Part shown: one piece after another, positions 1 through 64,000 of the stretch
Layout: each line of letters begins with the position of its first letter
Position numbering within the stretch: the first letter of the stretch is position 1
NCBI RefSeq assembly: GCF_024347535.1
Contig: NZ_AP025498.1
Span: forward strand, 1,414,352 to 1,478,351
Direction: 5' to 3'
Length of the DNA stretch: 64,000 nt
Source: Vibrio kanaloae
Lineage (GTDB): Bacteria; Pseudomonadota; Gammaproteobacteria; Enterobacterales; Vibrionaceae
Position numbers and translations under genes: made by a program
The notes under the pieces: model-generated
Seen by the model: only the letters and a program-made list of their open reading frames with translations
What the model was told of the DNA's origin: nothing
Databases searched by the model: none

Positions 1-2
1 AA

Positions 3-59
3 GCATTTACCTTTTTTGCCGATCCTGACGGGCTTCCGTTAGAGCTCTATGAAATCTAA
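3..59 (+). CDS. VOC/glyoxalase-type protein, 3' end only
   Basis: This is the last 18 codons of a gene that begins before the window. The frame reads FFADPDGLPLELYEI and then a TAA stop. An F-x-DPDG-x-x-x-EL ending is typical of vicinal-oxygen-chelate (glyoxalase/bleomycin resistance) proteins, where the Glu is usually a metal ligand. The other two plus frames are closed early. The substrate cannot be judged from this fragment. Confidence 0.6.
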   Translation, partial: AFTFFADPDGLPLELYEI

Positions 60-131
60 AGCTTTATCAAATATAGAGTTGTATCAAGTCTAATATCTTC
101 TTAGTAAACAGAGCATGTCATCTGATTAATG

Positions 132-162
132 AAACTGACCTCCTCAACAAGAAGGTCAGTTT
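132..162. terminator. Bidirectional hairpin between convergent genes
   Basis: A 10-bp perfect inverted repeat, AAACTGACCT and AGGTCAGTTT, is separated by 11 bases. It lies between the end of the VOC gene and the end of the leftward PepSY gene. The T tracts are short, so it is probably a modest terminator serving both strands. Confidence 0.6.
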
Positions 163-171
163 GTGTATCAA

Positions 172-1707
172 TTAACTCAATGCCGTCTTGAATTTCTCGA
201 CACGTGAAAACAATAACCAATCCAATAGCATTGCTGCCACGATAGTCGCTCCCGCCAGTGGAAACAGTATTGAAATAACTATCACGGTCACTAAGCCTGC
301 TTTCCAAAGCCCTGCATCACCGAACTTCGGTGGCGTACCAAGCTTTCTTTGACCGGAAGGTCTACGCATCCACCACATCACACCGCCAGTCACTGACACC
401 ACGATGAACGCCAAGCAAAACAAGGCATTTAGAAGCTTATTGATGATGCTGATGTCACCTTGATGCAATGAAATACCCACAGCTAACGTCTTGGCAATGA
501 AGTTATAATCTTGCCATGTCACCTCACCCAGAATACGACCTGAGTATTGGTCGAGGTGTGTCGTACGATCCTGCGTTGGATCGATGATGTCACCGCCCAT
601 AGTGTTGGCTGTGACCGTGTAAACACCTGTTTCTGAACGCGGGAAATTCACCTTGTATTGAGTGAAACCAAGTGAGTGCGCTTTTTGGATAACATCATCA
701 ATCCCGAAACTGCTTGCTGACATCACATGTTGAGAGTGGTCTTCGCCCATCTTAGAGTGATCATGAGGTTCAGATGCCTCTTCCACGTGATGTACATGTT
801 CTGCAGGCTTACCTTGAGACAACGGCAGCGGTGTTTGTTCTAGATTCCATGGAAGTTCTTCCTCTGAGCCATGGTTAAGCGATGTGTGCGTCTTATCAGA
901 CAGCGGAATATCATCCCACATTTGAGCAGGGAAAGTGCTCCATGCTTGAACTAATTTACCGCCCCAGAAGCCTGTCCAAGCTAATCCTGAGAGAATAAAC
1001 AGCAGTAGGATGAGAGATAACGTGCCACCGATGTTTGCATGTAAATCACGCAAAAGCACGCGTGGGCCAGATGAAACTCTCAGTTTGAGAAATCCAGCAC
1101 GGCTCGCGTTGTCTCGTGGCAGCCACAAGTAGATACCGCTGACAAGAAGCAGAATCGATAAGCTGATTGCGACTTCAATGAGGTAATCCCCCCAATCGCC
1201 AATCAATAATGTGCCATGAATATCATTCGCGAGTTCGTAGAGGCTTTCACTACGTGGGACTTCACCAACGACTTCGCCAGTGTATTGATTCACAGTGGCG
1301 AAAACGGAAGTGCCATCTTCAAGCGATACAGAAAATCGGTTCGCCAAATCCGGCGTTTTGCTCGGAGCAAACTGCGTCACCGAACCTTGTGGGTATTGAA
1401 GTTGTACTGCCGTTAGCTGTTGTGAAACCTTGACAGGTTCGCCCGATACAACAAGCTCAATCGCATCGTGATGGAAAGCGAGTTCGATTTCATCATCAAA
1501 CAGCATCACCAAGCCAGTAATGCTCAACATTAACATAAACGGGATAACAAACAGCCCAGCATAGAAGTGCCAGCGCCAGGTTAGAAAATAGAGGATTTTA
1601 TGCCGTTCTTTGCTTTTTATATTGGTTTCCGAACCGGTTGTTGCACTGCTTTTAGATTGCGAAGTTGCTTGTGCTTTCGCAGAGGTTTGAGATTCATTTC
1701 TCAACAT
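172..1707 (-). CDS. PepSY-associated TM (PiuB-like) membrane protein
   Basis: This inner-membrane protein of about 511 residues belongs to the PepSY-associated transmembrane family, often found with siderophore or metal uptake genes and thought to reduce or handle metal-siderophore complexes. A polar N-terminal tail of about 45 residues is followed by the family opening RWHFYAGLFVIPFMLML. PepSY segments alternate with membrane helices, and the C-terminus has further helices. A His-rich loop in mid-protein (HVHHVEEASEPHDHSKMGEDHSQH, spread over about 25 residues) may bind metal. I chose the ATG at 1707 because AAAGGAAA lies a few bases upstream; an in-frame start further out lacks such a site. 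It lies downstream of the DUF2946 gene on the same strand, so the two may be co-transcribed. The metal is not determined by the sequence. Confidence 0.8.
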   Translation of the reverse strand: MLRNESQTSAKAQATSQSKSSATTGSETNIKSKERHKILYFLTWRWHFYAGLFVIPFMLMLSITGLVMLFDDEIELAFHHDAIELVVSGEPVKVSQQLTAVQLQYPQGSVTQFAPSKTPDLANRFSVSLEDGTSVFATVNQYTGEVVGEVPRSESLYELANDIHGTLLIGDWGDYLIEVAISLSILLLVSGIYLWLPRDNASRAGFLKLRVSSGPRVLLRDLHANIGGTLSLILLLFILSGLAWTGFWGGKLVQAWSTFPAQMWDDIPLSDKTHTSLNHGSEEELPWNLEQTPLPLSQGKPAEHVHHVEEASEPHDHSKMGEDHSQHVMSASSFGIDDVIQKAHSLGFTQYKVNFPRSETGVYTVTANTMGGDIIDPTQDRTTHLDQYSGRILGEVTWQDYNFIAKTLAVGISLHQGDISIINKLLNALFCLAFIVVSVTGGVMWWMRRPSGQRKLGTPPKFGDAGLWKAGLVTVIVISILFPLAGATIVAAMLLDWLLFSRVEKFKTALS

Positions 1708-1818
1708 TATGATTTCCTTTGACATACACAAACTTACCTTCTGAAAAATCAGAAAGTAACTTGAGCATGGTTAACTTTACTTAATACTTTATTTTTTAAT
1801 TATTTTGGTGAGTTAGGT

Positions 1819-2169
1819 TTAAGCAAGATCAAAGGGAGGGCCACGTGGAGCTTGCCTCGTGTAGCGTTCACTTAGAGCCAAAAAAGCGTAGCTGTCTGAG
1901 ACAATAAAACTCAATCGAGTTGTCAGTAGTGTAGTTGGAAGTTCGTCTTGGTGAAACGTGGAAAAATGGCTAAAGGGACACGGCTTACCTTTGTGAGTAT
2001 TGGGTTCACCCTCTTCAATTTGAACCAGTTCAAAGCCGTTGACCGTACATAACGACGCCCATACTCCCGCACTATTACCATGAGCATTGATAACAGGCAT
2101 TAGTGTTACTAACACCCAGCTTAATGCTGTGGCAAGTAACATTGGGAAGTTAAACGAGGTTCGGCGCAT
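1819..2169 (-). CDS. DUF2946-family small exported protein
   Basis: A 116-residue protein with a hydrophobic N-terminal segment (about residues 8-28) that could be a signal peptide or anchor. It has Cys residues in TVNG and GKPCPFSHF contexts and ends in APRGPPF, the terminal Arg-Gly-Pro-Pro signature recalled for DUF2946 proteins. Members are often found near copper or heme handling genes and PepSY proteins, which fits its position just upstream of the PepSY gene on the same strand with about 110 bases between. GATTAGGAATA before the ATG gives a plausible ribosome site. Function is unknown; a role in metal handling is inference. Confidence 0.65.
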   Translation of the reverse strand: MRRTSFNFPMLLATALSWVLVTLMPVINAHGNSAGVWASLCTVNGFELVQIEEGEPNTHKGKPCPFSHFSTFHQDELPTTLLTTRLSFIVSDSYAFLALSERYTRQAPRGPPFDLA

Positions 2170-2357
2170 TATTCCTAATCTTTATAAATTTTCCTTATTA
2201 TGAGGCACTTGGAATATAGGTAAACGTAAAGATTAACAGCAAGTTAAAAAATTGAAGCTAACGCACACTCTTTTTAGTTAAAAACGGGCTACAACGGAAG
2301 AGCCAAGAAAATGTGACGAAACTCTACATAACAAACTGTTTATAAAAAAGACAATAA

Positions 2358-2409
2358 AAAACGCCGCCTTACACCTTCCTCTAAAGAAGGGAATGTAAGG
2401 CGGCGTTTT
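2358..2409. terminator. Strong bidirectional terminator hairpin
   Basis: A 16-bp perfect inverted repeat has arms AAAACGCCGCCTTACA and TGTAAGGCGGCGTTTT. An inner CCTTC/GAAGG pairing extends the stem. A and T tracts lie on both sides. It follows the leftward cytochrome b562 gene and also faces the DUF2946 promoter region. The rest of 2170-2476 shows nothing else that I can name. Confidence 0.85.
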
Positions 2410-2476
2410 AGAAATCGAATCTTGAGGTTTTGCTCTTTGTTACGTATCGAGCGAGCAAACGCTCATGATTTACGAA

Positions 2477-2872
2477 TTAGCCGAAGATCTTGCTCCAGAT
2501 GCTTGGGTTACGCTTCTCATGGTACTCTTCACGAAGGCCATCGATAGTGCGAAGTTCTTGCTGTGCAGACGCAAAGTCACCTTGGTCTAGCTTTTGCTCA
2601 ATGTTATCAATTGATGCGCTGATCTTTTTAAAACCTTCCATGAAGTGTTCTTCTTTCTCAATTGGGTAAACACCCGTTTTCAGTTCTGCAACTAACGTGT
2701 CTATGCGTACGATAGGCTTTTGCATCTCTTCAATGCTTTGAGCTTCTGCCGCTTGTTTGAATGCAAGCTTCATTTCTTGCATATTTTTCTTAAGGTCGAC
2801 ATTAGCAAAAGCGTTGCCAGACAATACTGAAGCAGCGATTAAACCAGATAAAAGGATTGAGCGAGTTTTCAT
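2477..2872 (-). CDS. cybC: Soluble cytochrome b562
   Basis: A periplasmic four-helix-bundle heme protein of 131 residues. Residues 1-23 form a signal peptide ending ...GNAFA. The mature N-terminus NVDLKKNMQEM matches the E. coli cytochrome b562 start, and Met31 (mature Met8) is the expected axial heme ligand. The C-terminal helix REEYHEKRN carries His118, the second ligand. No CxxCH is present, so heme would be non-covalent. About nine extra residues (PSIWSKIFG) follow the usual end. A GGAGAAATA ribosome site precedes the ATG. The gene stands alone and ends in a strong terminator. The physiological electron partners of this family are not firmly known. Confidence 0.85.
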   Translation of the reverse strand: MKTRSILLSGLIAASVLSGNAFANVDLKKNMQEMKLAFKQAAEAQSIEEMQKPIVRIDTLVAELKTGVYPIEKEEHFMEGFKKISASIDNIEQKLDQGDFASAQQELRTIDGLREEYHEKRNPSIWSKIFG

Positions 2873-3038
2873 TATTTCTCCAAGTGAAGCGGTGTCTTCG
2901 AAGATAGCGCCATCGTTATTGTGGCACTTTGACTTTATTATTTTCGGCTAGTGTATACAAAAATCTGCCGGGTACAAAAATTGATTGTGCCGAAATGCAA
3001 ACTAGCTAGCTAATTACTAAAAATTATCGGGCCTTCCA

Positions 3039-3785
3039 TCACTCAAATACCGAAAACTCGGTGATAGATTGACGACCGCGCAGAGCTAAAAAGGCTAAGA
3101 ATTGCTGTGGTGAATGGGTAACGACCTTGCTCGAATCGACGCCCACCTCATCAAGTAGTGAAGACACGAGATCCAACCCGCCTACATCTAAGCAGAAGTG
3201 GGCATCGCTTCCGGTAGTAATAAAAGCCCCTTTCGCTTTCGCAATTCTCGCGATCTCGAAACAGCGGTCGACACTACCAACACGGCTATTGCCTTTGAGT
3301 GTAGTGTTATTAATCTCGATTGCGACGTTATGTTGGGCTGCGCATTCAATCACAGGTTCGAAATCGAAATCAAAATTTGGGTTCCCTAAGTGGCCAAGTG
3401 CATCAATTCGACCGCCCTTAATCACATTCAACAAAGCCTCTGTATGAGTTGCGACATCCGACGGACGAAACACTGGCTCGTGGAAGCTGGCTATCACCCA
3501 ATCCAGGTTCTTATCCACACTAGGATGAATATCGATTTCCCCCTGTGTGTTCATGATGTTTGATTCCACGCCGCGGACAATCGCAACGTCTTCGATAAAA
3601 CGAGGAAGTACACGCTGATTACTGAAGAACCAATAGTGTGGCGCGCCCGGCATCGACTCTGAGTGATCGGTTGTACAAAACATTGTTAAACCGTTTTGCT
3701 TCGCCGACTTTGCGTTTTCGATCAGCGTGCTGTAAGCGTGACCACTCGCGTACGTGTGGGTATGGGTATCTACTTTTAGTTCCAT
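3039..3785 (-). CDS. ycdX: PHP-family phosphatase YcdX
   Basis: A 248-residue cytosolic metal-dependent hydrolase of the PHP family, close to E. coli YcdX in length and sequence. The N-terminus [16 protein letters not shown] carries the first His pair, and [39 protein letters not shown] and TTGSDAHF carry the remaining trinuclear-zinc ligands and family signatures. YcdX proteins hydrolyse phosphate esters in vitro and have been linked to swarming; the natural substrate here is unknown. The gene is monocistronic and divergent from the HD-GYP gene. The 3786-4104 gap must carry both promoters but shows no operator I recognise. Confidence 0.85.
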
Positions 3786-4104
3786 GAATCAATGCCTCTA
3801 GCTTGGTCTCTAAACGTTTTTCAAAAAGGTATCCCTGATGTCGCTTTCTGAAAAGGAGTGCCTCGTGGCAACAATTTAACCAGTTTATCAGTTGAAAGTG
3901 ACAATTAGCACCTAAGCATAGAGCTTTTTGTTTACTTCATACACCCTGTGGTTAGACATTGAGCTATCCAAATTTTATATAGGCTACCTCTAGAACGCTT
4001 CCTCTCATCAACGTATAACCGTACAAACTTGGTAATTACACCAATTTTTTGCAACCTACCCAAGTTCGTCAATACTTATACAAGTTAACAAACTGGAGTG
4101 TTTG

Positions 4105-7100
4105 ATGAGAAGAAGACAATATCCGCTGAGTATCCACATCACTAGCCTTTTCTTAATTTTGACAATACTTGCCGGTGCAGTACTTATCTCAATCAGCTAC
4201 CGTCATTCTCAAGAATTGTTACTAGGCACAGTGCGCGAAATTAGTAATGAGCATCGCGATAAGCTGGAATCGGTATTTAAGCAAGCCATTGCCCCCGTTA
4301 TCACAACCTTGAATGTGATGGCTGTGAGCCCATTTGTGGCCCATCAAACCTTCTCTATCGAGAAAGAATCTTGGCTGGCATCAGTCGATATCATTTTCAA
4401 GCAGAATAAAAGTTTGGTTGCTTTATTCTATGCCTCTGATGATGGTGAATTCAGAATTTTCCGCCCTTTAAGTACCAATAGACAAAGAGCCGAAAACAAT
4501 GCACCAGCCAAAGCGACCATGATGATCAGCAGTACGAATCTTAAAGGTGAAAATTTTATTACTTTTCTTGATGGCACACATCAAGTGATCAGTACCATGC
4601 AAGCTGAAAGCAAGTTTAATCCCACGGCCCGCCCTTGGTTCCGTAACGCAAAGCCTAATGGCTCAATACAACTTTCTGAGCCCTATCAGTTCTATTTTTT
4701 ACAAACCAATGGAATTACGCTTTCTAGACGATCTGCAGACGACAAGCATGTGGTTGGGGCCGATTTCACATTAGAGTCTCTCTCGTCTCAAATCAGTGAA
4801 CTGGCCTATTCCCCGCAAACCCGACTCGCCTTATTTGACAAACACTTTAACCTTCTTGGCCAACATCAGCTTGATCTACCGGTACCTAACCTTGCCCCTG
4901 ATCAACCCGATGGTTCGATTAAACATAATGGCCAAGCTACAGGGAAGATTTCTGGTAGTGAACAAGAACACAGCTTCGTCAAAATGCCTAAACGAGAACA
5001 AATGGAAGCATTAAAATCATCCGTATTAGCACCTCTTATCTCTGATGAACAGAAATTTAATCTCAAGCTAAAAAACGTTGATTACAACTTAAATACTTGG
5101 GCACTAACGTTAACGCCCGTTGAGCTGACTCCAAACGTCACCCTTTATTTGGCAGAAGCAACACCGCACAATGATTTGCTCTCTGACCTTATTTCCATGC
5201 GAGATAAGCAAGTTGGCGTCGCAATTGGTATGTTATTAATCTGCTTCGGCATTGTATGGTTTGTCGCAAATCGCCTATCTCAACCACTCAATACGCTCGT
5301 GCAACTCACTGACAACATCACACGATTTGATTTCAGACGAACCCGCTCCCCCAAAAGCATGATTAAGGAAGTAGTTGACCTCACGCACTCGATTGAGCTG
5401 ATGGAACACACGCTTCATGATCTTATCTCTCTACTTCGAGACACCGCAGGTAATCAGGAATTTTCGATATTAACCAAGAACATTGCTCATCAAAGCTACT
5501 TAATAACCAAAGCAGAAACCATTGTGCTCTTTACTCAATCAAAAGAAAAAGGCGTGTTTGATACAGCGGCCAACCTATCCATTATTCCTTTTAAAGCAGA
5601 TATCAATGATTTCATCGAACATACTCCTTGGTTGCTATCCCAGCTCAAACATGGAGAAACTATCCACTTAAACCGAGAGGATAACGTTCTTAACTATTAT
5701 CAAAACTCGATCTTCAATTCAGACCTGTTCCTGTTTCCTTTATTGAACCGCGAGAAATTATTGGTTGGTATCGTCGTGATTGGTTATGAGAGACCTATTA
5801 CTAAGATTCAAGCAGACAAACATGCCTTTCTAAGAGAGCTGCTGAGTTTTGCTGAAATAGCCAAAGATAACATTGACCAAATGCAACAGCAGAAAAACAT
5901 GCTCAATGCCTTAATTGAACTTATTGCGTCAGCGATTGATACCAAATCACCCTATACGCAAGGGCACTGCCAAAAAGTACCTGAACTCACCAAATGGATA
6001 ACCCAAGCAACCATTGATGATGACCATTATTATCCGCAATTTTCACTCGATAATAAGCAATGGGAAGAGCTGATGCTAGCCGCCTGGCTTCATGATTGCG
6101 GTAAGGTCACTACCCCTGAATATATCGTAGACAAAGCAACCAAATTGGAGACGGTTTACGACCGTATCCATGAAGTTCGCATGCGTTTCGAGTTGTTAAA
6201 ACAACAAGCTGAAACGGACTATTGGAGGGCCATAGCTAATGGTGCGCTTCAAGCAGAAAGCCTCAAGATCCTCAAACAAAAACAATCAGAACTGGACGAA
6301 GAATTTTCCTTCGTTGCTAAATGCAACCTGGGTAGTGAATCAATGACGGAAGAACAAATAGAACGCTTGGACCAAATTGCAAAACGCCAATGGAAACGCA
6401 CATTAGACGATCAATTAGGCTTGTCTTGGGCTGAAAAAGAAAGGTACAGCACTAACCAAGGTACAGCAGAACAGGATGAAACAGCACCAAATAACAACAA
6501 ACAGGCGCTTCCCGTAATGGAACCATTACTTGCTGATAAACCCGAACATAAAATACCGTGGGATAACGGCTTTAACCCAGCAGACGTGTGGCCAGAAGAG
6601 TTCGTACTCAAACCCGGAGAAACAAAATACAACCAAGGTGAGCTGCATAACTTGAAAGTGCGCCATGGTACGCTAAACGATGAAGAACGTTTCATGGTAA
6701 ACGACCATATCATTCAGACTTTCATCATGCTCAGCAAACTCCCTTACCCATCTTATCTCAAAAACATTCCCGATCTCGCCAGCGGCCACCACGAGCGTAT
6801 TGACGGTAAAGGTTATCCAAGAGGTCTAAACGAAGAGCAATTGCCCTTACCGTCTAGAGCAATAGCGATTGCCAGTGCCTTTGAAGCTTTAACGTCAAGT
6901 GACCGCCCGTACAAGAAGGGCAAACATTTAGATGAATCACTGAGTATCATGACCGACATGGCAACCAGCGGTCACATTGATCCGAAACTGTATTTACTGT
7001 TTCTGGAGAACAAGATCTATGACAAATACGCGGCTCGATTTCTTGAACCTAACCAACGGTGTAACATTGATCAGGATAAGCATATCCGTCGAGTGAAAGA

Positions 7101-7122
7101 GTACATGCGCTCGTTGTTCTAG
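4105..7122 (+). CDS. Sensor protein with Cache, HAMP, GAF-like and HD-GYP domains
   Basis: A membrane signalling protein of about 1005 residues. An N-terminal helix (about 10-27) and a second near 370-390 bracket a large periplasmic dCache-like sensor with the family stretch ARPWFRNAKPNG. HAMP follows, then a GAF-like region (about 445-600) and a C-terminal HD-GYP domain. HD-GYP proteins usually hydrolyse cyclic di-GMP. Motifs present are SPYTQGH, LHDCGK (His663-Asp664), the later lone His in VNDHIIQT, and HHERIDGKGYP (His895-896, GYP at 903-905). Two things are odd. About 170 extra residues separate HD from GYP. The usual Asp of the AD-x-F-E-A-L-T motif is Ser924 (IASAFEALT). Start: the ATG at 4105 has GGAG six bases upstream; an in-frame TTG just before it is less likely. 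Activity is therefore uncertain. Confidence 0.85.
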   Translation: MRRRQYPLSIHITSLFLILTILAGAVLISISYRHSQELLLGTVREISNEHRDKLESVFKQAIAPVITTLNVMAVSPFVAHQTFSIEKESWLASVDIIFKQNKSLVALFYASDDGEFRIFRPLSTNRQRAENNAPAKATMMISSTNLKGENFITFLDGTHQVISTMQAESKFNPTARPWFRNAKPNGSIQLSEPYQFYFLQTNGITLSRRSADDKHVVGADFTLESLSSQISELAYSPQTRLALFDKHFNLLGQHQLDLPVPNLAPDQPDGSIKHNGQATGKISGSEQEHSFVKMPKREQMEALKSSVLAPLISDEQKFNLKLKNVDYNLNTWALTLTPVELTPNVTLYLAEATPHNDLLSDLISMRDKQVGVAIGMLLICFGIVWFVANRLSQPLNTLVQLTDNITRFDFRRTRSPKSMIKEVVDLTHSIELMEHTLHDLISLLRDTAGNQEFSILTKNIAHQSYLITKAETIVLFTQSKEKGVFDTAANLSIIPFKADINDFIEHTPWLLSQLKHGETIHLNREDNVLNYYQNSIFNSDLFLFPLLNREKLLVGIVVIGYERPITKIQADKHAFLRELLSFAEIAKDNIDQMQQQKNMLNALIELIASAIDTKSPYTQGHCQKVPELTKWITQATIDDDHYYPQFSLDNKQWEELMLAAWLHDCGKVTTPEYIVDKATKLETVYDRIHEVRMRFELLKQQAETDYWRAIANGALQAESLKILKQKQSELDEEFSFVAKCNLGSESMTEEQIERLDQIAKRQWKRTLDDQLGLSWAEKERYSTNQGTAEQDETAPNNNKQALPVMEPLLADKPEHKIPWDNGFNPADVWPEEFVLKPGETKYNQGELHNLKVRHGTLNDEERFMVNDHIIQTFIMLSKLPYPSYLKNIPDLASGHHERIDGKGYPRGLNEEQLPLPSRAIAIASAFEALTSSDRPYKKGKHLDESLSIMTDMATSGHIDPKLYLLFLENKIYDKYAARFLEPNQRCNIDQDKHIRRVKEYMRSLF

Positions 7123-7137
7123 CCTTAAATCTATCGT

Positions 7138-8157
7138 TTAGCTTTTAGCAGAGGAGCTCAACACAGAAGAGGCTATCTCATTGATTGTCGCTCGCGGTGT
7201 CTGCTTAGTTTTTGCCTTACTGTGTCTTTTGGCCAATAGCGTATTCGTTATGCTCGCGACGACAATTAGATTAATACCCATTAATTGCTGAGTTGAAAAC
7301 ACATCATCAAAGAACAAGCTCTGCCATAGCGCACTGAACAGCATGTTAGTGAAAATTAGAGGTGCCAACTGAGATCCACTGTCTACCATCTTATACGCTT
7401 TAGAGCGGAAAATTTGCGTATTAATAGTAAATAGCGCCAACCCAAAGACTCCAAAGCCAATCCAACTGATGCTATCAATTGACAATAAGGTCGCTAAGGC
7501 CTCATACCCTCTATCATTCCCAATTACTTCCGCTGCGGAAGAGAGCGACGTGACCGCGAGCATGGGAAAAACGAGTATTGCTGCGACTAAGAAGGTCCAT
7601 GCGTTTAATTCTGCTGGTGTAAGGCTAGTCTTGGAGGCTCGATACAAACTCACTTGTGAGCCCGAATTAAACACACCAGCTAACAACCCAAGCAGCAGCT
7701 CGGGCCTAAAGAATCTCGAGCCTAATTCAAACTGAGACCAATCCCCTGCCATCAGCACTACGCCAACAAATGTCACTCCCAAGCAAATCACCGTCGTTGT
7801 ATGAACTTTAGTTCCAAACATTAACTTTTCTAACAAGGGTATAAATAAAGGGCCAGTACTAAATAATACGATACCCTCAACCAATGTTAAGGTTTGTAAT
7901 GATGTAAGAAAGCACCACTGACACGCAACCATGAAGATAGCCCGCATCACCAAAGGTTTCCACATCTCTCGTGAAGGCTGAGTGATTTTGTAAAAGGCCA
8001 AGAAGAAAAATAGAAATAAGCTAGGTAATAGAAACCGAGCGAAGCTCAGCAATGAGATTGCCATCGTTTCAGACAAATACTTGGCCAATAAGCCGCTTAA
8101 AGACAAACTGAATGTCGACAACAACATAAAAACTGTTGCCTTGGTAATATCAGACAT
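7138..8157 (-). CDS. EamA (DMT) family transporter
   Basis: An inner-membrane protein of 339 residues with about ten hydrophobic segments arranged as two EamA repeats, the drug/metabolite transporter layout. Many members export amino acids or metabolites; the substrate here cannot be read from sequence. The ATG at 8157 is chosen because AGGAGG lies eight bases upstream. The in-frame GTG at 8166 lies inside that Shine-Dalgarno. It is divergent from a LysR gene with about 90 bases between, the usual layout when the regulator controls the transporter. The C-terminus is polar and Lys/Thr/Ser rich. The 3' end is only 15 bases from the convergent HD-GYP gene. Confidence 0.8.
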   Translation of the reverse strand: MSDITKATVFMLLSTFSLSLSGLLAKYLSETMAISLLSFARFLLPSLFLFFFLAFYKITQPSREMWKPLVMRAIFMVACQWCFLTSLQTLTLVEGIVLFSTGPLFIPLLEKLMFGTKVHTTTVICLGVTFVGVVLMAGDWSQFELGSRFFRPELLLGLLAGVFNSGSQVSLYRASKTSLTPAELNAWTFLVAAILVFPMLAVTSLSSAAEVIGNDRGYEALATLLSIDSISWIGFGVFGLALFTINTQIFRSKAYKMVDSGSQLAPLIFTNMLFSALWQSLFFDDVFSTQQLMGINLIVVASITNTLLAKRHSKAKTKQTPRATINEIASSVLSSSAKS

Positions 8158-8248
8158 AATTATCACCTCCTATGACCACTACTTTAAAGACATGACGAGA
8201 TGAAAAATAGCGAGTAATATTAACCACAACTGTAAGGAAAACTTACCA

Positions 8249-9148
8249 ATGAAGAAACTCGTACCACTAAAATCCGTTTACGCTTTCGTTGCTGTCGCAG
8301 AAACAGGCAGCATGACCGAGGCTGCTCATGTGTTATATGTCAGTCACTCAGCGGTCAGTCAGGCGATAAAATCGTTGGAACAACAGGTCAATAAACCACT
8401 GTTCCAGAGAGTGGGACGTCGCGTTGTGCTCAATGCCGCAGGTAAACGATATTATCGAAAAGTCGCACCAGCACTAGAACAAGTGATCGAAGCCACCGAG
8501 GAGCTGGCAAGAACGCCTAACGATCACCGCATAACTCTTAACATGGTGAACTCTCTCGCCATGCATTGGTGGATACCCCGAGTCCCTGATTTCCAAAATT
8601 TCGCTCCCTCACTCGATATCCGTATTTCCACGTTAACAGGGCCTTTCGATATAGAGCAAGAGGGTGTAGATATCGCCCTTGTGCATGGTAAACCCAATGA
8701 GTGGAACCAGTATTACAGCGAAAAATTAGGCGACGATGATCTGGTGTTGGTGTGCAGTCCAACTCTATTGAAAAATCAAATGGGCTTAAGCGTTGAGCAG
8801 ATAGTAAAACAGCGTCCACCCATTGGTGTATTTAATCCTAGACGAAAACTAGACTGGCAAGTGTGGTGCGACCATTACCAAGTTCCAATGCCCACTTTCC
8901 ACAGTAACTTGACGTTCGATGTCTCTATTCAAGCTGTGCAAGCCGCAATTCGCTCGCTTGGTGTCTTGGTCACTCATCGCCTATTTGTAAAAGATGACAT
9001 AAGCCACGGTATGCTGGTTGAGCTTGGAGAGCCAGTCCCTAATCCACACCAGGATTTCTATTTTGTTTGCCCTAACAACAAATTGAAACAAGAAAGTGTG
9101 CTACAACTAAGAGCATGGTTAAGGCATGAATTCACACGCAAAAGCTAA
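8249..9148 (+). CDS. LysR-family regulator (GcvA-like)
   Basis: A 299-residue cytosolic transcription factor. The N-terminal winged helix (about 1-65) has LKSVYAFVAVAETGSMTEAAHVL and SHSAVSQAIKSLE, the LysR helix-turn-helix. Residues about 90-295 are the effector-binding domain, with the GcvA-type sequence DIALVHGKPN. It is divergently paired with the EamA transporter at 7138-8157 and probably regulates it, presumably in response to a compound the pump handles; that is inference from layout. The 9149-9253 gap shows nothing notable. Confidence 0.85.
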   Translation: MKKLVPLKSVYAFVAVAETGSMTEAAHVLYVSHSAVSQAIKSLEQQVNKPLFQRVGRRVVLNAAGKRYYRKVAPALEQVIEATEELARTPNDHRITLNMVNSLAMHWWIPRVPDFQNFAPSLDIRISTLTGPFDIEQEGVDIALVHGKPNEWNQYYSEKLGDDDLVLVCSPTLLKNQMGLSVEQIVKQRPPIGVFNPRRKLDWQVWCDHYQVPMPTFHSNLTFDVSIQAVQAAIRSLGVLVTHRLFVKDDISHGMLVELGEPVPNPHQDFYFVCPNNKLKQESVLQLRAWLRHEFTRKS

Positions 9149-9253
9149 CGCTCAATAGTGATTAAATAAGCAATAACGAATAGAGCCCAACCATAACGTC
9201 AACAATAAGATCTAAACCATCTAACAATAAAGCTAGCTTAATAAGAGGACACT

Positions 9254-9574
9254 ATGATTATTACCACCACGCAATCTGTCGAAGGCAAACGCATTGTCGA
9301 TTACAAAGGGGTTATTGCCGGAGAAGCCATTCTAGGAGTGAACGTTTTCAAAGATATGTTTTCAGGAATTCGTGACTTTGTGGGTGGACGTTCTGGCACT
9401 TACGAAAAAGAGCTAGAGAAAGCACGTAACTACGCATTCAAAGAGTTGGAGCAAAAAGCGATAGAAGCAGGTGCCAACGCGGTGGTTGGTGTTGATATCG
9501 ATTACGAAGTATTAGGCACAGGTAATGGTATGCTGATGGTTTCAGCAAGTGGCACAGCTGTTGTCGTAGCTTAA
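9254..9574 (+). CDS. YbjQ-family (heavy-metal-binding domain) protein
   Basis: A 106-residue cytosolic protein matching the YbjQ/UPF0145 family over its whole length. It begins [14 protein letters not shown], has a central [17 protein letters not shown] segment, and ends in [17 protein letters not shown] and SASGTAVVV. The fold forms ring-shaped oligomers in solved members, and no enzyme activity is established. AAGAGGAC sits upstream of the ATG. It appears to be a single-gene unit. Family identity is secure, function is not. Confidence 0.85.
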
Positions 9575-9610
9575 TAGAGCAGGTAAACACGAAAATGTGT
9601 TATGTAACTA

Positions 9611-9642
9611 TTAACCCTTCCTATCAAACTTGGAAGGGTTAA
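9611..9642. terminator. Hairpin downstream of the YbjQ gene
   Basis: An 11-bp inverted repeat, TTAACCCTTCC and GGAAGGGTTAA, has a 10-base loop. The T tract is poor, so it may be a weak terminator or an RNA-stabilising hairpin. It lies between convergent genes. Confidence 0.45.
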
Positions 9643-9717
9643 ATTGTACTCATCTAGACATGAACGTCCATTCAGCAGTCAGCCAATCACATCACCGAAT
9701 ACTGTTTTTCGTGAGTA

Positions 9718-10557
9718 TTACTCCTCTCGAAGCGCCTCAAAACGGTCTAGACCTCGCAACATTTCAAAGTCCGGCTCTTCAGCTAACAGTTCTCTCATTG
9801 AGCCACTAGCTTCAATAGCACGCTCTAAATCATCGATAGACTGAGCTTCAGCTCCTAATCTTGCGTATGAGCAAGCTCGTTGATACAAAGCGTGAGCATT
9901 TTGATCATCGACTTCTAATACACGGTTACATAGGCTCATTGCCCAGTGGTATTCCTGCATATCCATAGCAGCATCGGCTTTAGAGGTTAGCGCTTCTAAA
10001 TCTCCAGGACGAATCTTTAATATTTCATCATAGATTTCAATCTTTTGTTCTGCCGTTTGCGCATTCTGCGCTCTCAACCATAAGTTATGAATCTCATTGA
10101 TAATTTCAATCTCTCGGTTGTTATCCGAGATGATTCTGGTCTTACGCTTAAGATCCCTTTCAAGAACATTGAATTTCTTCTCATAGTCTTGAGCAATAGA
10201 ATTAAGTCGCTGATCAGCCATTTCTTTAGTGGTATGTTTGAGCTCTTTAATTGATTGCCAACCAACCAAGGCAATGAGTGAAGCAACACCAGCAATGATA
10301 TAGAAAAAATACGTCACAGTGACATTCGCATAGTTCAGAGACTTGTCAGCCACAGAAAGCTCACGATCCGTCATTTGAATGGTTAAGCGCCTTTCAAGAT
10401 CTTGCTGTTCCATTCGCAACTGCTTCAACTCGTCTAAGATATAGCGTTCCATCAGCGGTCTATCTAAATACTCTTTTTCTGAGTAGGTAACCTCCTCGCT
10501 TGCAAAGCTCATGGTTGTTACCAGTGAGAACACTGCAATCAATAGGATTCGAAGCAT
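9718..10557 (-). CDS. Exported/membrane TPR protein, function unknown
   Basis: A 279-residue protein that I do not recognise as a named family. Residues 1-20 form a signal peptide (ending SFAS). A charged helical stretch follows, then one membrane segment (about 84-105, VTYFFYIIAGVASLIALVGW). After this comes a long charged region likely to be coiled coil (about 110-165) and tetratricopeptide-like repeats from about 175 (two clear copies: LTSKADAAMDMQEYHWAMSL and ALYQRACSYARLGAEAQS). TPRs usually mediate protein contacts. It stands alone; neighbours give no hint. Confidence 0.65.
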   Translation of the reverse strand: MLRILLIAVFSLVTTMSFASEEVTYSEKEYLDRPLMERYILDELKQLRMEQQDLERRLTIQMTDRELSVADKSLNYANVTVTYFFYIIAGVASLIALVGWQSIKELKHTTKEMADQRLNSIAQDYEKKFNVLERDLKRKTRIISDNNREIEIINEIHNLWLRAQNAQTAEQKIEIYDEILKIRPGDLEALTSKADAAMDMQEYHWAMSLCNRVLEVDDQNAHALYQRACSYARLGAEAQSIDDLERAIEASGSMRELLAEEPDFEMLRGLDRFEALREE

Positions 10558-10657
10558 TTACATATTCCTTATATATTTCATAGTTGTGTCAATGTATCTC
10601 CTAAATGAGAGACAAGCGATAAAGCCGGCAATTTTAAAACTTCAGCGTCATTCGTAA

Positions 10658-10685
10658 AAAACCATAGCATACTCACTATGGTTTT
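10658..10685 (-). terminator. Rho-independent terminator of the HEPN-like operon
   Basis: Ten-base arms AAAACCATAG and CTATGGTTTT enclose an 8-base loop. On the minus strand the stem is followed by a T tract. It ends transcription of the leftward gene at 10709-11143 about 25 bases after its stop. Confidence 0.75.
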
Positions 10686-10708
10686 CTTATTTCTATTTAG
10701 TTATTTAG

Positions 10709-11143
10709 TTATTTAGTTTGAGTATTAAGCATCATTTGCCAGTACTCACATTTAGCTAAGAACTCTTTTAAGTAAAGCTCTGGGTTAGCAAGCTTCTCAC
10801 CGCCTTTCACATCAGCACCAGTCACTCGCCAAAAGTTATGAATCACTAAGTTCCTGTGGTCAATAAATTCGTTGATTTCGCTTTTTTTAATAGGAAGCTG
10901 CGCACCAAACGTTTGTTCATAAAAACTCAGCGACGAGTCTTGTTCACTTGGTTTTTCTCTTAAAAATGTATCCAAGTTCAAGCCTAGTTGCTGCTGCGTT
11001 TCCTTTGGTAGTGCTTTAGCTAATCTAGAAACAACATTGAATAGAGCTAACTCAACTTTTTGCGCTGCTAATAAAGACGCACCTAGAAGCGCATTCTCAC
11101 TGGAAATATGTTGCTCTGTTGGTGATACGGTAGCTATTGTCAC
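10709..11143 (-). CDS. HEPN-like small protein, function unknown
   Basis: A 144-residue, mostly helical, cytosolic protein. I do not know a named family for it. An N-terminal helix (about 15-45) rich in Ala/Leu is followed by a linker and FIDHRNLVIHNFW, where Arg97-Asn98 and His102 form R-N-x-x-x-H. That spacing fits the RxxxxH signature of HEPN domains, many of which are ribonucleases in toxin-antitoxin or abortive-infection systems; others are inactive. The surrounding helices are compatible, but this rests on one motif. It is the second gene of a two-gene leftward unit after the 98-residue protein, 73 bases apart, and ends at a clear terminator. Confidence 0.5.
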   Translation of the reverse strand: MTIATVSPTEQHISSENALLGASLLAAQKVELALFNVVSRLAKALPKETQQQLGLNLDTFLREKPSEQDSSLSFYEQTFGAQLPIKKSEINEFIDHRNLVIHNFWRVTGADVKGGEKLANPELYLKEFLAKCEYWQMMLNTQTK

Positions 11144-11216
11144 TTTATTAACCTCTAATAATCATAACTGGTGTTACTGTACTAAGTTCGATTTACTAAA
11201 CTTAGCGTTGCCTTGC

Positions 11217-11513
11217 TTACGCTATTTTGTTGATCTGAATGGCGTCTTGTAATTGAGTACGTCCAGCATCAATAATGAGGAAGCCGGATGCGTCATCATT
11301 CTTCTCAACTCGTACCTTGCCGTTAAAGCCACTTTGCGACAATTTTTTTGCTAACTGCTCTGGCGCCGTTTCAAAAACAATATCCATGAAAGGTAAAAGC
11401 TCAGCATCAACAAAGCCATACTCGTTAAACCGTTCCATTGCTTGAGATAAATGGTCTGAGTCCGTGAATTCAATAATCTCTACTACTTCTTCCAACAACA
11501 TTTTCGATTCCAT
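11217..11513 (-). CDS. Small acidic protein upstream of the HEPN-like gene, unknown
   Basis: A 98-residue acidic protein with no family I recognise. It opens with an acidic helix (LLEEVVEIIEFTDSDHLSQAMERFNEYG) and ends in a segment likely to form beta strands (NGKVRVEKNDDASGFLIIDAG). An internal Met at position 5 is an alternative start. It precedes the HEPN-like gene on the same strand, so it could be its partner or regulator; that is inference from position only. The 11514-11734 stretch upstream shows no motif that I can name. Confidence 0.5.
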   Translation of the reverse strand: MESKMLLEEVVEIIEFTDSDHLSQAMERFNEYGFVDAELLPFMDIVFETAPEQLAKKLSQSGFNGKVRVEKNDDASGFLIIDAGRTQLQDAIQINKIA

Positions 11514-11734
11514 ATTCGCCAGAAAGTGACTAACACAAGCACATACGTTTTGCTTACAGACATTTTTGTGCTCAAAGACAATCCTTAAGTTATCGCAAAA
11601 TCATAACATATCAACACTCGTAAATATTCTTTATTTACCTCTAAGCTATTGGGAATACTAGAGAACAACAGAAAACTAGCCAGGCGTGATCAAGCCAAGA
11701 TCGTCTGTTTAAGTGCCGCAATCTGCTGGAGATT

Positions 11735-13519
11735 TCAAGCTAGAATAGACTGAGAATCACTCGTTTCAACAATTGACTCTTTCAACAAACCAGCATAAAT
11801 ACCATTCAGAGCAACCAACGATTGATGGTTACCTTGTTCGACAATTTCCCCCTTCTCCAACACCAAAATTGTATCAGAATGACGAACGGTGCTCAGACGG
11901 TGTGCAATCGCAATCACGGTTTTTTCCCTGAAAAGACGCTGCATCGCTTTTTGGATGAGATCCTCGGTGATGGAATCCACCGAACTAGTTGCTTCATCAA
12001 GCATCATCAACTGTCCACCCTGGGCGACCGCTCTTGCGAACGAAATAAGCTGCGTTTGCCCCACAGACAAATTTGTGCCGTTCTTTTCCAAGTGGAAGTC
12101 ATAACCTTGTGGCAATTGTTCAATAAACTTATCGGCGTAAACATAACGCGCTGCCTGCTCAACCTCGGTTTTAGATAGATGCGTTTTACCCAACGCAATA
12201 TTGAACTGAATTGTCTCTTCAAATAAGTGCACGTCTTGCATCATCATTGAGAACAAATGAGCAGAGTCTTCGCTTGAAATCTGCGACAGCTCAATACCAT
12301 TCAATAAAATGCTGCCCTCATAGTTTTGATAAGTTTTAGAAATCAAACGAAGAATCGTAGACTTGCCAGATCCAGTGGAACCGACAAGCGCAATTTGATG
12401 TCTCTTCTCCAATACAAAAGAGACATTTTTCAACACATACGGAGCATCGTCTTTGTAGCGGAAACTCACGTTCTTAAACTCAAGGCTCTCAAACTGCTCT
12501 AGCTGTTTTTCAACCTTTTTTGATGGCAATAAATGATGCTCTTCCTCTTCAGTTGGCTCAACAAACAGCTCTTCTATATGGTCAAACGCCGCGAATGAAC
12601 TCTGAATCGAAGCAATCTGCGAGGTAAAATCACGGATCGGGACAAACACTTTCTCTAACGTGTTGATGAAGGCGATCAACACACCTAAGGTTAGTGCGCC
12701 TTCAATCACTTGCTCAGAGCCATACCAGATCATAATCGCGATGGTGATAGAGGTGATGCCAGAGATAAACGAGAACAAAATCGCATCGTATTTATTGATC
12801 TTCTTCTGCGCTCTTAAAAACTCATCAGTATAGCCTTGGTAGCGCTGTTCGACTTGCTCTTCCGCTCGGTACATCTGAACAGTTTTCATGCCAAACAAGA
12901 CTTCTTGTAAAAAGCCAATACCCCGAGCCAGCGAAGAACGAGTCACCTTATATAAGGCACGAAGTCGGTTTCTCACATACACCGTCAAATACATCACTGG
13001 CGGCATAATGATCAATACAATCATCGTTAACTGCCAATCAATAAAGAACATCATCACCAACAGAGCAATGGTATTGATGCTGTCTTTAACTAGCCCTACA
13101 ACCGACTGAACAAACGTCTCGCCGATGGTTTCCAAGTCACTGGTTAATCGTGAAAGCGTTACGCCAATCGGTGTGTTATCAAAATAGCTGCGCGGCAGTT
13201 TAAGTACGCGAGCAAACAACACTGAGCGCATGTCAGTTATCGTGTATTGCCCTGTTTTACGCAGGTTGTACGAATAGGTGGTATCCACCACATAGCTCGC
13301 CACCAGCACGGTAACAAGATAGAAGACATATTCGAGCAGACCATCCATATCCCCATGACTCAGGTGAACATCGATCACTTGAATGATCAGCCAAGGGAAC
13401 AACAAACTCGTGATGACAGAAAGAGGAAGCATAGCGATGCCCAACATCGCAGAGCCTTTGTATTTCTTAGCAAACTTAAAAAAGTGCTTGAGGTACTTGA
13501 GATCAACACCTTTTAACAT
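11735..13519 (-). CDS. mdlB: ABC exporter half-transporter MdlB-like
   Basis: A 594-residue inner-membrane ABC half-transporter (six-helix membrane domain, then ATPase), the same size as E. coli MdlB. The membrane domain covers about 15-310. The ATPase has Walker A GSTGSGKST, Q-loop MMQDVHLFE, signature LSVGQ instead of LSGGQ, Walker B MMLDEATSSVD with the catalytic Glu intact, and the H-loop in AIAHRLSTV. It overlaps the end of mdlA by 7 bases, indicating translational coupling and a heterodimer. Homologues export drugs or lipophilic compounds; the physiological substrate is unknown. Confidence 0.85.
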   Translation of the reverse strand: MLKGVDLKYLKHFFKFAKKYKGSAMLGIAMLPLSVITSLLFPWLIIQVIDVHLSHGDMDGLLEYVFYLVTVLVASYVVDTTYSYNLRKTGQYTITDMRSVLFARVLKLPRSYFDNTPIGVTLSRLTSDLETIGETFVQSVVGLVKDSINTIALLVMMFFIDWQLTMIVLIIMPPVMYLTVYVRNRLRALYKVTRSSLARGIGFLQEVLFGMKTVQMYRAEEQVEQRYQGYTDEFLRAQKKINKYDAILFSFISGITSITIAIMIWYGSEQVIEGALTLGVLIAFINTLEKVFVPIRDFTSQIASIQSSFAAFDHIEELFVEPTEEEEHHLLPSKKVEKQLEQFESLEFKNVSFRYKDDAPYVLKNVSFVLEKRHQIALVGSTGSGKSTILRLISKTYQNYEGSILLNGIELSQISSEDSAHLFSMMMQDVHLFEETIQFNIALGKTHLSKTEVEQAARYVYADKFIEQLPQGYDFHLEKNGTNLSVGQTQLISFARAVAQGGQLMMLDEATSSVDSITEDLIQKAMQRLFREKTVIAIAHRLSTVRHSDTILVLEKGEIVEQGNHQSLVALNGIYAGLLKESIVETSDSQSILA

Positions 13520-15279
13520 GCTGCTGCCTCCGTTTCATTCTGCTGTAGTTGCCATGTATCGTAATAGTAATCACAGGTTTTCAATAACGTGGCATGGTCG
13601 CCCTTCGCGATCACCTTACCTTCGTTCAACACAATGATTTCATCCATATATTCAAGAGCATTAACACGGTGTGAAACCACAAGTACTGACTGATTTTCCA
13701 ATCGCTTAAACAGGCCTCCCAAAATCTTACGTTCTGTTTCATAGTCGACAGCCGATAGAACGTTATCCATGATGATCAGGTCGGTGGGTTGCAATAAAGC
13801 ACGCGCAATACTTAAGCGCTGCTTCTGGCCGCCTGACAGCATAATGCCTTTCTCACCGACTAAGGTTTGGTCACCATGCTCAAAACGAGTAACGTCACTC
13901 GCCAACTGGCTGAGCTCTAACACTTCATCAACCTGACTCTTTGCCAAGTCAGTATCCAAGCTACCAAAACGAATATTGTCTTCGACGGTTGCGGAAAACA
14001 GGTAAGGATCTTGAGTAACTGTTTTAATATAGCGGCGCAAGTCACGGCGTGAGAAGCTAGTGACATCTCTTTCGCCAAGAAAAACCGAACTTTCTGGTAC
14101 ATCCAAGTGATGGTTCAAGCAGTTCACTAATGTCGTTTTACCCGCTCCGATTCCACCTAGCACACCCACTTTCTTGCCCGCAGGGATATCAAAGCTGATG
14201 TCATCGAGAATCAGACGCTCTTCACCCGAATAGCTGAAGCTGAGATTGCGAACGGAAAACGTTTTTCCCTTTAGCGATTCAACATCTAACTCCGTGAGCT
14301 TATTTTCATCAAGCTCTGGGACTTTGGCATTAAGAATGGTCTGTGCACTTTGAATGCCTACCATGCCACGCTGATAAATGGTCGCGATTCTGCCAAGCTG
14401 CATCAATGGCATAGCGAGCAAAACCGAGTAAGTCAGAAAGGCGGTAATCTCACCGAGAGTTAGCTCTTGTCTCATTAACATGTAGCCACCCAGCCCAAGA
14501 ATGATGATTTTCATCAGGTCATTGGCGTAGTCGAGTACCGGCATGAAGAAGACTTGAATGCGTGTAATTTTGAGGCGGCATTCAAGCAATAACTGGTTAA
14601 GCTTTTCAGTTTCGGCTTTCACCCAAGGTGACATCTGTTGACTTTTAATCAGATCAATTCCAGACAAGTAACTCATCAATTGAGCCGATAGGTTTTGTAA
14701 TCGCTTCATATGTTCTAAATGCAGCGTTTTCATACGCTTGAAGCCGACACGGAAAATCACAAAAGCGATTGAGATAGGAATAATCGAATAAAGCGTAAGT
14801 TCTGGCGATATGCGCCACATGTAAAGAGGCGTCAGCGACAACGCAAGCAACGCATTGAAGAACTGCAAGAAGCCGACACCAAACAGCAGTCGAATGCCAC
14901 TGAGGTCATTGTTGATAATCGAGATCAGTCGACCCGAAGCAAAGCGTTCATGGAAGCTGCTCGGTAAGCGATTCAGCTTTTGTAGAAGTGTACTTTTGAG
15001 CGCTGCTTCTGTAATTCGCCCCGGATTAAGCGCATAGATACGAGACAGAATTCTCACCACCACCATGGCGACAGACATGCCGACTACAATCCAAACATAG
15101 CTTTGCAGTTGCTGATGGCCAGTTGAAGAAGCGTCATCAATTAAATCTATCGCCAATTGGATATAACGAGGGATCTCTACTTGTAACCAGTTAACGAGGA
15201 AAATGAACACGACCGCCATCAAGTAAGAGGTGCGATTCATGCGCAGGTAGTGGGCAATAAACTGTCTTTTATTCTTCAT
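13513..15279 (-). CDS. mdlA: ABC exporter half-transporter MdlA-like
   Basis: A 588-residue ABC half-transporter with an N-terminal six-helix domain (about 15-300) and a C-terminal ATPase. Walker A is GGIGAGKTT, the Q-loop TVTQDPYLF, the signature a canonical LSGGQKQR. Walker B reads LIIMDNVLSAVD, with Asn where the catalytic Glu normally stands. With MdlB having the odd signature and the intact Glu, the pair shows one degenerate and one competent ATP site. It is the first gene of the pair. The 15280-15515 gap upstream must contain the promoter; no operator was recognised. Confidence 0.85.
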   Translation of the reverse strand: MKNKRQFIAHYLRMNRTSYLMAVVFIFLVNWLQVEIPRYIQLAIDLIDDASSTGHQQLQSYVWIVVGMSVAMVVVRILSRIYALNPGRITEAALKSTLLQKLNRLPSSFHERFASGRLISIINNDLSGIRLLFGVGFLQFFNALLALSLTPLYMWRISPELTLYSIIPISIAFVIFRVGFKRMKTLHLEHMKRLQNLSAQLMSYLSGIDLIKSQQMSPWVKAETEKLNQLLLECRLKITRIQVFFMPVLDYANDLMKIIILGLGGYMLMRQELTLGEITAFLTYSVLLAMPLMQLGRIATIYQRGMVGIQSAQTILNAKVPELDENKLTELDVESLKGKTFSVRNLSFSYSGEERLILDDISFDIPAGKKVGVLGGIGAGKTTLVNCLNHHLDVPESSVFLGERDVTSFSRRDLRRYIKTVTQDPYLFSATVEDNIRFGSLDTDLAKSQVDEVLELSQLASDVTRFEHGDQTLVGEKGIMLSGGQKQRLSIARALLQPTDLIIMDNVLSAVDYETERKILGGLFKRLENQSVLVVSHRVNALEYMDEIIVLNEGKVIAKGDHATLLKTCDYYYDTWQLQQNETEAAAC

Positions 15280-15515
15280 AAGGATTCTTTGCTTAAGGCA
15301 GGTTCACAGCGATTGGATATATAACCCAAGCTAAGTTGAACAATCGCGGGGGCAAATATACACCAAAACAATTTAGCTAGTAGCATCAACCACATTGAAC
15401 AACCTATGTACAATGCCAAACTAAATGTTGTGTTTGGCGCTGGGGAAAGCAGACCACTTTCAGGCGGTGCACAATTAACGAGCTTAAAAAAGGAGGTTTA
15501 GAAGTCGAAGACCAT

Positions 15516-16034
15516 TTACAACATTTCTTTAGCGATCAAGTGCAATAAAAATGTCTCACGCTCAATGCTCATGCCCTTTTTAGGGCTCTCGACCATAGTC
15601 TTCTCGTTATGAGCAATCGCATCATGAATGTTAATCCAAACAGGCTTCATCCCGTTTTTCACTTCGTAGTCTTCGTAATCCGTCTCGCCAAGCTCACGAT
15701 CAATCTTGCACGAATAACAATAAGAGATCATATGCATCATATCTGCATCGTCTTTATACCAAGGACGAAATTCTTCAAATATCCCGAACGGTTTAATACT
15801 GTGAATATTCTTAGCACCAGTCTCTTCTTCAAGTTCACGAACCATACCTGCGATCACGTCTTCGCCTTCGTCCAAGCCACCACCAGGAATGGTGTAGTCG
15901 TGGTAACGTTCCGTATAGAGCATCAGAACATCCTCACCATCTAAAACAATTGCACGGGCGGCATTGCGCTTATATACCGTTTTATTATCTAAGTGTTCGA
16001 TATCTGGGTGAATTGTGGTTTTTAGGTGTCTCAT
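15516..16034 (-). CDS. NUDIX hydrolase
   Basis: A 172-residue cytosolic pyrophosphohydrolase. A full Nudix box is visible at about residues 52-74: G-x5-E-x7-R-E-L-E-E-E-T-G, with Arg66, Glu67 and Glu70-71. Family members cleave nucleoside diphosphates linked to another moiety; which one here cannot be told. After the box come KPFGIFEEFRPWYKDDADMMHMISYCYSC and a Lys/Glu-rich C-terminus. It is a single gene; the 16035-16405 region toward the next rightward gene shows only AT-rich promoter-like sequence. Confidence 0.85.
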   Translation of the reverse strand: MRHLKTTIHPDIEHLDNKTVYKRNAARAIVLDGEDVLMLYTERYHDYTIPGGGLDEGEDVIAGMVRELEEETGAKNIHSIKPFGIFEEFRPWYKDDADMMHMISYCYSCKIDRELGETDYEDYEVKNGMKPVWINIHDAIAHNEKTMVESPKKGMSIERETFLLHLIAKEML

Positions 16035-16405
16035 CGTTCTGACTGCTCAACTGAATTTGGGCGGCATCATATCATAACCAAGCGTAGATTAGAGGCTCAG
16101 AATGACCGACAAAACTCGGAAGATATTATTTTTATCGCGGGGGATTCATGGTCGTAAGAGAATAATTCCCATCTTACCAACCTCGAATCATAGGGTGTCT
16201 ATCTTTTAAGGCCCCAACCTAACTGAACTTGATCTCATGCTCAAAAAACAGTTAAAAATGAGGAAATATCAACCTATTTCAATATCTTGACCAAATTAGA
16301 ACAACCTTTTCTTAAATCTAAAATATACTGGTTTTATAGAGCTTCAAATTTAGTTCTGTAGAACTTAACACATTCACTTGTAGAGTTATCACTTAGGAGA
16401 TAAAC

Positions 16406-16660
16406 ATGAAAAAAATTGGTTTGATGGCTGTGTTTGCCCTTGTATTAGGCGGTTGTGCGAATGACTATGCAGAATATAGCGAAGGTCAACGTGTTTCAGT
16501 CGCTAATCCAGCATCGGTTTATTGTGTTCAACAGGACGGCGAATTGGACACGGTAACGGAAAATAATCAACGAACCACTTATTGTGTATTACAAGATGGT
16601 CAGCGTATCGAACAGTGGGAATACTACCGCAATAACCACGATCAAAAAGAAAACAGCTAA
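16406..16660 (+). CDS. DUF333 lipoprotein
   Basis: An 84-residue predicted lipoprotein. The lipobox LGGC puts the modified Cys at residue 17, after a short hydrophobic signal. The mature part matches DUF333: NPASVYCVQQDGELD and then TYCVLQDGQRIEQWEYYR, with two Cys that could pair. DUF333 proteins are sometimes labelled putative hemolysin, with little basis. TTAGGAGATAAAC gives a good ribosome site before the ATG. Its cellular role is not known. Confidence 0.85.
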   Translation: MKKIGLMAVFALVLGGCANDYAEYSEGQRVSVANPASVYCVQQDGELDTVTENNQRTTYCVLQDGQRIEQWEYYRNNHDQKENS

Positions 16661-16757
16661 TCTGTGATGCTGTGATGCTGATAGCTTATGACGTCACATC
16701 GATATAATAAGCATTATTTCTTCACAACTTTCACCCAATAAAATCCCATGATATTAC

Positions 16758-16788
16758 GTAAACTGCCCGCTACTCAGCGGCGGTTTAC
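16758..16788 (+). terminator. Possible terminator hairpin
   Basis: An imperfect inverted repeat, GTAAACTGCCCGCT and AGCGGCGGTTTAC, with a 4-base loop lies about 100 bases after the DUF333 gene. The T tract is weak, so termination is tentative. Between it and the next start there is a second small dyad (AAATATC / GATATTT near 16862-16886). Confidence 0.4.
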
Positions 16789-16901
16789 TTTACCGAAATA
16801 GCAATTGAACAGCGTTTTATTTATGACATAGCCCTGACATTGTGAATGTATCAGGTCGATAAAATATCGATCTGTTACAGATATTTACATGTTAAATTGA
16901 T

Positions 16902-17579
16902 ATGAAAAGCCAACCTAAAAAACAAGAAAAAGCTCATATGTCGTTTGAACTCCCTGAGTTCACGCTCTCACAATCCACCTCACAAGTTATCTATAAACGG
17001 TGTCAAACGGCGTTAGTCGTTTTAGCTATTGGTATTATCGTAAATTTGGCACTTCGAATTGATTTTGTATTGTTCAATGGATCTGTTGGCGAAGTGTCAG
17101 TGACCGAGATGCTGCAGCAGTTACTGCTTATTATTGCGTCTGGATCTTTTGCTTATCTAGCAAGAAAGAAAACCGAAGTTAAGCACGCAGCCCTGCTCAT
17201 CAGCGCGTTTTTCGGTGTGATGTTTATTCGTGAAATGGATTTTTGGTTCGACAAGATCGTACATGGTGCTTGGGTAGTCCCTGCCCTATTGGTTTCTGGC
17301 AGTGCCATTTTCTACGCGATTAAAAATGGTAAACGAACCATTGACCAGCTTGCGCTTATTCTTGCATCTCCGCACATGAACCTTTTGGTTACTGGTGTAA
17401 TGCTGTTATTGGTATTTTCTCGTCTGTTTGGCATGGGCAGTTTTTGGCACAACGTTATGGGGGATAATTACGTGCGCGTGGTTAAAAACATCGCCGAAGA
17501 AGGTACTGAGCTTTTAGCCTATTGTTTGATTGCTTTTGCTAGTCTTAAAACGGTTCTTGGCATCACGAGAAAGAAATAA
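16902..17579 (+). CDS. Integral membrane protein, function unknown
   Basis: A 225-residue protein with about six hydrophobic segments after a polar N-terminus (for example TALVVLAIGIIVNLALRI, LLLIIASGSFAYLA, WVVPALLVSGSAIFYAI and LLVTGVMLLLVF). The charged sequence IREMDFWFDKI lies between two of them, and HNVMGDNYVRVVKNIAEEGTELLAY near the C-terminus contains another charged patch. I do not recognise the family. The start could instead be the ATG at 16938 (MSFELPEF); neither has a strong ribosome site. The stop is 4 bases from the end of the convergent YdcF-like gene. Confidence 0.65.
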   Translation: MKSQPKKQEKAHMSFELPEFTLSQSTSQVIYKRCQTALVVLAIGIIVNLALRIDFVLFNGSVGEVSVTEMLQQLLLIIASGSFAYLARKKTEVKHAALLISAFFGVMFIREMDFWFDKIVHGAWVVPALLVSGSAIFYAIKNGKRTIDQLALILASPHMNLLVTGVMLLLVFSRLFGMGSFWHNVMGDNYVRVVKNIAEEGTELLAYCLIAFASLKTVLGITRKK

Positions 17580-17583
17580 CGGC

Positions 17584-18480
17584 TTATCGCCACCAGCGAT
17601 GTGTGTGGTCAGATTCTGGGTCTAGATATCGGTTCAACAAAGTCAGGTTTGTGTCTAGTAGCGCTAGATACTCCCTGACTTTTTTAATATTTGTACCTGC
17701 TGGAGTATGTTGAATACAGCGTTCCAATACCGGAAGTAAACTGTCTACAATATCAAACAGAGCTGACAGCGTCGCCGAGCCTTTCTTCGTGGAGCTTTTC
17801 GCGACTAGCTCTTTTACAACAACTAAGGCTTCTAAAGAGAGCCTTTCTGGTTCTTGTCTTATTGACTCTAAGTCTCGCTGAAATACCCCCGCGCAGACAC
17901 CTTCAAGATAGACTCGATAAGTCGTCAGTACATCCATCAATAAAAACAAATGCCCCTGAACACTTTGATGAGGGTATGGCACCGCAACATGAGCATCTAG
18001 CCGACGGTCTACTTGAAGTTCGATCCCAAGCGAAGAACACTCCTCAACCAGAACCTTAAGCAAGCCTTGTTCATCCATCAACGCTTGAACTTCGAAAATA
18101 CGCTGTAAGTGGTAGTCATTGGAAACAAACGTCACCTTCACACTTTGCCCACGCGTAAACAGACCGCTTTCAATCATTTCTGAGGCCAAATTCTGAATAT
18201 TCTCAACCGTACTTGTCGATGCCTTCTCCAGTAAAATAGCCCCTAAGGTAAACGGATACTCACGCTGAGCTTCAAGTTTTCGATAATATTGGTACATCAC
18301 ATCCGCTTCTGAGCGGGTTTGGCCTTTGGTCACCCCACCGCAAAATGCAACCGCCAGTTTCTGATTAGATTCGACCGTAAGATAATCAACTAAAGCATCA
18401 ATTCGACTCATTCCTTCATCAGTCAATTTGTTCTCATTAAGTCGCTTACCCAGCACAATAAGGAGGTGATTAATGCTCAT
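17584..18480 (-). CDS. YdcF/SanA-like DUF218 protein
   Basis: A 298-residue cytosolic protein of the ElyC/SanA/YdcF (DUF218) group. The N-terminal Rossmann-like domain opens LLIVLGKRLNENKLTDEGMSRID. It carries AFCGGVTKGQTRSEADVMYQYY, ASTSTVENIQNLASEM and TFVSNDYHLQRIFEVQALM, which match the family core. About 120 C-terminal residues are helical and not part of the usual fold. Members have been tied to envelope functions, but no reaction is settled. AAGGAGGTG lies inside the coding start region and does not decide the start. Confidence 0.75.
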   Translation of the reverse strand: MSINHLLIVLGKRLNENKLTDEGMSRIDALVDYLTVESNQKLAVAFCGGVTKGQTRSEADVMYQYYRKLEAQREYPFTLGAILLEKASTSTVENIQNLASEMIESGLFTRGQSVKVTFVSNDYHLQRIFEVQALMDEQGLLKVLVEECSSLGIELQVDRRLDAHVAVPYPHQSVQGHLFLLMDVLTTYRVYLEGVCAGVFQRDLESIRQEPERLSLEALVVVKELVAKSSTKKGSATLSALFDIVDSLLPVLERCIQHTPAGTNIKKVREYLALLDTNLTLLNRYLDPESDHTHRWWR

Positions 18481-18770
18481 TTTATGTTCAAGTCTCGTTT
18501 TGGTGTTCTGATGGAGTGAATTATGTATACAATACCTGTTAACAAAAGTATTTTTAAGTTCTTACATGTTGCTTACAATAATGCTCACTATTAATAGCAG
18601 TATCATAAATCACACACACAAGAGCCACGTGCCACTGTAAAGCAAAAATAGCACGATCTTGAGTTTCACCACCTATGCTTGTTAGCATTTGTCTCACTCA
18701 AAGAAATAAAGCTAACAAAACAAAATTTAACCAGAGTTCGTTCATCGAACCGTCTTCACAGGAAGTTACT

Positions 18771-20141
18771 ATGCTGTCTATTTTTGATATTTATAAAATT
18801 GGGGTCGGGCCTTCCAGCTCCCATACAAATGGACCAATGATCGCTGGGTTTAATTTTACACAAAAAATTGAATCTGTACTTGAACAAGTTGCTCGTATTC
18901 AGATCGACCTATACGGTTCACTGTCGCTAACCGGTATCGGTCACCACACCGATCGTGCAACGCTGTTAGGTCTGCTTGGCAACCGCCCTGATACTATCAA
19001 AATAACCAGTGCTAATTTAGCAATGCGTAAAGCGATTGAAGACAAATCTCTCATGGTTAGCGGTAACCATGAGATTCACTTCAATGTAGAAAGCGACTTA
19101 CTATTCCACAAAACTAACCTTCCACTTCACGAAAACGGTATGACTATCTCAGCCTTTGATGCAAGCGGCAGTCTTCTAGAAATGGAAACTTACTACTCGA
19201 TTGGTGGTGGTTTCATCGTAACGGCTGACGAACTACAACACGGAAAAAAAGAGTCCGAAACAAAAGTAGAGTTCCCTTTTTCTTCTGCCGATCAGTTGTT
19301 GGAGTTGTCGGAACAAAATGGTCTCAGCCTGGGTGGTTTAATCCTGCGTAATGAAATTTCGTTCCAAGATATGGATGTAATTGACCAAAAAGCCGACCAG
19401 ATCTGGAAGGTGATGTCACTTTGCATGCAACGAGGTTTTGATACCGAAGGTATTCTCGATGGTGGCCTAGAGGTCACGCGCCGTGCCCCTGCACTTTTGA
19501 AAAAGCTTGAGGCTAATGCTTCCATCGAAAGCGATCCAATGGAAATCATGGATTGGATCAATCTGTTCGCCTTTGCAGTAAGTGAAGAAAATGCGGCTGG
19601 CGGACAAGTGGTAACTTCTCCAACCAATGGTGCTGCCGGTGTTATTCCAGCCGTGTTAATGTATTACCATCGCTTCATAAAAGAACTTGATACAAAACAG
19701 CTTAAAGACTTCTTGGCAGTATCTGGTGCGATCGGCATTCTTTACAAAACCAATGCGTCTATTTCTGGTGCTGAGGTTGGCTGCCAAGGTGAAGTCGGCG
19801 TATCTTCATCAATGGCTGCTGCAGGCTTAACTGCATTACGTGGTGGTAGCAACGAACAGATCTGTATTGCTGCTGAGATAGCAATGGAACACTCACTGGG
19901 CATGACATGTGATCCAATTGGTGGACTTGTCCAAGTACCGTGTATTGAGCGTAATGCAATGGGTGCAATGAAAGCTATTAACGCATCACGCATGGCGTTG
20001 AAACGTACCAGCAAGTGCCTTATCTCTTTGGACAAAGTGATCGAGACTATGTATCAAACGGGTAAAGATATGAACAAGAAATACCGTGAGACTTCTTTAG
20101 GTGGCTTGGCAGTAATCCATATGGCGCCACCTTGTGAATAG
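18771..20141 (+). CDS. sdaA: L-serine ammonia-lyase (L-serine dehydratase)
   Basis: A 456-residue iron-sulfur enzyme converting L-serine to pyruvate and ammonia. It begins MLSIFDIYKIGVGPSSSHTNGPMIAG, the standard family opening, and AGGAAG sits upstream of the ATG at 18771. A longer in-frame reading from 18675 is unlikely because family proteins start here. The beta domain is N-terminal. The alpha domain has EENAAGGQVVTSPTNGAAG and GMTCDPIGGLVQVPC, with cluster-binding Cys residues. Length fits the single-chain type. It is monocistronic with a terminator after it. The upstream 290 bases show no riboswitch I recognise. Confidence 0.9.
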   Translation: MLSIFDIYKIGVGPSSSHTNGPMIAGFNFTQKIESVLEQVARIQIDLYGSLSLTGIGHHTDRATLLGLLGNRPDTIKITSANLAMRKAIEDKSLMVSGNHEIHFNVESDLLFHKTNLPLHENGMTISAFDASGSLLEMETYYSIGGGFIVTADELQHGKKESETKVEFPFSSADQLLELSEQNGLSLGGLILRNEISFQDMDVIDQKADQIWKVMSLCMQRGFDTEGILDGGLEVTRRAPALLKKLEANASIESDPMEIMDWINLFAFAVSEENAAGGQVVTSPTNGAAGVIPAVLMYYHRFIKELDTKQLKDFLAVSGAIGILYKTNASISGAEVGCQGEVGVSSSMAAAGLTALRGGSNEQICIAAEIAMEHSLGMTCDPIGGLVQVPCIERNAMGAMKAINASRMALKRTSKCLISLDKVIETMYQTGKDMNKKYRETSLGGLAVIHMAPPCE

Positions 20142-20260
20142 CACAAATTAAAAATGATTAACTGATAGAAACCGAGACTGTTAGAAACCACTGTAAGAAA
20201 GCCTATACCAAAACTGCATTCTTATAATGCTAACTTCTAACAGTGCTCACTATCCAAACA

Positions 20261-20286
20261 AAGCCAGCCAACAACTGGCTTTTTTC
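20261..20286 (+). terminator. Terminator after sdaA
   Basis: Seven-base arms AAGCCAG and CTGGCTT are followed by a T tract, about 120 bases after the sdaA stop. This is a typical rho-independent terminator. Confidence 0.75.
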
Positions 20287-20391
20287 TAAAGATCAAAGAG
20301 GTTTCCCCATAAAGGCGCGATGAACTTTTTTTGTCGATGACTTTCGATCTAACGGAATGATTCAAAATGCGTCACGCTTGTGTAAACAAAG

Positions 20392-20410
20392 GTAAATGAT
20401 AACCATTACT
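20392..20410 (+). promoter_or_regulatory. Fur box upstream of viuB-like gene
   Basis: The 19-base site GTAAATGATAACCATTACT matches 14 of 19 positions of the Fur consensus GATAATGATAATCATTATC. It lies about 60 bases before the start of the siderophore-interacting protein, as expected for iron repression of this gene. Confidence 0.7.
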
Positions 20411-20469
20411 ATTGAGTGTTGTCTTATTCAGGATTATGATGTAAAAATCAAACCCTAAGAGAGCCTTTC

Positions 20470-21252
20470 ATGAGCAAACCTAGTCCTATCACATTAACCG
20501 TTAGCCAAACCTCAACAATCACACCGAACATGCAACGTATAACGCTTAGCGGTGAGGGATTAAGTCAATACCCAACAGAGTGTGCCGGCGGATACATCAA
20601 GCTTTTATTCTCTCCATTAGGCTCAACTGATTTAAACCAATTGAAGGACGGTGATCGTCCAACCATGCGTACCTACACGGTTCGTCAATACCACCCTGAC
20701 GAAAACTCTATCGAGGTTGATTTCGTTCGCCATATCACCACAGATTTGCAATGTGGTTTTGCTGCAAGATGGGCAATGAACGCACAAGTGGGCGATACTA
20801 TTTCAGTGGTTGGCCCTGGCTTGATTCAAGGGCTAAACCTTGAGTCGGATTGGTTCTTCTTAGTGGCAGACATGACGTCACTGCCTGCTCTTTCAGCCAA
20901 ATTAAAAACACTTCCAGAATCAGCAACGGGTTACGCTGTTGTTCAAATTAATTCTGAACAAGACAAGCAAACACTTGAAGCGCCACAAGGTATCAAGGTT
21001 AGTTGGTTAATTGCAGATGAAGTCTCAGACACCCTTTCACAAACTGTGCGCAACACAGAATGGTTAGAGGGCCAAGTTTCAGTATGGACGGCGTGTGAGT
21101 TTGAAAGCATGCGTGAACTGAGACAGTACTTCAGAAACGAAAAAGACGTAGCGAAAGAAAACATCTATATCAGCAGCTACTGGAAACGTGGCGTCACTGA
21201 AGATGGCCATAAAGTATTGAAGCAACAAGATACGCAAGCTTTAGCAAGCTAA
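20470..21252 (+). CDS. viuB: Siderophore-interacting (ViuB-like) ferric reductase
   Basis: A 260-residue cytosolic flavoprotein of the siderophore-interacting protein family. These use FAD and NAD(P)H or ferredoxin to reduce ferric siderophores and release iron. The FAD-binding motif is MRTYTVRQY (R-x-Y-T-x-R). DFVRH, GPGLIQGL and the C-terminal NIYISSYWKRGVTEDGHK match the family end. AAGAGAGCC provides a weak ribosome site. A Fur-type site lies upstream. Its siderophore is not shown by neighbours; no synthesis or uptake genes are in the window. Confidence 0.85.
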   Translation: MSKPSPITLTVSQTSTITPNMQRITLSGEGLSQYPTECAGGYIKLLFSPLGSTDLNQLKDGDRPTMRTYTVRQYHPDENSIEVDFVRHITTDLQCGFAARWAMNAQVGDTISVVGPGLIQGLNLESDWFFLVADMTSLPALSAKLKTLPESATGYAVVQINSEQDKQTLEAPQGIKVSWLIADEVSDTLSQTVRNTEWLEGQVSVWTACEFESMRELRQYFRNEKDVAKENIYISSYWKRGVTEDGHKVLKQQDTQALAS

Positions 21253-21321
21253 AATGACCAGTTGTTTACTACGACTGATCTTAAGCATCTTTGAAAACGC
21301 TTAGCTCCTAATGCTGATAAC

Positions 21322-21357
21322 AACGCCCTTAACGATGTGTCTATCTTTAAGGGCGTT
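21322..21357. terminator. Bidirectional terminator between viuB and gntR
   Basis: Eleven-base arms AACGCCCTTAA and TTAAGGGCGTT lie between the two convergent genes. Short T tracts on both strands support use in both directions. Confidence 0.7.
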
Positions 21358-21393
21358 TGGCTTTAATCCCGTCAAAGCAAAGCATAATACAAA

Positions 21394-22395
21394 TTAAATA
21401 CTCTCACCGATTTCAATCTCATAACCAAGATCCAGTTTCGCAACCCACTCTTTATTTCCTTGTAAACGCGCTACCACTTGTTGCGCAGCGACTTTACCAA
21501 TCTGTTCTCTTGGTGTTACCACCGTAGCTAAACGAGGCGTCATCGCCACTGTGATGTCGTGTCCATGGAAACCTGCAATCGCCATCTGTTCAGGTACTTG
21601 AATACCACGCCTTACACACTCGTAGAAAGCACCAATAGCTAAGTCATCGTTAGTACAAAAGATACCGTTCACTTCAGGGTGCTTCTCGAGTAAATCGCCA
21701 ATCAATTTAGCGCCTAGAGTAAACGAGGACGCGTCTTCTGTTTGCAGTGTTACTGGCACTTTATCGGCCTCTTGCATCGCATGTTCATAGCCTGCCATTT
21801 TTAAGCGAGTACGCTCATCCATACGAGCAGCTAAATAAGCGATATTCGTCCGCCCTCTGTCGAGTATGGTTTTAGTCATCGCCCTAGCGGCTTCGAAGTT
21901 ATCAAAGCCAACCGCTTGTTCAATCCTTGGAGACACCGAATCCATGATTTCAATCACCGGGATCGAGACCGTTTGCAGCATTTTTCTAGCTCTATCGGTG
22001 TGAACGTTTTCTGACAAGATAATCGCATCAACGTTGTAAGAAAGCAGCGAAGCAATGCTCTGCTCTTCCAACTCAGGGCTATAGCCATAGTGGGCAATCA
22101 TGGTTTGATAACCTGCTGGTGCCGTCACTTGCTCAATACCACGGATCACTTCAGCGAAAACTTGGTTGGTTAATGAGGGAACCAAAACGCCAATCGCATT
22201 ACTTTTGGCGTTAGAAAGAATATCTGGGGCACGATTAGGGATATAACCCAACTCATCGACTGCTGCGTTAATCTTGTCTCGTAAAACCTCTGATACCTGA
22301 CAAGGATCACGTAAACAGCGACTCACCGTCATTTTAGTTACGCCAACTAGGTTGGCAACATCTTGTAATGTAGGGCGTTTTTTCTTATTCGACAT
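21394..22395 (-). CDS. gntR: LacI-family gluconate repressor GntR
   Basis: A 333-residue repressor closely resembling E. coli GntR (RPTLQDVANLVGVTKMTVSRCLRDP; ELGYIPNRAPDILSNAKSNAIGVLVPSLTNQVFAEV). The N-terminal helix-turn-helix (about 7-30) and hinge are followed by a sugar-binding domain with FCTNDDLAIGA and AIAGFHGHDI. In E. coli GntR binds ATGTTA-N4-TAACAT and is released by gluconate. Matching sites occur before this gene and before the TRAP operon, so it very likely represses both and itself. It lies at the 3' end of the leftward gluconate gene row, after a hairpin. Confidence 0.9.
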   Translation of the reverse strand: MSNKKKRPTLQDVANLVGVTKMTVSRCLRDPCQVSEVLRDKINAAVDELGYIPNRAPDILSNAKSNAIGVLVPSLTNQVFAEVIRGIEQVTAPAGYQTMIAHYGYSPELEEQSIASLLSYNVDAIILSENVHTDRARKMLQTVSIPVIEIMDSVSPRIEQAVGFDNFEAARAMTKTILDRGRTNIAYLAARMDERTRLKMAGYEHAMQEADKVPVTLQTEDASSFTLGAKLIGDLLEKHPEVNGIFCTNDDLAIGAFYECVRRGIQVPEQMAIAGFHGHDITVAMTPRLATVVTPREQIGKVAAQQVVARLQGNKEWVAKLDLGYEIEIGESI

Positions 22396-22420
22396 AATTA
22401 ATAGTTATTATTTTTGAGTT

Positions 22421-22436
22421 ATGTTACTGGTAACAG
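22421..22436. promoter_or_regulatory. GntR operator before gntR
   Basis: ATGTTACTGGTAACAG is a near-perfect dyad matching the E. coli GntR consensus ATGTTA-N4-TAACAT except at the last base. It lies about 25 bases upstream of the gntR start, suggesting autoregulation. Confidence 0.75.
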
Positions 22437-22538
22437 TGTATCCAACTGACTTGGAATTTGAAGCCTTATCTAACAAAAGGTTGATGCAACGACAAGAACA
22501 TAAAGAAGATCTATCTATTGTTAATTCCCGCGCAAACA

Positions 22539-22565
22539 ATAACGCCCTCATGGCGAGGGCGTTAT
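22539..22565 (-). terminator. Hairpin after gnd
   Basis: Eleven-base arms ATAACGCCCTC and GAGGGCGTTAT lie eight bases after the gnd stop on the minus strand. The following T tract is interrupted, so some read-through into gntR is possible. Confidence 0.65.
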
Positions 22566-22572
22566 ACATCAT

Positions 22573-24081
22573 TTAGGTATTAACTTTTACCTCAGTTCTT
22601 GGAGACTGACTCCAAGTTACGTGAAATTTGTCAGCTTCCTCTCTATCGACTCTTGCATAGGTATGGGAGCCAAAATAGTCACGCTGCGCTTGCAGCAAGT
22701 TCGCAGGTAACACTTCGCAGCGCAGAGAGTCGAAGTAGCTTAATGCTGAGCTTATCCCCGGCATCGACACACCAAACAAAGCGGAGTTCGCTACCGCGAT
22801 ACGCCAAGCAAGCTCACGCTCTTCCACTTGTTTGATGAAAGCCTCATCAAACAACAGGTTCGCTAGCTCATTATTTTGTTGGTAAGCCGCTGTAATACTT
22901 TGCAAGAAAGCCGCACGTATAATACACCCCGCTCGCCAGATTTTTGCTATTTGAGTGAAATCTAGGTTCCAACCTTCTTTGTCTGACGCTGTTTTCAACA
23001 AATCAAAGCCCTGCGCATAAACGGACAGTTTGGCGCAATACAGAGCATCGTGAAGTTCAGAAATCACTTCTGTTTTATCTAACAGGTTTGCATCAGCAAT
23101 ATTACCTTTTAAAAGCTGACTTCCCTGGACACGTTGTGATTTTTGACCGCTCATCGCACGCGCGTAAACCGCTTGTGCAATGGTTGGCGTTGGGCAACCT
23201 TCTTGAAGGCTATTAACCGCCGTCCACAATCCCGTGCCTTTCTGTCCAGCTTTATCTAGCACGACCTCAACGAATGGCTTACCCGTCACTACATCTTCAT
23301 GCTGAAGAATATCGGCACTGATTTCCATCAGGTAACTATTAAGTACACCGTTGTTCCATTGCTCAAAGACTTGTCCAATCTCTTGAGCTGGCATATCAAG
23401 CACATCACGCATAAACTGGTAAACTTCACAAATTAGCTGCATGTCGGCATATTCAATACCGTTGTGTACCATTTTCACATAGTGCCCTGTGCCAGAAGGA
23501 CCAACATACGCCGCGCACGCTTCACCCGCTTCAAACTGAGCAACCGGTAGTCCATTAGCATCCACTTTTGCAGCAATCGCTTCCCACATCGGTTTCACAT
23601 ATTGCCAAGCCGATTGGTCACCACTGGCCATGAGCGCTGGGCCAACACGAGCGCCTTCTTCACCACCAGAAACGGCGGTGCTGAAGAAACGGAGCTTACC
23701 TTTATAATTCTGTTCACGTGTCTCGGTATCAGTCCATAAGCTGTTACCCGTATCGATAACAATGTCGTCGCTCTCCAAACCGGCATCAAGCAGATTATTC
23801 ACAACGATATCAACGGGCTTTCCAGCAGGAACCGACAGTGCGATTACACGCGGTTTTGCTAAGCCCTGCAACACATGTTCAAGACTCGTGCCTTTGGTGA
23901 ACTGACCTTTACCGTCAAAGGATTCATTAAGCTGCTTTGCTTCTGAACTCGCACGCTCAATGTTGTCAGCGTTTAAATCAAAACCAGCAACGTTAAATCC
24001 ATTATCGAGCAGGTTGAGTGCTAAGCTCTTACCCATCACCCCTAAGCCAATCATAGCGATGTCATTTTTTATCTGAGTCAT
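22573..24081 (-). CDS. gnd: 6-phosphogluconate dehydrogenase (decarboxylating)
   Basis: A 502-residue cytosolic enzyme that oxidises and decarboxylates 6-phosphogluconate to ribulose 5-phosphate, with NAD(P)+. The N-terminal Rossmann motif is AMIGLGVMGKSLALNL; the substrate region has STAVSGGEEGARVGPALMASGD and GPSGTGHYVKMVHNGIEYADMQLI, containing the catalytic Lys in HYVKMVHNG. It is about 20-30 residues longer than the usual E. coli enzyme. It starts three bases after gntK ends, so it is translated with it and forms the catabolic half of the gluconate module. Confidence 0.9.
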   Translation of the reverse strand: MTQIKNDIAMIGLGVMGKSLALNLLDNGFNVAGFDLNADNIERASSEAKQLNESFDGKGQFTKGTSLEHVLQGLAKPRVIALSVPAGKPVDIVVNNLLDAGLESDDIVIDTGNSLWTDTETREQNYKGKLRFFSTAVSGGEEGARVGPALMASGDQSAWQYVKPMWEAIAAKVDANGLPVAQFEAGEACAAYVGPSGTGHYVKMVHNGIEYADMQLICEVYQFMRDVLDMPAQEIGQVFEQWNNGVLNSYLMEISADILQHEDVVTGKPFVEVVLDKAGQKGTGLWTAVNSLQEGCPTPTIAQAVYARAMSGQKSQRVQGSQLLKGNIADANLLDKTEVISELHDALYCAKLSVYAQGFDLLKTASDKEGWNLDFTQIAKIWRAGCIIRAAFLQSITAAYQQNNELANLLFDEAFIKQVEERELAWRIAVANSALFGVSMPGISSALSYFDSLRCEVLPANLLQAQRDYFGSHTYARVDREEADKFHVTWSQSPRTEVKVNT

Positions 24082-24084
24082 GGT

Positions 24085-24582
24085 TTAGCCTATCTGCTTA
24101 ATTTGTTTAACTGCACTTTCTACTACTTGCTCGACATCTTGTGAGATATCGACAAATAACGCTTCATCTAGATCAGGTTCAACCAAGGTTTCAAACTGGC
24201 TTTTCAACATCTCTTGACCATTAAAATAATGATTTTCACGAGCTTTGTGACGATTCCAAATCGTATCGAAACTGCCCTGTAGGTACACAATCACTAAATC
24301 TTCATTGTTGTTGCGCAAAATATCGCGGTATTGCGGCTTTAGTGCCGAGCAAGCAATCACTGCACTTGGTTGTTCGATATATTGCTTATTCAGTGTTTCC
24401 AGCCATCCTTGACGATCGTCGTCTGTCAGTGGAATACCTTGACGCATCTTTTCTACATTGCTTTGCGGATGGAAATCATCGCCATCAAAAAACTGGAGCG
24501 TTAATGCTTCTGCGATACGGCTACCAATCAGGCTTTTTCCGCATCCAGATACGCCCATCACGAGTATTTTTTTGCTTTTCAT
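24085..24582 (-). CDS. gntK: Gluconokinase
   Basis: A 165-residue cytosolic kinase that phosphorylates D-gluconate with ATP. Walker A GVSGCGKSLIG is at about 10-20. FFDGDDFHPQSNVEKMRQGIPLTDDDRQGWLETL and ACSALKPQYRDILR are the family signatures. Length is normal. It sits between the TRAP transporter and gnd, with gnd directly following, so imported gluconate would be phosphorylated and then oxidised by neighbouring products. Confidence 0.9.
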   Translation of the reverse strand: MKSKKILVMGVSGCGKSLIGSRIAEALTLQFFDGDDFHPQSNVEKMRQGIPLTDDDRQGWLETLNKQYIEQPSAVIACSALKPQYRDILRNNNEDLVIVYLQGSFDTIWNRHKARENHYFNGQEMLKSQFETLVEPDLDEALFVDISQDVEQVVESAVKQIKQIG

Positions 24583-24599
24583 AAGGCAAACCTTCCCTA

Positions 24600-24621
24600 A
24601 GCCCCAACCAAAGCTGGGGCT
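24600..24621 (-). terminator. Intercistronic hairpin between dctM and gntK
   Basis: Seven-base arms AGCCCCA and TGGGGCT lie in the 118-base gap between the TRAP large subunit and gluconokinase. There is no T tract on the minus strand, so it is more likely an RNA-processing or stability hairpin than a full terminator. Confidence 0.4.
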
Positions 24622-24700
24622 GACAATCGAATCTAATAGTTAAACTTATGTTGCTGCTGATCGGTCCCCGAATACTAAATCCGCTCAAGGACCTTTACTG

Positions 24701-26029
24701 TTATTGCCACCAAAGTGCTAGCTGAGGGAAGATAATAACCAGCCCCAGAACCAAGACTTGAAGTGCAATGAACGGCAGTAGTGAGGTAAATATCTCGCCC
24801 AAGCTGATGTCTTTTGGTGCGACCGATTTTAGGTAGAATGCCGCAGGGCCAAACGGTGGCGACAAGAAAGACACCTGCATGTTGAGACAGAACACAACAC
24901 CAAACCAAACCGGGTCAAAACCAAGGCCTGTAATGATTGGAACGAAGATTGGCATTGTTAGAAGCGCCACACCGACCCAATCAAGGAACATGCCTAAAAC
25001 CAACAAGATAGCCATCATGATTAGCAGCGTTACTGTTGCGTTGCCGCCACTTAGGGCAAGGATGGTTTCTTCAACAAAATCAATACCGCCCATCAAGTTG
25101 TAGATACCTACCAGTGCACTTGCACCGATGCCAATCCACATGATCATGCCGCAGGTACGCATGGTTGCCATGGCACTCTCTTTCAACATGTTGAAGTTCA
25201 GTTCGCCACGGATCAGTGCACTGATCATGATACCAACGACCCCCAAAGCAGAAGCTTCTGTTACTGAAGCAATACCTGTGTAGATACTGCCCAAAACCGT
25301 TGCGACTGAAAGCAGTGGAAAAAACAAAGCCTTGAAGTAGCTAGGCTGATTTGAGATGTTTTCTTCAGTCTCATCATCACTTGGAATAGGCGCGAGAGAA
25401 GGGTTTAGCTTACAACGAATCAATACGTAGCCGATGTAACAACCCGCAAGAATAAACGCTGGTAAAAAAGATGCTTTAAACAAGTCACCAATCGATACGC
25501 TGGCTGTCATACCGTAGATGATCAATACAATACTTGGTGGAAGCATGGTACCTAATGCACCACCCGCACAGGTTGTACCGATAGCAAGCTTACGGTCATA
25601 ACCCAAACGAAGCATCTGAGGCAAAGCGAGAATACCAAGTAGTACCGTTTCACCACCGATAACGCCCGACATTGAAGCCAATAAAACCGCGACTAATAAC
25701 GTTTGTACCGCAACGCCACCGCGAACCTTACGGCCGACAGATTTCATGGCATCAAACAAATCACGCGCGATACCAGAACGGTCTAGTAAAGCGGCCATTA
25801 ATACAAACATTGGAACTGCAAGAAATACATAACCAGAAGCGAAGCTGTAAGTACGGCTCGCAATCAAAGGCAAGGCATCAGGGCCAAACCAGCATAGAGT
25901 GAAGAAAATCGCGACAAAGCCTGTTACGAACGCTAGCTGCATACCAGTGAGTAGCAAACCAATCATCATAACCAGCATGAGCAAGCTGCCCCATGCGATA
26001 CCAATAGAAGATAAATCAAACATCGTCAT
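24701..26029 (-). CDS. TRAP transporter large permease (DctM-type)
   Basis: A 442-residue inner-membrane protein with about a dozen hydrophobic helices, the sodium-driven permease of a tripartite ATP-independent periplasmic transporter. The DctM signatures are PMFVLMAALLDRSGIARDLFDAM and GGALGTMLPPSIVLIIYG. It ends in FLSPPFGPAAFYLKSVAPKDISLGEI. It overlaps the small-subunit gene by a few bases, the usual arrangement. The likely substrate is gluconate or a related sugar acid, inferred from gntK, gnd, GntR and the operators; nothing in the protein proves it. An ATG two codons in (26023) is an alternative start. Confidence 0.85.
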   Translation of the reverse strand: MTMFDLSSIGIAWGSLLMLVMMIGLLLTGMQLAFVTGFVAIFFTLCWFGPDALPLIASRTYSFASGYVFLAVPMFVLMAALLDRSGIARDLFDAMKSVGRKVRGGVAVQTLLVAVLLASMSGVIGGETVLLGILALPQMLRLGYDRKLAIGTTCAGGALGTMLPPSIVLIIYGMTASVSIGDLFKASFLPAFILAGCYIGYVLIRCKLNPSLAPIPSDDETEENISNQPSYFKALFFPLLSVATVLGSIYTGIASVTEASALGVVGIMISALIRGELNFNMLKESAMATMRTCGMIMWIGIGASALVGIYNLMGGIDFVEETILALSGGNATVTLLIMMAILLVLGMFLDWVGVALLTMPIFVPIITGLGFDPVWFGVVFCLNMQVSFLSPPFGPAAFYLKSVAPKDISLGEIFTSLLPFIALQVLVLGLVIIFPQLALWWQ

Positions 26030-26573
26030 TCTTCCTTAGACCCATCAACTCTTGGATTAGGTGCAATACAAACTGGACAACAAGAACACACAAAACGACA
26101 AAGATCAGGCCTTTCAACAGCGCTGGATAAGGCGCGTTTAACACTGAGCCTGATGTCTCTAAGCGAAACTCTCCCCAAGGTGCAAACCATGCTTCTTCTG
26201 CTGTGAAGTAAGCCGCGTAAGCCAGCATGCCCGCAAAGGCCAAGCCAACTATGTGGTGAACAAGATTAAGGTACTTACGTGTTTGGTTAGACACTGAATC
26301 GTAGATAAGAACAACACGTACATGCTTATCAGCTGCGAAAGCGTAGATGCCGCCGATAATGAATAGAGAACCACCGATAAATGAAGCCGTTTCGTGTACC
26401 CATGTGGTCGGGGCATCAAATGCATAGCGCATCACAACTTCGTAAAATGAGATCAATACAGTGAAGATGAACAGCCAGCTAACTAAGTTACTGAATTTTA
26501 TGATAAGACGATCAAGCCCGTTTCTTGGCTTTTCATCGTTTTCTGCTGGTGCGTGAGGGATTTTGTCTGTCAT
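26016..26573 (-). CDS. TRAP transporter small permease (DctQ-type)
   Basis: A 185-residue membrane protein with four hydrophobic helices (starting near residues 33, 65, 103 and 145) and charged termini, typical of the TRAP small subunit. The family stretch MRYAFDAPTTWVHETASFIGG is clear. The start of dctM overlaps its end. It follows the binding-protein gene after a short hairpin-containing gap. Confidence 0.85.
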   Translation of the reverse strand: MTDKIPHAPAENDEKPRNGLDRLIIKFSNLVSWLFIFTVLISFYEVVMRYAFDAPTTWVHETASFIGGSLFIIGGIYAFAADKHVRVVLIYDSVSNQTRKYLNLVHHIVGLAFAGMLAYAAYFTAEEAWFAPWGEFRLETSGSVLNAPYPALLKGLIFVVLCVLVVQFVLHLIQELMGLRKNDDV

Positions 26574-26597
26574 GGGCCAAATTTCCTGGGAGAAAAA

Positions 26598-26618
26598 GGG
26601 AGAGCAACGCCCTCCCCC
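26598..26618 (-). terminator. Attenuator-like hairpin between TRAP binding protein and DctQ
   Basis: On the minus strand a 7-bp GC-rich stem (GGGAGGG with CTCTCCC, one G-T pair) and a 5-base loop are followed by TTTTT. It is likely a partial terminator that lets the binding protein be made in excess over the permeases. Confidence 0.6.
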
Positions 26619-26638
26619 ATCAATAAGCTAGGTTTGAA

Positions 26639-27655
26639 TTACAGTAGGCCGTTTTCTTCTAGGAACACGGTAACGGAAGTGTAAACTTTCCCTGCGTTGT
26701 CAGAGCGCTCTGCAAATACTTTCCATTGACCTTTTGCAATTTCACGGAACTTCTTACGCTCTTCTTGAGACCAGTCATGAATTGTGATTTCTGGATTCGC
26801 TTGTGCTTCTTTAACTGCTGCTTGATCAGCCATTTTTAGCTGAGTCGTCATGTCGTAAGAGAAATCACGTACGGATGTTTGTAGAATCGTTTGTAGATCC
26901 ACAGGCATCTTGTCCCATTTCTTTTGAGAAACAGAGATATCGATTAACGGTAGCGAATGGAAACCCGGTTGAACTGGGTGGGTCGCAATGTCGTTCATGC
27001 CCGCTTTTTGGTTTGTAGAGAATACCGTATAGTCCGCGGCATCAATTACGCCCTTGCTTAGACCGGTAAATACTTCAGAACCCGGAAGGTTTACTGGAGT
27101 CGCACCCGCTGCTGCAAACACTTGTTGTACTAAGCCTTCAGGCGCACGCAATTTAAGACCTTTAAGATCCGCAACACCGTCAATTGGCTTTTTAGAAATG
27201 AAAGATTCAACACCTGTTGTTGAAGCACCAACGAACTGAACACCGTAAGGCTTGTAAAGCTCAGTCATTAGTTCGTTACCGCCACCGTAGTTCATGTACT
27301 GAAGCAGTTGTGTTGTGTCTGACCATGCACCCACCATGTTACCGATTAGGCCGAATGCTGGATCTTTACCAGAGAAGTAACCCGTTGCTGTGATATGACC
27401 ATCTAAGATGCCCATTTTGATCGCGCCTAGCGTTTCAGTGTGCTTAACCACAGCGCCTACAGGAAGAAGATCAATGTCGATACGTCCGTTAGACATCGTT
27501 TCTACGCGCTCAGCCCATTTCTGCTGAACCTTGAAGTTCAAATCACCAGATGGATCTGAAGATTGAATCTTAAGTTTGAAGTCTGCAGCCATTGCTGAAG
27601 TAGCAAATAGGCCAGTGAGGGAAGCAGCGATCAGCGTTTTAGTCAGAGCTTTCAT
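26639..27655 (-). CDS. TRAP transporter periplasmic binding protein (DctP-type)
   Basis: A 338-residue exported binding protein. Residues 1-23 form a signal peptide (ending SAMA). The DctP core includes KWAERVETMSNGRIDIDLLPVGAVV, LKGLKLRAPEGLVQQVF with the Arg that usually pairs with a carboxylate ligand, and PVNLPGSEVFTGLSKGVIDAADY. It is the first gene of the gluconate row and lies just downstream of two GntR-type operators. A sugar-acid ligand such as gluconate is the best inference; aldonates or uronates are alternatives. Confidence 0.85.
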   Translation of the reverse strand: MKALTKTLIAASLTGLFATSAMAADFKLKIQSSDPSGDLNFKVQQKWAERVETMSNGRIDIDLLPVGAVVKHTETLGAIKMGILDGHITATGYFSGKDPAFGLIGNMVGAWSDTTQLLQYMNYGGGNELMTELYKPYGVQFVGASTTGVESFISKKPIDGVADLKGLKLRAPEGLVQQVFAAAGATPVNLPGSEVFTGLSKGVIDAADYTVFSTNQKAGMNDIATHPVQPGFHSLPLIDISVSQKKWDKMPVDLQTILQTSVRDFSYDMTTQLKMADQAAVKEAQANPEITIHDWSQEERKKFREIAKGQWKVFAERSDNAGKVYTSVTVFLEENGLL

Positions 27656-27698
27656 TTGGGTATCCTTATGAGTTTCACAGAGTCCGGTTTGTTGTTAT

Positions 27699-27714
27699 AT
27701 GTTACCGGTAACGT
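27699..27714. promoter_or_regulatory. GntR operator 1 before the TRAP operon
   Basis: ATGTTACCGGTAACGT contains the full ATGTTA-N4-TAAC dyad known for E. coli GntR, 44 bases upstream of the binding-protein start. Confidence 0.8.
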
Positions 27715-27722
27715 TAAGCTGA

Positions 27723-27738
27723 ATGTTACCGGTAACTT
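27723..27738. promoter_or_regulatory. GntR operator 2 before the TRAP operon
   Basis: ATGTTACCGGTAACTT is a second copy, exactly 24 bases from operator 1. Two nearby sites suggest cooperative binding or a promoter framed by the operators. Confidence 0.8.
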
Positions 27739-27805
27739 AACAGCTTTGTCTATGAGAAGGATCACATCTTTAACATTAGTAAAACGTTTGCTATCAATAA
27801 TGAAA

Positions 27806-27825
27806 ATGTGACTGAAAAGTCACAT
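27806..27825 (-). terminator. Perfect 8-bp hairpin after the EamA gene
   Basis: ATGTGACT and AGTCACAT enclose a GAAA loop. On the minus strand it is followed by TTTTC, about 30 bases after the EamA stop, which fits a terminator separating it from the gluconate module. Confidence 0.55.
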
Positions 27826-27855
27826 TATAGGTTAGAAGTGTATTTTAATTTCTTT

Positions 27856-28758
27856 TTAATTCAGTGAGATAACTAAGCCAGCAATGATAAAAACAACACC
27901 TACACCGCGAGTCATGTGCCACTTTTCCTTTAAAAAGTAGATCCCCATCACGACGCCGAAGATGATGCTTACTTGCCTAAGTGCCACCACCAAGCTGACG
28001 TTCTCTGTCATGGTCATCGCAAATAACACCAAACCATAAGTCGAAGCCATCATAATGCCTGCAAGCGTGGCTTTCTTGCGTAGTATCCACGCATTCGCAA
28101 ACTCGACTCTTTGATTGGTCACCAACAACCAAATACTCAGCGGAATTACGATCGCCCAAAACTGAATACCTAGGTAAAATATCGCCGTGTGTTTATTAGT
28201 AATGGTGAGCGTGCTTAACGGCTCCAATAACAGAAGTGCTTCTTTATCTATAAGGGAATAACCCGTGGTACCTATCGCGGCTATTAGTGCCCACAGCACA
28301 CCAAGGTTAAGATAAGCCTTAAGTCTCAGCTCAGAGAATTGTTTCAGTGGAACGAACAAACAGCCTAATGTGATCAGTGCAAAGCCAATCCATTGATTCA
28401 GTGATAGCTCATAGCCAATCAAGACGGTCCCCAAACCAACCATTAAAACAGGCAGCGCTCGTGCCATTGGGTAAATCACACCAATATCAGCCTGTTTATA
28501 GGCGATGCCTAAGCCGATTAAATAGATGATTTGGCAAATGCCACTCAAGAATAGCAACTGCCAGAATGGAATTGTGATGTTTGCAAACCCGACACTGTAG
28601 ACATACCAAATCAAATAGGGAGTCAGAATCGCGGCAGCGGCAAAGCCAGACGCTAAGAAGAAAGAGGCCCCAGAGCCTTGATTTGATTTACCTAGAACAT
28701 TCCAACCCGCATGCAGCAGAGCCGAAATAATCACGATGATGATGGCAGAGAATTCCAT
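27856..28758 (-). CDS. EamA (DMT) family transporter
   Basis: A 300-residue inner-membrane protein with about ten helices in two EamA repeats. It begins MEFSAIIIVIISALLHAGWNVLGK, where HAGWN is typical of this subgroup. QADIGVIYPMARALPVLMVGLG lies at the end of the first repeat. The substrate is unknown. It sits between the gluconate module and the aminophosphonate regulator on the same strand as both, but hairpins on each side suggest its own unit. A role in aminophosphonate export or scavenging is possible but not supported by sequence. Confidence 0.8.
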   Translation of the reverse strand: MEFSAIIIVIISALLHAGWNVLGKSNQGSGASFFLASGFAAAAILTPYLIWYVYSVGFANITIPFWQLLFLSGICQIIYLIGLGIAYKQADIGVIYPMARALPVLMVGLGTVLIGYELSLNQWIGFALITLGCLFVPLKQFSELRLKAYLNLGVLWALIAAIGTTGYSLIDKEALLLLEPLSTLTITNKHTAIFYLGIQFWAIVIPLSIWLLVTNQRVEFANAWILRKKATLAGIMMASTYGLVLFAMTMTENVSLVVALRQVSIIFGVVMGIYFLKEKWHMTRGVGVVFIIAGLVISLN

Positions 28759-28810
28759 TTCATTCCTAACTTATTGAATGATTGAGCAGTCGCTGAAAAC
28801 AAGGGATAAA

Positions 28811-28835
28811 AAAGGCCTCCAGATAAGAGACCTTT
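28811..28835 (-). terminator. Terminator after phnR
   Basis: Arms AAAGGCCTC and GAGACCTTT (one mismatch) are followed by TTTTTT on the minus strand, about 60 bases after the phnR stop. It closes the leftward ABC transporter-regulator operon. Confidence 0.7.
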
Positions 28836-28892
28836 GATCATTCCAGTTTAGTAAATCCACAAGCTAAGAGGAGCCAGCGTTCTAACGTACGA

Positions 28893-29597
28893 CTAACGCT
28901 CTAGCTGCGCTATCGACTCAATACTGATCGCGTCATGACGCCAATACTCAATATCACAGTCAATCAAATCGCCATTTTGATTGTAGTTAACGCGCTCAAC
29001 CACCATTGCAGGAGAACCCGAAGTCGCACGCAGAGCTTGTGCAGTTTCACCCAGCAAAGACGTTGTACTCACACGGTAACGGATCTTCTGATACACCACA
29101 CCAAAGTGTTCGCGGTAGATGTCCGTCAGTGATTTGGACAAGTCATAATCGAGCAAGTTAGGAAACAGCTCTGGTCGAATGTAGTTGGTCACATACACAA
29201 CAGGCCTGTCTTCAAGGTAGCGAACTCTATCGACACGATAAACATCTGAAAAAGGTTGAAGCCCAAGAAGCTTAGTTGCTTCCTTGGTTGCTAACATTCC
29301 TTTCGCTGCTACTAACTCTGTTTTTGGCTTACGATTCTGCGAGAGAGCCATGTTGGTGAAATTCAATGTTTGTGTCGGGTTGTAGCGAAGCGGCGCCGGC
29401 GAGATAAACCAACCACGACGGTCTTCTCGATAAATGCGTCCTTCCGCTTCAAGTGAAGACAAGGCTTCGCGTAACGTAACTCGTGTCGTATCAAACGACT
29501 CAGCCAGTTTACGTTCTGCAGGCAGCTTCTGTCGTGGCGTTAACATCCCCGACTCTATCTGCTCTACAATGACATCTTTGATTTTTACGTACTGCAC
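28893..29597 (-). CDS. phnR: GntR/HutC-family regulator of aminophosphonate use (PhnR-like)
   Basis: A regulator of about 234 residues. The N-terminal winged helix has VKIKDVIVEQIESGMLTPRQKLPAERKLAESFDTTRVTLREALSSLEAEGRIYRED, a clear GntR domain. The C-terminal part (about 90-230) is a UTRA ligand-binding domain with RVRYLEDRPVVYVTNYIRPELFP and DIEYWRHDAISI. I favour the GTG at 29597: it has AAAGGAAA close upstream, and the protein then begins MQYVKIKD like other family members. An ATG at 29610-29612 and a TTG at 29681 overlapping the permease are alternatives. It is the last gene of the ATPase-permease-regulator operon. Palindromes matching the HutC consensus GT-N-TA-N-AC lie before the operons and are its likely targets. 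Confidence 0.8.
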   Translation of the reverse strand: MQYVKIKDVIVEQIESGMLTPRQKLPAERKLAESFDTTRVTLREALSSLEAEGRIYREDRRGWFISPAPLRYNPTQTLNFTNMALSQNRKPKTELVAAKGMLATKEATKLLGLQPFSDVYRVDRVRYLEDRPVVYVTNYIRPELFPNLLDYDLSKSLTDIYREHFGVVYQKIRYRVSTTSLLGETAQALRATSGSPAMVVERVNYNQNGDLIDCDIEYWRHDAISIESIAQLER

Positions 29598-29665
29598 TTC
29601 ATTTCCTTTCATTCTTGTTCTTGTCGTCAGCCACTCCTTGGCCAACTGCAATATAAAATGGTTCG

Positions 29666-31390
29666 CTAGCGTTTGCGCCAAGCTTGGGTGCGCTTCTCAA
29701 ATAACTTGTTGATTAGCATATGAATCAACTTCGCACTCGCTGCTGATATCATGATCATCACTGCCATGGCTGCTGCTGCACCCGTTTGACCCGCATCGTC
29801 CATATTCAGTACTGAAACTGACGCAGGTATCGTATCGGTAGAATACAAGAATACTACCGCAGATGTCGTGGTAAGTGCATTAATAAACAGGTATGTCGCA
29901 ATATCTAAAATCGCAGGCAAACAAACCGGCACCGTCACTTTAAAGAACAGCTTATATTGCGGTAAGTTTACCGAAGCCGCCGTTGCCTCTATTTCCTCTG
30001 GTAGCTGTTTTAATGCGGTTAATGCCGTCATGTGCCCTACCGTGTAGTAGTGAACCACGGTATTAATCACCAAGAACGCCATCGTGCCATACAAGAAGTT
30101 GAGTGGGTTACTCAAATCATTAAAGTAGAAGATGTATCCTAAGCCTAACACCATACCCGGGACGGCCATCGGTACAACACTGAGCATCTGCATTGCTTGA
30201 CGAACAGGACCGAAGGCGCGGCCTTTCTCAATGCAGTACGCACCTAGGAAAATCAGCACTGTACCGATAATTGCAGTCCAAGCGCCGAGTGTTAAAGAGT
30301 TGAAAAATGGCGTCCAACCATAAGTACTCATCTCTGCGAAGTTATAATTATTTAGCGTTAACGTTTTATTCCAAGGCCAGAAGGTGACCATAGATCCGTA
30401 TATCGCCATGCCCAATACGATAACCACAGCAGCAGAGATGATCGTGCAGTAAAGGAAACATAAGCCATCACGTAACGTGCTAGGTTCAGGTTGGTACGCG
30501 ACAGAACGAGTATCAAACAAGCTCTTCTGTTTCTTTTGAACCCAGCGATCCACTGTAAACGCAAGCAACGCAGGCAATAGCAACAAGATACTGGTTACCG
30601 CACCCATAGAGAAGTTCTGTTGACCAACCACCTGCTTAAAGATGTCCGTCGATAACACGTTGTAGCTACCACCAATCACCTTTGGCACACCAAAGTCACA
30701 AACCACCAGCGTAAACACAACGATCAGCGTGCTGATCAAACCATACTTTGCCGCAGGTAGCGTCACCATGAAAAAGGTTTTTAATGATGAAGTATTGAGG
30801 GCACGAGCTGCCTCATAAAGACGAGCGTCAGAGGTTCTTAACGAGGTGGTCAGAATCATCAAGGCGTGTGGAAACGTCCAGAATATCAAGCCGAGTGATA
30901 TACCAATCAAGCCATAAACCGAGTTACCACCCAAGACTTCTTTAGTGATACCTTGGTTGCCAAATAAGAAGATCAAACTGATTGCAGGAAGCAGTGACGG
31001 AGCAAGAATAGGCGCAGAACCCAGCACTTGAAAAAGGCCCTTAAAAGGCATGCATGAACGAGTCAAAGCATAGGCATAACCAAACGCTAATACCCCCACA
31101 ACAACGGTCACTAACAACCCGAGCGTGAACGTATTACCTACCGACAGCCATAAGCTTTGAGACGCAAAATACGTTGCGAAATTCTGTAAACCTACAAATT
31201 CGCCGTCTGCGTTCTGAACACTCTTTTTCAACATTGCCCACAATGGCATCAGGATAAACAGCGTCATGACTACAGACAAAAATGCCAACAGCCCAAACAG
31301 AATTACGTTGTCTTTGCTTAACCGAGCCAGAAAAGGTTGTACTCGTCGTTGAAATAGCAGATTAGATTGCATCATTTGAGTCGATTCCAT
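29666..31390 (-). CDS. phnU: 2-aminoethylphosphonate ABC transporter, fused permease
   Basis: A 574-residue inner-membrane permease with about twelve helices. It is two ABC permease domains in one chain, as in iron- and phosphonate-type importers. Each half has an EAA-type loop: LYEAARALNTSSLKTFFMVTLPAAKYG and EEIEATAASVNLPQYKLFFKVTVPVCLP. It starts six bases after the ATPase gene. The assignment to 2-aminoethylphosphonate rests on the neighbouring binding protein, phnW, phnX and phnR, and on recalled similarity to the PhnS2-T2-U2 type of systems. Confidence 0.8.
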   Translation of the reverse strand: MESTQMMQSNLLFQRRVQPFLARLSKDNVILFGLLAFLSVVMTLFILMPLWAMLKKSVQNADGEFVGLQNFATYFASQSLWLSVGNTFTLGLLVTVVVGVLAFGYAYALTRSCMPFKGLFQVLGSAPILAPSLLPAISLIFLFGNQGITKEVLGGNSVYGLIGISLGLIFWTFPHALMILTTSLRTSDARLYEAARALNTSSLKTFFMVTLPAAKYGLISTLIVVFTLVVCDFGVPKVIGGSYNVLSTDIFKQVVGQQNFSMGAVTSILLLLPALLAFTVDRWVQKKQKSLFDTRSVAYQPEPSTLRDGLCFLYCTIISAAVVIVLGMAIYGSMVTFWPWNKTLTLNNYNFAEMSTYGWTPFFNSLTLGAWTAIIGTVLIFLGAYCIEKGRAFGPVRQAMQMLSVVPMAVPGMVLGLGYIFYFNDLSNPLNFLYGTMAFLVINTVVHYYTVGHMTALTALKQLPEEIEATAASVNLPQYKLFFKVTVPVCLPAILDIATYLFINALTTTSAVVFLYSTDTIPASVSVLNMDDAGQTGAAAAMAVMIMISAASAKLIHMLINKLFEKRTQAWRKR

Positions 31391-31396
31391 GATTGA

Positions 31397-32506
31397 TTAC
31401 GCCGCCTCGTCTTTCATCACTTGCAAGCTTTTCGATGGGTAAGCTCTCAGGCCTTCTTGATCAAACGCCACGTAACGGATATCACTGCGACGCAGCTTCA
31501 ATCGGTTGAACTCTTTGACGGGTACATCAACAATGATCTCTTTCGCCGTTGAGTCATGTTGCAATTGACACTCAACACGATAAAACGCCCCTAAGAATTC
31601 GCTTGATACGATTCTCACTGGCAAGGATTCACTAAAACGATCAACAAACTGGATTTGCTCTGGACGAACGGCAATATCGAAAACATCACCTAGGTTTGGC
31701 GTGAGATTATCTAAGCCAGGTAACGGCAGCATTGACTCAGCAATACGCATCTTACCTTGAGCTGCAACAGAAGCTTGAATGAAATTCATACTGCCCACAA
31801 ACTCAGCCACAAAACGGCTCACTGGTTTTTGGTAGATCTCTTGCGGTGCACCGACTTGCTCGATAACTCCATGATTCATTACCACAATACGGTCGGCCAT
31901 GGTCAAGGCTTCATCTTGGTCGTGCGTCACCATAATAGTGGTGATACCCAGCTTACGTTGCAATTGACAGATCTCGTCCCGCAAGTGTGTTCGTACTTTT
32001 GCATCCAATGCAGACAGTGGTTCATCAAGCAGTAGCAAGCCTGGAGACAAAGCCAAAGCACGAGCCAAAGCCACACGCTGCTGTTGTCCTCCAGACAGCT
32101 GATTCGGGAATTTTTGAGCAGACGTTGGTAAACCGATGGTTTCTAACCAAGATTCCACCGTTTCAAGGGCTTCTTTGGTCGACATACCTTGGTTTTTAAG
32201 GCCAATCGCAATGTTTTCTTCCACCGTGAGATTTGGGAACAGAGCATAAGATTGGAACACAATGCCAAAGTCGCGCTTTTCTGGCGGTAAGAAGGTTGTG
32301 TCGTTACCGTTTTGCTCGATAGAACCAGAAGTTGGTAAGTCTAAACCTGCAATCGCACGTAATAAGGTGGTTTTTCCGCAGCCAGACGGGCCAAGGAAAC
32401 AGACGAACTCGCCTTTATCTATCGATAGGGAGATGTCTTTTAACGCTGTAAATTGGCCAAATTGTTTTACAACGTTTTCAATATTCAAATAAGTTTGGTT
32501 GCTCAT
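31397..32506 (-). CDS. phnT: 2-aminoethylphosphonate ABC transporter ATPase
   Basis: A 369-residue cytosolic ABC ATPase. Walker A GPSGCGKTT, Q-loop FQSYALFPN, signature LSGGQQQR, Walker B LLLLDEPLSALD and an H-loop in VTHDQDEAL are all intact. The C-terminal TOBE-type regulatory domain (about 240-369) is present. It opens the leftward operon; a TGGTATATACCA dyad sits about 20-30 bases upstream of the start, close to where transcription should begin. Confidence 0.85.
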   Translation of the reverse strand: MSNQTYLNIENVVKQFGQFTALKDISLSIDKGEFVCFLGPSGCGKTTLLRAIAGLDLPTSGSIEQNGNDTTFLPPEKRDFGIVFQSYALFPNLTVEENIAIGLKNQGMSTKEALETVESWLETIGLPTSAQKFPNQLSGGQQQRVALARALALSPGLLLLDEPLSALDAKVRTHLRDEICQLQRKLGITTIMVTHDQDEALTMADRIVVMNHGVIEQVGAPQEIYQKPVSRFVAEFVGSMNFIQASVAAQGKMRIAESMLPLPGLDNLTPNLGDVFDIAVRPEQIQFVDRFSESLPVRIVSSEFLGAFYRVECQLQHDSTAKEIIVDVPVKEFNRLKLRRSDIRYVAFDQEGLRAYPSKSLQVMKDEAA

Positions 32507-32524
32507 ACTACAGCACTCTCTATA

Positions 32525-32536
32525 TGGTATATACCA
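32525..32536. promoter_or_regulatory. Likely PhnR operator before phnT
   Basis: TGGTATATACCA is a perfect 12-base palindrome containing GTATATAC, which fits the GT-N-TA-N-AC pattern of HutC-type GntR regulators. Related sites occur before phnW and phnS. Confidence 0.65.
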
Positions 32537-32694
32537 AATTTAAACTGAGAATATTGCAGTTGAGTGACAAATTTATAGTAGCTAAATGACAGTTATATTG
32601 CAGAAATAAAATTCATTCTAACGGGAAAAAATACGCATTAAACAAGTCCGAACGTTCAATAACTTATAGCAAAGTGTTTATCACTCGAAGGGGA

Positions 32695-32731
32695 TTTGGC
32701 GATAAAAACTAACGTACTTTTTACCGCCAAA
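32695..32731. repeat. Long inverted repeat between the HAD gene and the phnT promoter
   Basis: Fourteen-base arms TTTGGCGATAAAAA and TTTTTACCGCCAAA (one mismatch) have a 9-base spacer. It lies 83 bases after the HAD gene. There is no T tract after the stem, so it may be a terminator of unusual form or a protein-binding site. The rest of 32540-32813 shows nothing else I can name. Confidence 0.5.
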
Positions 32732-32813
32732 TATCAACTGATGTTTATGATTTTAACTGTTACTTTTAATCGCGATAGCCTCAAGTAGCAACAGTCCTTA
32801 TCAATGACTAAGC

Positions 32814-33455
32814 TCAGTACACCGCACACCACGGAATAGAATCTGCTCGAGTTCTTAAACGTTCATGTGGGTTAGCTAAATGAGGACGATCGGCCAAATC
32901 ATATTGAGGCAAGTCGTTAATTGAACCACAGAGGCCTTGTTGGTGATCAAATGCTGTGCGCCACTCTTTAAAACTCACAATCTTACCGTACATGTGATTT
33001 GGAAGCCCCAGAACTTTAACACTATATTGACCAGACTCTTCCATTAATTCGATGCCGACTGCATTCGGAATATTGAGCTTTTTCGCTACACAGGCAGGAA
33101 TGAGCGATACGATGGCAGAGATAATCACCATCGTCTGCCCTTGTATTTTGGAAGACCAGTTCCCTTGCATCACTTGAGGAAAGATCTTACTCAGTACTTT
33201 GCTATCAATACACTCCTCTAACAAAGCACACACCTCTTGATGTGTTTTATTTACTAGAGAGCGAGTAGCAAATTCGAGGTAAGCGTCTTCATTAAGAATA
33301 CCTTGAACATACAGTGTCATTAACCGGCGTTCTTCGTTCAAAAAACTAGGTTCATTCGCTAAGCCTTTTTCAACCAAAAACTCATTCCAAATCATGGCAC
33401 TGTTTCCGTCCATGAGTGTTTCATCTAGATCAAATACATACAGCGGGGTCGTCAT
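32814..33455 (-). CDS. HAD-IB-type phosphatase-like protein in the aminophosphonate locus
   Basis: A protein of about 213 residues from the SerB-like HAD-IB group. Motif I is FDLDETLMDGNS with Asp9 and Asp11, motif II is ISAI (Ser113), motif III Lys158 in MYGKIVSFKEW. Motif IV reads LCGSINDLPQYDLAD. Family members normally have GDS-x-N-D-L-P there, so the first acidic residue is replaced by Gly177 while Asp181 remains. That change may weaken Mg2+ binding. Asp9/Asp11 are intact, so some activity is possible. The ATG at 33455 is preferred to an in-frame GTG at 33467. It is the last gene of the row binding protein-oxidoreductase-HAD. A phosphonate or phosphate-ester substrate is inference only. 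Confidence 0.7.
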   Translation of the reverse strand: MTTPLYVFDLDETLMDGNSAMIWNEFLVEKGLANEPSFLNEERRLMTLYVQGILNEDAYLEFATRSLVNKTHQEVCALLEECIDSKVLSKIFPQVMQGNWSSKIQGQTMVIISAIVSLIPACVAKKLNIPNAVGIELMEESGQYSVKVLGLPNHMYGKIVSFKEWRTAFDHQQGLCGSINDLPQYDLADRPHLANPHERLRTRADSIPWCAVY

Positions 33456-33529
33456 ATCAATTCTCACTTCAAATCAAACTTAACTTCCAACTTATACTTA
33501 ACAGGCAAGAAACAACCTAAACCACAGGT

Positions 33530-34948
33530 TTATTCCACCTTGTCGGCTTTGCCTGCCGCACCAGCGAGCTTTGCCAATTGCTTATCCAGCCACAATGGCG
33601 TGTTACCAGAATCTTCCGCGTTCTCTTTTCTTCGTACCGCATCGCGAACCATCATCGCTCCCACCCAACGGAATGGCTCTGGCGGGAAGTGTCCTAACGG
33701 GCCTTTAGTTAAACCGCTTCGTGTCCAAGCATTGTCGATATCGAGTACCATTGCTGACAAAATCTTCCCGCCCATACGGGTTTGAGCAACGCCATTGCCT
33801 GAATAACCAAGCCCATAATAGATGTTGTTTTGGCCTTTTAGGTTACCGAAAAATGGCAATCCTGTGACCGAACGATCTGAGCCGCCAGACCAGTTGTAAT
33901 CGAATTCACTTTGTTCCAATTTAGGGAACAGTTTTTGGAACGATTGATTGAGAATCGGCAGGTAGTTGGTCGTTTGGTTAAACATGCTTTCAACTTGATT
34001 GGCAAACGAGAACTTATTACCGCCTTTACCCAACATGAGTCGTCCGTCCTGGGTGTCTCGGTAATAGTGGACAAAGATACGTGAATCCACCACCGCCGCC
34101 CCTTTCTCGGGACCAAACTGCTTAAGTTTTTCTGGGATTGGCTTAGTCACCACCATGTCTGACGAAACAACCACAATGCTGCGTTTGAACTCTTTGAAGT
34201 GATCGAGCATCCATGCGTTGAGTGCCAAAATCACTTTATCCGCAAATAAGGAACCGCCTTTGGTTTGAATACGAGCGGGAGAGCCATAATCGAGCGACGT
34301 CATCTCTGTGTTTTCATAAATTTCGACTCCCAAATCGAGCGCGACCCGGCGCAAACCTCTAGCCAATAACGCTGGCTGCACACTGCCCGCAGCTTCTGAG
34401 TAGTAACCCTCAATGTGGCGATCAGACCCAGCTTTGTCAGCCAAAGAATTGTCGCACTTCTTCCAGCTATTGATACCCTGCTTAACCAGCTCATTAACAA
34501 CAGGCTCCATTCCACCCTTTTGAGCTTCATTGGTCGCCGTGTAGTAAGTTCCGCTTCGATATAGATGCGCGTCAATCTTGTGTTCGTTACAGAAGGCTTC
34601 GATCTCGTATATAACCTTTTCCGATTCCTTAACCAACCATTTCGCTTGTTCTTTTCCGTAAAGCTTTTTCAGCGTCGGATACTTAGTTGACCACGTCAGC
34701 ATGCAACCGCCGTTCGCACCAGAAGCACCGCTACCACATAGGCCTTTTTCAATCACGACAACATGTTTTTCGGGTTGCTGTTGTTTGATTAAAATCGCCG
34801 TCCATAAACCCGTATAGCCACCGCCAACAATAGCGATATCACAGTTGACATCTTTTTGAAGCGGCTTAACCGAATCTAGCCCCGCATTAATATTGCCAAA
34901 CTCTTGTTCCAACGCTTGCTTGAACCAATATGAGTAGTGCTTTGTCAT
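33530..34948 (-). CDS. FAD-dependent aminophosphonate oxidoreductase (DAO family)
   Basis: A 472-residue flavoprotein of the D-amino-acid-oxidase superfamily. The dinucleotide motif DIAIVGGGYTGLWTAILI is at about 37-55, followed by GLCGSGASGANGGCMLTW. Further conserved stretches are EAAGSVQPALLARGL and YNWSGGSDRSVTGLPFFG; GYSGNGVAQTRMGGKI is the C-terminal FAD contact. Families of this kind recur in phosphonate clusters, and recent work describes some that oxidise 2-aminoethylphosphonate or its N-alkyl forms to phosphonoacetaldehyde; I infer that role here. It lies between the binding-protein gene, separated by a hairpin, and the HAD gene. The exact substrate is open. Confidence 0.75.
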   Translation of the reverse strand: MTKHYSYWFKQALEQEFGNINAGLDSVKPLQKDVNCDIAIVGGGYTGLWTAILIKQQQPEKHVVVIEKGLCGSGASGANGGCMLTWSTKYPTLKKLYGKEQAKWLVKESEKVIYEIEAFCNEHKIDAHLYRSGTYYTATNEAQKGGMEPVVNELVKQGINSWKKCDNSLADKAGSDRHIEGYYSEAAGSVQPALLARGLRRVALDLGVEIYENTEMTSLDYGSPARIQTKGGSLFADKVILALNAWMLDHFKEFKRSIVVVSSDMVVTKPIPEKLKQFGPEKGAAVVDSRIFVHYYRDTQDGRLMLGKGGNKFSFANQVESMFNQTTNYLPILNQSFQKLFPKLEQSEFDYNWSGGSDRSVTGLPFFGNLKGQNNIYYGLGYSGNGVAQTRMGGKILSAMVLDIDNAWTRSGLTKGPLGHFPPEPFRWVGAMMVRDAVRRKENAEDSGNTPLWLDKQLAKLAGAAGKADKVE

Positions 34949-34988
34949 TTGTTGTACCTTACTTAAAACCTAAAGGCGTAAAACTAAA

Positions 34989-35012
34989 AAAGGAAGACCG
35001 AAGCCTTCCTTT
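34989..35012 (-). terminator. UUCG-loop hairpin after the phosphonate binding protein
   Basis: AAAGGAAG and CTTCCTTT pair around a TTCG-containing loop and are followed on the minus strand by TTTTTT. It probably ends most transcripts after the binding protein gene and attenuates the two genes downstream. Confidence 0.75.
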
Positions 35013-35068
35013 ACTGATTTCTAACTTCTAATGAACTAAATAGTTAATTAACTGAATAGGTCGTCAGA

Positions 35069-36076
35069 TTAAGATTTTGGCTCTGATTTAGCGTCAAACT
35101 TCTCAGACCATGTTTTCAGAACATCTGCACGTTCACTGCCCATACGAGCGAAGTCCATTTTTGCCATGTTCTTCTCTACGTTCGGGAAGTTCTCTGCTTT
35201 ACCTGTTACATCTTGGTGGCCAACAACTGGGTACATTTCGATGTAAAGTTCATTCGCTGCTTTAGAGATAGACCAATCGATAACACGTTGTGCTGCATCT
35301 GAAGGCTTAACAAGACCTACCGCTTCAGATTCCCAACCGATACCTTCAGGCGTAATCACAGAAAGCGGCGCACCTTGAGTTTTCAGCTTCGCACCGCGGC
35401 TCGCCATAGAAATACCGATAGCCACTTCACCCATACCCGCTTGAACACATGGCTTAGAACCAGAGTGCGTGTAGTGAGCAATGTTTTGATCTAGCTTCTG
35501 CATGTAGTTCCAACCTTGGTCTTCACCCATGTTTTGTAACCAAGCCGAAACCTGCATGTAGCCCGTACCAGAAGACGCTGGGTTTGGCATTGCAATGTGG
35601 CCTTTGTAGATAGGCTTTGTTAGGTCATCCCAAGACTTAGGTGCCGGTAGATTCAATTGCTTAGCCACCACTTCGTTAAAGCAAACTGCATTGAAGAATG
35701 CGTCATTGCCATACCAAGCTTGAGTAGACTGTGGGTCGTTAAGGTTAGCGCGTAATGCTTCTACACCTTGAGGCGTATAAGGTTTCAGGATGCCCTCTTC
35801 TTTAAGCAGTGCCATTGAAGAACCAGCAAGCCCCCAAACTACCTCTGCGCGAGGGTTGTTTTTCTCGGCCAATAATTTTGCCGTCATGATCCCAGTAGAA
35901 TCACGTACCCACTTGATGTTGATATCTGGGTTTTCACTTTCGAAAGCATTTTTGTATTTAGCTAAAATGTCAGTTTCAAAAGCAGTGTAAACCGTCACTT
36001 CCTGTGCTGCATAAGCGTTACCAGCGAGTAGAGTTACTAAAGCTGCAAGTGATCCTTTCATAAAACGGTTTTTCAT
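35069..36076 (-). CDS. phnS: 2-aminoethylphosphonate-binding periplasmic protein
   Basis: A 335-residue exported binding protein of the iron/thiamine/phosphonate-type family. A signal peptide of about 23 residues ends in GNAYA and is followed by AQEVTVYTAFETDILAKYKNAFE. PNPASSGTGYMQVSAWLQNMGEDQGWNYM and VAIGISMASRGAKL are family segments. The ATG at 36076 has GGAG six bases upstream; one codon earlier is also possible. It leads the leftward row with the FAD oxidoreductase and HAD gene and is divergent from phnW across 400 bases that hold two operator-like sites. Confidence 0.85.
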   Translation of the reverse strand: MKNRFMKGSLAALVTLLAGNAYAAQEVTVYTAFETDILAKYKNAFESENPDINIKWVRDSTGIMTAKLLAEKNNPRAEVVWGLAGSSMALLKEEGILKPYTPQGVEALRANLNDPQSTQAWYGNDAFFNAVCFNEVVAKQLNLPAPKSWDDLTKPIYKGHIAMPNPASSGTGYMQVSAWLQNMGEDQGWNYMQKLDQNIAHYTHSGSKPCVQAGMGEVAIGISMASRGAKLKTQGAPLSVITPEGIGWESEAVGLVKPSDAAQRVIDWSISKAANELYIEMYPVVGHQDVTGKAENFPNVEKNMAKMDFARMGSERADVLKTWSEKFDAKSEPKS

Positions 36077-36251
36077 CATTTTCTCCAGTCAGGCTCAACT
36101 CTAAAGTGAGAAGTTGCCAAAATTAAAAGTTATCGAGATTTAAAGCTGCCTAGGTTTAGCAACCAAGGTTTAACGTTTCTTAAGTTAGAAGCCTCACTAA
36201 GAAGCACCTATACCCATAAATTCATTTAGGTTGTTAGTACACGCCTTTTTA

Positions 36252-36265
36252 CTGGTATGTACCAG
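36252..36265. promoter_or_regulatory. Likely PhnR operator in the phnS-phnW divergent region
   Basis: CTGGTATGTACCAG is a 14-base palindrome differing at one core position from the TGGTATATACCA site before phnT. It lies between the divergent phnS and phnW, about 175 bases from phnS and 210 from phnW. Confidence 0.6.
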
Positions 36266-36439
36266 ATGGTGAGTATTAACCTAATCGACTTTTATGACGG
36301 TTAAATGAACAAAAAATGGCAATTTAAAGATCGGAATATTTCTCAACACGAGTGACAAATTTGAATATGAAGCTTTTGTGAAAATAACGTTTGGGCTATT
36401 TACGACCGTTTAAATTGGTTGTTAAAGTAATTGCAAATA

Positions 36440-36452
36440 CTGGTATAGTCCA
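36440..36452. promoter_or_regulatory. Imperfect PhnR-like operator just before phnW
   Basis: The core TGGTATAGTCCA matches TGGTATATACCA at 10 of 12 positions. Its distance to the phnW start (about 25 bases) equals that of the phnT site to phnT. Confidence 0.5.
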
Positions 36453-36476
36453 AAATGAAAATCACGAGAATTGAAC

Positions 36477-37580
36477 ATGAGAAACGAATACTTACTACTG
36501 ACACCGGGTCCTCTATCTACTTCTGAAACCGTTCGCCAAGCGATGCTAAAAGATTGGTGTACTTGGGATGATGAATACAACAAAGACGTTGTTGAAGTGA
36601 TTCGTAGCAAGCTTGTGACTTTGGCAACGAAGCAGGCGGGATATACAAGTGTATTAATGCAAGGCAGCGGCACAGCTTCAGTTGAAGCAACAATCGGTAG
36701 CGTTATCTCTAACAGCGGCAAGCTTCTTGTTGTTGACAATGGTGCGTATGGTGCTCGTATTGCTCAAATCTCAGAATACTTAAACATTCCATGCCATGTC
36801 GTTTCCCCAGGTGAAACATCACAGCCTGACTTGAACGAAATGGAGACGGCATTGGCTATGGATTCAGACATTACTCACGTTGCGATTGTGCACTGTGAGA
36901 CCACTACGGGTATGTTGAATCCAATCGAAGACATCGCCAAATTGGCAAAACAGCACAACAAAACCGTCATTCTAGATGCGATGTCGAGTTTTGGTGGCAT
37001 CCCTATGGATATAGCTGACTTAGGTATCGACTACATGATCAGCTCTGCAAACAAGTGCATTCAAGGTGTACCCGGGTTCGGCTTTGTTATTGCCAAGCAA
37101 TCGGAACTGGAAAAGTGCAAAGGCCAAGCTCGTTCATTAAGCCTTGACCTGTTTGACCAATGGCACTGCATGGAAAGCAACCATGGTAAATGGCGCTTCA
37201 CATCTCCAACTCATACAGTGCGTGCTTTCTACCAAGCTCTACTTGAATTGGAGCAAGAAGGTGGCATCGAAGCTCGTCATAATCGCTACCAAACCAACCA
37301 AACGACATTGGTTGCAGGTATGCGCTCTCTTGGCTTTGAACCACTGCTTAATGATGATCTTCATTCACCTATCATTACCTCTTTCTATTCTCCAACTCAT
37401 AGCGATTACCAATTCAAGGAATTCTATGACCGTTTGAAAGAACAAGGTTTTGTGATTTACCCGGGCAAGGTTTCAAACGCAGACTGCTTCCGCATCGGTA
37501 ACATTGGTGAAGTGTATCCGTCAGACATTGAAGCTCTCATTGGCGCAGTTAAGAATGCTATGTACTGGGACATCAAATAA
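36477..37580 (+). CDS. phnW: 2-aminoethylphosphonate:pyruvate transaminase
   Basis: A 367-residue PLP enzyme that converts 2-aminoethylphosphonate and pyruvate to phosphonoacetaldehyde and alanine. It begins [19 protein letters not shown] like Salmonella Phn[32 protein letters not shown] contains the PLP Lys (in SSANKC). The ATG at 36477 is preferred over an in-frame TTG six bases earlier. Length equals the family norm. Its stop overlaps the start of the next gene by a base, giving tight coupling with pbfA. Confidence 0.92.
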
Positions 37581-39022
37581 TGACGACGACCAATCAAGAG
37601 CCGATTCTAAAGGCCACACACTTTCGAAGCGAAGGCGATGTGAACACCACGCCAGCACGCGAAAAATGGAACGAATCATCGCTAAACGATGATGCGACTC
37701 AAGCGATGTTAAAACGTGACTCTGACGTGTTTCTTCATCAAGCCATGTCAACGCCTTGCCTAGACACACTTGAAGCAGCCGAAGGCATCTACATTCAAGA
37801 TGCGACGGGCAAAAAGTACATGGACTTTCACGGGAATAATGTTCATCAGTTGGGTTATGGCCACCCACACATCATTAATAAAGTGACTCAACAAATGGCG
37901 TCATTGCCGTTTTCACCGCGTCGCTTTACCAATGAAACAGCCGTTCAGTGCGCTGAAAAGCTTACGCAGATCTGTGATGGTGATTTGAATCGAGTGCTGT
38001 TTGCTCCTGGTGGAACTTCAGTTATTGGTATGGCACTCAAGCTGGCTCGACATGTCACCAACAACTTCAAGGTCGTTTCATTGTGGGATTCATTCCACGG
38101 TGCGTCACTCGATGCAATTTCGGTGGGTGGCGAAGCTTGTTTCCGTGAAGGCATGGGGCCATTAATGGCTGGCGTAGAACGCATTCCACCAGCAGTTTCC
38201 TATCGTGGTGCTTTTCCCCTTAATGTCTCTTTATCGCGTTGCGGGCAAAACTCAGGCGATAACAATGAGACGGCATGTGATGTGCACTACGCCGATTACC
38301 TTGAGTATGTGATTGAAAAAGAAGGTGGCATTGGTGCCTTCATTGCGGAAGCAGTGCGTAACACAGACGTTCAAGTACCAAGCAAAGCTTACTGGAAGCG
38401 TATCCGTGAGATCTGCGATAAGCATAACGTCATGTTGATCATCGACGATATTCCAAACGGTATGGGTCGCAGTGGCGAATGGTTCACTCACCAAGCTTTT
38501 GATATCGAACCTGACATTCTTTGTATCGGTAAAGGTTTTGGCGGCGGCTTAGTACCAATCGCAGCCATGATCACTAAAGACAAATACAACACGGCAGCGC
38601 AAGTATCTCTTGGGCACTACACCCATGAAAAAAGCCCAATTGGTTGCGCGGCAGCACTCGCCACCATGGAAGTGATTGAGCAAGAAAACCTACTTGAAAA
38701 AGTACAAGCGGACAGCGCATTCGTGCGTGAACAACTGCTTCAAATGAAAGAGAAGTACTCAGTCATTGGTGACGTTCGCGGCATCGGCCTGCTCTGGGGG
38801 GTGGAATTGGTCACCGATCATATCACCAAAATCCGAGCTTTCGATGAAGCGGAAGCCGTACTTTACCAATGTCTAAACGATGGCCTGAGTTTCAAGGTGT
38901 CACAAGGTAATGTGATTCAGTTGAGCCCACCATTGATCATCAGTCGCAGCGAACTAGAAGTCGCTCTGTCTGTATTCGACAAAGCGATAGCAAAAGTCTG
39001 CAAAGACTTTGATTACCTCTAA
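37580..39022 (+). CDS. pbfA: PLP-dependent (R)-1-hydroxy-2-aminoethylphosphonate ammonia-lyase (PbfA-like)
   Basis: A 480-residue class III aminotransferase-fold protein. PLP Lys318 lies in CIGKGFGGGLVPIAAM, FAPGGTSVIGMALKLAR binds the cofactor phosphate, and IIDDIPNGMGRSGEWF holds the pyridine-contacting Asp. Typical transaminases read DEVQTGFGRTG there, so the DDIPNG form marks another activity. An enzyme of this fold next to phnW and phnX was described in Vibrio splendidus as PbfA, which eliminates ammonia from (R)-1-hydroxy-2-aminoethylphosphonate to give phosphonoacetaldehyde. Position and recalled sequence fit that. It starts at the last base of phnW. Its product would join that of PhnW for cleavage by PhnX. 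Confidence 0.82.
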   Translation: MTTTNQEPILKATHFRSEGDVNTTPAREKWNESSLNDDATQAMLKRDSDVFLHQAMSTPCLDTLEAAEGIYIQDATGKKYMDFHGNNVHQLGYGHPHIINKVTQQMASLPFSPRRFTNETAVQCAEKLTQICDGDLNRVLFAPGGTSVIGMALKLARHVTNNFKVVSLWDSFHGASLDAISVGGEACFREGMGPLMAGVERIPPAVSYRGAFPLNVSLSRCGQNSGDNNETACDVHYADYLEYVIEKEGGIGAFIAEAVRNTDVQVPSKAYWKRIREICDKHNVMLIIDDIPNGMGRSGEWFTHQAFDIEPDILCIGKGFGGGLVPIAAMITKDKYNTAAQVSLGHYTHEKSPIGCAAALATMEVIEQENLLEKVQADSAFVREQLLQMKEKYSVIGDVRGIGLLWGVELVTDHITKIRAFDEAEAVLYQCLNDGLSFKVSQGNVIQLSPPLIISRSELEVALSVFDKAIAKVCKDFDYL

Positions 39023-39106
39023 ACCATCATCTAACCAATAACTTAAAACAATCATTCATCTCCCAGAACAACTTGAGCAGGGAGAGAACAGAAATAGGAC
39101 ACGACT

Positions 39107-39949
39107 ATGAACACAACATCACCTATCCAAGCGGTTATCTTTGACTGGGCTGGCACTATCGTTGATTTTGGATCATTTGCTCCAACCAGCATCTTTGTTG
39201 AAGCATTCAAACAGGGCTTCGACTTTGACATCGACTTAGCAGAAGCACGAGAGCCTATGGGTATCGGTAAATGGGATCACATCCAAGCGGTGGGTCAACT
39301 CCCTGCGGTTGATGCTCGTTGGAATGCTCAGTTTGGGCGCTCGATGACAAGTGAAGATGTTGATGCGATCTACGCGGCATTCATGCCTCTTCAAAAAGCG
39401 AAAGTAGCCGACCACGCAGCACCGATTTTAAACGCGATTGAAGTGGTCAATAACCTTAAAGAGAAGAACGTAAAAATCGGTTCTTGTTCAGGTTACCCAC
39501 GCGAAGTAATGGATGTGCTGATCCCTTCCGCCGCAGATTATGGCTACCGACCAGACAACGTAGTTGCAACGGATGACTTGCCTCAAGGCGGTCGCCCAGC
39601 TCCTTTCATGGCGCTTAAAAACGTCATTGATCTAGGTGTGACGAACGTTGCTGCGTGTGTAAAAGTAGACGACTCAGCACCGGGTATCGATGAAGGTCAC
39701 AACGCAGGCATGTGGACAGTTGGACTTGTATTATCGGGGAACGAAGCAGGATTAACGTACCAAGAATACTTAGATGCAGACGAAGCAACACTGGCAGCAG
39801 CACGTGAAAAAGCAAGCGTGAAGCTAAACAAGTCCAACCCACACTACTTAATCGACACCATCGCCGATCTACCAACCGTAATTGCAGATATCGAGAAGCG
39901 TTTACTGGCAGGCGAACGTCCACAGAATAAAAAACTAACCACAATCTAA
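39107..39949 (+). CDS. phnX: Phosphonoacetaldehyde hydrolase (phosphonatase)
   Basis: A 280-residue HAD-fold enzyme that splits phosphonoacetaldehyde into acetaldehyde and phosphate. Motif I is [12 protein letters not shown] (DWAGT is specific to PhnX). Lys55 in [12 protein letters not shown] is the Schiff-base residue. [13 protein letters not shown] is motif II, and [19 protein letters not shown] motif IV. It closes the rightward phnW-pbfA-phnX operon, 84 bases after pbfA, with a terminator beyond. An extended C-terminus ([11 protein letters not shown]) follows the usual end. Confidence 0.92.
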
Positions 39950-39975
39950 AATCCAAAAATATACATATTTAATTC

Positions 39976-40009
39976 AAATCCCCGTACACCAAAATGTTGT
40001 TGGGGATTT
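39976..40009 (+). terminator. Terminator of the phnW-pbfA-phnX operon
   Basis: Arms AAATCCCC and GGGGATTT are followed by a T-rich tract, 27 bases past the phnX stop. Confidence 0.75.
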
Positions 40010-40206
40010 TCAGTTTTATAAATATGATATGGGTCAAGTTTCTTAATTTTACTGTCTACATCATTTGTAAATGATTACATATAAGCTATAGGTTAAATAT
40101 AAACATTCAGATATTTAATAATAAACTTATTAAATATGAAATAATTAGCAATTTCATTGACTCCAATACTCAATCAGATTAACAATATAACTACGGAGAA
40201 AAAAGA

Positions 40207-40220
40207 GGTTCAGCTGAACC
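40207..40220. promoter_or_regulatory. Perfect palindrome in the OmpA-like gene leader
   Basis: GGTTCAGCTGAACC is a perfect 14-base palindrome about 100 bases before the OmpA-like start. A half copy GGTTCAG recurs near 40283. It could bind a dimeric regulator or form a small RNA stem. The regulator is not known. The surrounding 40010-40321 is very AT-rich, otherwise featureless to me. Confidence 0.45.
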
Positions 40221-40321
40221 AACGCCTTGATTTACTTATTATAAGCAGTGTCATCAACTAATAGGTAATCGTCTTACTGGCAGGTTCAGATAACAATAAG
40301 AGTTAATCCAAGGAAATAACT

Positions 40322-41389
40322 ATGAAAAGACTGTCAAAAATCATGTGCGCTGTTGTTGCCGCTTCAGGCTTAGCAGCAGCACCGTCAATCTCAGCAACAA
40401 CTTATGTTGGTGCTAAAGTAGGTATGGGTTGGTTAGACAGTGCTTGTGTTGACAGCACTAACTGTGAAGATGATTCAGTTGCGGGTGGTATTTACGGTGG
40501 CTACAACTTTACTGATACGCTCGCGCTTGAGTTGAATGCCGATTACTTAGGTGATTACGACACGAGCTTCAATAATAATGGAGCCACTCAAAGATACAGC
40601 GACTCTATCGTAGCAATATCTTTGAGCCCAATGTATCGATTAGCGATTAAACAAGAATTTGATATTTTCTTCAAAGCTGGTCCTGCATATATCATGCATG
40701 ACGACGAAGACGACGTTGTATTAGCCCTAGGTATCGGTGCTGAGAAACAGCTATCAGACGATTGGGCACTTCGAGTTGAATATCAATACTTCGATGATTT
40801 TGACGATAAGATCATCCAAGATCTTAACTCCAACCTTGTTACTGTAGGTCTTAGCTACAACTTCGGTACAGGCAATACTACCGCATCGGCAGCTGCTGCC
40901 GCAGCCACAGCTTCAATGACACAAGCGCCATCTGAGCCAATCACAGAACCAGTCGTTGTGGAAGAAGAAAAGACAACAGTTGTTGTGACGAAAGCACACA
41001 CTGAAAGCTTCTCTCAAGGCATGTTTGAGACGAACAGTACCGAGCTGTCTACAGACGGAAAAATCGCACTAGTGCCATTAATTGAAGTACTGAAGGCTCA
41101 CCCTCAATCAACAGTTGAAGTTGTTGGTCACACTGACTCAACAGGTGCAGCTGAATACAACATGATGATCTCTAAGAAACGTGCCGCTGCAGTAGCTGCG
41201 CACATCGAAGAGCAAGGTATTGATGCTGACCGCATCACAGCTACAGGTGAAGGTGAAGAGAACCCAGTAGCATCAAATGATACTGCTGAAGGTCGCGCTC
41301 AAAACCGTCGTGTTGACGCTACGATCCCTGGTTTCGAATACCAAGAAGAAGTACAAGTAGAAGAAGTGATAGTAGAAACCGCTGAATAA
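40322..41389 (+). CDS. OmpA-family outer-membrane protein
   Basis: A 355-residue outer-membrane protein. A signal peptide of about 25 residues (ending SISA) precedes a beta-barrel domain (to about 180) opening TTYVGAKVGMGWLDSA. Alternating strands end YNFGTG. A low-complexity Ala/Thr/Ser/Pro linker (about 185-215) leads to the OmpA C-terminal peptidoglycan-binding domain, with VEVVGHTDSTGAAEYNMMISKKRA and GRAQNRRVDATI. The C-terminal tail is a Glu/Val-rich repeat (QEEVQVEEVIVETAE) not typical of OmpA. It probably anchors outer membrane to peptidoglycan. AAGGAAATAACT precedes the start. Confidence 0.85.
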   Translation: MKRLSKIMCAVVAASGLAAAPSISATTYVGAKVGMGWLDSACVDSTNCEDDSVAGGIYGGYNFTDTLALELNADYLGDYDTSFNNNGATQRYSDSIVAISLSPMYRLAIKQEFDIFFKAGPAYIMHDDEDDVVLALGIGAEKQLSDDWALRVEYQYFDDFDDKIIQDLNSNLVTVGLSYNFGTGNTTASAAAAAATASMTQAPSEPITEPVVVEEEKTTVVVTKAHTESFSQGMFETNSTELSTDGKIALVPLIEVLKAHPQSTVEVVGHTDSTGAAEYNMMISKKRAAAVAAHIEEQGIDADRITATGEGEENPVASNDTAEGRAQNRRVDATIPGFEYQEEVQVEEVIVETAE

Positions 41390-41415
41390 TCGCACTCTAC
41401 CTTAATCAAAATAAC

Positions 41416-41449
41416 AAGGGCAGTACACTCAACGTGCACCGCCCTTTTC
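41416..41449 (+). terminator. Terminator after the OmpA-like gene
   Basis: AAGGGC and GCCCTT with a T tract close the transcript about 27 bases past the stop. The loop contains a further weak dyad. Confidence 0.65.
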
Positions 41450-41514
41450 TTTGCCTATCTTTACTGTAATCAGTTAGAATAAGCAGCCGAATTCTACGCT
41501 CTATAATCAGAAGG

Positions 41515-41913
41515 CTAGACAATATCCCAGCTGTGAGTCATCTCTACGCTAGCACCTAGCATTAGACATACTGAACAGTATTTTTCTAATGAATCCGCGC
41601 AGGCTTTAGCAACTAACTCGGGATCAAGGTTGTCACCAGACACTTCAAAGTGAATATTAATCACAGTAAAGAGCTTTGGCGCAGTTTCACGACGTGTCGT
41701 TTCTAGCTTTGCATTACAGCCTGTGATGTTCTGGCCCGCAGATTTCAAACCATCAACCACATCAACAGAGCTACAACCACCAGCGGCCATTAATACCATT
41801 TCCATAGGGCTTGGCGCCGTAGCACCGCCACTTCCATCCATCACCACAGAGTGTCCTGATTGAGATTTACCCAGGAATTTAAAGTCTTCGACCCATTTAA
41901 CTTCTGCTTGCAT
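41515..41913 (-). CDS. yhfA: OsmC-family protein YhfA
   Basis: A 132-residue cytosolic OsmC/Ohr-fold protein, close to E. coli YhfA in length and sequence (MQAEVKWVEDFKFLG; SPMEMVLMAAGGCSSVDVV; SLEKYCSVCLMLG). The two Cys in the standard positions, in GGCSSVDV and KYCSVCLML, fit the peroxidase-type arrangement, but the biochemical role of YhfA itself is not established. Single gene; no operator seen upstream. Confidence 0.85.
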   Translation of the reverse strand: MQAEVKWVEDFKFLGKSQSGHSVVMDGSGGATAPSPMEMVLMAAGGCSSVDVVDGLKSAGQNITGCNAKLETTRRETAPKLFTVINIHFEVSGDNLDPELVAKACADSLEKYCSVCLMLGASVEMTHSWDIV

Positions 41914-42111
41914 GTTGTTCCTTAGATGTACAAAACGTCATCATTATCTAGTGTTTTATATCAATGCCTACACCCTACTACTGGCGGCATTCATGAGCAA
42001 GATTTTCTGAGTGGCATATTTTTTTCGTGAATGATGCAATTTTTTCCATCTAAAACCTGTCTCTATTCGTACATTCAAAATCGAATGAGAAAACGTCAAG
42101 ATGAGGTATCT

Positions 42112-43254
42112 ATGAATAAATTATCTAAAATATTGGTATCACTCGTGGTTGCGTTACCACTGATTTCGCTGTTTGTAAGCCAGGCTGGCACTGCCAATAC
42201 AATGGATAAAACGGCTAACTCAGGTAAAAGTGAAATCGCGACACTAGCTGGTGGGTGTTTTTGGTGTACAGAATCCGATCTAGAGAAACTGACCGGTGTT
42301 ACTGACGTCATATCAGGATATTCTGGTGGTGAATTAGAAAACCCTACCTACAAACAAGTTTCATCAGGTAAGTCAGGGCACATCGAAGTGATCAATGTGG
42401 CTTATAACCCTGATGTTGTTAGCTATGAACAGGTTCTTGACCAATTCTTCAGACACATCGACCCAACCGATGACAAAGGCTCTTTCGTAGACCGAGGCCC
42501 ACAATATCGACCTGCTATTTTCTATCATAACCAAGCACAAAAAGACGTTGCTCAGAACTTCATGATGGAGATCGACAAAGCTCAGATCTTTGGTGAACCT
42601 CTAAAGACAGAACTAATTGAATTTGAAAAATTCTGGCCAGCGGAAGACTATCACCAAGACTATTACAAAAAGAGTAAAGTTCGCTACAACTACTACCGCT
42701 ATGCTTCTGGCCGCGATCAGTACCTAGATAAGGTCTTCGGTGACGATAGAAAAGAGAACCCGAAAACTATCCGTCAGATCATCGACAATAAAAATGCGGC
42801 AGCCAATGCTAAAACCTACGTTAAGCCATCTGATGCTGAGATTAAGGCGAAGCTAACCTCACTTCAGTACGATGTAACACAAGACGATGCAACAGAGCGC
42901 CCGTTTGACAACAAATACTGGGATAACAAGCAAGAAGGTATTTACGTTGATATCGTAACTGGGGAGCCACTGTTCTCTTCAAAAGACAAATACAAATCAG
43001 GTACAGGTTGGCCTAGCTTTACACAGCCAATCAGCGAGGCTTATGTCGTCACAACTACTGACTACAAACTGCTTTACCCAAGAACAGAGGTTCGCAGCAA
43101 GTTTGGCGATTCGCACCTTGGACACGTGTTCAAGGATGGCCCGAAACCAACAGGCCTGCGTTACTGCATGAACTCAGCCGCAATGCGCTTTATCCCTGCG
43201 GATAAACTAGCAGAAGAAGGCTATGAGGAATACGTTGAGATGTTTGAGGGCTAA
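42112..43254 (+). CDS. msrAB: Exported methionine sulfoxide reductase MsrA-MsrB fusion
   Basis: A fused enzyme of about 380 residues. The N-terminal hydrophobic segment [20 protein letters not shown] (about 6-25) is a signal peptide or anchor, so it likely acts in the periplasm. MsrA (about 42-200) has the nucleophile Cys49 in GGCFWCTES. MsrB (about 250-375) has [10 protein letters not shown] and the nucleophile Cys352 in [11 protein letters not shown]. The zinc-binding Cys pairs of other MsrB forms are absent. The ATG at 42112 is preceded by GAGG. Both stereoisomers of oxidised methionine would be repaired. Confidence 0.88.
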
Positions 43255-43282
43255 GCACTCAGCAATTAACGATAAGCCTATA

Positions 43283-43315
43283 ACAACAAAGCCAGCATAT
43301 CGCTGGCTTTGTTGT
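43283..43315. terminator. Bidirectional terminator after msrAB
   Basis: Fourteen-base arms ACAACAAAGCCAGC and GCTGGCTTTGTTGT surround a 5-base loop between msrAB and the convergent ktrB. Confidence 0.8.
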
Positions 43316-43351
43316 ATTTTCAGAACTTTATTTATTTGTCTGTTCATCATA

Positions 43352-44719
43352 TTAACCCGTTAACACCGTGTCTTCTGGGTATTTCAACAAAGAAGGTTCT
43401 GGGCGAGCTAGCATATAAGCCAAGGTCAAGGGACCGATACGTCCAATCACCATCACCACAATCATGATGTATTTACCTGGCTCAGTCAGATTTGCGGTTA
43501 ACCCAGCAGTCAACCCGACCGTCGCAAAGGCCGAAATCACCTCAAACATCACTCGGTCAAACGCGGCCTGCTCTGTAAGCATTAACAAAAACATCGCGGT
43601 AGTTAATAGTGCCCCACTCACCACTATGATGGCCAATGACTTTGTTACCGCTTGCCAAGTAACGGTTCGCTTAAACATCACTACATGCTTTTTCTGACGC
43701 AGGAAGGTCCAAGTTGCGACAAACGCGACTGCAAAGGTCGAAACCTTAATACCACCACCCGTTGAGGTAGAACCGGCCCCAATCAACATCAGCACAATCA
43801 TTACCAGCAATGCAGGCTGAGTGTACTGAGACAAATCCACACTATTAAAGCCAGCAGTACGAGCACTTGCCGACTGGAAAAATGCGGCCAGCCACTGTCC
43901 TTGAGTCGATAACCCTTCCATGGTTGCTGAGTTATTTCTTTCCAGCAGCCAGAACAATACCGTCCCCACCAGTAATAGAGTCGGAGTGGCGGTTAGCATA
44001 ATCTTGGTGTGTAAATGAAGATGTCGAAAACCTTTACGCCAGTTACTCGATAGGTCGCCGACGACTGTGAAGCCTAGCCCGCCGAATATAAACAAACCAG
44101 CTAAGGTAAAGATCACCAGTGGATCATCAACAAAACTCATCATGCTATCTGAAAATAGAGCAAAACCTGCGTTATTAAATGCTGATATAGCATGGAAAAG
44201 TGCGTAAAAACTTCCCGTTGTCCAGCCCATTTCAGGCACCCAACGGAAACAAAGTAATACAAAGCCGATACACTCCGCCACCAATGCAAAAATAATGATC
44301 TTCCTTACTAATTTACGAAGGTTAATCTTACGATCTTGCCCAAGTGCTTCTTTCGCCAACGCTTGTTGCTTCAAACTTAGCCTAACACCAAACATATAGA
44401 GCAATACTGCTGACAGCGTCATCTGACCTAATCCTCCGACTTGCATCAAAAACATCAGCAAAATTTTACCAGCCAAAGTGAAATGTTGCCCCGTATCGAC
44501 AACCCCCAAACCCGTCACACTGATTGCTGAAGTTGCAGTAAACAGCGCATCGGTAAAGCTAAGTCCAGAGACTGAGAAAACAGGAAGCGTAAGCAATAAT
44601 GCGGCAGGGATAAGGACACCTAAAAAACTCGTAAGGATGATTTTAGGTTCAGACCCTTTCCGTGGTTTTTCATCTCTCTTAAGCGTGTAGAAAATACCTT
44701 TACGTTGAAACGAATTCAT
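43352..44719 (-). CDS. ktrB: Potassium uptake transmembrane subunit KtrB
   Basis: A 455-residue inner-membrane potassium (sodium-coupled) transporter of the Ktr/Trk family, with repeated membrane-pore-membrane units. The selectivity-filter type segments are visible: ATSAISVTGLGVVDTG, HAISAFNNAGFALFSD, SASARTAGFNSVDLSQ and SAFATVGLTAGLT, each with its central glycine. The N-terminal tail is charged (GIFYTLKRDEKPRKG). It follows ktrA after 26 bases that contain a heptamer repeat. Confidence 0.9.
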   Translation of the reverse strand: MNSFQRKGIFYTLKRDEKPRKGSEPKIILTSFLGVLIPAALLLTLPVFSVSGLSFTDALFTATSAISVTGLGVVDTGQHFTLAGKILLMFLMQVGGLGQMTLSAVLLYMFGVRLSLKQQALAKEALGQDRKINLRKLVRKIIIFALVAECIGFVLLCFRWVPEMGWTTGSFYALFHAISAFNNAGFALFSDSMMSFVDDPLVIFTLAGLFIFGGLGFTVVGDLSSNWRKGFRHLHLHTKIMLTATPTLLLVGTVLFWLLERNNSATMEGLSTQGQWLAAFFQSASARTAGFNSVDLSQYTQPALLVMIVLMLIGAGSTSTGGGIKVSTFAVAFVATWTFLRQKKHVVMFKRTVTWQAVTKSLAIIVVSGALLTTAMFLLMLTEQAAFDRVMFEVISAFATVGLTAGLTANLTEPGKYIMIVVMVIGRIGPLTLAYMLARPEPSLLKYPEDTVLTG

Positions 44720-44730
44720 ACTCTTACCTT

Positions 44731-44755
44731 ATTACCAATTACCAATTACCAATTA
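44731..44755. repeat. Heptamer tandem repeat at the ktrA/ktrB junction
   Basis: The 7-base unit ATTACCA occurs three times in direct succession plus a partial fourth. On the coding strand it covers the final codons and stop of ktrA and runs into the spacer before ktrB. Slippage would change the spacing between stop and ktrB start without altering the KtrA end. Confidence 0.7.
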
Positions 44756-45414
44756 CGTAATTTTTTAGACAAGGTCTCTTTCGGCCCAACAAGAATCACC
44801 ACATCCCCCGTTTCTAAGCTGATATCAAGCCTTGGTGCTTTGGTTAAATGCGGTCCTCGCTTAAAACCAAGGACATCAACACCGCTCTCTTTACACAGCT
44901 TAAGGTCACCAAGTTTCTTACCCAACAAATTATGCCCGATAACGACTTCCGTTATCGCCAAGCCACTCCCAAGGTCAATAAACTCTAGAACGCGTCTATC
45001 TAACATTTTCCGCGCCACACGAATGCCCATATCTCGTTCTGGCATAATGATATAATCAGCACCAATCTTAGAAAGAATCTTGCCGTGAAACTTATCATTA
45101 GCCTTTACCCAAACCGCCTTTGATCCTGATTCTTTCACCACCAAAGTGGTTAGAATACTAGAGTTGACATCAGAGCCAATCGACACCATTACCATATCGT
45201 AATCGTCGAGTCTTAACTCTTTCACTGTCTCTTCATTCGTACAATTGGCAACAATCGCTTGTGAAACAAAAGCCGCGGCTTCTTTAACTCGATCTTCATC
45301 AATGTCGACGGCGAGTACTTGTGCTCCTGAACTTTGCAGCTCTCTACAAACAGATAACCCAAAACGCCCCAAGACGATAACTGCATATTGTTTGTCGCTC
45401 ATTTGAAGTCCCAT
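44746..45414 (-). CDS. ktrA: Potassium uptake regulatory subunit KtrA
   Basis: A 222-residue cytosolic RCK protein that gates KtrB in response to nucleotides. The N-terminal Rossmann fold begins QYAVIVLGRFGLSVCREL, then LAVDIDEDRVKEA, which fits Vibrio KtrA, and IIMPERDMGIRVARKML and GDVVILVGPKETL are in the C-terminal RCK_C part. In other KtrA proteins the motif is GLGRFG; here the first glycine is Val14 (codon GTC). The next two glycines remain. A start at Met5 (MSDKQ) is also possible. The pair is divergent from the mechanosensitive channel gene. Confidence 0.88.
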   Translation of the reverse strand: MGLQMSDKQYAVIVLGRFGLSVCRELQSSGAQVLAVDIDEDRVKEAAAFVSQAIVANCTNEETVKELRLDDYDMVMVSIGSDVNSSILTTLVVKESGSKAVWVKANDKFHGKILSKIGADYIIMPERDMGIRVARKMLDRRVLEFIDLGSGLAITEVVIGHNLLGKKLGDLKLCKESGVDVLGFKRGPHLTKAPRLDISLETGDVVILVGPKETLSKKLRNW

Positions 45415-45588
45415 TTAAGAAATTGAATTACATCGGATAGCCAAACCTACATTAGTTTCTATCTCAAAAAAAGTCGAGTATGCAATAATAAGCTTATTCC
45501 ATTATCATAATCGTTTGATTTATAAAGGTAGAGAACAACAGCAATTTCTGCTAATTTCCAACTCATAATTTCTGCGGCAGTACACACA

Positions 45589-46701
45589 ATGAATGAATTC
45601 ATAACCCAAGTTCAAACCTACATCAACCAGAGCCACAGTAACTGGTGGAGTAGCGTCTTATTTATCACCATCGCGAGTTTCTTAGCTTGGGTGGTTTGGC
45701 GAATTATCCATAGTCGTTTAGAAGTACTGGCTCAAAAAACGACTTTTCATTGGGACGACCTCCTGCTAGAAGCACTAAGAACCCCTGTCAGCACGTTACT
45801 TTGGTGTTGGCCTGCGACTGTATCGGTTGGATTGATTCTTCAAGACCAGTTTGGCAATGAAATCAACTGGTTAAAGACTCTCAAACACATACTGGTTATA
45901 TGTACCTTTGTTTGGTTTACATTAAGAATGATCAGTAATGCAGAAGCATACGTCTTGGAACAGAAAACCAGAGACGAAACCACTGTACAAGCTATCGCCA
46001 AAGTCGCCCGACTATTCTTTATGACAATAGGTGGCCTCACTATCATGCAGGCATTTGGGCTCAGTTTATCTGGATTACTCACTTTTGGTGGTGTTGGTGG
46101 TTTAATCGTTGGTTTAGCAGCTAAAGATCTGTTGTCTAACTTCTTTGGCGGCATGATGATTTACTTCGATCGTCCTTTTAAAGTCGGTGACTGGATACGC
46201 TCTCCCGATCGTCAAATTGAAGGTACAGTAGAGCGCATTGGGTGGCGCATGACGATCATTCGCACTTTTGATAAACGCCCTTTGTACGTTCCAAATTCAG
46301 TGTTCAGCAGTATTGTGGTGGAGAACCCATCTAGAATGCTGAACCGCAGAATCCATGAAACTTTTGGACTTCGTTATCAAGATGCCGAAAAACTCGCTCT
46401 AATTGTTAACGATGTAAAATCCATGCTTGAGGCCCACCCAGATATTGATGCCAAACAGACGTTGATCGTTAACTTTGATAAATTTGGTCCATCAACACTG
46501 AACTTTTTTATCTACACCTTCACAAAAACGGTCAATTGGGCGAGATACCACAGGGTGAAGCAAGATGTTCTATTACAGGTATTGGCGATTATTCATAAAC
46601 ATGATGCGAATATCGCCTTCCCAACCCAAACACTGAAGATCGACTCTCAGAAGGTCAGCCTGTCTGAAGGTGTTATTAATTCACATCCTGAAGCTCATTG
46701 A
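45589..46701 (+). CDS. MscS-family mechanosensitive channel (YnaI-like)
   Basis: A 370-residue inner-membrane channel. Several N-terminal helices precede the pore helix GLTIMQAFGLSLSGLLTFGGVGGLIVGLAAKDLLSNFFGGMMIYFDRPFKVGDWI. The beta domain reads IEGTVERIGWRMTIIRTFDKRPLYVPNSVFSSIVVENPSRM, most like E. coli YnaI. It opens under membrane tension during osmotic downshock. It is divergent from ktrAB, so both flanking units concern ion and osmotic balance. Confidence 0.85.
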   Translation: MNEFITQVQTYINQSHSNWWSSVLFITIASFLAWVVWRIIHSRLEVLAQKTTFHWDDLLLEALRTPVSTLLWCWPATVSVGLILQDQFGNEINWLKTLKHILVICTFVWFTLRMISNAEAYVLEQKTRDETTVQAIAKVARLFFMTIGGLTIMQAFGLSLSGLLTFGGVGGLIVGLAAKDLLSNFFGGMMIYFDRPFKVGDWIRSPDRQIEGTVERIGWRMTIIRTFDKRPLYVPNSVFSSIVVENPSRMLNRRIHETFGLRYQDAEKLALIVNDVKSMLEAHPDIDAKQTLIVNFDKFGPSTLNFFIYTFTKTVNWARYHRVKQDVLLQVLAIIHKHDANIAFPTQTLKIDSQKVSLSEGVINSHPEAH

Positions 46702-46759
46702 TAAGCGATAAGCGTGGTAATATGGTGGGAGTAGCCCTTATACACCTAATTACCACCTT

Positions 46760-48295
46760 ATGATTTTACCTGTCATTTTAGCTGGCGGCTCTGGTAGCCG
46801 CCTTTGGCCATTATCTCGTGAACTTTACCCCAAGCAATTTCTAAGTGTCGCTGGCAAACATTCAATGTTGCAGCAAACACTCAAGCGTTTGCAGGGTTTA
46901 GAAAACTTTGTTGTTGGTGCCCATTGTGATGCTCCTTTCATTATTTGTAATGAAGAGCATCGTTTTATCGCAGCAGAACAAGTACGATCCGCTAATCTTC
47001 AACACAGTGGCATTCTGTTAGAGCCCATAGGTAGAAATACTGCGCCAGCTATCGCACTCGCCGCTCTACAAGCATTGAGCAAAAGCTCTGATTGTGCAGA
47101 AAAATATCGTGACCCGATCATACTAGTGCTTGCTGCCGACCACCACATAGCCAAAACTTCTCAATTTCAACAAGCCGTTAGCCGTGGTGTCGATTACGCG
47201 AAGCAAGGGAAGTTAGTGACATTTGGCATTACACCTAAAGCCCCAGAGACAGGCTATGGTTATGTTAAGCAGGGAAAGCCTCTTCTCCCTAGCACCCAAA
47301 CGAGTACCATCGCAGAAGAACAGCGAGTCGCTCATGCTTACGCAATTGAGAGCTTCGTTGAGAAGCCTGATAAAAAAACGGCTGAAGACTATATTCGTTC
47401 AGGGCAATACTTGTGGAACAGCGGCATGTTCATGTTCACTGCGTCCCGCTATCTTGAAGAACTAGCCGAACATAGCCCAGAGATCTTAACCGCCTGCAAA
47501 CTCGCACTTGAAAAACAAAATACTGACCTCGACTTTATCCGCATTGACACTGAAGCATTCAAAAACAGCCCGAGCGACTCCATCGACTATGCGGTGATGG
47601 AAAAAACTTCACACGCAGCGGTGATCCCTATGGATGTTGGTTGGAATGACATTGGTTCATGGTCTGCGATCTGGGATGTCAGTGATAAGGATGAGCACAA
47701 CAACGTGATTGAAGGCGATGTGTTGACTGTAGACTCACAACACAACTACATTCATGCTGAAAATAAGCTGGTTGCGACTGTGGGGGTCGAAAACCTGATT
47801 ATTGTCGAAACCAAGGACGCTATATTGGTTGCGAATAAAGACAAAGTACAGGGCGTGAAATCGATTGTTGAACAGCTTAATCAAGCAGGTCGAACCGAAC
47901 ATATACATCACCGAGAAGTCTTTAGGCCTTGGGGTAAATACGACGTCGTAGATCTTGGAAAGCGTGACAAAGTGAAGCGAATTACAGTAAATGCAGGGCA
48001 GAAATTGTCTTTGCAAATGCACCATCACAGAGCCGAACACTGGGTGGTCGTAGCTGGTATCGCGAAGGTGACCAATGATGAGAAAACTTACCTAGTCGAA
48101 GAAGACCAATCCACCTACATTCCATTAGGGCATGTTCATAGCTTAGAAAACCCAGGAGAGCTGCCACTCGAAATGATCGAAGTACAAACCGGCAGCCATT
48201 TAAGTGAAGACGACATAATCCGATATCAAGATAGCTATGGGCGAGGCGTGACATACGAACAATCTGATTCATCTCACATCAACAAATCGAAATAA
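46760..48295 (+). CDS. manC: Mannose-1-phosphate guanylyltransferase / mannose-6-phosphate isomerase
   Basis: A 511-residue bifunctional enzyme making GDP-mannose. The guanylyltransferase signature LAGGSGSRLWPLSRELYPKQF is at the N-terminus. VEKPDKKTAEDYI and the LWNSGMFMF segment follow. The C-terminal cupin (about 380-490) has FRPWGKYDVVD, LSLQMHHHRAEHWVVVAG and IPLGHVHSLENPG with the metal-binding His cluster. It is slightly longer than usual. The GTG-starting phosphomannomutase follows after 15 bases. No polysaccharide cluster is adjacent, so the GDP-mannose may serve a distant locus. Confidence 0.9.
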   Translation: MILPVILAGGSGSRLWPLSRELYPKQFLSVAGKHSMLQQTLKRLQGLENFVVGAHCDAPFIICNEEHRFIAAEQVRSANLQHSGILLEPIGRNTAPAIALAALQALSKSSDCAEKYRDPIILVLAADHHIAKTSQFQQAVSRGVDYAKQGKLVTFGITPKAPETGYGYVKQGKPLLPSTQTSTIAEEQRVAHAYAIESFVEKPDKKTAEDYIRSGQYLWNSGMFMFTASRYLEELAEHSPEILTACKLALEKQNTDLDFIRIDTEAFKNSPSDSIDYAVMEKTSHAAVIPMDVGWNDIGSWSAIWDVSDKDEHNNVIEGDVLTVDSQHNYIHAENKLVATVGVENLIIVETKDAILVANKDKVQGVKSIVEQLNQAGRTEHIHHREVFRPWGKYDVVDLGKRDKVKRITVNAGQKLSLQMHHHRAEHWVVVAGIAKVTNDEKTYLVEEDQSTYIPLGHVHSLENPGELPLEMIEVQTGSHLSEDDIIRYQDSYGRGVTYEQSDSSHINKSK

Positions 48296-48310
48296 AGCAG
48301 TGACCATCAA

Positions 48311-49768
48311 GTGAAATCAACATTAGACCTTAGCTGCTTTAAGAACAACGATGTCCGCGGCATCATTGGTGAACAAATAAATGAACATCTCGCCTTTCTG
48401 CTTGGAAAGGCATTTGGCGAACACGTACTTTTTGCTTCACCTGAAACGTCACTCGATGACTCAGCTCAGGTAGTGATTGGCCGTGATAACCGCGAAACTT
48501 CCATTTCATTACAAGACGCCATGACAAGAGGCTTAATCGAGTCTGGTATCACCGTCGTAAACTTAGGAGTGACAGGGACTGAAGAAGTCTATTTTGCTAC
48601 CCGTCATCTTAATGCTATTGGCGGGGTGCAAATTACCGCAAGCCACAACCCAATAAATTACAACGGCATGAAATTGGTAGGAGCTGATGCGAGCCCAATC
48701 AGCAAACATAGTGGGTTAAATGCGATCAAACGGAGAGTTGAGGCTTTAGGTAAAACATGTAATAGCAATAACACTGATGGTAATGCACCTAATTACAGGT
48801 TCCAGGCTAACCTAGCACCTCAGCACTACACCGGCTCTAAATCGATAAGTATATTAGCTCCCTATGTAGATCACTTGCTCTCTTATATAAATCCTTTCGA
48901 ACTCACACCAATGAAGATTGTGGTTAATGCAGGTAACGGTGTTGCAGGACATGTTATTGATGCGCTAGAAAGCCGTTTTATAAATCTTGGTGTCCCAATA
49001 AAGCTGATCAAGGTTAATCATAAACCAGACGCTAAGTTTCCTAATGGGATCCCTAATCCGTTAATAATTGAGAATCAAAACGCGACAAGAGAAGCGGTTT
49101 TAAAGCATGCCGCTGACATTGGTATCGCTTGGGATGGAGATTTCGATCGTTGTTTCTTTTTTGATGAAACAGGTCGCTACATAGAAGGCTATTATATTGT
49201 TGGCTTGCTAATCGAAGCATTCTTACTCAAAGAGCCTAATGCAACCGTGTTACACGATATGCGTTTAACATGGAACACGATTGAAGTGGCCAATAAACTT
49301 GATGGGAACGCTATCGCTGTTAAAGCTGGACACGCTCTTATCAAAGAAGCAATGCGTAATAAAAATGCGGTTTATGGCGGTGAAATGAGTGCTCATCATT
49401 ACTTTCGTGACTTTGGATATTGCGACTCAGGCATGATTCCGTGGCTACTTATCATTGAGCTAATATCAAAATCAGGGCGATCTCTCTATCAACTCACCCA
49501 AGCAAGTATTAGTAACTTCCCATCGTCGGGTGAAATAAATCGTACAGTCTCAGCTCCAAAACAAGTCATCGAAAACGTGCTCAATCACTACAAGAATAGC
49601 GCGTTGACGATCAGTGATATCGATGGCATCAGTGTTGAAATGAGTAACTGGCGTTTCAATTTAAGGATGTCAAACACAGAACCATTAATGCGCTTGAACG
49701 TAGAATCCAGAAAGGATCCGAAATTGCTCGCTGAGAAAGTCGATGAATTGTTGTCTTTTCTCGTTTAA
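48311..49768 (+). CDS. manB: Phosphomannomutase
   Basis: A 485-residue alpha-D-phosphohexomutase converting mannose 6-phosphate to mannose 1-phosphate for the manC product. ITASHNPINYNGMK carries the phosphoserine, WDGDFDRCFFFDE the Mg2+ loop, YGGEMSAHHYFRDF the sugar loop, and RMSNTEPLMRLNVES the phosphate-binding end. The start is GTG at 48311, 15 bases after manC. It is somewhat longer than the usual 455-470, with an insertion near residues 140-180. It ends at a shared terminator with aroG. Confidence 0.88.
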   Translation: MKSTLDLSCFKNNDVRGIIGEQINEHLAFLLGKAFGEHVLFASPETSLDDSAQVVIGRDNRETSISLQDAMTRGLIESGITVVNLGVTGTEEVYFATRHLNAIGGVQITASHNPINYNGMKLVGADASPISKHSGLNAIKRRVEALGKTCNSNNTDGNAPNYRFQANLAPQHYTGSKSISILAPYVDHLLSYINPFELTPMKIVVNAGNGVAGHVIDALESRFINLGVPIKLIKVNHKPDAKFPNGIPNPLIIENQNATREAVLKHAADIGIAWDGDFDRCFFFDETGRYIEGYYIVGLLIEAFLLKEPNATVLHDMRLTWNTIEVANKLDGNAIAVKAGHALIKEAMRNKNAVYGGEMSAHHYFRDFGYCDSGMIPWLLIIELISKSGRSLYQLTQASISNFPSSGEINRTVSAPKQVIENVLNHYKNSALTISDIDGISVEMSNWRFNLRMSNTEPLMRLNVESRKDPKLLAEKVDELLSFLV

Positions 49769-49822
49769 AAAAGCAGATAGCTCAAACTAAAACAGCGTCC
49801 AATAAAAAGTAAGCCGCAGTAA

Positions 49823-49852
49823 AAAGCCCTCGTTTACATTCACGAGGGCTTT
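49823..49852. terminator. Bidirectional terminator between manB and aroG
   Basis: Eleven-base arms AAAGCCCTCGT and ACGAGGGCTTT are flanked by A and T tracts between two convergent genes. Confidence 0.8.
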
Positions 49853-49883
49853 GTAATTTTTGGCCTACCTTTTGGCAACGAAC

Positions 49884-50936
49884 CTACTTATTACGGCGAG
49901 CTTCCACTGCATCCGCTAACTGGCGAAGCACTGTTTCAGTATCTTCCCAACCGATACACGCATCAGTGATAGACTGACCATATGTCGGAGCTTTGCCGTC
50001 CACTAAGTCTTGGCGGCCTTCAACAAGATGAGATTCAATCATCACACCGAAAATTGCTTTGTCACCATTCGCAATTTGCGTGCTTACATCATCAGACACA
50101 TTAATTTGACGTTGAAACTGCTTAGAGCTGTTCGCATGACTGAAATCGATCATGACCTTCTGTGGAAGACCTGATGCAGCTAGCTCTTCTTTTATTTTAC
50201 TTACATGCTCAGCACTGTAGTTTGGCTCTTTACCGCCCCGTAAAATAATATGGCAGTCAGGATTGCCTGCCGTTTCAATAATTGCAGAATGACCATACTT
50301 TGTTACTGATAGGAAGTGGTGTGAAGCACTTGCCGAACGAATCGCGTCTGTTGCAATTTTAATATTGCCGTCTGTACCATTTTTGAAACCAACTGGACAA
50401 GATAGACCTGAAGCAAGTTCACGGTGAACTTGAGATTCAGTAGTACGTGCACCAATTGCCCCCCAACTTATCAGGTCTGCCACATATTGAGGTGTGATCA
50501 TGTCAAGAAATTCACTTGCTGTTGGCATACCAAGGTCCGTTAGGTCCAGCAGTAGCTTACGTCCGAGACGAAGACCGTCATTTAGCTTAAAAGTGTCATC
50601 CATGTATGGGTCGTTGATTAGGCCTTTCCAACCCACCGTTGTACGTGGCTTTTCAAAGTAAACACGCATCACGATTTCAAGCTTATCGCCAAGTTCGTCA
50701 CGCAGTACTTTTAGACGCTTACCGTATTCAAGAGCCGCTTCTGGATCATGAATCGAGCATGGGCCAACAATCACCAACAGGCGATCATCACTTTCTTCTA
50801 GAATATCGTGAATGGCTTTACGGCTTTCAAAGGTTGTAGAAGAAGCAGTTTCTGTCGCTGGAAACTTCTCTAAAACAGCAACAGGGGGTAATAATTCTTT
50901 TACTTTGTTAATTCTTACATCATCAGTCTGAAACAT
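49884..50936 (-). CDS. aroG: 3-deoxy-7-phosphoheptulonate synthase (AroG type)
   Basis: A 350-residue cytosolic enzyme that condenses phosphoenolpyruvate and erythrose 4-phosphate, the first step of the shikimate pathway. It starts DDVRINKVKELLPPVAVLEKFPATE, close to E. coli AroG. IVGPCSIHDPEAALEYG, ARTTESQVHRELASGLSCPVGFKNGTDG and MIDFSHANSSKQ are conserved. It resembles the phenylalanine-sensitive isozyme most, but feedback specificity is not proven by sequence. A possible TyrR box lies upstream. Confidence 0.9.
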   Translation of the reverse strand: MFQTDDVRINKVKELLPPVAVLEKFPATETASSTTFESRKAIHDILEESDDRLLVIVGPCSIHDPEAALEYGKRLKVLRDELGDKLEIVMRVYFEKPRTTVGWKGLINDPYMDDTFKLNDGLRLGRKLLLDLTDLGMPTASEFLDMITPQYVADLISWGAIGARTTESQVHRELASGLSCPVGFKNGTDGNIKIATDAIRSASASHHFLSVTKYGHSAIIETAGNPDCHIILRGGKEPNYSAEHVSKIKEELAASGLPQKVMIDFSHANSSKQFQRQINVSDDVSTQIANGDKAIFGVMIESHLVEGRQDLVDGKAPTYGQSITDACIGWEDTETVLRQLADAVEARRNK

Positions 50937-51106
50937 TGCTTACTTCTTCCTATTTTCTATCCTTGAGCTGAATGTACGTCGTCTCACGTAACTTTCCATC
51001 AGCACTAATCTTCTTGTTCCCTGTAACTTAACTAGTAAAAACTCTAGTTTCAATCACTAATTAAAAAAAAAGGCAATTTTTTTTGTGTTTTACATAAACA
51101 ACACCC

Positions 51107-51124
51107 CGTATAAATTAATTTACA
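51107..51124. promoter_or_regulatory. Possible TyrR box before aroG
   Basis: On the minus strand TGTAAA-TTAATT-TATACG matches the TyrR consensus TGTAAA-N6-TTTACA at 10 of 12 conserved positions, about 170 bases before aroG. TyrR control of aroG is known in E. coli. Confidence 0.4.
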
Positions 51125-51216
51125 CCCTATAAATGACGAAACTTATATCAAAGTAGGACCCGCTATTTTTCAAAATCCGCCCTAGTCATAGAATATTTTG
51201 AAGCTGGATAATAAAA

Positions 51217-51241
51217 AAGCTCACGTTATTAGCGTGAGCTT
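51217..51241 (-). terminator. Terminator after the DUF3820 gene
   Basis: AAGCTCACG and CGTGAGCTT enclose a 7-base loop; the minus strand continues TTTTTT right after the stop of the DUF3820 gene. Confidence 0.8.
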
Positions 51242-51245
51242 ATAT

Positions 51246-51464
51246 TTATTCACATTCTTTCAATGGCTTGACGACACTATCAAGTCCTTCGATTTTCAAG
51301 GCCAGACACAATTTTAACAAGTCACCCAGCTCACCAGATGGGAAGCCCTTTTTAGCAAACCACAGCAAATATTCGTCAGGCAGGTCAATTAATATACGAC
51401 CAGCGTATTTACCAAATGGCATTTGTATTCTGGCGAGCTTAATTAGATTCTCTTTCTCTAGCAT
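51246..51464 (-). CDS. DUF3820 small protein
   Basis: A 72-residue cytosolic protein. The DUF3820 core is visible: ARIQMPFGKYAGRILIDLPDEYLLWFAKKGFPSGELGDLLKLCLALKIEGLD. The family is common in Vibrio and has no established biochemical role. It is a single gene with its own terminator and lies upstream of aroG on the same strand. Codon use looks like its neighbours. Confidence 0.8.
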   Translation of the reverse strand: MLEKENLIKLARIQMPFGKYAGRILIDLPDEYLLWFAKKGFPSGELGDLLKLCLALKIEGLDSVVKPLKECE

Positions 51465-51770
51465 TACAGGCTCTTTCTATGCTTCATTATGCTCTATAGA
51501 GTATCACCTAAACGTCGAACCCAATAGTTAGTGGCGCTTTGCGTCTTTCTGCGCATCAAAAGATCAATACTTGAACTGCTAACCTTGGTGGGTTGTGAAA
51601 ATCGTCTGCCGATTTAATGCCAGTCGTAGTAAATGCTGGCTAGATTAAGGGAGATAAAGTTTAAAGGTTTTATAGTGCATTAGCTATGAGTGAAAACTCA
51701 AACGAGAATGACAAACAATATAATAAAAGGTTGTAGATAAAGGAGTTACAATTCGAAGCTAGTTTTAATA

Positions 51771-52124
51771 TTAGTCATGTTGAACAGTGTGTGCATACTC
51801 TACGATCACCTGATTTCCTTCTATATAGGCATTTTGAATTTCCCCATCAACACTCATTCTACTTTTTAAATAGACAACTTTAGGCCCTGAATCTATGCCT
51901 TCTTTGAGCGAAGGAAACACATTTCTAGGCTCTAAATGCAGCAATCGACAGAAGTGACTGATGAATGACATGGTTAATGGGGTCTCCCCTTTTAGCACTC
52001 TTGAGAAATCAAGTTGATTCATTCCCAACTTCTTTGAAAACTCCATCTGGGTAATACGCATTCGAGACTTTTGAGACATCCACGTTTGATACAACGCATC
52101 TCTGTCTTGTTCGGTGAATTCCAT
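51771..52124 (-). CDS. XRE-type helix-turn-helix regulator
   Basis: A 118-residue DNA-binding protein. RITQMEFSKKLGMNQLDFSRVLKGETPLTMSFISHFCRLLHLEP is a Cro/CI-type helix-turn-helix (about 23-67), followed by a small beta-rich part (KVVYLKSRMSVDGEIQNAYIEGNQVIVEY). The ATG at 52124 has AGGAG upstream, so longer readings to 52154 are unlikely. Its targets are unknown; it is the nearest regulator to the cytochrome oxidase operon but is separated by a terminator. The 51465-51770 stretch downstream shows nothing I can name. Confidence 0.75.
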   Translation of the reverse strand: MEFTEQDRDALYQTWMSQKSRMRITQMEFSKKLGMNQLDFSRVLKGETPLTMSFISHFCRLLHLEPRNVFPSLKEGIDSGPKVVYLKSRMSVDGEIQNAYIEGNQVIVEYAHTVQHD

Positions 52125-52415
52125 AGTGACTCCTTTATAATTCATATCAATCAATTGTCCGTCTTTTCACACATAGCATGTCAGGGCTAGGTTAATGGAA
52201 ACCAAAGGTTTAGTTTGTATAAGCGTACAATTTGGTTATAGGGACAAAGCATGATGGCTATAAAACAATCACAGCAAACAGCACCCCAGTACCAACTAAA
52301 CGTTGCCCACATAGGCAAACTCTGACATTAAATGAATTGATTTCTAGAGCGCTTGCTTCAAAGATTCCACTTTTAACAGCTAAATATCTATTTTTAACAA
52401 CTAGGTATATAGATA

Positions 52416-52441
52416 AAAACGGATGTCTGAACATCCGTTTT
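52416..52441 (-). terminator. Terminator of the cytochrome oxidase operon
   Basis: Arms AAAACGGATGT and ACATCCGTTTT with a short loop, followed by TTTTT on the minus strand, lie 60 bases after ctaB. The hairpin also sits inside a spurious plus-strand frame. The rest of 52155-52415 shows no gene I can support. Confidence 0.75.
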
Positions 52442-52501
52442 CTTACTCAAAGAATACGTAGACTGGCGTTGTTTAGTGCAAGTAAGCGAAGTACATAATA
52501 A

Positions 52502-53476
52502 TCAAAGCAGATAGTGATCAGCTAGAAGAGCAACAAACAAGATCATAAGATGATAGATAGAAAACTTAAAAGTCTTCATTGCCATATTAGGCTTGTCACA
52601 ATATTTGAGTACCCATGCGTGGTACACAAACCCAATATTCAGTACTAATGAAGCACTTAAGTATATCCAACTACTCATACCGACCAATACTGGCAATACA
52701 CACACAACGCTAAGCAAAAATGTATAAAGCAAAATAGACGTTTTGGTGTATTCGATCCCATGAGTCACTGGCAACATAGGAATGTTCACTTTGGCATATT
52801 CGTCACGACGATGAATCGCCAGAGCCCAAAAGTGCGGAGGTGTCCAAATAAAGATGATCATCACCAACAACCAAGCGTTTGAATGCAATTCATTGGTGAC
52901 TGCTGTCCACCCCAGCAAAGGTGGCATCGCGCCTGCGATCCCAGCTATAACGATGTTCTGAGGCGTAGCTCGCTTCAAGTACATGGTATAAATCACCGCA
53001 TAGCCCAATAAACTTGCAAAGGTTAGCCAAGCAGTGAGTTGATTGACCCATAGCACTAATGTAACAAAGCCAAGCAAACCAATACCAGCAGCGAAGCTGA
53101 ACACACGCATGCTACTGAGCTCACCAGATGGTAAAGGACGTCGGCTTGTTCGAGACATTTGTCCATCGATCTTTTTATCAATCAAGTGATTAAACGCAGC
53201 TGCCGAGCCCGCCATCAACCCTATTCCAATCATTCCAAACAAAGTTTGTTGCAAAGGTAATCCATTGGGTACAGCCAAACACATACCTACCAATGCCGTG
53301 AGCAACATCAACGCTACCACCTTTGGTTTAGTCAGTGTTAAATAGACCTTCCAAGTGGCGTTGTTTTTCGAGGCCAACTCACTGTTTGAAGCAATTTCAT
53401 TGTTGACAGCAATCTCTTGACTTGAAGCTCTCTCTTGAACCACCAATTCATGTCGTGTTGACGTTCTACTGACCAT
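52502..53476 (-). CDS. ctaB: Protoheme IX farnesyltransferase
   Basis: A membrane prenyltransferase of about 324 residues that turns heme B into heme [24 protein letters not shown] is the allylic-substrate-binding Asp-rich motif. About nine hydrophobic helices follow a Ser/Glu/Ala-rich N-terminal tail. The ATG at 53476 is chosen because AGGAGGT is just upstream. It overlaps the end of ctaA by 11 bases, so they are coupled. Its product feeds heme A synthase for the aa3 oxidase encoded upstream. Confidence 0.9.
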
Positions 53477-54521
53477 GATTACCTCCTTGTAATACATTGT
53501 TCTTCACCAAGTATTCCCTCGGTTTTGGTTGCCAAACCACAAAATTCGTCACAACCATACTGATCAGCAACATCGCCGCTACTAGATTGTGCAAAACCGC
53601 GACAAAAATAGGTAGATGAAACCATACGTTGCTGACCCCTAGAGTGATTTGGGTAAACAACACTATCACTACAACCACGCTCAGTTTTTGCTGAGGTACT
53701 TTGCCGAACTTCCACAGTTGGTACGCCACCATTAGCACGGTTAAAGTCGCGACGATAGCCCCAAACCTGTGCATGACATGTATGGTAAGCCTTGCGGGGT
53801 AATCCAACACACCAAACTCATAATTGTCATGACCGTGTTGGGTAAAGTCGAAAGCATTTTTGAAATCGAGATAACTTACCCAGTTCCCTTCACATATCGG
53901 TAGTTGCGTACACACCAAAGCGGCATAATTTGACGATGTCCAGCCACCAAGCAGTATCTGTCCCACCACAATTAATAATCCACACAGCGCCCAAGCTTTA
54001 AGTGATGATGTATACGTAGCGTCACCAAATCGACTTTGGAGTTGAGACAGACGGCAATAGAGCAAGCAAAGGAGAGATAACAATGTGAAGCCCCCCATCA
54101 AGTGCGCCATAACCACAACGGGCATCAACTTGAGCGTCACTGTCCACATGCCTAATAAAGCCTGAAAAATCACAGTGGCAGAAATAAGCAAGGGAAGTTC
54201 AACAGAGGTGATACTCTTTTTAATACACCAAGCGACAACGACAAAGATAAGAAGCCCTAAGAAACCAGCAAAGTAGCGATGTATCATCTCTATCCAAGCT
54301 TTTTCTGCTTCAAGCGCTCGTTCTGGAAACTGAATATTTGCTTCATTCACTGCTAGTGTATTGGAAGGTACGGTGATTTTTCCATAACAGCCCGGCCAAT
54401 CCGGGCAACCAAGGCCAGCATCAGATAAACGAGTATAAGCGCCGAGTACGATTACTGTAAGGGTCAGTAAAATAGTCACTCTCATAGCAAACATGAGTAA
54501 TTTCGGGGCTTTATTATGCAT
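53466..54521 (-). CDS. ctaA: Heme A synthase (CtaA/COX15)
   Basis: A 351-residue inner-membrane enzyme that oxidises heme O to heme A. Eight helices are visible. The family motifs [60 protein letters not shown] and [11 protein letters not shown] provide the heme His residues. It is the longer proteobacterial type. It lies between the SCO-like gene and ctaB in the oxidase operon. Confidence 0.9.
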
Positions 54522-54600
54522 TTTGGTATCTCCCTATACTTAGTCACAGATCCTAGCAGCTAACTTCTGACACCCAGTAGCCATCACCCAACCTTCCGCA

Positions 54601-55209
54601 CTATCCTACTCGGGACAATTTAAGTAATTTTCTAAGATCATGAATCATGCCTTTAGACTGACCGACTAACTGCGACGGTTCAGAGACGCTTTTATATTCC
54701 ATGACGAGCTGACCAAAAGGATCGATAATGATGATAGAAGCCGGTGCGAACTCGGTACTCAACTCATCACCACCAGCCATAAATGACAAATCCGATTTAT
54801 TCAGCGCTGCTGGCAATGAGTTGCCCTCTGAGACAAAAACAACCGCCGTCACTCGCTCTTTATTTTTCCCTAACGCTAAGTAACTTTGATTCAAATAGTA
54901 AAGCTGTTGTTCACACAAGCCTTCACACTCTGTTGGCGCTATGTACCCCACTAACCAGCCCTTAGCTTCCATCGGAGCCGTTAAGCCTAGGTCCTTTAAC
55001 GTCATTCTTGGTTCAACTAATTCGCCCGAATTCGTCACACCGGATGTGTACCAATTTTGCTCTAACACGGTTTTAGCGACAATTGCGGGCAAGGTGAAGA
55101 TCAAAATCAGTCCAACGAGTACAAGACGACCACGAGATCGACGCTGCTTGAACGCAGCTAAATTAGCATCAGTACGCTCTTTGTTAGTTTGTGCTTGAGA
55201 CTTATCCAT
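54601..55209 (-). CDS. SCO-like thioredoxin-fold assembly protein
   Basis: A 202-residue membrane-anchored protein: a charged N-terminus, one helix (about 30-48, VLVGLILIFTLPAIVAKTV), then a periplasmic domain with CEGLC, the CxxxC spacing of SCO copper chaperones, followed by LYYLNQSYLALGK and IIIIDPFGQLVMEYK of a thioredoxin-like fold. Similarity to true SCO is low. Position between SURF1 and ctaA in the oxidase operon supports a role in copper insertion, but that is inference. Confidence 0.7.
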   Translation of the reverse strand: MDKSQAQTNKERTDANLAAFKQRRSRGRLVLVGLILIFTLPAIVAKTVLEQNWYTSGVTNSGELVEPRMTLKDLGLTAPMEAKGWLVGYIAPTECEGLCEQQLYYLNQSYLALGKNKERVTAVVFVSEGNSLPAALNKSDLSFMAGGDELSTEFAPASIIIIDPFGQLVMEYKSVSEPSQLVGQSKGMIHDLRKLLKLSRVG

Positions 55210-55285
55210 CTTTATTCCCTGTGTTAGGTGCTTCCTTTACGCTGTCGCAATCTCGACTTTCAATGTCTATAGCAGTTTTAAGTGC

Positions 55286-56167
55286 CTACTTCTGCTTCAT
55301 GTACCTATATCCAACCAATAACATCAAAAATAGCAGTACCGCTGCCATGACGAACCATTGAAATGAGTAACCAAAGTGTTTCTCTGATTTCATTGCCGAC
55401 GGTCGCCATAACATTTCATATGGCCATGAACCTAAGCTCTGTGGCTGAAATATAAAGGGCAGCACCTCTTGACCGGTGTACTGTGATAACGCTTGTATAT
55501 TGATGTTCTGAATTCGTTTCGGTGTTGTGTTTTCTAATCCCAGTTCCTGACTTAGTGGGTTCACTGAACGTACATACAAACGTCCTGACATATTCGTTGG
55601 TAGTGTGATGCTTCCTAATTGAGGCAGTTTTTTTCTGTCATTACTTGCCGCAACAAATCCAAGATCGATCAAGAGCTGCTTTCTTCCGTCCTGAGTTTGA
55701 GTTTCGCCCAACATGTAAATCACATACCCCACCATGCCTTGGTTTATCTGGTTATCCAGCAAGAGGATTAATCCACTCGGCTTCGCTAACTCAATATCGA
55801 CCTTTAAACCATTTAAGGTTTGTGGACTCGATGGTTCTTGCGCTCGTAAATCTGTCCCTCTCCAATCAGAAAGCACGATATCCAATGCCCTAGAAGATTG
55901 TTGCGATCTTTCCAATAACTGCTGCTCATAACGTAGTTTCTCGTTACCTCGGTCTAACTGCCACACACCCAACTTGATTAAAACGCCGACTGAAACCACA
56001 GTTAAAACAGCCGCTATCCAAAAACCTTTACTGCGGAACTTATGTTCATCATCATTCGAACTGTTTGGAGTTATCACTATGGCGTCATCTACCTTTGTGT
56101 TGTTATTGAAAATTGTGTTGGTCGCTTTGCTGTTCTTCATTGTCTTCAACTTAATGAAAGGTCTCAT
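55286..56167 (-). CDS. SURF1-family oxidase assembly protein
   Basis: A protein of about 293 residues. The two-helix SURF1 layout is clear: FWIAAVLTVVSVGVLIKLGVWQLDRGNEK near the N-terminal side and YSFQWFVMAAVLLFLMLLVGYRYMK at the C-terminus, with a periplasmic domain between. SURF1 helps assemble heme A into subunit I. The start is uncertain. The ATG at 56167 has GAGG eight bases upstream, but it and other candidates overlap the opposite-strand DUF2909 gene by up to about 90 bases. A GTG at 56075-56077 would reduce the overlap. The first 60 or so residues are low-complexity and not conserved. Confidence 0.8.
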   Translation of the reverse strand: MRPFIKLKTMKNSKATNTIFNNNTKVDDAIVITPNSSNDDEHKFRSKGFWIAAVLTVVSVGVLIKLGVWQLDRGNEKLRYEQQLLERSQQSSRALDIVLSDWRGTDLRAQEPSSPQTLNGLKVDIELAKPSGLILLLDNQINQGMVGYVIYMLGETQTQDGRKQLLIDLGFVAASNDRKKLPQLGSITLPTNMSGRLYVRSVNPLSQELGLENTTPKRIQNINIQALSQYTGQEVLPFIFQPQSLGSWPYEMLWRPSAMKSEKHFGYSFQWFVMAAVLLFLMLLVGYRYMKQK

Positions 56168-56309
56168 CCAAATCGCCTCAGGCAAATACAATGGAAAAAG
56201 ACTCAGTCATTTCTTGGGCCGCCGTGTAATGCTGTCAGCCATCGTAGTGCTATTGCTATTAATCGCTTTAGGCTCTGGTGTTATTACTCCTAACCCGCGA
56301 CCTTATTAA
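56079..56309 (+). CDS. DUF2909 twin-transmembrane protein
   Basis: A 76-residue membrane protein with two helices (about 7-25 and 50-68). The linker has GKYNGKRLSHFLGRRV between them. The ATG at 56079 has GGAG eight bases upstream, better than frames starting earlier. DUF2909 proteins recur next to cytochrome c oxidase genes in gammaproteobacteria, commonly on the opposite strand as here. Function is unknown; a role in oxidase assembly is inference. Its start overlaps the start of the SURF1 gene on the other strand. Confidence 0.75.
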   Translation: MASSTFVLLLKIVLVALLFFIVFNLMKGLIQIASGKYNGKRLSHFLGRRVMLSAIVVLLLLIALGSGVITPNPRPY

Positions 56310-56353
56310 CTCAATATAGGCTGGGCACATCATGAAAGCCGTTGGATATCTAG

Positions 56354-57238
56354 TTAAAGTACATAGACAAACACGAATAACCCTAACCAAACCACATCAA
56401 CAAAGTGCCAATACCAACTGCCCGCTTGAAACGCAAAGTGATCTTTTGTAGAGAAATGATCTTTCGCAACTCTCGCCAGCAACACAATCAAAAAAATCGT
56501 TCCTAAACAGACATGCAAGCCATGAAACCCAGTCAGTAAAAAGAAGGTGTTACCGTAGATACCGGACTGAAGTGTCAGCCCCATCTCTTGATACGCATGA
56601 AGGTACTCTTCAACTTGGAAGAATAGGAAGAAGCCAGCCAGCACAATAGTTATCTCCAACCACACGATCAAAGCCATCCGCTTGTTCTGTTCAAGACTGA
56701 TATGTGCCATGTGCAACGTTACAGATGATAGCAAAAGGATAATCGTGTTCTTAAGCGGGATGCCTTGCCAAGGCATTGCTTGTGTAGTCACACCATCTGG
56801 TGTGGTGGTTAGCGGCCATATCGACTGAAACATCGGCCACAACACTTCATGGGTCATTGCATTGTTGCCTGCACCGCCAATCCACGGAACTGATATCATA
56901 CGAGCGTAAAAAAGTGCACCAAAGAAAGCACCGAAAAACATGATTTCGGAAAAGATAAACCAACTCATCCCTTGTCGAAAAGAACGAGATATTTGTTCGG
57001 AATAGAGGCCACTTAATGATTCCGTAATCACATTGCTAAACCAACCTGCGAGCATATAAAGCAGAACAACAAACCCAACGAACAGCACTACTTTTCCAAA
57101 CACGCCACCAGCGGATCCGGTACCCATGTTTTGCACCGTCAAGCCAGCACCAACCGCGACCAAAAACAGTGCAACGGCGCCGACTAATGGCCAGTGGCTT
57201 TGATGTGGAACGAAATACACTTCCTTTTTAGAACTCAT
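56354..57238 (-). CDS. ctaE: Cytochrome c oxidase subunit III
   Basis: A 294-residue inner-membrane subunit with seven helices, the usual length. HQSHWPLVGAVALFLVAVGAGL opens the protein. RQGMSWFIFSEIMFFGAFFGALFYAR and GFHGLHVCLGTIFLIVLL are conserved. WYWHFVDVVWLGLFVFVYVL ends it. It lies downstream of ctaG in the oxidase operon. Confidence 0.92.
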   Translation of the reverse strand: MSSKKEVYFVPHQSHWPLVGAVALFLVAVGAGLTVQNMGTGSAGGVFGKVVLFVGFVVLLYMLAGWFSNVITESLSGLYSEQISRSFRQGMSWFIFSEIMFFGAFFGALFYARMISVPWIGGAGNNAMTHEVLWPMFQSIWPLTTTPDGVTTQAMPWQGIPLKNTIILLLSSVTLHMAHISLEQNKRMALIVWLEITIVLAGFFLFFQVEEYLHAYQEMGLTLQSGIYGNTFFLLTGFHGLHVCLGTIFLIVLLARVAKDHFSTKDHFAFQAGSWYWHFVDVVWLGLFVFVYVL

Positions 57239-57276
57239 CGCTCAACTCCTTTTGTTGATTCTGGTTCTGTAATGTC

Positions 57277-57906
57277 TTAGTTACTTGCGAGTGTGCTCGA
57301 TGTTGATGTGCTCACTTCAGGCTTACTTGCCTCTCCACTCACCTGATTCGTGATGTTAAACAACGTATAAGAGAGCGTAAGCGTATGTATTGATTCTGGG
57401 ATGTCAGGCTCAATATAAAATATCAAACCCATTTCAGCGCTCTTATACCCGCCTAATGGTTGCTGGTTAAAGCAAAAGCACTCCATCTTATTGAAGTAGG
57501 TAGCCCCCATTCCCGGAGACACCGACGGCACGGCTTGTCCAACCAACGAAGCACCTGATAGGTTTTTAGCAAAATAATTCGTTTGAATGACCTGACCAGG
57601 GTGAACCTCTAATACACGCGCTTCGGGGGAAAATTGCCATGGCATATCTGGCTTAATGTGAGACATAAATTCCACTCGAATTGTACGAGAGTAGTCAGGC
57701 TGCATTCCTTGCGGTTGCACGGCAGAAACGGTATTGGTTTTGCCATTAATCCCCAAGGCTTCACACATGACATCGTAGAGCGGCACCAAAGCGAAGCCGA
57801 AGCCAAACATGCCTATCACGCTCAGTAACAAATAACCCGTCAGCTTCTTGGTTGAACGTCTTGGCTGCTCAGCGTTGCGGTTTTGGTTGCTTTGTCTGTT
57901 GTCCAT
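57277..57906 (-). CDS. ctaG: Cytochrome c oxidase copper-chaperone CtaG (Cox11)
   Basis: A 209-residue membrane-anchored copper chaperone. One helix (about 24-45, YLLLSVIGMFGFGFALVPLYDVMCEALG) is followed by a periplasmic domain with KMECFCFNQQPL, the CFCF copper site, and the family ends in PDIPESIHTLTLSYTLF. It delivers copper to the CuB site of subunit I. A Ser/Thr-rich tail follows. Confidence 0.9.
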   Translation of the reverse strand: MDNRQSNQNRNAEQPRRSTKKLTGYLLLSVIGMFGFGFALVPLYDVMCEALGINGKTNTVSAVQPQGMQPDYSRTIRVEFMSHIKPDMPWQFSPEARVLEVHPGQVIQTNYFAKNLSGASLVGQAVPSVSPGMGATYFNKMECFCFNQQPLGGYKSAEMGLIFYIEPDIPESIHTLTLSYTLFNITNQVSGEASKPEVSTSTSSTLASN

Positions 57907-57917
57907 ATCTCATCTCC

Positions 57918-59600
57918 TCAATCTATTTTAGGGGGATGAGTAAAAGTATGGTGAGGGGCAGGACTTGCTACTGTCCATTCTAATCCTTCCGCTCTTTCCC
58001 ACGGTTTGCTCGGTGCAGGCTCTCCGCCTCTTACACATTTGACGGCTAGCCATAAGAAAATCAACTGGGACAAACCGAATGCAAAGCCACCTATCGACAC
58101 CACTTGGTTAACATCGGCAAACTGGATGGCGTAGTCTGGAATGCGACGCGGCATGCCTGCTAAACCTAAGAAGTGCATAGGAAAGAAAAGGACATTGACC
58201 GATATAACTGAGGTCCAAAAATGCCACAGACTGAGCTTGTGGTCGTACATATGTCCGGTCCATTTAGGCAACCAGTAGTACGCCGCCGCCATTATCGAGA
58301 ACACGGCCCCCGTCACCAGAACGTAGTGGAAGTGAGCCACTACAAAATAGGTGTCGTGATATTGGAAATCAGCAGGCACGATGGCGAGCATCAGTCCAGA
58401 TAGCCCACCAATCGTAAATAGAACGATAAAGGCGATAGCAAACAGCATTGGTGTTTCAAAGGTTAAAGCTCCTCGCCACATAGTAGCCACCCAGTTAAAG
58501 ACTTTCACACCAGTAGGCACCGCAATCAACATGGTGCAGTACATGAAGAACAGTTCTGCAAATACTGGCATACCAGTAGTGAACATGTGATGTGCCCAAA
58601 CCAAGAATGACAACAGAGCAATACTGCAGGTCGCGTACACCATGGAGTGATAGCCAAATAAGCGTTTACCACTGAATGTAGGAATGATCGCAGAGACAAT
58701 ACCAAACGACGGTAAGATCATAATGTACACTTCGGGGTGACCAAAGAACCAGAAAATGTGCTGGAACATCACCGGATCCCCACCACCAGCGGCGTCAAAG
58801 AAGCTCGTCCCAAAGTACTTGTCGGTGAGTACCATAGTTACAGCACCGGCGAGCACGGGCATCACAGCTATCAAAAGGAAAGCCGTGATTAACCAAGTCC
58901 ATACGAACATAGGAAGCTTGAACCACGTCATACCCGGAGCTCTCATGTTGACGATAGTCACGATGACGTTGATAGCACCCATGATCGAGCTGATCCCCAT
59001 GATATGGACAGAGAATACAAACAACGCCGTACTATCAGGGCCATAAGTCGTCGAGAGCGGTGCATAAAATGTCCAACCAAAATTTGGGCCGCCTCCCTCT
59101 GTAAACAAAGAGCCAATTAATATTAAGAAAGCAAAAGGCAAAATCCAGAAGCTAAGGTTGTTCATCCGCGGCAACGCCATATCCGGCGCACCGATCATCA
59201 TCGGGATCATCCAGTTAGCTAAACCTGTGAAAGCAGGCATCACAGCACCAAACACCATAATTAAACCGTGGACGGTCGTCATTTGGTTAAAGAAATCCGG
59301 TTCAACGAGTTGTAACCCTGGTTGGAACAACTCGGCCCTAATCACCATCGCCATAGCACCACCAATTAAAAACATGGTGAAGCTAAACCACAAATAAAGT
59401 GTTCCTATATCTTTGTGGTTAGTCGAATACAACCAGCGAGCCCAACCCTTGGGCGCACCATGTAAATCATGGGCTTTGGCGTCAGCATCAGTACCATTCA
59501 ATGTCCCTTCGCTAGCACCCAATGTATTTTCACTAGCATGAGAAACCGCCAGTTCTTCTGCAGGAGCCGATTTCACTGACTTATGGATTGGTGAACTCAT
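57918..59600 (-). CDS. ctaD: Cytochrome c oxidase subunit I
   Basis: A 560-residue catalytic subunit. Twelve helices hold heme a, heme a3 and CuB. HGLIMVFGAVMPAFTGLANWMIPMMIGAPDMALPRMNNLSFW is the heme region; WFFGHPEVYIMILPSFGIVS has the His-Tyr crosslink site, WAHHMF the CuB His pair, and HDTYFVVAHFHYVLV the heme His ligands. A polar N-terminal tail of about 45 residues precedes the first helix. Its start overlaps the ctaC stop by four bases. Confidence 0.93.
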   Translation of the reverse strand: MSSPIHKSVKSAPAEELAVSHASENTLGASEGTLNGTDADAKAHDLHGAPKGWARWLYSTNHKDIGTLYLWFSFTMFLIGGAMAMVIRAELFQPGLQLVEPDFFNQMTTVHGLIMVFGAVMPAFTGLANWMIPMMIGAPDMALPRMNNLSFWILPFAFLILIGSLFTEGGGPNFGWTFYAPLSTTYGPDSTALFVFSVHIMGISSIMGAINVIVTIVNMRAPGMTWFKLPMFVWTWLITAFLLIAVMPVLAGAVTMVLTDKYFGTSFFDAAGGGDPVMFQHIFWFFGHPEVYIMILPSFGIVSAIIPTFSGKRLFGYHSMVYATCSIALLSFLVWAHHMFTTGMPVFAELFFMYCTMLIAVPTGVKVFNWVATMWRGALTFETPMLFAIAFIVLFTIGGLSGLMLAIVPADFQYHDTYFVVAHFHYVLVTGAVFSIMAAAYYWLPKWTGHMYDHKLSLWHFWTSVISVNVLFFPMHFLGLAGMPRRIPDYAIQFADVNQVVSIGGFAFGLSQLIFLWLAVKCVRGGEPAPSKPWERAEGLEWTVASPAPHHTFTHPPKID

Positions 59601-60799
59601 AACTGCTCCTTAGCATTGTCTTGCACTTCATCCGTTGAGCTTTCAGTGCCACCTGATTGTTTGCTTTTGTAAGCGTTAATATCTGAAGCCTGCACAACAT
59701 CGCCCGTATCATTACCCCATGCGTTTCTTTGATATGTGACGACTGCTGCGATCTCTTTCTCAGTTAACTGGTTATCGAATGCTTGCATTGCCGTGCCGCC
59801 ACGACCGTAAACGATAGTATCGATATGCACGTCTACATCGCCAAGAGCAACAGGACTGCCTTTAATTGCAGGAAAAGCCCCCGGAATCCCTCCCCCATTG
59901 ACTTGATGACAAACCGCACATCGACTTTTATAGACTTCTTCACCGAGGGAATTGAGTTCTTCTAAAGAGAGTGACGCATCTAATGCATCTTGTGCTGCTT
60001 GCTGTGTGGCTATCGCCAACTCTTTCTGCGTTGCTAGCCATGCATCAAAATCTTCTTCTTCCATAGCATGCACGACTATTGGCATAAACCCATGTGCTCG
60101 ACCACATAATTCAGCACACTGGCCTCGATAAACACCAGGTTCATCTATTTTTGTCCACGCCTCGTTAATAAACCCAGGAATCGTGTCTTTTTTAACGGCA
60201 AAGGCTGGTACCCACCATGAGTGGATAACATCGTCGGAAGTCATTAAAAATCGAACTTTACGATCGATAGGGAGTACTAGCGGATTATCAACTTCCAACA
60301 AGTAATGCGCCCCTTTTACTTCGATGCCATCAATCTCTTTATCACTAGTTGCTAAAAGGCTAAAAAACTCAACATCTTCGCCAAAATAGCTGTAATGCCA
60401 TTTCCATTGTGAACCAGTAATTTTTACGGTGAGATCTGATTGGGAGGTGTCTTCCATCGCTATCAAGGTCTTAGTGGCTGGGATGGCCATAGCGATGAGA
60501 ATAATGATTGGAATGATGGTCCAAAGGATTTCAACTTTAGTGCTTTCGTGAAAATGGGCAGCCACCGCTCCCTTCGACTTTCGGTGCCTCAAAATGGAAT
60601 AAAACATTACACCAAAAACAACAAAGGCGATCGCACAGCAAATGTAGAAGATCAGCATATGAAGTTCATATACCTTACCACTGATCTCGGTGACGCCTTG
60701 TGTCATGTTGTATTCACTGCTTGCATTCACCAAAGGTGTTACTAAAACAACAACAAAACCATTCAAAAGCCACGCTAGCCTAACCAGTAATCTTTTCAA
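59597..60799 (-). CDS. ctaC: Cytochrome c oxidase subunit II with fused cytochrome c
   Basis: A subunit of about 400 residues. A signal (LLVRLAWLLNGFVVVLVTPLVNA) precedes two helices and the CuA cupredoxin domain (CAELCGRAHGFMPIVVHAM with both Cys, His and Met). A C-terminal cytochrome c domain has CAVCH and GTAMQAFDNQLTEKE. I place the start at TTG 60799, because AAGGAG lies seven bases upstream and the protein then begins with a normal signal. A longer reading to 60865 has no such site. It opens the oxidase operon. The 60800-61256 region is divergent to the mutase gene. Confidence 0.88.
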   Translation of the reverse strand: MKRLLVRLAWLLNGFVVVLVTPLVNASSEYNMTQGVTEISGKVYELHMLIFYICCAIAFVVFGVMFYSILRHRKSKGAVAAHFHESTKVEILWTIIPIIILIAMAIPATKTLIAMEDTSQSDLTVKITGSQWKWHYSYFGEDVEFFSLLATSDKEIDGIEVKGAHYLLEVDNPLVLPIDRKVRFLMTSDDVIHSWWVPAFAVKKDTIPGFINEAWTKIDEPGVYRGQCAELCGRAHGFMPIVVHAMEEEDFDAWLATQKELAIATQQAAQDALDASLSLEELNSLGEEVYKSRCAVCHQVNGGGIPGAFPAIKGSPVALGDVDVHIDTIVYGRGGTAMQAFDNQLTEKEIAAVVTYQRNAWGNDTGDVVQASDINAYKSKQSGGTESSTDEVQDNAKEQL

Positions 60800-61185
60800 A
60801 AGATTTCTCCTTATCCTTCCTAGATTGGATACTTGCGACCTAAATATCGCTGTGAATCGGATCACAGTCGTTGCTATTCCGAATACACATGAAAAGGCTG
60901 AATCTCAATCGACAACTCACGTAGCGACCTCCAAAAATCGACTGCTAGATTCTTATCAGTCTATGAACTTACACAGCTCATAAGCATCGAAGGTTTTAAC
61001 GAAAGATTCAAAAACGGCGAATTTGTTAAATTTTGTTATATTTATATGAAAGGCTAGTTAGTGATATCCAATTGTTCAAGATAAGTTTACTTGCTAAACA
61101 GTCAATTATCTAAAGAGGCTTAATCTATACGCCTTTCTGCTGCCGTTGGAATTTATTTTATATTGAGTTTTACGATTGCCTTCAT

Positions 61186-61204
61186 GGAAATGATAATCAA
61201 TATC
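61186..61204. promoter_or_regulatory. Fur-box-like site before the phosphohexomutase gene
   Basis: GGAAATGATAATCAATATC matches 16 of 19 positions of the Fur consensus, better than the site before viuB. It lies about 53 bases upstream of the mutase start and about 390 from ctaC. Whether Fur binds it is not shown. No other signal was recognised in the rest of 60800-61256. Confidence 0.5.
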
Positions 61205-61256
61205 ACTTAATTTGAACCCATAGGAAGTCATACCGACATTATAAGGTTTAGTAATT

Positions 61257-62963
61257 ATGCAAGATGCGATGAACTGGTTAACGAGAGACCCAGATCCAAG
61301 AACTCGTGAAGAGCTGCAACATCTCATCGATGAGGGAATGCACGACGAATTAGATGACCGCTTTACTCAACGCCTAGAATTCGGAACGGCGGGATTGCGG
61401 GGCAAAGTAGGATGTGGCCCGAATAGAATGAATCGCTTGGTCATACAAGAAACGGCAACAGGGCTTGGACATTACTTGATTAAACATGTTGCCAATACCG
61501 CTATCCGTGGAGTGATAGTTGGCTATGACGGCCGTTTGGATTCAAAGCAATTCGCAATGGATACCGCTTCTGTACTCACAGCTTTAGGTATTAAGGTTTA
61601 CCTAACCGCTAATGTTGCGGCGACGCCTATCGTTGCTTTTGGTATCAAACATTTCAATGCTGCCGCTGCTGTTGTCGTGACTGCCAGCCACAACCCTCCG
61701 GAATATAATGGTTTCAAAGTGTACTGGGAAAATGGCGCTCAAATCATTCCACCCCACGATGCGGGCATTGCCGCTGAAATCGACATAGCATCGACTAAGC
61801 CGATTCCTTTGATTAGCCTAAGTGATGCTGAACAACAAGGTAACTTAGTATGGCTAACCGAAGGCTACTACCAAACGTACCGTGCCGCCATTAGTCAAAG
61901 TCCGTATGTGAATAAAGGGATAGAATCGGCGAATACAACCATTGCCTACACTGCAATGCATGGTGTGGGAGCACAAATGGCAGAGGACCTTCTACACGAT
62001 GCAGGGTTTCACAAAGTGTTCAGCGTAACGGAGCAAAGAGAGCCCGATGGCAACTTCCCGACCGTTAACTTCCCAAACCCAGAAGAAAAAGGGGCAATGG
62101 ATCTTGTGGTCAACTTAGCGAAAAGTGTCGATGCCGACATTGCTTGCGCCAACGATCCAGATGCAGATCGGTTCGCCGTTGCTGTCCGAACTGAAGATGC
62201 CTCATACAAGATGCTAACGGGCGACCAAGTGGGTGTGTTATTCGCGCATTATTTGTTATCGAAGCCACACACAAAAAACCAGTTGGTTGGTAACAGTATC
62301 GTATCTTCAACCTTACTTGAAAAAGTAGCGCAATCTCATGGTGCTAGCTACTTCCAAACACTGACAGGCTTCAAATGGTTGGCCAATATTGGTATGCAGT
62401 TAGAAGATAAACAGAATGAGTTCTTATTCGCTTATGAAGAGGCTCTAGGTTACACAATTGGTACTCAAGTACGTGATAAAGATGGGCTGTCTGCTATCGT
62501 CATCTTTGCTCAATTGGTTGAGGAGCTAAAGTCTCAAGGTCGAACCGTTTGGGATCTTCTTGCGCAAATTTCGTTTGAACATGGCGTCTATACCAACGCA
62601 CAACGAAGTATCGCGCTCGACCCAGATTCACCGTCCATTGGATCTAAACTCCGAGCGGCACAACCTAAAGCCATCAACGGTGTTGCTATCTCTGTGATTG
62701 AAGATCTACAGTCGTCTTTGCGTTTTGTCATGGGTGGTCAGACCGAAGCGATTAACCTGCCTTCAAGTGATGTACTCATCTATCACCTTGAAGATGGCTC
62801 GCGCATTATCGTACGACCTTCAGGAACCGAGCCTAAAGTTAAGGTTTACTATGAAACGGTGACAAAGCTTGAAGGAACAGAAACGTACGATGACACTCGC
62901 CAGCGCGGTGAGGAATATATGAATAGACTGATTGAACGACACCAGCAAGAACTGAATTCTTAA
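61257..62963 (+). CDS. Phosphoglucomutase/phosphomannomutase family enzyme
   Basis: A 568-residue alpha-D-phosphohexomutase of the longer PGM2-like type. EFGTAGLRGKVGCGPNRMN opens the core. TASHNPPEYNGFKVYW carries the active-site phosphoserine. CANDPDADRFAVAV is the Mg2+ loop, YEEALGYTIG the sugar-specificity loop and RPSGTEPKVKVYYET the phosphate-binding end. Members act on glucose 1-/6-phosphate or pentose phosphates; the exact sugar is not fixed by these motifs. A strong Fur-like site precedes it. It ends at a terminator shared with a LysE gene. Confidence 0.88.
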   Translation: MQDAMNWLTRDPDPRTREELQHLIDEGMHDELDDRFTQRLEFGTAGLRGKVGCGPNRMNRLVIQETATGLGHYLIKHVANTAIRGVIVGYDGRLDSKQFAMDTASVLTALGIKVYLTANVAATPIVAFGIKHFNAAAAVVVTASHNPPEYNGFKVYWENGAQIIPPHDAGIAAEIDIASTKPIPLISLSDAEQQGNLVWLTEGYYQTYRAAISQSPYVNKGIESANTTIAYTAMHGVGAQMAEDLLHDAGFHKVFSVTEQREPDGNFPTVNFPNPEEKGAMDLVVNLAKSVDADIACANDPDADRFAVAVRTEDASYKMLTGDQVGVLFAHYLLSKPHTKNQLVGNSIVSSTLLEKVAQSHGASYFQTLTGFKWLANIGMQLEDKQNEFLFAYEEALGYTIGTQVRDKDGLSAIVIFAQLVEELKSQGRTVWDLLAQISFEHGVYTNAQRSIALDPDSPSIGSKLRAAQPKAINGVAISVIEDLQSSLRFVMGGQTEAINLPSSDVLIYHLEDGSRIIVRPSGTEPKVKVYYETVTKLEGTETYDDTRQRGEEYMNRLIERHQQELNS

Positions 62964-62997
62964 CTATTGGTATGTTCAACATATGACGGATAAAAAC

Positions 62998-63028
62998 AAA
63001 AGATGGACGCTCTAAGCGTCCATCTTTC
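62998..63028. terminator. Bidirectional terminator between the mutase and LysE genes
   Basis: AAAGATGGACGC and GCGTCCATCTTT with a 5-base loop, flanked by A and T tracts, lie between the convergent genes. Confidence 0.85.
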
Positions 63029-63066
63029 TCAGCGGTCAACCGCGATAATATGTTTGAGTTGGATGT

Positions 63067-63699
63067 TTACGAAGTAAAGAAAGAAGACAGCATCCACATG
63101 GCCAACACAATGAAAACTCCGCCCATCACTTTTTGTTGATAGTTACGAAACTGTGCGTTTTCCAAAAGAGATTTACCTATTGTCCCCACTAAAGCGACCA
63201 ATAAAAAATTGAAGGTTAAGCCTAAAATATTCAACAACAAACCCAGTATGAGCATCTGTTCGCCCGAGGTAGCTTCAATATTCGTAGATACAAATTGAGG
63301 TAAAAACATAACAAAGAAAACTAACGCTTTGGGATTAAGCAAATTGCTAATAAGTGCTCTTTGGTAATACGACTTGGCGGCAGAGTTGTTGCTTAACTCA
63401 GGTGCATTCCCCTGCTCTGTTCGCAGGCAATCCCACCCCATTTTTAATAAGTAAGTACCACCTAACAAGTGCAGTACTTTCAAAGCTATTGGGCTCATTG
63501 CGATCAACGCAGAGACCCCCATAGCAGCTAATACGGTAAGAATAATTCCAGACGTCGCATTACCTAGGCTCGCGAACAAACCAACTTTACGTCCATAACT
63601 CATACTCGAGCTTGCGATAAGCAACATATCAGGGCCGGGCAAAAGCAGGAGGGCGACAACGGCTGTCAAGTAAACAGGTAAGATGGCTAAGTCGATCAT
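63067..63699 (-). CDS. LysE-family exporter
   Basis: A 210-residue inner-membrane protein with about six helices. LLLLPGPDMLLIASSSMSYGRKVGLFASLGNATSGIIL is the LysE/RhtB opening, and FLVALVGTIGKSLL falls in the later helices. Such proteins export amino acids or related compounds; the substrate is not identifiable. It is a single gene. Confidence 0.85.
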   Translation of the reverse strand: MIDLAILPVYLTAVVALLLLPGPDMLLIASSSMSYGRKVGLFASLGNATSGIILTVLAAMGVSALIAMSPIALKVLHLLGGTYLLKMGWDCLRTEQGNAPELSNNSAAKSYYQRALISNLLNPKALVFFVMFLPQFVSTNIEATSGEQMLILGLLLNILGLTFNFLLVALVGTIGKSLLENAQFRNYQQKVMGGVFIVLAMWMLSSFFTS

Positions 63700-63924
63700 G
63701 AGTTCTAATATTGATAAAAAATGGAGTCGAATTTTATATCAATTGCTAACACCCTTCCAGATCTAATCCATTGAGATCCTTCAGCTAGCTCGAATTAAAA
63801 ACCAGGTTTTGGTCATTATGCAAATTTTACAACTAATTAAATATAACTGTTTAGTCCAATTAACAAAGTACCGCTTATGTTTAACTCGTTATCTGCTAGG
63901 AGACTCTGCCGTAAAACTTTAGCA

Positions 63925-63999
63925 TCAACTTGCAACCCATTCGATCTCAATCAGAGTAGTTTCACCACACTTTAGACGGCCAAGGAATATATCATCTCG
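63925..63999 (-). CDS. Possible 3' end of a leftward gene entering from the right edge
   Basis: On the minus strand one frame is open from the window edge for 24 codons to a TGA (RDDIFLGRLKCGETTLIEIE, then WVAS). It is too short to judge and could be chance. The remaining 63700-63924 shows no gene I can support. Confidence 0.2.
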   Translation of the reverse strand, partial: RDDIFLGRLKCGETTLIEIEWVAS

Positions 64000-64000
64000 G

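What the first reader, a model, noticed from the sequence alone, without database searches (positions are those of the whole stretch)
28893..39949. Complete aminophosphonate locus with three convergent routes to phosphonoacetaldehyde
The sequence shows an importer (binding protein, fused permease, ATPase), PhnW, a PbfA-like lyase, a DAO-family FAD oxidoreductase and PhnX together with a PhnR-type regulator. PhnW and PbfA reactions are known; the oxidoreductase giving the same aldehyde is inferred. If so, the cell funnels 2-aminoethylphosphonate, its 1-hydroxy form and possibly N-alkyl forms into one hydrolase.
Basis: partly seen in the sequence, partly recalled or inferred. Interest (0 to 1): 0.7.

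Follow-up and report, generated by a model that had tools for sequence, protein, structure and literature searches.

The report
Vibrio aminophosphonate-degradation gene cluster
This is a marine Vibrio gene cluster that imports related carbon-phosphorus compounds and turns them by three routes into one intermediate so that the cell can take their phosphate; the three routes have already been described, so it is essentially ordinary.

Summary
Window 28893-39949 encodes PhnR, a PhnS2-T2-U2 importer, an FAD oxidoreductase, PhnW, PbfA and PhnX; eight of its nine genes score above their NCBIfam cut-offs.

PbfA was characterised from V. splendidus (PMC8154272). PbfB/C/D-type FAD enzymes turn N-methyl-AEP into phosphonoacetaldehyde (PMC10590968), and a review figure legend lists the same three routes (PMC10574752). 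V. vulnificus PbfB extracts acted on N-methyl-AEP, not AEP. The FAD protein here is most likely PbfB, but I could not compare it with that sequence.

Small additions, not seen in paper searches (listings): (1) three TGGT(N4)(A/T)CCA sites, likely PhnR operators, present in 28 of 29, 29 of 30 and 30 of 30 loci, beside two Pho-box-like arrays; (2) the HAD-IB gene is optional and evolves faster than its neighbours, and 7 of 9 close orthologues, this one included, have a changed canonical HAD residue. PhnX is the genome's only phosphonatase over cut-off; PhnJ and PhnA models found nothing. Low interest.

The parts
27856..28758 (-).
   Evidence: 315.8 bits vs cut-off 288.15; a homologue is seen in 28 of the 32 loci, the window included
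28893..29681 (-). PhnR, GntR/UTRA regulator (TIGR03337); the true start may lie inside the listed TTG ORF
   Evidence: 368.5 vs 296.75, match starts at residue 30
29666..31390 (-). PhnU2, double-length ABC permease (TIGR03262)
   Evidence: 823.4 vs 593.25
31397..32506 (-). PhnT2, ABC ATPase (TIGR03265)
   Evidence: 520.8 vs 457.7
32524..32537 (.). putative PhnR operator TTGGTATATACCAT (palindrome TGGTATATACCA), matched octamer at -28 of phnT2
   Evidence: 28 of 29 upstream regions keep TGGT[AG]TATACCA
32564..32603 (-). Pho-box-like array, 11-bp period (CTGTCAT-type units) upstream of phnT2
   Evidence: 3-unit score 16.6, 0 of 500 shuffles reach it (2-unit: 1 of 500); an 18-bp consensus scan of the whole window is at chance level
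32814..33467 (-). HAD-IB hydrolase homologue, probably degenerate (motif IV first Asp replaced by Gly: CGSINDLP)
33530..34948 (-). FAD-dependent aminophosphonate oxidoreductase, TIGR03329; most likely PbfB (N-methyl-AEP to phosphonoacetaldehyde)
   Evidence: 745.1 vs 632.8; PbfD1-type TIGR03364 only 20 vs 285.1; PF01266 DAO 188.5 bits
35069..36079 (-). PhnS2, periplasmic binding protein (TIGR03261)
   Evidence: 499.4 vs 392.75
36252..36265 (.). putative PhnR operator CTGGTATGTACCAG between phnS2 and phnW
   Evidence: TGGT.TG.ACCA in 29 of 30 upstream regions
36294..36322 (-). Pho-box-like array facing phnS2
   Evidence: 3-unit score 15.6, 2 of 500 shuffles reach it (2-unit: 33 of 500)
36440..36453 (.). 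putative PhnR operator CTGGTATAGTCCAA close to the phnW start
   Evidence: TGGT.TA..CCA in the last 80 bases before phnW in 30 of 30, the exact 12-mer TGGTATAGTCCA in 28 of 30 upstream regions
36471..37580 (+). PhnW, 2-AEP:pyruvate aminotransferase; ORF starts TTG at 36471, an in-frame ATG is at 36477
   Evidence: TIGR02326 648 vs 400.8; Lys195 in SSANKCIQG; PDB 9kk8 match E 2.1e-223
37580..39022 (+). [quoted passage not shown]
   Evidence: NF049939 722 vs 525; Lys318 in CIGKGFGGG
39107..39949 (+). PhnX, phosphonoacetaldehyde hydrolase
   Evidence: TIGR01422 321.1 vs 220; Asp13 and Lys55 conserved in alignment to PDB 2iof

Best explanation
A Vibrio (Splendidus-clade-like) aminophosphonate locus of the published phnWX type with two published accessory feeds. 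PhnS2-T2-U2 imports aminophosphonates. PhnW transaminates AEP, PbfA eliminates ammonia from (R)-HAEP, and the TIGR03329 FAD enzyme, most likely PbfB, oxidatively removes methylamine from N-methyl-AEP; each gives phosphonoacetaldehyde, which PhnX splits to acetaldehyde and phosphate. Two divergent units flank a shared control region. My inference is that PhoB (through Pho-box-like arrays) and PhnR (through three TGGT(N4)(A/T)CCA sites) control them, and that the HAD-IB gene is a dispensable, eroding passenger.
For: Shown by sequence: gene families and order; lysine and aspartate residues expected for PhnW, PbfA and PhnX (their roles are recalled). Synteny: PhnW, PbfA, PhnX and the FAD gene all seen in 11 of 17 other 20-kb loci (16 of the same genus, 1 of the same order) and in 15 of 16 named Vibrionales loci, the 16th ending at a contig end. 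Established by others: PbfA chemistry in V. splendidus (PMC8154272 abstract, sections 13 and 19), PbfB of V. vulnificus on N-methyl-AEP (PMC10590968 section 14). One PhnX over cut-off, no PhnJ or PhnA match in the genome. Regulation: conserved sites and arrays.
Against: Two of 18 genomes with TIGR03329 over cut-off carry it with no other gene of the locus found within about 9 kb (L050, L051), so it can work outside a phnWX cluster. One locus (L048) has PhnW, PhnX and the FAD gene but no PbfA in 20 kb. The Pho-box consensus scan of the window found 9 matches against 9.8 expected and the operator scan 7 against 5.7, so the regulatory part rests on position, periodicity and conservation. No array was found facing phnW. 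PbfB was never purified, so its electron acceptor is unknown.
Confidence: 0.9

Rival explanations
1. The FAD enzyme acts on another aminophosphonate (for example (R)-HAEP, N-methyl-HAEP or AEP itself) and not mainly on N-methyl-AEP.
For: TIGR03329 is only a 'hypoth_equivalog' named 'putative aminophosphonate oxidoreductase'; the assayed PbfB is from another species and was tested only in extracts. PbfD2 from M. fucicola oxidises AEP only 4-fold more slowly than N-methyl-AEP.
Against: PbfB extracts with PhnX gave phosphate from N-methyl-AEP and none from AEP; PhnW and PbfA already cover AEP and (R)-HAEP in the same locus.
Confidence: 0.1
2. The HAD-IB gene is a working fourth accessory enzyme, for instance a phosphatase for a phosphomonoester analogue of AEP such as phosphoethanolamine that enters through the same importer.
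For: A homologue of 49% identity or more was found in 12 of 196 genomes of the genus, the window's included, and in all 12 it lies beside the FAD gene, with phnT2 in the same short stretch in 11; dN/dS 0.11-0.22 is below 1; its paralogue sits in a second cassette with a PhnR-like regulator and an ABC transporter; a more distant homologue lies next to phnX in L049 with intact motifs.
Against: In this window the motif IV first Asp is Gly; 7 of 9 close orthologues differ at motif I or at that Asp, against 0 of 3 more distant ones beside the FAD gene and 0 of the 18 next-best ones elsewhere; its dN/dS is higher than that of each of the eight other genes compared, in each of six comparisons; 6 of 16 named loci have it.
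Confidence: 0.12

Closest known systems
V. splendidus phnWX-pbfA cluster (Zangelmi et al. 2021, PMC8154272)
   Same: PhnW, PbfA and PhnX together; the same group of organisms (named V. splendidus loci L056, L058, L059 have the same genes in the same order except that the HAD-IB gene is absent).
   Different: The abstract and sections 13 and 19 that I read do not treat an FAD gene; I saw only the legend of its Figure 2 cluster maps.
PbfB of V. vulnificus (Zangelmi et al. 2023, PMC10590968)
   Same: FAD-dependent PF01266 oxidoreductase of a Vibrio AEP cluster; N-methyl-AEP to phosphonoacetaldehyde.
   Different: Sequence identity to the window protein not measured; the accession table is a supplement that I did not see.
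Azospirillum sp. B510 phnWX with PbfA and PbfC (PMC10590968 section 20)
   Same: Three feeds into one phnWX pathway.
   Different: The FAD enzyme belongs to another group (PbfC).
Salmonella phnRSTUVWX (as described in passages of PMC11203657)
   Same: AEP importer, PhnW, PhnX and PhnR; PhoB control combined with PhnR is described there for some bacteria.
   Different: Seven genes with phnU and phnV separate; no PbfA or FAD gene in that description.

Membership tests
phnWX hydrolytic AEP pathway | PhnW and PhnX in one cluster, without pepM/ppd biosynthesis genes beside them | tested here: met
   for both enzymes; the only PEP mutase match in the genome is below cut-off and lies on the other contig. 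ppd was not searched by itself; none of the ten genes scanned was so named.
PbfA | score above the PbfA model, class III aminotransferase family, PLP lysine | tested here: met
   NF049939 722 vs 525; PF00202; Lys318 (its role is recalled)
PbfA | lyase activity on (R)-HAEP | not testable with these tools
   shown for V. splendidus PbfA in PMC8154272, not for this protein
PbfB | PF01266 oxidoreductase in a phnWX cluster of Gamma/Betaproteobacteria | tested here: met
PbfB | sequence falls in the PbfB clade rather than PbfC or PbfD | tested here: inconclusive
   PbfD1-type TIGR03364 scores 20 vs cut-off 285.1. Identity to E. coli PuuB over the FAD domain is 28.5% of alignment columns, 32.0-33.2% of aligned pairs, with matrices other than the paper's; published: PbfB 31.2%, PbfC 25.8%, PbfD 23.4 and 25.7%. 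No PbfB or PbfC reference sequence was available.
PbfB | oxidation of N-methyl-AEP but not AEP | not testable with these tools
   published for V. vulnificus PbfB extracts
PhnX phosphonatase | nucleophile Asp and Schiff-base Lys | tested here: met
   Asp13 and Lys55 align with Asp and Lys of 2iof; the role of these residues is recalled
Active HAD-IB phosphatase (32814-33467) | motifs I DxDxT, II S, III K, IV (D)xxxD | tested here: not met
   motifs I-III present, first Asp of motif IV replaced by Gly; the motifs and their roles are recalled
Pho regulon member | Pho box upstream | tested here: inconclusive
   11-bp-period arrays, 0 and 2 of 500 shuffles reach the 3-unit scores, the phnT2 one kept in relatives, but the simple consensus scan of the window is at chance; the consensus is recalled

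The most novel reading that the evidence does not exclude
The FAD-phnT2 gap is a slot for interchangeable accessory genes of the aminophosphonate locus (a HAD-IB phosphatase homologue here, a TonB-dependent receptor in L038), so the locus is still gaining and losing substrate-range modules. The HAD-IB protein, copied from a second PhnR-like-regulated uptake cassette, once fed or still feeds a phosphomonoester analogue of AEP into the same import and phosphate pool.
Probability: 0.15. Interest if true: 0.35.

Novelty: already known. Interest (0 to 1): 0.2.

Why it matters
It shows that the three-feed aminophosphonate pathway described in separate papers stands as one conserved locus in a group of marine vibrios. 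It also gives concrete candidate operators for PhnR, so control by substrate and by phosphate could be tested. The erosion of the HAD-IB gene is a small natural experiment in module loss.

Tried and rejected
A purely novel FAD route: rejected, because PMC10590968 and the figure legend of PMC10574752 describe it.

FAD protein as PbfD1-type: rejected, TIGR03364 scores 20 against a cut-off of 285.1.

A second C-P cleaving system that would make the locus redundant: PhnJ 0 matches (the E. coli control rang), PhnA 0 matches (no control genome was over that cut-off, so this negative is weaker), one of 7 phosphonatase-model matches over cut-off; the PEP mutase match is below cut-off. PhnY*/PhnZ, PalA/PalB and PbfF were not searched.

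Pho box by consensus scan of the window: 9 matches against 9.8 expected, so rejected as evidence by itself; the array test is what I use. That test was tried with 2 and 3 units on four stretches. Shuffles as good, of 500: phnT2 upstream 1 and 0; phnS2-facing strand 33 and 2; phnW-facing strand 432 and 443; control stretch after phnX 383 and 339.

PhnR operator by a 2-mismatch scan of the window: 7 matches against 5.7 expected, also not significant by itself. The pattern TGGTNTRNNCCA occurs 45 times forward and 47 reverse in the genome, the reversed control 50 and 40, so the pattern is not rare; what stands out is three sites within 4 kb here, near the starts of phnT2 and phnW and between phnS2 and phnW, kept in relatives. 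One further exact TGGTATATACCA lies at C1:1648189; by eye neither of the two ORFs of at least 80 aa around it is a phosphonate gene.

Dropped rows: PhnR dN/dS values (the match began in the non-conserved TTG extension and the coding sequence was cut short); the comparisons with L063 and L065, where dS was saturated for many genes; locus L068 (Cyclobacteriaceae, 28% identity) from all counts.

Model prediction and fold search were not used.
Full report
OBSERVATION. The window lies on the second contig of a two-contig, 4.65-Mb genome. The closest named relatives of the FAD gene are Vibrio, 93-97% identical in V. lentus, V. splendidus, V. crassostreae, V. tasmaniensis and V. chagasii, so I call it Splendidus-clade-like (the clade name is recalled); the species itself was not established. 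The ORFs in 28893-39949 are intact. NCBIfam names eight of the nine genes there above cut-off: PhnR, PhnU2, PhnT2, the TIGR03329 'putative aminophosphonate oxidoreductase', PhnS2, PhnW, PbfA and PhnX. A tenth gene, TIGR03340, stands just outside at 27856-28758.

WHAT IT IS. Published work covers each step. PbfA was characterised from V. splendidus and turns (R)-HAEP into phosphonoacetaldehyde (PMC8154272, abstract and sections 13 and 19 read). FAD enzymes of three groups, PbfB, PbfC and PbfD, feed N-methyl-AEP into the same intermediate (PMC10590968: abstract, section 7 part 1 of 3, section 14, section 15 part 1 of 2, section 20 and passages read). PbfB was tested from V. vulnificus, in extracts only: phosphate was released from N-methyl-AEP in the presence of PhnX and not from AEP. 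The Figure 4 legend of the review PMC10574752 (passages read) lists PhnW, PbfA and PbfB/C/D as three sources of phosphonoacetaldehyde. The 2025 PbfF paper PMC12366243 (abstract and passages) tabulates pbfA together with pbfC or pbfD in one cluster.

MEMBERSHIP OF THE FAD PROTEIN. It scores 745.1 against a cut-off of 632.8 for TIGR03329 and only 20 for TIGR03364, the family that PMC10590968 names for PbfD1. In 61 genomes (own, genus and order) 18, the own one included, exceed the TIGR03329 cut-off. An alignment with E. coli PuuB gave 28.5% of columns or 32.0-33.2% of aligned pairs over the FAD domain, near the published PbfB value of 31.2% but with other matrices, so inconclusive. I rate PbfB as most likely on genus, context and family.

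SYNTENY. Around the TIGR03329 gene of the 17 other genomes (16 of the same genus, 1 of the same order) I took 20-kb stretches. PhnW, PbfA, PhnX and the FAD gene were all seen in 11 of 17 (L038-L047 and L049; PhnX partly cut in L045); in 3 (L035-L037) the stretch ended within or before phnW, so PbfA and PhnX could not be judged; L048 had PhnW and PhnX without PbfA; L050 and L051 had the FAD gene and none of the other nine genes searched. In L050 a LysR-type regulator lies next to it. Of 17 named loci, one (Cyclobacteriaceae, 28%) was dropped; in the 16 Vibrionales loci PhnS2, the FAD gene, PhnW and PbfA were present in 16 and PhnX in 15, L052 ending at a contig end.

ONE HYDROLASE. In the window's own genome PhnJ (PF06007) and PhnA (TIGR02335) gave no match, and TIGR01422 gave 7 matches of which one, at this locus, is over cut-off. 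The PhnJ search had a positive control; the PhnA search had none over cut-off. PEP mutase (TIGR02320) gave one match below cut-off; E. coli also rings below cut-off. PhnY*/PhnZ, PalA/PalB and PbfF were not searched.

CONTROL REGION. Upstream of phnT2, TGGT[AG]TATACCA is found in 28 of 29 upstream regions, with the matched octamer at -26 to -30 (29 of 32 loci could be used, the window included; the exception is L048). Upstream of phnW, TGGT.TG.ACCA is found in 29 of 30 (exception L061) and TGGT.TA..CCA within 80 bases of the start in 30 of 30 (30 of 32 usable). The phnT2 site keeps its place whether a HAD-IB gene (window) or a TonB-receptor gene (L038) stands upstream. The general pattern TGGTNTRNNCCA is frequent genome-wide (45 forward, 47 reverse; control 50 and 40), and a loose scan of the window is not significant, so the case rests on conservation, position and clustering. 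Many of these loci are close relatives, so the counts are not independent. A GntR/HutC-type operator of this form is recalled, not retrieved. Beside the phnT2 site is an 11-bp-period array of CTGTCAT-type units (0 of 500 shuffles reach the 3-unit score), and another faces phnS2 (2 of 500); none was found facing phnW (443 of 500), and a control stretch after phnX gave 339 of 500. The simple 18-bp scan of the window was at chance. PhoB control combined with PhnR is described for some phosphonatase operons (PMC11203657 passages). By contrast, the abstract of PMC8316502 calls its three AEP transporters phosphate-insensitive (abstract and passages). Searches returned no title or abstract start that names this operator, and search 74 none that names a HAD-IB gene in a phnWX locus; I saw listings, and of the listed papers read only the parts named in this report; one search showed 20 of its 27.

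THE HAD-IB GENE. In 196 genomes drawn from the genus, 147 have a homologue at E 0.001 or better. The 12 best (identity 49-100%, L069-L080) all lie beside the FAD gene, with phnT2 in the same short stretch in 11. In 6 of 16 named loci it is present; L061 ends shortly after the FAD gene and cannot be judged. Of the 9 close orthologues (L069-L077) 7 differ from the canonical motifs: Gly for the first motif IV Asp in 2 (the window is one), Glu in 3, motif I DLEET in 1 and DLDEA in 1. None of the 3 more distant ones beside the FAD gene (L078-L080) and none of the 18 next-best ones taken as loci (L081-L098) differ there; of the weaker matches only that in L049 was looked at. These rows are related by descent, so the counts are not independent. 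Pairwise dN/dS between the window and six relatives is 0.11-0.22 for this gene and 0.007-0.059 for the eight other genes compared (PhnX in five of the six), PhnR being dropped for a cutting error. It is thus under weaker constraint, though not free of it. Its paralogue in the same genome (C2:370649-371290) sits in a cassette with a PhnR-like regulator (255.9 bits, cut-off 296.75), a PF13343 binding protein, two permeases, an ATPase and a type I phosphodiesterase-family protein. In 13 of the 18 rows L081-L098 an ATPase similar to PhnT2 (43-54%, a level that other ABC ATPases may also reach) lies within the short flank. A copy from such a cassette is a plausible origin, not shown.

VERDICT. Real, correctly read, already described in its essentials. 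Interest 0.2.

Noticed in passing
L105 about 6632-12963 (own genome, C2 about 370.6-377.0 kb): A second uptake cassette: PhnR-like regulator (below cut-off), PF13343 binding protein, two permeases, PhnT2-like ATPase (below cut-off), type I phosphodiesterase-family protein and HAD-IB hydrolase; substrate unknown.
   Followed up: partly
L038 6975-9158 (L039 has a gap of similar length at the same place): A TonB-dependent receptor gene stands between phnT2 and the FAD gene, where the window has the HAD-IB gene; checked by Pfam in L038 only, the L039 gap was not read.
   Followed up: partly
L050 9577-10965 and L051 9217-10593: TIGR03329 FAD genes with none of the other locus genes within about 9 kb; in L050 a LysR regulator is next to it. 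A role apart from phnWX is possible.
   Followed up: partly
L049 3-644: A distant HAD-IB homologue (32%, motifs intact) lies next to phnX, cut by the end of the stretch.
   Followed up: partly
G000:C1:1648189-1648200 (L099): The only other exact copy of TGGTATATACCA in the genome; by eye no phosphonate gene among the two ORFs of 80 aa or more around it.
   Followed up: partly
window 21394-27655: Next to the locus: TRAP-type transporter genes, a gluconate-kinase-like and a 6-phosphogluconate-dehydrogenase-like gene and a LacI-type regulator, named from their sequences only; not part of the phosphonate locus.
   Followed up: no
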